Shown here one piece after another: positions 1 through 17,697 of a DNA stretch of 17,697 bases (its first letter is position 1; the number at the start of each line of letters is the position of its first letter). Origin of the DNA: Boothiomyces macroporosus (taxonomy: Eukaryota; Chytridiomycota; Chytridiomycetes; Rhizophydiales; Terramycetaceae); the NCBI GenBank assembly GCA_027604185.1, contig JADGKB010000192.1:1-17697 (forward strand), in the 5' to 3' direction. The notes beneath the pieces were generated by a model. That model was not told the origin of the DNA. It did not search any database and saw nothing but the letters and a program-made list of their open reading frames with translations. Both the position numbers and the translations under genes were made by a program.

Positions 1-104
1 AGTAATACAAACTCAATCAGATTAAAAAGTAATACAAACTCAATCAGATTAAAAAGTAATACAAACTCAATCAGATTAAAAAGTAATACAAACTCAATCA
101 GATT
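1..104. repeat. 27-bp minisatellite at the 3' end of the antiporter gene
   Basis: Three perfect 27-bp units (1-27, 28-54, 55-81) and a 23-bp partial unit (82-104) follow head to tail. Each begins agtaatacaaactcaatcag and ends with a short A run. The innermost unit covers the last codons and TGA stop (94-96) of the minus-strand antiporter gene, so the outer units look like duplications of the coding 3' end into the 3' UTR. The array touches the window edge and may continue. Confidence 0.95.
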
Positions 105-1904
105 TATCTTGAAAATCAACTACCAAATGATCACTAATCTCTCCAAACTGAACTTCATCCATCATCCCCATCTTTTTACAGACACTCCATACAAACGGGC
201 TGGTAATCATGCTAACAGTTGTAATCCCCAGTAATAAAAAGTACACTTCACTGGACAACACGTTTGAGCTACATTAATTTGAAATACCTCTTGGCTTTGG
301 ATGCAAGTACAAATGTAAACTCGCTAATCTGCCCCAAGCCTATTCCCACGAGGAAACTGTTTTTCGTTGTTTGCCGGAATATAAAGTACATTACTAGGAA
401 CACGATAAATACTTTTAAACTTAGTATTAGCACTGTTAGGAATATTAATAGCAGTCCTTCGCTATAGAGGAATGATGGGTAGATGTGCAATCCGATACTT
501 GCAAAAAATAAACTGCTGAAAAAGGTATGGATGGGTAATAGTGATTGCTGTACTTCATGTGATAGTTTTGGATTACTGGCTATAACTACTCCGCAAACAA
601 AACAACTTAGTTCTACAGATTGATGAAACGCTTCTCCCAACTTGATGGTGAATATGCATATTGCAATTGATGAAAGCATAAATAGTGTGTAATTCTTTTT
701 GTTGAGTTGTAAAAGTTTGATTATTGGTGTTTTGAGGATAAAACAAATTGATAGGAATAAAATGAGGAATCCTAATAGCTTCAATATGCTTAAAAGCACA
801 TCTTGATTCTTTTGTAGCACTGGTAGGATGGCGATAAGTAATCCCAGCATGATATCCTGTGCTACCAATATTCCAACTATATTTCTGGCATAGATGCGAT
901 CCATTTCATTTTGCTTTAGAAACGATAATACAATAACAGTACTGCTGAGGAACAAACATTCGCCAATTACAATACTGGGTAAATATCCATTCTTGAAATA
1001 CATTCCGATTAATACTGTTACAGTGATAGTGAACAGCAAGAGCAATAGAGAGCCTACTAGTGCAACCGACCATACTTTTTTCAGTTTCTGTATATTAAAC
1101 TCCAACCCTAAAAAGAACATTATAAAAATGATTCCCAACCCTCTTGACAGAGTTTCCAATTGAATCACATTGAAAATCAAGTCGTTTGAAGATAGAATTA
1201 TCCCGGCTAGCACAAATCCAAAAAAAGTAGGAAGGTTGAGGAAATAACAGAGTAAGCCTACAACAAAACATGTGAATAGGATTGAGCTGAAATCATCCAA
1301 TAGTTTTTCATCTTCATAGAATCCAGTTTGATCTCCAAGTTTGTTTTTCACATACCTATATTACAAGCAATTACCAATCACCATCAGAATTGATTAGCGA
1401 GTCATTCTTTTTAATTAGCGTTTCTATATCCCCCTTTGTTTGTTTCATGAATTCATTCTGATTCAGTTCTTTTTCCAGGTTGTGTGATTTCTCTGACAAA
1501 TCTTCAATCAAGCCACCCAATACATTTTCAGTCTTGTTTTGTCTACTAGTCTGTTTATCCAGTCTATCCTGTTCATTCGCCAGCTTTTCTGTCTTTGCTT
1601 TTATTACCAGTTTCTGAAACTGTTCTATAATCAAAGAAGTTTCTTGTTCCACAAAGTTATCCAAATCATCAATGGTTTTCGATTGCAGAATGCTACTGTA
1701 TATTTCTAGGGTATTTGTAAGCACTTGCGTGAGGTCTTCTATCCGCTCCATCCGATGTTCGAATACCTGTGATTGGTTTGCATTTTTCAATTTCTTTTGG
1801 TTGAGGATATTTATTAATTTCTGTTTCTGCTGGTTGAGTTGATTCAGATTGAAAGAGTTTAAATTCAAGCATAGTATTGTTGAGAGCAAGATGAGAATTC
1901 TCAT
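94..1904 (-). CDS. TMCO3: TMCO3-like monovalent cation/proton antiporter (CPA2 family), three exons
   Basis: Exons are 1904-1375, 1355-288 and 268-94 (590 aa), joined over two 19-nt introns. An N-terminal hydrophobic segment (about 1-15, MRILILLSTILCLNLNS) looks like a signal peptide. Residues about 20-170 are Gln/Lys/Glu-rich and predicted coiled coil. From about residue 200 there is a multi-pass Na+/H+-exchanger domain with FMFFLGLEFN, VETLS-like and GQISEFTFVLASKAK segments that align in order with human TMCO3. Both splices restore the family sequence: the first gives GDWYVKNKLGDQ, the second SKAKSSNVLSSEVY followed by LLLGITTVSMITSPFVW. Coiled coil plus CPA2 exchanger in one chain is the TMCO3 architecture; a role in K+/H+ or Na+/H+ exchange in an internal membrane is inferred from the family. 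The start is the first ATG, giving the signal peptide. The TGA stop lies inside the minisatellite. Confidence 0.93.
269..287 (-). other. 19-nt intron 2 of the antiporter gene
   Basis: Sequence GTATTTCAAATTAATGTAG, phase 2 (AG|C = Ser). TTAAT branch-like site lies four bases from the end. Removal restores the last transmembrane segments; retention ends translation at TAG. Confidence 0.93.
1356..1374 (-). other. 19-nt intron 1 of the antiporter gene
   Basis: Sequence GTAATTGCTTGTAATATAG, phase 2 (TG|G = Trp). Removal joins the coiled-coil exon to the exchanger exon in frame. Retention gives TGG TAA, an immediate stop. Confidence 0.92.
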
Positions 1905-2015
1905 TTTTGGAAAAAGTTAAAAATTTTAAACTTTAGAAATAAGGTTATTAGACTGTATTAACAACAGTGGTGTTAAAATGGATTGTCTCGTGAAGAATAA
2001 AGAAAGATTAAAGCC

Positions 2016-2021
2016 AAAAAA
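2016..2021 (-). terminator. RNA polymerase III T-run terminator of tRNA-Gly
   Basis: Six T on the minus strand directly follow the tRNA discriminator base, as expected for pol III termination. Confidence 0.85.
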
Positions 2022-2092
2022 TGCAACAGCCGGGAATCGAACCCGGGGCGCACGCTTGGAAGGCGAGCATGTTACCTCTACACTACTGTTGC
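2022..2092 (-). tRNA. tRNA-Gly (anticodon UCC)
   Basis: The minus strand folds as a 71-nt cloverleaf. Acceptor GCAACAG pairs with CTGTTGC, the D-stem is GUG/CAU, the anticodon loop CTTCCAA carries TCC (2058-2060), the variable loop has four bases, and the T-arm CCGGG TTCGATT CCCGG is perfect and contains the pol III B box. The discriminator base is A. No CCA is encoded and there is no intron. The second pair of the anticodon stem is a U-U mismatch. It lies between the antiporter promoter and the small LITAF-like gene. Confidence 0.97.
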
Positions 2093-2307
2093 TACAGTAG
2101 CCTTGCCAGAATTGCGGCCAGTTGTTAAAGTTATTTGATAGCTTTTACACTAATGATGCGCGTAAACTGGAGCATTTCATATGGCACGCAATCAAGTTTA
2201 GAAACGATATTGATCAATTAAAACGCTCAATTGTACTTTGTACTACAAAGTGATCATGTGGGGGATTGACACAAAGGTACCAACTGCCAGTGAGTTTTTT
2301 GTACTGG

Positions 2308-2523
2308 ATGGTAAAGCCTCCAGAAACAAAAACAATTCACTGCGAAAAATGCGACAAGGACCAGTTATTTAAAAGAAAGGAAGTCCTACATATAATGGGC
2401 ACAATATTGTGTTGTTTATTTGTATGCTTTCCAACTTTTTCTAGATTGAGAATATCTTACTTTGTGTATGAATGCACTGTTTGTAGAAAGCAAGTAAAAG
2501 CAGAAGATACAAATAAAAAATAG
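2308..2523 (+). CDS. Small LITAF-like zinc-binding membrane protein
   Basis: A 71-aa protein from the first in-frame ATG. It has a CEKC pair near the N-terminus, a hydrophobic stretch (HIMGTILCCLFVCF) and a CTVC pair near the end (ECTVCRKQV). The CxxC - hydrophobic - CxxC order is that of the LITAF domain, which binds one zinc ion and sits as a monotopic anchor on the cytosolic face of endosomal membranes. It lacks the Pro/Gln-rich N-terminus of the three LITAF genes at 10642-12353 and is much diverged from them. The frame stays open upstream to a TGA at 2251-2253 but offers no earlier ATG, so 2308 is the simplest start; a small upstream exon cannot be excluded. An AATAAA (2512-2517) sits inside the coding region just before the TAG stop. 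Confidence 0.68.
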   Translation: MVKPPETKTIHCEKCDKDQLFKRKEVLHIMGTILCCLFVCFPTFSRLRISYFVYECTVCRKQVKAEDTNKK

Positions 2524-2724
2524 CCTTATTTTTAACAATCAACTTAATTATTAATTTGCTTTGTTTAGTAGCTGTGCTTTTAACTTGTAAGCAGCCATTT
2601 TCATTTCCAGCCAATTACTTTTGCAACTGTTATCCAATCAAAGTAACTCTAAGCCAACTATTACCTAACAAAGTAACTATTAGGTACCAATCAAAGAATA
2701 GCATAAGTAAAATATTTTTTACAA
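2524..2724 (+). promoter_or_regulatory. CCAAT-rich region upstream of the Nudix gene
   Basis: No gene is seen here. Three CCAAT boxes (2611-2615, 2634-2638, 2687-2691) occur, and the words ccaatcaaag and caaagtaact are each present twice between 2634 and 2694, suggesting a small duplicated promoter element. No clear TATA box. Confidence 0.45.
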
Positions 2725-3178
2725 ATGCAAAGAGTCAAGGAAATCTCTTACGGCATAGTTTGCTTATTCGAAAACAAAGTTCTATTGATAAAACAAACCA
2801 GCGGGTAATTCAATCTTACTCAGACACCACTGGACACTAACCAAAGGCCATCAGGAAAAAGGAGAAACACCGCTGGAAACAGCAAAACGAGAATTGCTAG
2901 AAGAAACTAATCTAAAAGCTAGTAATAGTAATTAACCAGACATTCTATTGAACGGTAAAATGTTTTCAAACAAGTATCAGTTTCAGAGACGGGAAAAGCT
3001 TGTTGATAAAGAGAACCATTTCTTTGTTGGAGCTGTTAGTGATATTTCTGGGTTTAAGGTTCAAGAAGAGGAAGTGGAAGATTACCAATGGGTACCGATT
3101 GCTGAATCATTGGAGTTGGTAACCTTTGACACGGATAAACAGGTCTTGGTTGAAATTATGAATGAACTGAAAAAATAA
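2725..3178 (+). CDS. NUDT2: NUDT2-like Nudix hydrolase (Ap4A hydrolase type), three exons
   Basis: Exons 2725-2804, 2824-2921 and 2940-3178 encode 138 aa. The first exon starts MQRVKEISYGIVCLFENK with the usual beta strand. The splice creates GHHWTLTKGH, very close to the HHWTPPKGH region of human NUDT2. The Nudix box runs from Gly35: GHQEKGE, then TPLETAK, then RELLEETNL (G35, E41, R49, E50, E53, E54). The metal-binding glutamates are all present, but the Gly normally near the box end is Asn56. The C-terminal DYQWVPIAESLELVTF matches the W-containing segment of Ap4A hydrolases. Predicted role: asymmetric cleavage of diadenosine tetraphosphate or related dinucleotides in the cytosol; substrate is inferred from family resemblance. 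Length is close to the 147 aa of the human enzyme. Confidence 0.88.
2805..2823 (+). other. 19-nt intron 1 of the Nudix gene
   Basis: Sequence GTAATTCAATCTTACTCAG, phase 2. Removal joins the N-terminal strand to HHWTLTKGH. The branch-like site is CTTAC. Retention gives GGG TAA. Confidence 0.92.
2922..2939 (+). other. 18-nt intron 2 of the Nudix gene
   Basis: Sequence GTAATAGTAATTAACCAG, phase 1. Removal gives ETNLKANILLNGK. TTAAC lies three bases from the end. A nested 12-nt GT-AG (2928-2939) would also keep the frame, so the donor is slightly uncertain. Confidence 0.8.
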
Positions 3179-3229
3179 GATTTTGTCTGGTTTCTGTCTT
3201 TCTACACGTTTGTATCTGCCATGTTAATT

Positions 3230-4174
3230 TTACTTGTTTTGTTTATCAGGGACAGAGTAGTCAATTGTATCTTCAAGCAAAATAGGCTTTCTTTCTTCCT
3301 TGATAGCCTTGGTATTCTTGTCTTCTTTTTTAATCACGCTCTTTTGGAGTGAGGAAGATTTCCCACTCGGTGTATCCGACAGTTTAGAATAACTGCTCTT
3401 CTTGATATCAGGTAACTTGCCAAGCACTATTACTACACTAATGATTAGAGGACTGAATTGACGGCAGTATATCGCGATTGTGAGTATCCAGTTTATCCAC
3501 AATGGCGCATTAGGAGTCTGTTGAACAATATACGCGAATGATTCGCATATACCGAGTGGAATTAGTACACACACACGTATTAAAGTCTCTTTTTTCGTTT
3601 TCTTGAACATTCCCGTCGGATCAATATTGTCTATCGAAAACTGCCGCAGTTTCAATAGAATAAATACTAGTAGTAATAATTCAAAGAATATTACATTGAT
3701 AACTATGAGGTTATCCCATAGCTGTCTACTTCCTATCCAACAGCTTGTTGTACCATCTGGGTATTCGAATCTGCATGGATTACGAAATATACGTAATACC
3801 AATCCAATTATTAGTGAGCTATATGTAATTATTCTTAGGAATATCTGTTCTCTTGCTAGTGAAGAGTAGCACACTGCTCTTTGAAAAGTAGACAAGAGTG
3901 ATACCTGATCATTAATGAACCATCCAGCTTCAGCAAAATAAACTACAATATTACATTCAATATGTGGTGTATTTAAATCAAATGATGTAGATAAAAGTAA
4001 CATTGGTGCAAGCAAAACCCATCTGACTAAACTACACGTGAATAATAATTGAAGAGAATAATTTGGCTTTAGTTGATAATAGATTACTCCTGTTACTAGT
4101 AAATCTATAGAGAAGTTTGTTACTTGGGCTTGTGGCCAAGGATTTAGTGTCAGTGTCATGTAGCATGAAGACAT
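3230..4174 (-). CDS. Seven-transmembrane, GPCR-like membrane protein
   Basis: A 314-aa protein with no visible intron. Hydrophobic segments lie at about residues 18-34, 41-63, 73-100, 110-129, 152-176, 197-218 and 226-251, giving a plausible seven-helix bundle. A Cys at the start of helix 3 (Cys74) and Cys134/Cys145 in the helix 4-5 loop could form the extracellular disulfide typical of GPCRs. After helix 7 there is a charged, Ser/Lys-rich tail of about 60 residues, expected in the cytosol. I recognise no family-defining motif (no DRY, no NPxxY), so receptor function is inference from topology. The first ATG is preceded by an in-frame TAA, supporting the start. It converges with the Nudix gene, with 51 bp between the stops. 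Confidence 0.75.
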   Translation of the reverse strand: MSSCYMTLTLNPWPQAQVTNFSIDLLVTGVIYYQLKPNYSLQLLFTCSLVRWVLLAPMLLLSTSFDLNTPHIECNIVVYFAEAGWFINDQVSLLSTFQRAVCYSSLAREQIFLRIITYSSLIIGLVLRIFRNPCRFEYPDGTTSCWIGSRQLWDNLIVINVIFFELLLLVFILLKLRQFSIDNIDPTGMFKKTKKETLIRVCVLIPLGICESFAYIVQQTPNAPLWINWILTIAIYCRQFSPLIISVVIVLGKLPDIKKSSYSKLSDTPSGKSSSLQKSVIKKEDKNTKAIKEERKPILLEDTIDYSVPDKQNK

Positions 4175-4240
4175 TAGAGAGGTGACGTTTTACCAACTAA
4201 TCGATTTTTTTAACAAGTTACAATGAAATCATTTAAGGAC

Positions 4241-4310
4241 TCACATGGGATAATTCCATCCTTTACTCGATTCTCACATGGGATAATTCCATCCTTTACT
4301 TGATTCTCAC
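4241..4310. repeat. 33-bp direct repeat, two copies
   Basis: Two near-identical 33-bp units (4241-4273 and 4274-4306, one C/T difference) plus four bases of a third. Each starts tcacatgggataattccatc. It lies upstream of the 7TM gene, in the 292-bp gap 4175-4466, in which I see no supported gene. Confidence 0.9.
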
Positions 4311-4466
4311 TATTTCTCTTTTGACAGCTACATCTTTTACCAAGATGTTGACTAATGTCATTTACGATTGATATTAAAGACAGTCTAAATATCAAATTAG
4401 ATAACTCTGGCCATTATGAAAAACGCACTTTACATGATAATAGCCAAAATGTAAATACTTTTTATA

Positions 4467-5009
4467 TTATACTTGCTCATCTCCATAATCAGGCATACTT
4501 TCATATTCCGCTTCAATAGGTTTATCCAAGCATCCAGCATGTCCCAAACAAAACAACCCACAAACAGCAAACACATAAATTAAAGTACTGGTAATCCCAC
4601 TCAACCAAAACAACAAAAATGATAAAACAAAGTAAACAGTCCATAACTGCGCTTGACTATACTTTTGTTCCAATATAGTAATCCCATCCGGCTTGCTTGC
4701 AACTAGTTTGAACCCACCAAAAAAGAAGATTCCAGAAACCAACAACCATAAATCGGTAATTAAAAAGTAAGCTACTACTATTACACTAATAAGCAAGTAA
4801 TTGTTTTGAAAGTAAATAACGTTGAATGAAGCTCTGGTTTTAAATGTGTTGAAATCTGATGGTAGTGAGAATCTGTCTTTGGCAAAAAAGTCAGAGAATG
4901 GACGGATGGATGAGAGTCTGGATTTTAGTGATGAAATTGCTTCTGGTTGGATATCGGTTATTGTTGTTGATAGTTTGTTCAGTTGGGAAGATACTTCTGG
5001 TGTAATCAT
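4467..5009 (-). CDS. PRA1-family (prenylated Rab acceptor) membrane protein
   Basis: A 180-aa protein without introns. The signature SIRPFSDFFAKDRFSLP matches the conserved RPW-x-EF-x5-F-x-P region of PRA1/YIP3 proteins, followed by RASFNVIYFQNNY, the equivalent of the R-x-NL-x-YF-x-NY motif. Two hydrophobic hairpins follow (about 69-101 and 118-160, the latter ending LGHAGCLDKP), then a short acidic tail (EAEYESMPDYGDEQV). PRA1 proteins sit in ER/Golgi membranes and bind prenylated Rab GTPases during vesicle traffic. A TATA box (5033-5041) lies just upstream. Its divergent neighbour TRAPPC13 also acts in ER-Golgi trafficking; whether the shared promoter region matters is inference. Confidence 0.9.
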   Translation of the reverse strand: MITPEVSSQLNKLSTTITDIQPEAISSLKSRLSSIRPFSDFFAKDRFSLPSDFNTFKTRASFNVIYFQNNYLLISVIVVAYFLITDLWLLVSGIFFFGGFKLVASKPDGITILEQKYSQAQLWTVYFVLSFLLFWLSGITSTLIYVFAVCGLFCLGHAGCLDKPIEAEYESMPDYGDEQV

Positions 5010-5032
5010 TTGAATTTTTTGTTTTCACAAGC

Positions 5033-5041
5033 TTTTTTATA
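5033..5041 (-). promoter_or_regulatory. TATA box of the PRA1 gene
   Basis: TATAAAAAA on the minus strand, 24-32 nt upstream of the ATG at 5009. Confidence 0.6.
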
Positions 5042-5190
5042 GACGATTTGTCCAATCAAAAGCGAATACGCGACACTTTTGGAGTTTGTTTAGATCGATT
5101 ACAAACAGAAATTCCTTTCCTGGAAACTTGAAGTTTTACTTTTATCATGATTAAACTTTAAGTATAACCTTAATCAGCTACATTAACTAA

Positions 5191-5245
5191 AACCTTAACT
5201 AAAACCTTAATTAAAACCTTAATTAAAACCTTAATTAAAAACCTT
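5191..5245. repeat. 12-bp tandem repeat in the divergent PRA1/TRAPPC13 promoter
   Basis: Four tandem units (aaccttaactaa once, aaccttaattaa three times) and a partial fifth; degenerate copies extend back to about 5166. The 296-bp gap 5010-5305 also holds a CCAAT box (5052-5056) and no gene. Confidence 0.88.
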
Positions 5246-5305
5246 GGATAACTATACCCTTCAATAATTGTTAATCTTAAAGTTTACTTTTTTTCGCGCA
5301 ATCTA

Positions 5306-6444
5306 ATGTCTTCACAGTACAATTTCCTAACACAGTCTGCTATCTCTCAAAGTACTCCGACTATCAAAACCCAGTTTCACAGTAGAATCGTTTCCGCCCT
5401 CAAGCACAGATCTTTTAACCCTCCCTTCATCTTTTGGCAACATCTACCTTGGAGAAACATTTTCTTGTTACCTGTGTGTAAACAATGATTCAGCAATACC
5501 AGTATCAGATGTAGCATTTAAAGCCGAGCTACAAACCACTTCGCAGAGGTTTACTTTGGCGGATACCATTGGCACACCTACCAATTCAACATCGGATTTA
5601 CAAGTGTCTTTGCTACCGAGACAGTCACAAGAGTTTATTTTACATCATGATATCAAGGAAATGGGTATATTATATTAATGCAGGTATCCATATATTAGTT
5701 TGCTCTGTTCATTATACGCCTACACAAGGCGACAGAACCAGGAAATTCTTTCGAAAGTTTTTCAAGTTCCAAGTGTTGAATCCCTTGTCAGTAAAAACCA
5801 GAGTTAATACGCTTGATGATCAAATAGTACTTGAAAATCAAATCCAAAACTTGGGCTCTGTTTCATTGTTTATCGATTCACTAAGGTTTGTAGAGAATGA
5901 TTTGTTTATCAAACAATCTTTTAACACTGAAATCAAAATATTACAGCCACAAGATATCCTGCAGCAAATGTATATTCTTAAACCAAGGCTAGAAGGAGAT
6001 ATTTCGAGTATAGTGTCGCCCAACCTTGGTAGGCTGGATATCCACTGGAAATCTACTCTGTGCGAGCCAGGGCATTTACAGACCAGTCAGTTGGTTCGTA
6101 AAGTACCTATCATCAATCCATTTACAATCAGTGTGCTTGAAATACCCACTGTTAAAATACAAGAACCGTTCAAGCTTCCAATTAGATTAAGAAACAATCT
6201 ATCTGGAGAACGACTCCGATTATCAGTACATGGAACTACAAAGATGCAGAATATACTATTAAGAGGATCAAATGATTTACAAGTGGGTACAGTTGATGCT
6301 GGAGGCTACATTGATTTCGAGTTGCAATTGATTGCTCTTCAGACTGGACTGCAGACCCTGTCTGGGTTGACTGTGAATGAAAAGATTTCAGGAGTGAAAT
6401 TGGAGCTTGATAATTTAGCAACAATAAACGTCTTGTCTTTTTAG
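5306..6444 (+). CDS. TRAPPC13: TRAPPC13 (TRAPP complex subunit 13, DUF974 family), three exons
   Basis: Exons 5306-5316, 5336-5664 and 5684-6444 encode 366 aa (human protein about 417). The first exon is only 11 nt and splices to give MSSHLLSLKVLRLSKPSF, matching the LALKVMRLTKPTLF start of the family. Further matches in order: LLTLPSSFGNIYLGETF, ELQTTSQRF, IHILVCSVHYT, FFRKFFKFQVLNPLSVKT, LDIHWKSTLCEPGHLQTSQL, IPTVKIQEPFKLPI, and the final LQTLSGLTVNEK. The protein is a subunit of the TRAPP III tethering complex, which works with Rab GTPases in ER-Golgi traffic and autophagy. No membrane segments are present. It is convergent with elongin B, with 66 bp between the stop codons. Confidence 0.95.
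5317..5335 (+). other. 19-nt intron 1 of TRAPPC13
   Basis: Sequence GTACAATTTCCTAACACAG, phase 2 (CA|T = His). It carries a full CTAAC branch site four bases before the end. Without the splice the ATG is out of frame with the conserved N-terminus. Confidence 0.9.
5665..5683 (+). other. 19-nt intron 2 of TRAPPC13
   Basis: Sequence GTATATTATATTAATGCAG, phase 1 (G|GT = Gly). Removal gives HHDIKEMGIHILVCSV as in the family. Retention reads into TAA at the branch site. Confidence 0.95.
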
Positions 6445-6510
6445 TATCTTGCACTAAAAACATCTCTACTAGCGCTTTATAAAGTCTTGGTTTAAAAGTA
6501 AATGAAGAGT

Positions 6511-6829
6511 TTATTCATCGTATAGTGGTTCAAATGGCGGCACATTAACAGCCTCAAACCCACCATCTTGCGATTCATCCAAATAAACCATGTACAACAC
6601 ACTATCATTAACCAGCCCCAACTGATCAATAGTACTATTATTCTCACATACGCTGTACCCTAAATTAACAATATTCACCATCCTTGGTAGACAGCAGTAA
6701 CCGAATCTGTTTGGTTTCCTTTTGCTTCTGGAGCATCTGTGCTATCGATTGCTTGAATTTGTAGATTGAATCTGTTGGTTTGGTATTTACAAATATATTT
6801 GTTTTTTGGTGCTTTACTCTAATGTACAT
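6511..6829 (-). CDS. ELOB: Elongin B, ubiquitin-like subunit, two exons
   Basis: Exons 6829-6679 and 6659-6511 encode 99 aa. Exon 1 (MYIRVKHQKTNIFVNTKPTD, then YKFKQSIAQML) matches the [23 protein letters not shown] start of elongin B. After the splice, KDGYSVCENNSTIDQLGLVN and VLYMVYLDES follow the ubiquitin-like core, and the end FEAVNVPPFEPLYDE resembles the C-terminal Pro-containing tail. Elongin B pairs with elongin C in the elongin transcription-elongation complex and in Cullin-2/5 ubiquitin ligases. The start codon is 23 bp from that of the divergent cap methyltransferase, so the two must share a promoter. The TAA stop lies inside an AATAAA. Each exon is too short to stand out alone. 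Confidence 0.88.
6660..6678 (-). other. 19-nt intron of elongin B
   Basis: Sequence GTGAATATTGTTAATTTAG, phase 1 (G|GG = Gly). It has a GTG donor and a TTAAT branch site four bases from the end. Retention meets TAA at the branch site. Confidence 0.92.
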
Positions 6830-6852
6830 TAGATTGAAAAATTGTTTGCAAA

Positions 6853-8286
6853 ATGGATCCGTTTGCTGGGAGTGAAAAGATGCTTCCTCCGCCGAATTTG
6901 TTTGATTTGCTTGAAAGAGCAGGGAGGGATCCTAGGGATGTTAGAGGGAGGAATGATCCAAGGGAGAGGAATGATCCTAGAGAGAGGAATGATCCTAGAG
7001 AGAGGAATGATCCTAGAGAGAGGAATGATCCTAGAGGGAGGAATGAGGAGAAAAGAGACGAATCAAGAACAAAAAACAACCATGAAAGAGATAAAAAGAG
7101 AAGTTTAGAACAAGAAAGACCTCGCGAATCTGTAGTAAGGCAAAAACAAGCCAAGGAAGACGTATTTTTAAAAAAGACGGAAATCAAATACCTCCAGAAA
7201 CCAAACAATATTTATCCGGATTGCTGGAAGGACTTCAAAAAACTAATTGTTGAACCAGCAAAGAAGCGCTTGGTCTTGATTGATGAAAAACTTTTGGGAA
7301 AAGTAAACGATTTGAAAAGCCAAGGACTGGACACCAAACAATTCAATCCATTTGAAAAAATCAATAGTATTTTCATTAATAGAAGTGCGGTTAAATTAGC
7401 CGAATTGGATTATTTGTATGGATTGAAATGTACTGCATTTGTTGATTTATGTGGAGGTCCAGGTGGGTTCAGCGAGTATCTGGTTTGGAAATACAAAGCC
7501 AAAGGGTACGGAATTACACTTAAAGGAAACCAAGATTACCAAATTGACAGTATCAAGAAATTCTATGGAAAAGATGAAACTGGAGACTTGACAAATATCG
7601 ATAATATCAATGATTTTTGTTCTCTTGTGCCACAAGTGGATTTGGTAGTTGCTGATGGAGGCTTTAGTGTTCTCAATGATGAGGTAAATCAGGAAGAGCA
7701 ATCCAAAGAACTTTTGTTAAGTCAAACATTAACTGCATTAAAAGTACTCGCAAAGAATGGAACCTTTGTTTTAAAATTGTTTGAAACAAAGACTGTATTC
7801 ACAGTTGAATTGCTATATCTGTTGTACTTGGCATTTGAAAAAATATCTCTTGTAAAGCCGAAATCTAGCAGACCGACAAACTCTGAAAAGTAATTATAGC
7901 TAAGATAGATTTGTGATTTGCAAAAACAAGACTGATTCACCAGATTTAATCAAATACTTTGAAAAAATACTCAAAGAATTCAGCAAACTAAAACAGCAAT
8001 TGATTCCAATCAGATCTGGGCATAAACACCATCCAAGCGGATACATTCCATTCGATGAAAAGATTGAGTTACAACTAAACGATGTAAATGAAATACTTGA
8101 TTGGAATATTGTTGAAAAAGATGAAAAGTTTATCGATTATATAGAGAATTATAATCTAACGTGAGTAATTATTAACCTAGCTCACTGATTAAATTAAAAA
8201 AAGCATTGGAAAATAGGGAAATTGTTGATCAAGAGTATATTGGACGACAACTTTGTGCTGAATTTGGTATTCCTTTTAAAGAATAA
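6853..8286 (+). CDS. CMTR1: CMTR1-like mRNA cap 2'-O-ribose methyltransferase (FtsJ/RrmJ fold), three exons
   Basis: Exons 6853-7889, 7909-8160 and 8181-8286 encode 464 aa. Residues about 25-100 are a charged, low-complexity tail with a six-residue repeat (RNDPRE). The SAM-binding motif is FVDLCGGPGGFSEYL (from about 196). The K-D-K-E catalytic tetrad of cap 2'-O-methyltransferases is complete: Lys181 (NRSAVKLAELD), Asp268 (VVADGGF), Lys308 (GTFVLKLFE) and Glu345 (SSRPTNSEKFVICKNK). The family methylates the 2'-OH of the first transcribed nucleotide of capped mRNA in the nucleus. Compared with human CMTR1 (835 aa) it lacks the G-patch and the C-terminal guanylyltransferase-like and WW regions. 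The last exon adds SLIKLKKALE and the family-like ending LCAEFGIP. The stop lies within AATAAA (8282-8287). Confidence 0.93.
6949..7047 (+). repeat. 18-bp in-frame tandem repeat in the cap methyltransferase gene
   Basis: Five 18-bp units (6949-7038, aggaatgatcctagagag and close variants) plus a partial sixth encode RNDPRE repeats. A degenerate copy precedes the array. Purine-rich on the coding strand; likely variable in length. Confidence 0.95.
7890..7908 (+). other. 19-nt intron 1 of the cap methyltransferase gene
   Basis: Sequence GTAATTATAGCTAAGATAG, phase 2 (AA|A = Lys). Removal links the catalytic Glu region SRPTNSE to KFVICKNK. Retention gives AAG TAA. Confidence 0.95.
8161..8180 (+). 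other. 20-nt intron 2 of the cap methyltransferase gene
   Basis: Sequence GTGAGTAATTATTAACCTAG, phase 2 (AC|C = Thr). TTAAC lies four bases before the end. Retention gives ACG TGA. The downstream exon is open to a stop inside AATAAA, supporting the splice. Confidence 0.82.
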
Positions 8287-8640
8287 AAATAGGCTCATTA
8301 AATTGGATTTAGATTTGATCTAGGTTAGTTGAAATATTTCATCCAAGTTTTTCAACTTTGAAATTTTAATAATTTTTTCAAAGTTGAACAAATTTAAAAA
8401 TGTATCCAAAAGTCAACAATTTGCAACATCTTGCAGATCCAAAGTATCGCTGTTCCCGAATTTTCATGACCAACTTGCTAATACACTGAAGGTTTTTAGA
8501 ACCCAGCAAGCGGCACTTTTTACGAAATTGAGTCGACTATTTATATGGAGTGAAGCAATGAGCCTTGTTAACCAGATTAAACTTTCAACCAATCATAATA
8601 TTATTTGTATTAAAAAGTACTAAGATTAAATACATTCGAA
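8287..8640 (+). repeat. Intergenic stretch with a perfect 13-bp inverted repeat
   Basis: The gap between the cap methyltransferase and the single-pass membrane protein holds no supported gene. At 8351-8363 and 8376-8388 the word ttcaactttgaaa and its reverse complement flank a 12-base A/T loop. It could be a hairpin near the transcript end or promoter; nothing ties it to a function. Confidence 0.7.
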
Positions 8641-9067
8641 TGGCAGCCCATCCTATCCTTGTTCACACCACTCACACGACTACTGCTACTAGTACTATAG
8701 TAATGACCAGTACAGCAGTAGCAGCTAATGCAGTTGCAAACAGTACTCAAGCAGCGGATTCAACCCAGCAGTCATCATCTATACCAATACTACCGATTAT
8801 TTTGGTTATTTTAATAATAGCAGCAGCGATTATTGGATTCATTTTTACAGAAAAAAGAAGGAAATAGTACCTGAACAGAGCAATATTAAAGAAATCAGTC
8901 AGCCAATAGATTTACCCGAAATTAAAGATATACAATTCAGTTCGGATGATTTTAGGGTTTCGCAGTTGCTCAAAGTAGTTGATGGGCAAGCTAAAGATGA
9001 TGGGCAAGCTAAAGATGATGGACAAGCTAAAGATGATGGGCAAGCTAAAGATGATGGACAAGTTTAA
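8641..9067 (+). CDS. Single-pass membrane protein with Asp/Gln/Lys repeat tail; apparent -1 frameshift
   Basis: From ATG 8641 the frame encodes a Thr/Ser/Ala-rich N-terminus of about 50 residues, one strong transmembrane helix (IPILPIILVILIIAAAIIGF) and basic residues TEKRRK, then stops at 8865-8867. A different frame stays open across and beyond this point (KEIVPEQSNIKEISQPIDLP, then IKDIQFSSDDFRVSQLLKVV and four copies of DGQAKD) to TAA at 9065-9067. Reading one A more in the A6 run at 8851-8856 joins the two frames exactly after the helix as FIFTEKKKEIVPEQ. No intron of the local type fits. Causes could be a homopolymer sequencing error, a true frameshift mutation or ribosomal slippage. 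Topology: no signal peptide, so probably N-out, C-in. I recognise no family. AATAAA lies at 9077-9082. Confidence 0.55.
8981..9067 (+). repeat. 18-bp tandem repeat encoding DGQAKD
   Basis: Four 18-bp units (gatgggcaagctaaagat and one-base variants, 8981-9052) and a truncated fifth ending in the TAA stop. Same period as the repeat in the cap methyltransferase but unrelated sequence. Confidence 0.95.
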
Positions 9068-9342
9068 ATAGATTAGAATAAAAATATTGGGTTAGAAAGT
9101 ATCTTTAAAATTATGATGCTTGTGTATTTAAGCGGGGGTTGGTCTATACTTGTTCCTACTGTTTCCTTGACACTAGCTTAAAAAGTGTACTTGACTCGGA
9201 TATATGGCAATTGGATTGTACCAGGTAAGATACATTAAAAGTTTCTTGACTTTATAGTACTTCTCTTTTAATACTAGTTTGTGATTTTTGTAAAGAACCA
9301 ATCTTTTAAAAGGGAAATTTAAAGATTATAGAAATTGAAATT
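9068..9342. other. Convergent intergenic region, nothing recognised
   Basis: It holds the 3' end of the membrane-protein gene (AATAAA 9077-9082) and the 3' flank of the thioredoxin-fold gene. I see no further gene or structured RNA. Confidence 0.5.
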
Positions 9343-10031
9343 TTAGTTTTTTGCCAAATCTTTCCAGTATTCGACTTGTCCCATGTAACTAACTTTACCA
9401 TTTTCCACTACGAGAAGAGCAGGGATGAACCTACAGCGAGGCGCTTTGATGTGATAAATATCATGAAACCTGTCATCAAAATCCACAATATGTGGAATGT
9501 CTTGAGGAGCTTCTTCTAATTTTGCTTTAACTTTTTCCAAACTAAAAGTGTGATGGTTACCTTTCTCTGCTAAAATTCTATATAAACCCCTATCCATGTT
9601 AACGGAAACCAATTGGGCATTTTCTGGTAGCATTTTTGAAACGTCTTGCATAGTTGGAATTGAAAACCCACATGAAGTACTCCAATCAAAGTTAATATAA
9701 AATTACAGAATACAACTATAGTTTTTGCTAGAGTGGAAACTTTCAAATCATTAAGGTAACTTGCTCCATCAAATATAGAATAATCAAAGTCGGATCCGGT
9801 TATCGGGTAAATATAATCACAGTGAAATTGCTGATATTTATTCCAATAACCGCATAATTCTTCGTAAGTTGGATTTTCTGGATCTTCAACTGTGAAATAA
9901 TTATTCCTTACTACAAATATCTCATAATGAATGTTATAGAATGCGCGAAGTTGGTCTTTTGGAATTTCGGTTGGATCATATTTCCAATTCGGAATCGCTT
10001 TTCTGCTTGGTGGAATGTCCGGATTGGTCAT
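9343..10031 (-). CDS. Thioredoxin-fold protein with a single active-site Cys (CGFS), two exons
   Basis: Exons 10031-9707 and 9686-9343 give 222 aa. The N-terminal about 95 residues (MTNPDIPPSRKAIPNWKYDP onward) are not recognised. From about residue 100 it reads like a thioredoxin/TlpA-type fold: AKTIVVFYWSTSCGFSIPTM (core strand plus active-site loop, Cys114), LVSVNMDR (second strand), then FIPALLVVENGKVSYMGQ with a probable cis-Pro. The usual second Cys of CxxC is Ser117, so it would be monothiol. No signal peptide or membrane segment. The exon junction needs an intron with a GT donor and a TG acceptor; the only nearby AG acceptor (27 nt) leaves the wrong frame and breaks the domain. A TATA box lies at 10056-10063. 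The specific family is uncertain. Confidence 0.78.
9687..9706 (-). other. 20-nt intron of the thioredoxin-fold gene, GT-TG ends
   Basis: Sequence GTAATTTTATATTAACTTTG, phase 1 (T|AT = Tyr). The donor and the TTAAC branch site with four following bases match the other introns, but the last two bases are TG. A missing A in the assembly (true end TTTAG) would also explain it. Confidence 0.65.
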
Positions 10032-10055
10032 TTTGGATGAAAATTTTATTTGATG

Positions 10056-10063
10056 CTTTTATA
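10056..10063 (-). promoter_or_regulatory. TATA box of the thioredoxin-fold gene
   Basis: TATAAAAG on the minus strand, 25-32 nt upstream of the ATG at 10031. Confidence 0.65.
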
Positions 10064-10078
10064 GTTTGTACTTTTTTA

Positions 10079-10251
10079 CCATGTGGTCAGATTTTGATTG
10101 GATGATTCTTGTGATCGAAACACAAACTTTATTATTCTAATTCTTGTGATCGAGACAAAAACCTTATTATTCTGATTCTTGTGGTTAAGACACAAACTAA
10201 AATTTGTGCCTCTGCTCCCATGTGGGTAGATTTTGATTGAGTGATTATTGT
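10079..10251. repeat. Nested imperfect repeats between the thioredoxin-fold gene and 10318
   Basis: Two tandem 35-bp units (10105-10139, 10140-10174, starting attcttgtgatcga) and a diverged third from 10175 lie between two copies of a separate 34-bp word (10079-10112 and 10218-10251, containing agattttgattg). No gene is supported here. Confidence 0.75.
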
Positions 10252-10274
10252 AAAATCAAGGTCTCTAATTTGCA

Positions 10275-10325
10275 TATAAATAGAGTTCAAGTAATGAACT
10301 GTTTGTATAAATGCCATTATAAATA
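10275..10325 (+). promoter_or_regulatory. Cluster of three TATA-like motifs
   Basis: tataaata at 10275-10282 and 10318-10325, and tataaat at 10306-10312. The last is 46 nt before an ATG at 10371, the likely start region of the small gene ending at 10611. Confidence 0.4.
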
Positions 10326-10370
10326 GTCATACAGAGCCTTGACTCAAATCATATTGTTCATAGGCAGAAT

Positions 10371-10611
10371 ATGGCACACTGTTCCCATTCAAAAATGTAT
10401 TTGAGTCTTGACATTTTCCCATTGCATACATCAAAAAATTGTTATTACCATAGAGACCGAATGGAAAGTTTTTCATATAACGTTGGAACTTGCTGAGCTT
10501 AAGAAAATTGAATCCAAAACAAAGTTACCATTTTCCCAACCTTTGTACAGATACAATTATTACTATTCACGGAAATTCCCGATGGAACGCCCCGTCAAAT
10601 CCATTGAATAA
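10371..10611 (+). CDS. Possible small gene of unknown function
   Basis: The frame 10405-10611 is open for 69 codons and looks protein-like (IHQKIVITIETEWKVFHITL, then AELKKIESKTKLPF, ending YYSRKFPMERPVKSIE). Its TAA stop lies inside AATAAA, as in five confident genes of this window, which supports it. No in-frame ATG exists near its start. An ATG at 10371 could be joined by removing 10381-10405 (25 nt, GT-AG), giving MAHFLTFSHCIHQ, but this is longer than the other introns and lacks a TAAY branch site. I recognise no family. It may be a real gene with a wrongly placed first exon, or a remnant. Confidence 0.35.
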
Positions 10612-10641
10612 AAGTAATAATATTCCTAGTATTTATTGAAA

Positions 10642-11022
10642 TTAAATCATCTTTTTGGTTCCAACAAGCATTCCGCAATTGGAACATCTATGGTTGGTGT
10701 CTTTGCAAGTATCAATGACACATGGCACCCAAGCTAAACAGCAGCACACTAGACAAGTACCAAATACAGCAACCCAACCTGCTGCACCCATAACTTTTTC
10801 GGTCATAGAAACACCTTGTTGTTTGCAATTAATACAAGTAATCGGCTGTGGAAATTCCCCGAATACAGCTGGTGCTACATACATTGGAGCTTGAGGTCCT
10901 GGAGCAGAGGTAATTGGGGTTGATTGCTGGACAACATATTGAGCTTGAGGAGGTTGTGGCTGACCAGGGGTTTGTTGGTATTGTGGAGGGTAGGTTGGTG
11001 CTTGTTGATTTGTCTTTTCCAT
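10642..11022 (-). CDS. LITAF-domain protein 1 of tandem cluster
   Basis: A 126-aa protein without introns. Residues 1-59 are Pro/Gln-rich with a PPxY motif (PPQY, 12-15), a ligand for WW domains of NEDD4-type ubiquitin ligases. The LITAF domain spans 60-126: ITCINCKQQ (Cys63, Cys66), a Cys-rich hydrophobic segment (WVAVFGTCLVCCCLAWVP), then HRCSNCGMLVG (Cys113, Cys116). The four Cys bind zinc and the hydrophobic part dips into the membrane. Family members act on late endosomes and lysosomes and recruit ubiquitin-ligase and ESCRT partners. AATAAA follows the stop at 10637-10632. It shares the ending KKMI with its two neighbours, so the three arose by duplication. Confidence 0.92.
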   Translation of the reverse strand: MEKTNQQAPTYPPQYQQTPGQPQPPQAQYVVQQSTPITSAPGPQAPMYVAPAVFGEFPQPITCINCKQQGVSMTEKVMGAAGWVAVFGTCLVCCCLAWVPCVIDTCKDTNHRCSNCGMLVGTKKMI

Positions 11023-11205
11023 TTATTAGCAAGGATTTCTTGTTCCAAAAAGAGTGTGTGGCACAGAAGGCTTGTGTTCTTTGGGACAAAAGTTTCAAAT
11101 TGTTGACAGTGGGAAAAAGAACGTAAAATGCACCTCTAGTTCCGAATTATTTCCTCGGTTGATTCCAAATTCGCAATTTTGCTTATCTATTATTTATTTC
11201 AAGAT

Positions 11206-11823
11206 TTAAATCATCTTCTTTGTACCAGCAACCATACCACAATTAGCGCATCTGTGGTTGGTATCCTTGCAAGTGTCAATTACAAATGGAACCCAAGCGC
11301 AAGGCCAGCATAATAAGCAGGTAGCACAAGCTGCAATCCAGGTAGCAGCACCATTGGTCTTTTCAACTATAGACATTCCTTGTTGTTTGCAGTTCATGCA
11401 GGTAATTGGTTGTGAGTATTCAGAGAATACGGTGTTCATTACTGTCATTGGAGCTTGCGGACCAGGAACTTGAGTGATAGGAGCGCTTTGCTGAGGTTGA
11501 TACACTTGTGGTTGGTAAGTCTGTTGAGGAGCTGGTTGAAATGACTGTTTAATATCCGCAGCTGGCATCCCTGGCTGAGGGTTGACTACTCCGATAGGTT
11601 GAACTCCCGGTTGATAATTTTGGAATCCTGGTTGATATGGTTGTGAAGGCTGTGGAAATTGTTGGGCATATTGCGGAGGTTCTTGTGGTGGTTGTGTTAA
11701 ATGCGCTTCTTGCGGAGGAAGCTGGACTTGTGGGGTGTACCCTTCAGGCAAAATAGTTTGAATGTTGGGAGATGGGATGTGTGGTGCAATTGGAGAATTT
11801 TGTCCGTTAGAGCTCTGGTCCAT
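11206..11823 (-). CDS. LITAF-domain protein 2 of tandem cluster
   Basis: A 205-aa protein without introns, the longest of the cluster. The N-terminal 139 residues are Pro/Gln-rich with PPQY (49-52) and several YQPG-type words (YQPGFQNYQPGVQP), likely disordered. The LITAF domain (140-205) has Cys142/Cys145 (ITCMNCKQQG) and Cys192/Cys195 (HRCANCGMVAG) around a hydrophobic segment containing CATCLLCWPCAWVPF. It is nearly identical in this domain to protein 3, while the N-terminus differs strongly in length, so repeat expansion of the tail is likely. AATAAA lies at 11198-11193. Role as for the family: endosomal adaptor for ubiquitin-linked sorting (inference). Confidence 0.92.
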   Translation of the reverse strand: MDQSSNGQNSPIAPHIPSPNIQTILPEGYTPQVQLPPQEAHLTQPPQEPPQYAQQFPQPSQPYQPGFQNYQPGVQPIGVVNPQPGMPAADIKQSFQPAPQQTYQPQVYQPQQSAPITQVPGPQAPMTVMNTVFSEYSQPITCMNCKQQGMSIVEKTNGAATWIAACATCLLCWPCAWVPFVIDTCKDTNHRCANCGMVAGTKKMI

Positions 11824-11933
11824 TTCTTTGTCAAACTTTTTTGAAGAGCCATCAAAGAGCGGTCCCGAGATTTCGCATCGACAAGACGTTCAAAATCGCT
11901 AATAGCAAATTAAAATTGAATCTATCGTATTTA

Positions 11934-12353
11934 TTAAATCATCTTTTTTACTCCTGCAACCATACCACAATTAGCGCATCTGTGGTTGGTGTCCTTACAA
12001 GTATCAATCACAAATGGAACCCAAACGCAAGGCCAGAAAAGAAGGCAAGTAGCACAAGCTGCAATCCAGACAGCAGCACCATTTGACTTGTCAGTTACAG
12101 ACATTCCTTGTTGTTTGCAGTTCATACAGGTGATGGGTTGTGGAAATTCCGAAAATGTAGTGTTCACAACCATCATCGGAGCTTGAGGGCCTGGTGCTTG
12201 CGAGACAGGAGTGTTTTGCTGAGGTTGGTATGCTTGTTGAGGAGCAGATGGTTGAGCAAGAACATATTGTGGTGGCTGCTGTGGTACTTGTCCAGTTGGC
12301 TGTTGTGGATAAGTTGGGACGTTTTGCTGTTCGTACGGTGATTTTTGATCCAT
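11934..12353 (-). CDS. LITAF-domain protein 3 of tandem cluster, with PPxY and PSAP
   Basis: A 139-aa protein without introns. The Pro/Gln-rich tail carries PPQY (27-30) and, unlike its two neighbours, a PSAP motif (35-38), the known ligand of the ESCRT-I subunit TSG101/Vps23. Human LITAF has the same pair of motif types. The domain (74-139) has Cys76/Cys79 and Cys126/Cys129 around a hydrophobic segment. A TATA box (12382-12388) is 29-35 nt upstream of the ATG. The TAA stop overlaps AATAAA (11935-11930). Recruitment of ubiquitin ligase and ESCRT on endosomes is inferred from the motifs. Confidence 0.93.
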   Translation of the reverse strand: MDQKSPYEQQNVPTYPQQPTGQVPQQPPQYVLAQPSAPQQAYQPQQNTPVSQAPGPQAPMMVVNTTFSEFPQPITCMNCKQQGMSVTDKSNGAAVWIAACATCLLFWPCVWVPFVIDTCKDTNHRCANCGMVAGVKKMI

Positions 12354-12381
12354 GATGTTAGAGTAAAGAGTTGATTCAATG

Positions 12382-12388
12382 TTTTATA
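12382..12388 (-). promoter_or_regulatory. TATA box of LITAF-domain gene 3
   Basis: TATAAAA on the minus strand, about 30 nt upstream of the ATG at 12353. Confidence 0.65.
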
Positions 12389-13125
12389 GCCGTTTCCCCG
12401 AATAGAAGGGTACTCCGATGTCTGTCACACCAAAGAATGTGGTTTGTAAAATGTTCACAAACAATCCGCAAAGGTACAAGCAATTAGGAAAAGGGAAGAA
12501 CGGCGAATGAGTTGCTGCTCGCATTCCTTGTTGATACCCAACTTAAACCGATGGGCAGCTGAACTACAAGTCCAGTAAATGTGGCTGATAGTTCTGTGCA
12601 CCGCAACCGCAGTCTCTTTTGTGAATTCCCAAAGACTTTCTACTATTGCCTATAAGCTAATCCAATCAAACCAGTCTTCTTTGAGCAGATTCAGAGAGAC
12701 AATACTCATTGCTATATTTAATCCACGACTTATAGGAATTCAAACTAAACTCGTGTAAGTTTAATTATCATTCAAAGACCGAGACCATCTTTTAATTATC
12801 ATTCAAAGAACAAAGATGTGTTCGCGAATACAATCCTAAAAGTGTTGAACACATATAAGTGAAAATGCGATTGTCGTTTCGATTATATTAGAATTGTTCT
12901 TTCAACAACTAGCTTCAGGGCTGGATTCTTTTGAACTCAGATTGATGTAATCTTGTATGCTCGGGTTTGTCTATTAATGTAAGAAGTTAGAATGTTGCTC
13001 TAAGGAACTCTGATTAAAAATATCAAAAGTAGGATAAATTCATCAGAAATAGAACCGCCCGCCAGCATGTGTGGAGGTATCATACTGCATTTGGAAATTA
13101 CAAAAAGAGCAATAATTCTATCTAG
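12389..13125. other. Long intergenic region with one 19-bp direct repeat
   Basis: No open frame of note and no RNA gene that I recognise (no U1, U6 or SRP-like motif). A 19-bp word, tttaattatcattcaaaga, occurs at 12760-12778 and 12791-12809. It serves as upstream region of LITAF gene 3 and downstream region of the first catalase-like gene. It is the largest gap in an otherwise tightly packed window. Confidence 0.5.
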
Positions 13126-13126
13126 T

Positions 13127-14182
13127 TTATTGGAAAACGCAGTTATTGTTGGCGAGTGCGTGGCAAGTAACGCAAGATTGAGCATTTGGGCACGTTTTGG
13201 CCCAAGATTCACCAATAGTGCCAGGAGCAGTATCTTGTTCAAAGGTTTGATGTTGGAAGAACAAATCAGTGTTTCCATAAGCATTGAGCACTACAGCAGA
13301 GTTGGTAGTAACTGAGCCAATTTGATTGAATGGAGCATTTGGTTGAGGAGAGGCCCAAACAGTCCACAATTGGGTTCCAGCTGGGAGACCAGACAAAGCC
13401 TTGAGAGATCTGTAAGCATCATTAGAGTCAGTTGTTGGAATAGCAGCACCAACAGCCTGTTTTGCTGCATCAGTAGGGCGGAATACCAATTGGAAAGGAT
13501 AAACAGGTTTGGTGACATCATTTCCATTAGCATCTTTCTTTGATACTCCAGACAGCCCAGTGAATACAGGCCAGTTGGAAGCTTTGCCAAAAGTGTGCAA
13601 AAGGACTCCTCCAGCAATGAATCCACCTTCCTTTGGTGAGATGTGGTTGGAAAAGTTGTTGGCAAAAAAGTTTAAATCGCTCTGCCCATCAATTCCAAGC
13701 ATGAAAAAGATGTTGGTTGATGGGTTATTGTCTCTAAAGAATTTGATTGCTGCACCTGGAACAATGGAGTTTGAGCCTGCGCTTGGTTGGGAAGCTAATG
13801 AAAATCTGAGAATTGCATCCTGCGCTCCTTGGAACAAACCAGTATATGGATTAGGAAGGGCATTAAATTTAACTTGTGCAACGGCACCTGCTGCATGAAC
13901 CCTCTTTTGTCTTCTTGAAGAGCCGAATAACCCCTTTTCCATTGGTAATTCGTCAGACACGGTATTGACTGTCGGATGCATATCTTCTACGAATATCAAA
14001 TCAAAGATGGAGTAGCTGTATGAGGAGGAGGTGGCAGGGCTGGAGGTAATTTCAGACCAAACCTGAGCTAATTGAGCTGAAGCCGGAGTATTTTGGAATT
14101 GCGTTTCTCCGCGTTTATGCAAGTGAGCATATGGGCATGGGTTTGCTAGAGCAACTGTCGCAAGAATGGCAAGTTTAAACAT
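13127..14182 (-). CDS. Secreted catalase-like protein, copy 1
   Basis: A 351-aa protein without introns. It has a signal peptide (about 1-13, MFKLAILATVALA) and a Kex2-type KR site (23-24), so it is probably secreted and trimmed. The catalase fold is marked by RVHAAGAVAQ (His96, equivalent of the distal catalytic His in RVVHAKGxGA), LRFSLA (Arg126-Ser128), PGAAIKFF (equivalent of GFAVKF) and FSNHISPKE. The proximal heme-ligand motif RxxxY of true catalases is not apparent in the shorter C-terminal half. The tail has several Cys: TCPNAQSCVTCHALANNNC, including a CxxCH at 337-341. Role: a heme peroxidase-like or heme-lacking extracellular protein; activity cannot be told from sequence. AATAAA overlaps the stop (13131-13126). 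Copy 2 lies 177 bp upstream. Confidence 0.85.
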   Translation of the reverse strand: MFKLAILATVALANPCPYAHLHKRGETQFQNTPASAQLAQVWSEITSSPATSSSYSYSIFDLIFVEDMHPTVNTVSDELPMEKGLFGSSRRQKRVHAAGAVAQVKFNALPNPYTGLFQGAQDAILRFSLASQPSAGSNSIVPGAAIKFFRDNNPSTNIFFMLGIDGQSDLNFFANNFSNHISPKEGGFIAGGVLLHTFGKASNWPVFTGLSGVSKKDANGNDVTKPVYPFQLVFRPTDAAKQAVGAAIPTTDSNDAYRSLKALSGLPAGTQLWTVWASPQPNAPFNQIGSVTTNSAVVLNAYGNTDLFFQHQTFEQDTAPGTIGESWAKTCPNAQSCVTCHALANNNCVFQ

Positions 14183-14359
14183 TTTTCTGGTGGAAACTTT
14201 TCTTTGTTTTTATGCTGTTTGGATGGGTTGGCCGGGCTTTTTTCCGCAGCCAAGACTAAAAAGGAATTCAAAGTATTGCAGGGACCTGATATTGGCATAG
14301 CCTTTTCTCCACTTGCAGATTCATACTAATGAGAGTAACCGATAGTGATAACTTAATAT

Positions 14360-15412
14360 TTATTGGAAAACGCAGTTATTGTTGGCGAGTGCGTGGCAAG
14401 TAATGCAGGACTGGGCATTTGGACAAGTTTGAGCCCAAGATTCACCAATGGTGCCAGGAGCAGTATCTTGTTCAAAGGTTTGATGTTGGAAGAACAAATC
14501 AGTGTTTCCATAGTCATTTAGAACAACGTTGGATTTGGTGGAGATGGACCCAATTTGGGTGAATGGAGCATTTGGTTGAGGAGAGGCCCAAACAGTCCAC
14601 AATTGGGTCCCAGCTGGGAGACCAGACAAAGCCTTGAGAGATCTGTAGATATCGTTGGAATCAGTGTTTGGCAAGTTGGCAGCCACTGCTTGTTGAGCAT
14701 CAGCAGTTGGACGCATCACAACTTGGAATGGATAGACTGGTGAAGTGACTTCATTTCCTTGTGCATCGAATCTGGCAACTCTGTTGAGCCCAGTGAATAC
14801 AGGCCAGTTGGAAGCTTTGCCAAAAGTGTGCAATAAAAGACCTCCAGCAATGGCTCCACCTTCCTTTGGTGAGATGTGGTTGGAAAAGTTGTTGGTAAAA
14901 AAGTTTGGATCGTTGTTTTGTCCGTCAATTCCCAACATGAAGAAGATGTTGGCAGACGGTTGGTTTTGAATAAAGAACTTCATTGCAGCTCCAGGAACAA
15001 TGGTGGTGGTTGATGGAGTGTTTGCGAGAGAGAATCTCACGATAGCATCTTGCGCTCCTTGGAACAAACCAGTGTATGGGGATCCTGGAAGAGCATCAAA
15101 AGTAGCTTGAACTACAGCACCGGCAGCATGTACCTCCTTTTGTCTCTTTGAAGAGCTAAACCATCCTTTAACCATTGGCAATTCATCAGATGCAGTGTCA
15201 ACAGTTGGATGCATATCTTCAGTAGCGACAAGTCCGAATACATTGTAGGTAAAGGAGGTAGGGCTGGCGTTGCTGTTGTTGATTTCAGACCATACTTGTT
15301 GTAATTGAGCAGAGGTGGATTGAGAGGTAACAGTTTCGCCTCTCTTGGCCAAATGAGCATAAGGACATGGGTTAGCAAGAGCAAAGGCTGCAATGGCGAT
15401 TAGCTTGAACAT
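14360..15412 (-). CDS. Secreted catalase-like protein, copy 2
   Basis: A 350-aa paralogue of the downstream gene, same strand, no introns. Signal peptide (MFKLIAIAAFALA), NPCPYAHLAKR with the Kex2-type site, VHAAGAVVQ (distal His), VRFSLA, PGAAMKFF and FSNHISPKEGG are all kept, as is the Cys tail with CITCH. The last about 50 codons are nearly identical in DNA to copy 1 while the N-terminal halves differ more, suggesting recent duplication or gene conversion. A TATA box (15452-15459) lies 40-47 nt upstream of the ATG. The stop overlaps AATAAA (14364-14359). Strong secretion signals plus tandem copies suggest an abundant extracellular or wall-associated product (inference). Confidence 0.87.
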   Translation of the reverse strand: MFKLIAIAAFALANPCPYAHLAKRGETVTSQSTSAQLQQVWSEINNSNASPTSFTYNVFGLVATEDMHPTVDTASDELPMVKGWFSSSKRQKEVHAAGAVVQATFDALPGSPYTGLFQGAQDAIVRFSLANTPSTTTIVPGAAMKFFIQNQPSANIFFMLGIDGQNNDPNFFTNNFSNHISPKEGGAIAGGLLLHTFGKASNWPVFTGLNRVARFDAQGNEVTSPVYPFQVVMRPTADAQQAVAANLPNTDSNDIYRSLKALSGLPAGTQLWTVWASPQPNAPFTQIGSISTKSNVVLNDYGNTDLFFQHQTFEQDTAPGTIGESWAQTCPNAQSCITCHALANNNCVFQ

Positions 15413-15840
15413 CTGTATTGTATTATAGTGGCAAGCAGAGATTCCTTACAGTATTTATACATTTTGGTTGGGCCCTTAACACTCCAAAATTGGCATGGGG
15501 CTCTTGAAAACGGCTCTTCTACGCAGGTCCTATTGGCGTTCTACGTCCGAGGAGTGGAAAAACCACCAAAAATTGCCAAATCGAGGAAAGGGAACGATTT
15601 GAATATTTCGACCCTCCGATTTAATATCGCGGCAAAAACAATTCTGTACTTGAAAATTATGCTAATGGCAATTAATTGCAAGGATCGTAGTCGCTTGCAC
15701 TTTTCGCTGAGGCAAGTCCATCGAATTTGGCAAGCTTAGCCACACATCTGGGCATCTCAAAGACTGAAACCAACTTCCCAACTTGCTCAGTTTCATTCAT
15801 CAAAAGGAAAATACCCACTGGAACTGAATTTTATATATAT
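15413..15840 (-). promoter_or_regulatory. Upstream region of catalase-like copy 2
   Basis: It contains TATAAATA (15459-15452, minus strand) and no supported gene. A plus-strand open frame here has no early ATG and runs through the TATA box, so it is probably chance. Confidence 0.5.
15452..15459 (-). promoter_or_regulatory. TATA box of catalase-like copy 2
   Basis: TATAAATA on the minus strand, 40-47 nt upstream of the ATG at 15412. Confidence 0.6.
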
Positions 15841-17415
15841 TTAGTCATCAACAATATCTGAATCAATATCTAGCCATTCCTCATTTTCATCATCAGTCAC
15901 TGCATCGTTGTCGCTATCATCATCAAATTCAATAATCATTCCAGGGTTTGAAAAGTCTTGCTCTCTTTCAAGGTTGCAGATAACCAAGTACGGTATTGAA
16001 ACCCTCTTTACAAACCATATACAAGTATCAAGGTCTAGAACATTCTTGTTCTTGAAAGTATTCCCAATGTACAACTTACGGATGTTTGTTTGTGGAACAT
16101 AGTCTATCACATATTGTAATCCTCGCTTGGTTATTTGGTTTCCTGATATATCAAGCTCTCTTAATTTTGATTTGCCAATGTTACGAAATAATAAATGCAA
16201 TCCATCATCTGTTATCAAACAGTCATCTAAATCCAACACTTTAAAATTTACATCATTGATATAGTTGACAAGATGAGAAATACCTTCATCTCTGATTGGG
16301 TTTGAAAATGAAAAGTCAACGAGATGCGATTGCATAGCTGCACTCATAAAAGGATGGATCATTTGAGTGTCAATTTGTAGATATACTTTTTCCAACTTTG
16401 TATAAGGGAGGCTGCGAATAAACTTCCACTGACTGCCTCTATTTATCGGGTCGCCATACAGGAATACTTTCAGCTTGGTTTTCTTTATGTTGACAAAGAA
16501 ATGCACCAAATCTTTCTCTAGTGCATTTTCATCCACATCCAGTTCTTCTATGTCAGTGTTAGGAAGAGCATTTGCAAGTGCATGAAGTCCTCTCTTTCCA
16601 ATATAATTTAAAGACAAATCCAAATCCACCAACTTACTTTGAGGTAGTTTTGCTGCAAGTTTAATGATACTTTGGTTAGTCAAGCCATTGTTCTGTAAAT
16701 CCAGAATGCGCAGGTTAAGAATACTGTCAAGCATTAAAATTAGTCCATCATCTTGAATCATACAGTCTGGCAAGTACAGCTTGGAAAGATTGATCAAGTA
16801 TTGTGGCAAATTTCGAATTAACTTTTGAGAGAGCTGGAAATTAAATTCTATTGTGGACAATGTACATCCTTCAAGGCAGCTTAGCATATCAAAGTTCTTT
16901 ACATGTATAACTGGGTAGTCGTCGCTAAAAGACATTCCGGTTATTGTACGCTTGGTTGCATTTTGAAATTCCATAGAAACATCCTGATGAACTAGCACCT
17001 CCAGCTGTGCAGAAGACGGCAAGTAAGGGTGAATCTTGGTGTACAAATTGATTGGGATGTGGATCATTGGAAATTTCCATTTGATTTCCTTTAGCTTTTG
17101 ATATTTTATTATTTCGTTGGAGTCGAGTACTGGATCATCAGATTCTAGCTCGTACAATACGTTTTTGAGTTTGTAATATGGAAATATCAGTATTGGGTAG
17201 TGATTGCAGAGTGGTATTCCCAGTTCAAGTAACAAACGGCAGGGGAATAGCCGATTCATCATCTCCCTGTTAATCCTGGACAAATTGTAAATAGAGTGGC
17301 CATCCAAATAAAGAAATATTTGATTTTCCAAGAGTTCAAATGGCAACTGTTCAATTGGGAAGTTCATGAAAAAGTTGAAAAAAATGAGAGCCTGTATGGA
17401 TAGGACTAATATCAT
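15841..17415 (-). CDS. F-box and leucine-rich-repeat protein with acidic tail
   Basis: A 524-aa protein. From residue 17 MNFPIEQLPFELLENQIFLY and LSRINREMMNRLF fit an F-box, the Skp1-binding module of SCF ubiquitin ligases. Residues about 190-470 carry ribonuclease-inhibitor-type leucine-rich repeats, for example LRILDLQNNGLTNQSIIKLA, LVDLDLSLNYIGKRGLHALA and LRELDISGNQITKRGLQYV. The C-terminus (about 490-524) is rich in Asp/Glu. The upstream 16 residues (MILVLSIQALIFFNFF) are hydrophobic and unusual before an F-box; the second ATG at 17367 may be the real start. The predicted job is substrate recognition for ubiquitination. No intron is visible. Elongin B in the same window belongs to a different cullin system, so no direct link is implied. 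Confidence 0.85.
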   Translation of the reverse strand: MILVLSIQALIFFNFFMNFPIEQLPFELLENQIFLYLDGHSIYNLSRINREMMNRLFPCRLLLELGIPLCNHYPILIFPYYKLKNVLYELESDDPVLDSNEIIKYQKLKEIKWKFPMIHIPINLYTKIHPYLPSSAQLEVLVHQDVSMEFQNATKRTITGMSFSDDYPVIHVKNFDMLSCLEGCTLSTIEFNFQLSQKLIRNLPQYLINLSKLYLPDCMIQDDGLILMLDSILNLRILDLQNNGLTNQSIIKLAAKLPQSKLVDLDLSLNYIGKRGLHALANALPNTDIEELDVDENALEKDLVHFFVNIKKTKLKVFLYGDPINRGSQWKFIRSLPYTKLEKVYLQIDTQMIHPFMSAAMQSHLVDFSFSNPIRDEGISHLVNYINDVNFKVLDLDDCLITDDGLHLLFRNIGKSKLRELDISGNQITKRGLQYVIDYVPQTNIRKLYIGNTFKNKNVLDLDTCIWFVKRVSIPYLVICNLEREQDFSNPGMIIEFDDDSDNDAVTDDENEEWLDIDSDIVDD

Positions 17416-17591
17416 ACCAAGGATTGGATCTCTATCAATATCGCAGAAAGTGCGCCAGTAACTCAGATTAGTTGAGCATGAATATCAATAACTAAATTCA
17501 ATTGCTCCAAGAATAAGATAATCATTGCCTTGCTGATATATAGAACGTATTGTACTTGATCTGCAACATGCTATTCGAGATATTAAAGTAG

Positions 17592-17597
17592 TTTATT
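17592..17597 (-). promoter_or_regulatory. AATAAA poly(A) signal of histone H2B
   Basis: It lies 17 nt past the TAA stop. No histone-type 3' stem-loop is seen in the 198 bp between H2B and the F-box gene, so the message is probably polyadenylated. Confidence 0.6.
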
Positions 17598-17613
17598 TAA
17601 TGTTGAAAAACAC

Positions 17614-17697
17614 TTAGGAGGATTGGTATTTGGTAACGGCTTTGGTTCCTTCAGATACTGCGTGTTTAGCCAATTCACCAGGAAGAATCAAACGAAC
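17614..17697 (-). CDS. H2B: Histone H2B, C-terminal 27 residues (cut by window edge)
   Basis: The minus strand reads VRLILPGELAKHAVSEGTKA then VTKYQSS and TAA. This is the invariant C-terminal helix of histone H2B, including the lysine (AVTK) that is ubiquitinated in animals and fungi. The rest of the gene lies beyond 17697. H2B pairs with H2A in the nucleosome. The terminal YQSS is a minor variant of the usual ending. Confidence 0.98.
   Translation of the reverse strand, partial: VRLILPGELAKHAVSEGTKAVTKYQSS

Follow-up and report, generated by a model that had tools for sequence, protein, structure and literature searches.

How short can spliceosomal introns become, and what limits them? The question is raised by the chytrid Boothiomyces macroporosus (Chytridiomycota). 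One of its contigs, 17,697 bases long, is referred to here in its entirety as the window; the parent assembly measures 15.2 Mb and the fungus is presumably free-living. In a first-pass annotation of the window ten introns were placed, of which seven measure 19 nt, one 18 nt and two 20 nt, and these coordinates and lengths hold as given (Table 1). The wider evidence is drawn from 218 kb sampled out of the 15.2 Mb, together with two patterns run over the whole genome. Judged from sequence, most introns of B. macroporosus seem to be 19 to 21 bases long, near the shortest that a cell is known to splice. They are best explained, with a probability of about 0.9, as major-spliceosome introns of a chytrid, most of which have shrunk almost to the smallest size that a spliceosome, canonical in other respects, can physically handle.

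Ten proposed introns in the window

Nine of the ten proposed introns have GT-AG ends, the exception being 9687–9706 on the minus strand. The best branch-site match places the branch A at position 14 in eight of them and at position 15 in two, and the tail from branch to 3′ end is 5 nt in nine and 4 nt in one, while the branch site is weak in three (those spelled out in Table 1).

Table 1. Position, geometry and support of the ten proposed introns (loop and tail in nt).
Position	Strand	Length (nt)	Gene	Loop, tail	Sequence features	Support
269..287	-	19	Na/H exchanger	14, 5	GT-AG	Pfam exchanger match covers junction
1356..1374	-	19	Na/H exchanger	14, 5	branch site GTAAT	frame and architecture only
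2805..2823	+	19	NUDIX hydrolase	14, 5	branch site CTTAC	homology across junction
2922..2939	+	18	NUDIX hydrolase	14, 4		retention gives in-frame stop; homology junction adjoins alignment gap
5317..5335	+	19	TRAPPC13, codon 4	14, 5		homology across junction
5665..5683	+	19	TRAPPC13	14, 5		homology across junction
6660..6678	-	19	ubiquitin-like	14, 5		weak Pfam match, below cut-off
7890..7908	+	19	FtsJ/CMTR1-like cap methyltransferase	14, 5	branch site CTAAG	alignment to CMTR1 without gap at SRPTNSEK/FVICK
8161..8180	+	20	FtsJ/CMTR1-like, 3′ end of gene	15, 5		motif and open frame only, without homology
9687..9706	-	20	thioredoxin-like (by eye)	15, 5	3′ end TTG	join backed by P0211

The exchanger gene is taken here to be TMCO3/KEA-like and the ubiquitin-like gene Elongin-B-like; a PDB search with the ubiquitin-like protein returned no match. 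The proposal that homology or reading frame breaks exactly at each intron holds where homology spans the junction (269, 2805, 5317, 5665 and 7890) and, through the sister-strain protein P0211 (Boothiomyces sp. JEL0866), at 9687, but is less secure at 1356, 2922, 6660 and 8161, for the reasons given in the table. A sister-strain model of TRAPPC13, P0002, begins with the translated intron at 5317..5335 (MSSQYNFLTQ).

A gene finder recovered five of the ten (269, 1356, 5317, 5665 and 7890), with 8161 among those missed. Three further calls of that run within the window, at 112, 50 and 116 nt, are taken for probable artefacts. Within the window a loose motif count is unremarkable, giving 7 matches at 19 nt and likewise 7 each at 16, 24 and 31 nt.

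Intron length and geometry across the genome

The excess of 19–21 nt introns exceeds chance genome-wide, as seen with decoy ends, motif spacing and a whole-genome pattern. With a flat length prior of 10–400 nt, the gene finder called 144 GT-AG introns, 50 of them in the range 19–21 nt; nine decoy end pairs used as control each gave 1–8 there, so that among the ten end pairs tried genome-wide the peak appears only for GT-AG. Motif-trained models gave 161 of 236 introns at 19–21 nt when lengths to 400 were allowed (penalty -12), 188 of 253 under a limit of 120, and 199 of 224 in the 218 kb under a limit of 30. In the same 218 kb, the spacing of GTAA…YTAAY…YAG, counted with no coding model, peaked at 19, 20 and 21 nt (26, 24 and 15 occurrences), with zero at 17, 18, 22 and 24 nt and a mean of 0.87 over 12–80 nt excluding 17–24. 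Run over the whole genome, a pattern allowing 31 lengths had 37 of its 42 matches at 19–21 nt; the reversed pattern had 17 matches.

It had been claimed that almost all introns are 19 nt long. That they are tiny and narrow in range is borne out, but they lie mostly at 19–21 nt and 19 is not clearly the modal length: the strict motif makes 19 and 20 about equally common, and the lengths-to-30 gene model puts 20 ahead (55 at 19, 96 at 20 and 48 at 21 nt). With the majority at 19–21 nt, the bulk of the introns lies in a band below about 25 nt that is only a few nucleotides wide, which is the mark of an ultrashort, uniform intron population.

The signals follow one pattern: GTA donors, a strong YTAAY, the branch A at 14–16 and then 4–7 nt to the 3′ splice site. 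A branch-like match, at a lenient threshold, was present in all 216 introns of 18–23 nt, with the consensus YTAAY. Since the lengths-to-30 model was trained on introns of 18–23 nt and favours tails of 4–8 nt, its geometry is partly built in; the motif-spacing and loop-length counts, made with no coding model, are free of this. Loop counts, for tails of 5–6 nt and three donors, were 1 at 12, 1 at 13, 64 at 14, 38 at 15, 13 at 16, 2 at 17 and 0 at 18, over a background of about 2.7 per loop length. In a P450 gene, a call of 17 nt would become one of 20 nt, with loop 15 and tail 5, were its donor three bases further upstream. Non-AG 3′ splice sites as a general class show no excess: 46 cases without AG were counted, or 15.3 for each loop length, where the background was 18.4.

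Longer introns and explanations other than splicing

A substantial class of longer introns might stand beside the tiny ones, missed by the model or dismissed as artefact. The flat-prior run placed 53 of its 144 GT-AG calls at 101–400 nt; decoy pairs, however, yielded 59–76 calls there, more than GT-AG itself. The strict spacing GTAA…YTAAY…YAG is near chance at 22–80 nt in the 218 kb, and the genome-wide search for GTAAGT…CTAATNTAG at 46–76 nt gave 9 matches against 14 for its control, although with four donors the motif bins at 61–100 nt (19 versus 10) and 201–600 nt (139 versus 91) lie above control. When lengths to 120 nt were allowed, calls above 25 nt numbered 48 out of 253, and 47 of these lay in genes of 80 residues or more. 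Most of them are tentatively read as artefacts. When four genes were re-run with lengths limited to 25 nt and a milder penalty, a 68-nt call in IFT140 resolved into a tiny intron and a stretch of exon alignable with solved IFT140, and a 95-nt call in the same gene also dissolved. Other longer calls are of 24 nt in SF1 and 30 nt at locus L021.

A 46-nt intron in Isy1, carrying GTAAGT and CTAAT signals, persists when long introns are disallowed, and is credible from its sequence as a genuine longer intron. The first-pass annotation had needed no longer intron in any confidently identified gene of the window, and in the wider sample no general excess of longer introns appeared up to 80 nt. Longer introns are thus rare, not absent, and because the 61–100 and 201–600 nt bins exceed control and the Isy1 intron is credible, a minor longer class may exist. 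A substantial one is unlikely. The spliced Isy1 model scores 206.8 bits against at most 56.8 for its pieces; this score is not counted in favour of tiny introns, because the model includes the 46-nt intron and, at the N-terminus, a 1-nt exon required by the gene finder.

Were the segments assembly or sequencing errors, or pseudogene frameshifts resembling introns, the missing AG in one of the ten and the shortened deposited model of that same thioredoxin-like gene (P0212, 160 aa) would be readily understood. Yet the letters at 9687–9706 recur unchanged in a second genomic copy, which lies on contig C204 and shares 97% identity over 271 bp, and this makes a sequencing error there unlikely. Lengths and motifs are moreover sharply fixed, and removal of the segments restores homology. 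In Nip7, FPPS, PIN1 and CCT4, chosen as recognisably conserved and aligned to solved homologues, 15 junctions are crossed without gaps (junctions per gene 3, 4, 3 and 6, respectively, the final one in CCT4 having only two residues beyond it). An explanation by errors or frameshifts is accordingly very improbable. For CCT4, the deposited B. macroporosus protein is 100% identical across 99% of the spliced model, and for U2AF65 the best unspliced stretch scores 230.7 bits, rising to 342.7 after removal of four tiny introns.

That the segments are removed from the DNA, as are the IESs of ciliates, or bypassed in translation, without any splicing, is highly improbable for a fungus in which they have GT-AG ends and a U2-matched branch site and in which U1, U2 and U6 are found in the same genome; nothing in the DNA evidence was found to favour it. 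Splicing by the major spliceosome remains the preferred reading, and several marks of the U2 type are present: GT-AG ends, a branch site complementary to U2, a donor complementary to U1 and U6, and the three snRNAs themselves. The U1 5′ end reads AUACUUACCUG, U2 contains GUGUAGUA and the ACAGAGA of U6 is intact; U2AF65 and SF1 are both encoded, and Cwc25 has MGGGDLNLKKSWHP in frame, with GGG present. By sequence, U1, U2, U6, U2AF65, SF1 and Cwc25 look canonical. A search for U5 gave no match, and is uninformative because its control gave none either.

Such a spliceosome would act on introns at a steric floor, with a lariat loop of 14–16 nt and a tail of 4–7 nt. In recognition, U1 and U6 would pair with GUA(A), and U2 would pair with YUAAY. 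As a polypyrimidine tract has no room, the first AG past the branch point, about 5–6 nt beyond it, would be taken as the 3′ splice site. The cliff below loop 14 would be steric, shorter loops not letting the 5′ splice site reach the branch helix, a reading inferred from the length distribution. The chances appear evenly balanced that, in a fungus whose snRNAs and branching factors are near their yeast and human counterparts, most introns have come down to the least that the canonical spliceosome can accept, with a loop of 14 nt and a tail of 4–6 nt.

Relation to known systems and consequences

Genomes with ultrashort introns are, as such, a known kind: uniformly tiny introns have been described in a few protists and relic nuclei, and no report for a fungus was found in the literature searched. 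The introns of chlorarachniophyte nucleomorphs, which are intron-rich, are mostly 18–23 nt and GT-AG, with 19 nt the commonest length (654 of 951 in Bigelowiella natans, 496 of 1,011 in Lotharella oceanica; PMC4035089). Boothiomyces resembles them in this, but nucleomorphs are relic endosymbiont nuclei under 1 Mb, whereas the present genome is a chytrid assembly of 15.2 Mb in which 19 and 20 nt are about equal or 20 is ahead. With its snRNAs and conserved nuclear genes, this assembly supports the earlier view, that of a full nucleus whose spliceosomal introns are almost uniformly tiny; the observation behind it is confirmed with corrections, and its interpretation supported.

Nucleomorphs and Stentor had been named as the precedents, a list which proves incomplete, as nuclear introns all of 16–17 nt (224 in 179 genes) occur in the mikrocytids Mikrocytos mackini and Paramikrocytos canceri, parasites with a reduced spliceosome of 17–19 proteins (PMC10245619). 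These introns, too, are tiny, narrow in range and conserved in sequence; in Boothiomyces, unlike the mikrocytids, 224 were called within 218 kb alone, and U2AF65 and SF1 are present. A mikrocytid or other rhizarian source for the window, suggested by such introns of 16–17 nt, was discarded on the strength of matches to Boothiomyces by TRAPPC13, CCT4 and a protein of the window itself. Stentor coeruleus shares a non-reduced nucleus, uniform tiny AU-rich introns and conserved U2/U6, but its introns are of 15–16 nt with a loop of 10–11 and no strong branch consensus, and its Cwc25 is without the Gly-rich plug (PMC9505925). Boothiomyces differs in its loop of 14–16, strong YTAAY and the in-frame Cwc25 segment given above. 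Paramecium and Nyctotherus have a similarly narrow ultra-short class, theirs around 25 nt (PMC5014332). For chytrids, the available part of one paper gives intron counts for Batrachochytrium, with no lengths found there (PMC5364385), and that of another confines intron length to a method line (PMC13391722). Searches of the open-licence PMC literature turned up nothing that deals with the length of introns in Boothiomyces, Terramyces or Rhizophydiales, which is not proof of absence.

The statement that spliceosomes normally need more room agrees with a human minimum distance between 5′ splice site and branch site of about 50 nt (PMC6692369). Short introns in man are handled with the help of Smu1/RED and SPF45 (PMC6692369, PMC8363638). 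If the preferred reading is true, the human minimum would not be intrinsic to the core machine, introns this small would not depend on a Cwc25 that has lost its plug, as has been proposed for Stentor, and 3′ splice sites could be selected by distance alone, with no polypyrimidine tract, despite the retained U2AF65 and SF1. The systems compared above belong to relic nuclei, to parasites or to ciliates. A fungus whose snRNAs and branching factors look canonical, and whose loop lengths break off at 14, would compare more closely with the solved yeast and human complexes.

Several deposited gene models from this group are wrong at tiny introns: P0001 and P0002 for TRAPPC13, P0210 and P0212 for the thioredoxin-like gene, and P0123 of Terramyces, in which CCT4 is fused to a P450. 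It may therefore be necessary to predict the protein sets of Terramycetaceae anew, allowing introns down to about 15 nt.

Tiny introns in the window and across the genome

Boothiomyces macroporosus, a chytrid fungus of the Rhizophydiales (Terramycetaceae), is represented by a 15.2 Mb assembly of 216 contigs, of which the 17,697-base window is contig C192. The first-pass annotation had placed ten introns there, almost all of 19 nt, and on re-reading the sequence every place and length was confirmed. Nine of the ten have GT-AG ends. Scored with one branch-site matrix, the branch A lies at position 14 in eight and at position 15 in two, with a tail (branch A to 3' splice site) of 5 nt in nine and 4 nt in the 18-nt intron. 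Branch-site matches are weaker in the introns starting at 1356 (GTAAT), 2805 (CTTAC) and 7890 (CTAAG), and homology at the junction is good in five introns, weak or absent in the other five. A loose motif count within the window alone did not single out 19 nt; the case for tiny introns rests on the genome.

Twenty 10-kb stretches were added to the window to form a wider sample of 217,697 bases. Our own Viterbi gene finder combined a 3-periodic coding model, for which long ORFs served as the training set, with a flat intron length of 10–400 nt; it was first run with dinucleotide ends as the sole intron signal. Using GT-AG it made 144 intron calls, of which 13 were 19 nt long, 23 were 20 nt and 14 were 21 nt; nine decoy end pairs gave 8/154, 1/149, 4/145, 1/155, 1/147, 1/147, 3/135, 2/159 and 2/149 in the same band. 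A second model took its donor and branch/acceptor motifs from 80 calls in the 18–23 nt range; introns of 19–21 nt then made up 161/236 with lengths to 400 nt (penalty -12), 188/253 to 120 nt and 199/224 to 30 nt. Retention would cause a frame shift or stop in 223 of these last 224 calls, which, scaled by length, correspond very roughly to 15,600 introns in the whole assembly.

Motif spacing was also counted independently of any coding model. Within the 218-kb sample, both strands included, GTAA followed by YTAAY-N(1–2)-YAG occurred 26, 24 and 15 times at total lengths of 19, 20 and 21 nt, never at 17, 18, 22 or 24 nt and twice at 23 nt, over a mean of 0.87 per length (12 to 80 nt outside 17–24); the reversed sequence gave 1, 1 and 2 (mean 1.09). 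Across the whole assembly GTAAGT-N{0,30}-CTAATNTAG, a pattern with the tail fixed at 5, matched 42 times against 17 for its reverse, with 25 matches at 19 nt, 9 at 20, 3 at 21, 2 at 15 and 3 at 38–40. The 19 nt initially described is thus better given as 19–21 nt, since the mode is 20 in the gene model, about equally 19 and 20 in the strict count, and 19 in the GTAAGT pattern. Non-AG 3' ends are not in excess across the 218 kb; among three possible TTG 3' splice sites (see table), only that in the window has homology support.

Homology and deposited gene models

Genes chosen as recognisably conserved were compared across their predicted junctions. The 180 residues of predicted Nip7 align in full with a solved Nip7 (8esq, chain l), gap-free across introns of 19, 20 and 19 nt, and junctions are likewise gap-free in FPPS (20, 19, 20, 20 nt), PIN1 (19, 20, 20 nt) and CCT4 (22, 21, 20, 21, 20, 23 nt, with just two aligned residues past the last). 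For U2AF65, removal of four tiny introns raises the score from 230.7 bits in the best unspliced stretch to 342.7, past the curated cut-off of 310.3. The IFT140 model, 1,337 residues long once 19 introns predicted at 16–23 nt (lengths limited to 25) are removed, matches solved IFT140 across residues 12–146, 163–513 and 576–1322; its two 16-nt calls are doubtful.

The deposited CCT4 of this species is 100% identical over 99% of our prediction (contig C18), and five of its six introns were removed by the depositors as predicted, so that the records already hold some tiny introns. The two proteins end differently. In JEL0838, the TRAPPC13 model begins MSSQYNFLTQ, which is the translated first intron plus flank. 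Tiny introns are skipped, retained or misplaced in the Terramyces and Boothiomyces models P0001 and P0002 (TRAPPC13), P0121, P0123 (Terramyces CCT4, fused to a P450), P0210 and P0212; the last, from B. macroporosus, matches the window's thioredoxin-like gene. Motif spacing, the homology evidence and CCT4 as deposited together point to splicing as by far the best reading of these tiny segments.

Longer introns do occur, as indicated by calls of 46 nt in Isy1, 24 nt in SF1 (beside 21 and 22 nt) and 30 nt in locus L021. The Isy1 segment, with GTAAGT and CTAATGTTAG ends, is a credible intron: its removal fits, and when long introns are disallowed it stays whole instead of splitting into tiny ones. 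Its tail is 6 nt, like those of tiny introns, the loop (5' splice site to branch A) alone being far longer. The GTAAGT pattern has no excess at 46–76 nt (9 matches, 14 in the control). Counts for four six-base donors lie near control at 31–60 nt (7 vs 8) and 101–200 nt (23 vs 25), and above it at 61–100 nt (19 vs 10) and 201–600 nt (139 vs 91).

Loop geometry and spliceosomal components

The geometry rests on a model-free loop count (donors GTAA, GTAT, GTAC; tail 5 or 6), because the gene model is biased towards tails of 4–8 nt. Loops of 12 to 18 nt occurred 1, 1, 64, 38, 13, 2 and 0 times; the background, taken from loops of 24–59 nt, is about 2.7 for each length. Among 216 model introns of 18–23 nt, loops 14 and 15 account for 182 and loop 13 for none; the 14 placed at loops 9–12 are probably misassigned branch sites. 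A total of 18 nt requires a 4-nt tail, as in window 2922-2939. We interpret the drop-off between loops 13 and 14 as a steric limit; the mechanism of the length floor, like the genome-wide fraction of longer introns, is something we infer.

Pairing regions are intact in U1 (68.8 bits, slightly below the gathering score of 69.5), U2 (two copies) and U6. Predicted proteins include U2AF65, SF1 (SF1-HH, KH, zinc knuckles), Isy1 and Cwc25, the last with its Gly-rich motif in frame, and tiny introns are predicted in all four genes. Stentor, as described in PMC9505925, has no Cwc25 plug, a loss proposed to prevent a clash with its 10–11 nt loop, whereas here the motif is intact and the loop is 14–16 nt. 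This would fit, without proving, a plug that tolerates a loop of 14 and perhaps not of 10.

Chlorarachniophyte nucleomorphs (19 nt the most frequent length; PMC4035089), mikrocytids (16–17 nt; PMC10245619) and heterotrichs (15–16 nt; PMC9505925) are already known to have uniform ultrashort introns. What is noteworthy here is a fungus with a canonical-looking spliceosome. A search of open-licence PMC papers for intron length in chytrids, Rhizophydiales, Boothiomyces and Terramyces found no report.

Other features of the assembly and window

Judging by the copy on C204 and the paired Cwc25 loci, the assembly probably retains some haplotypes or duplicates. No Pfam match was found for the one catalase-like protein tested.

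Coordinates of individual features (window unless a contig or locus is named)
Location	Strand	Feature
9687-9706	-	possible TTG 3' splice site, usual distance from branch A
L021:401-421		as above
L021:3400-3419		as above
L043:1761-1806		46-nt Isy1 segment
L043:1225-1300		Isy1 5' end; one base between two intron-like stretches
C204:6116-6386		second copy of window 9560-9830, 97% identity over 271 bp
C49, C100 (L041, L042)		Cwc25 loci, 3,111 bp each, letter-for-letter identical
10642-12383	-	three adjacent proteins, similar C-terminal LITAF-like zinc ribbons (one by Pfam test, others by eye)
13127-14182, 14360-15412	-	two similar tandem proteins, secreted-looking, catalase-like by eye
1-104 (contig start), 4240-4310, 5153-5245, 10105-10198		short tandem repeats outside main reading frames
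17614-17697	-	presumably histone H2B C-terminal end (by eye), truncated at contig end
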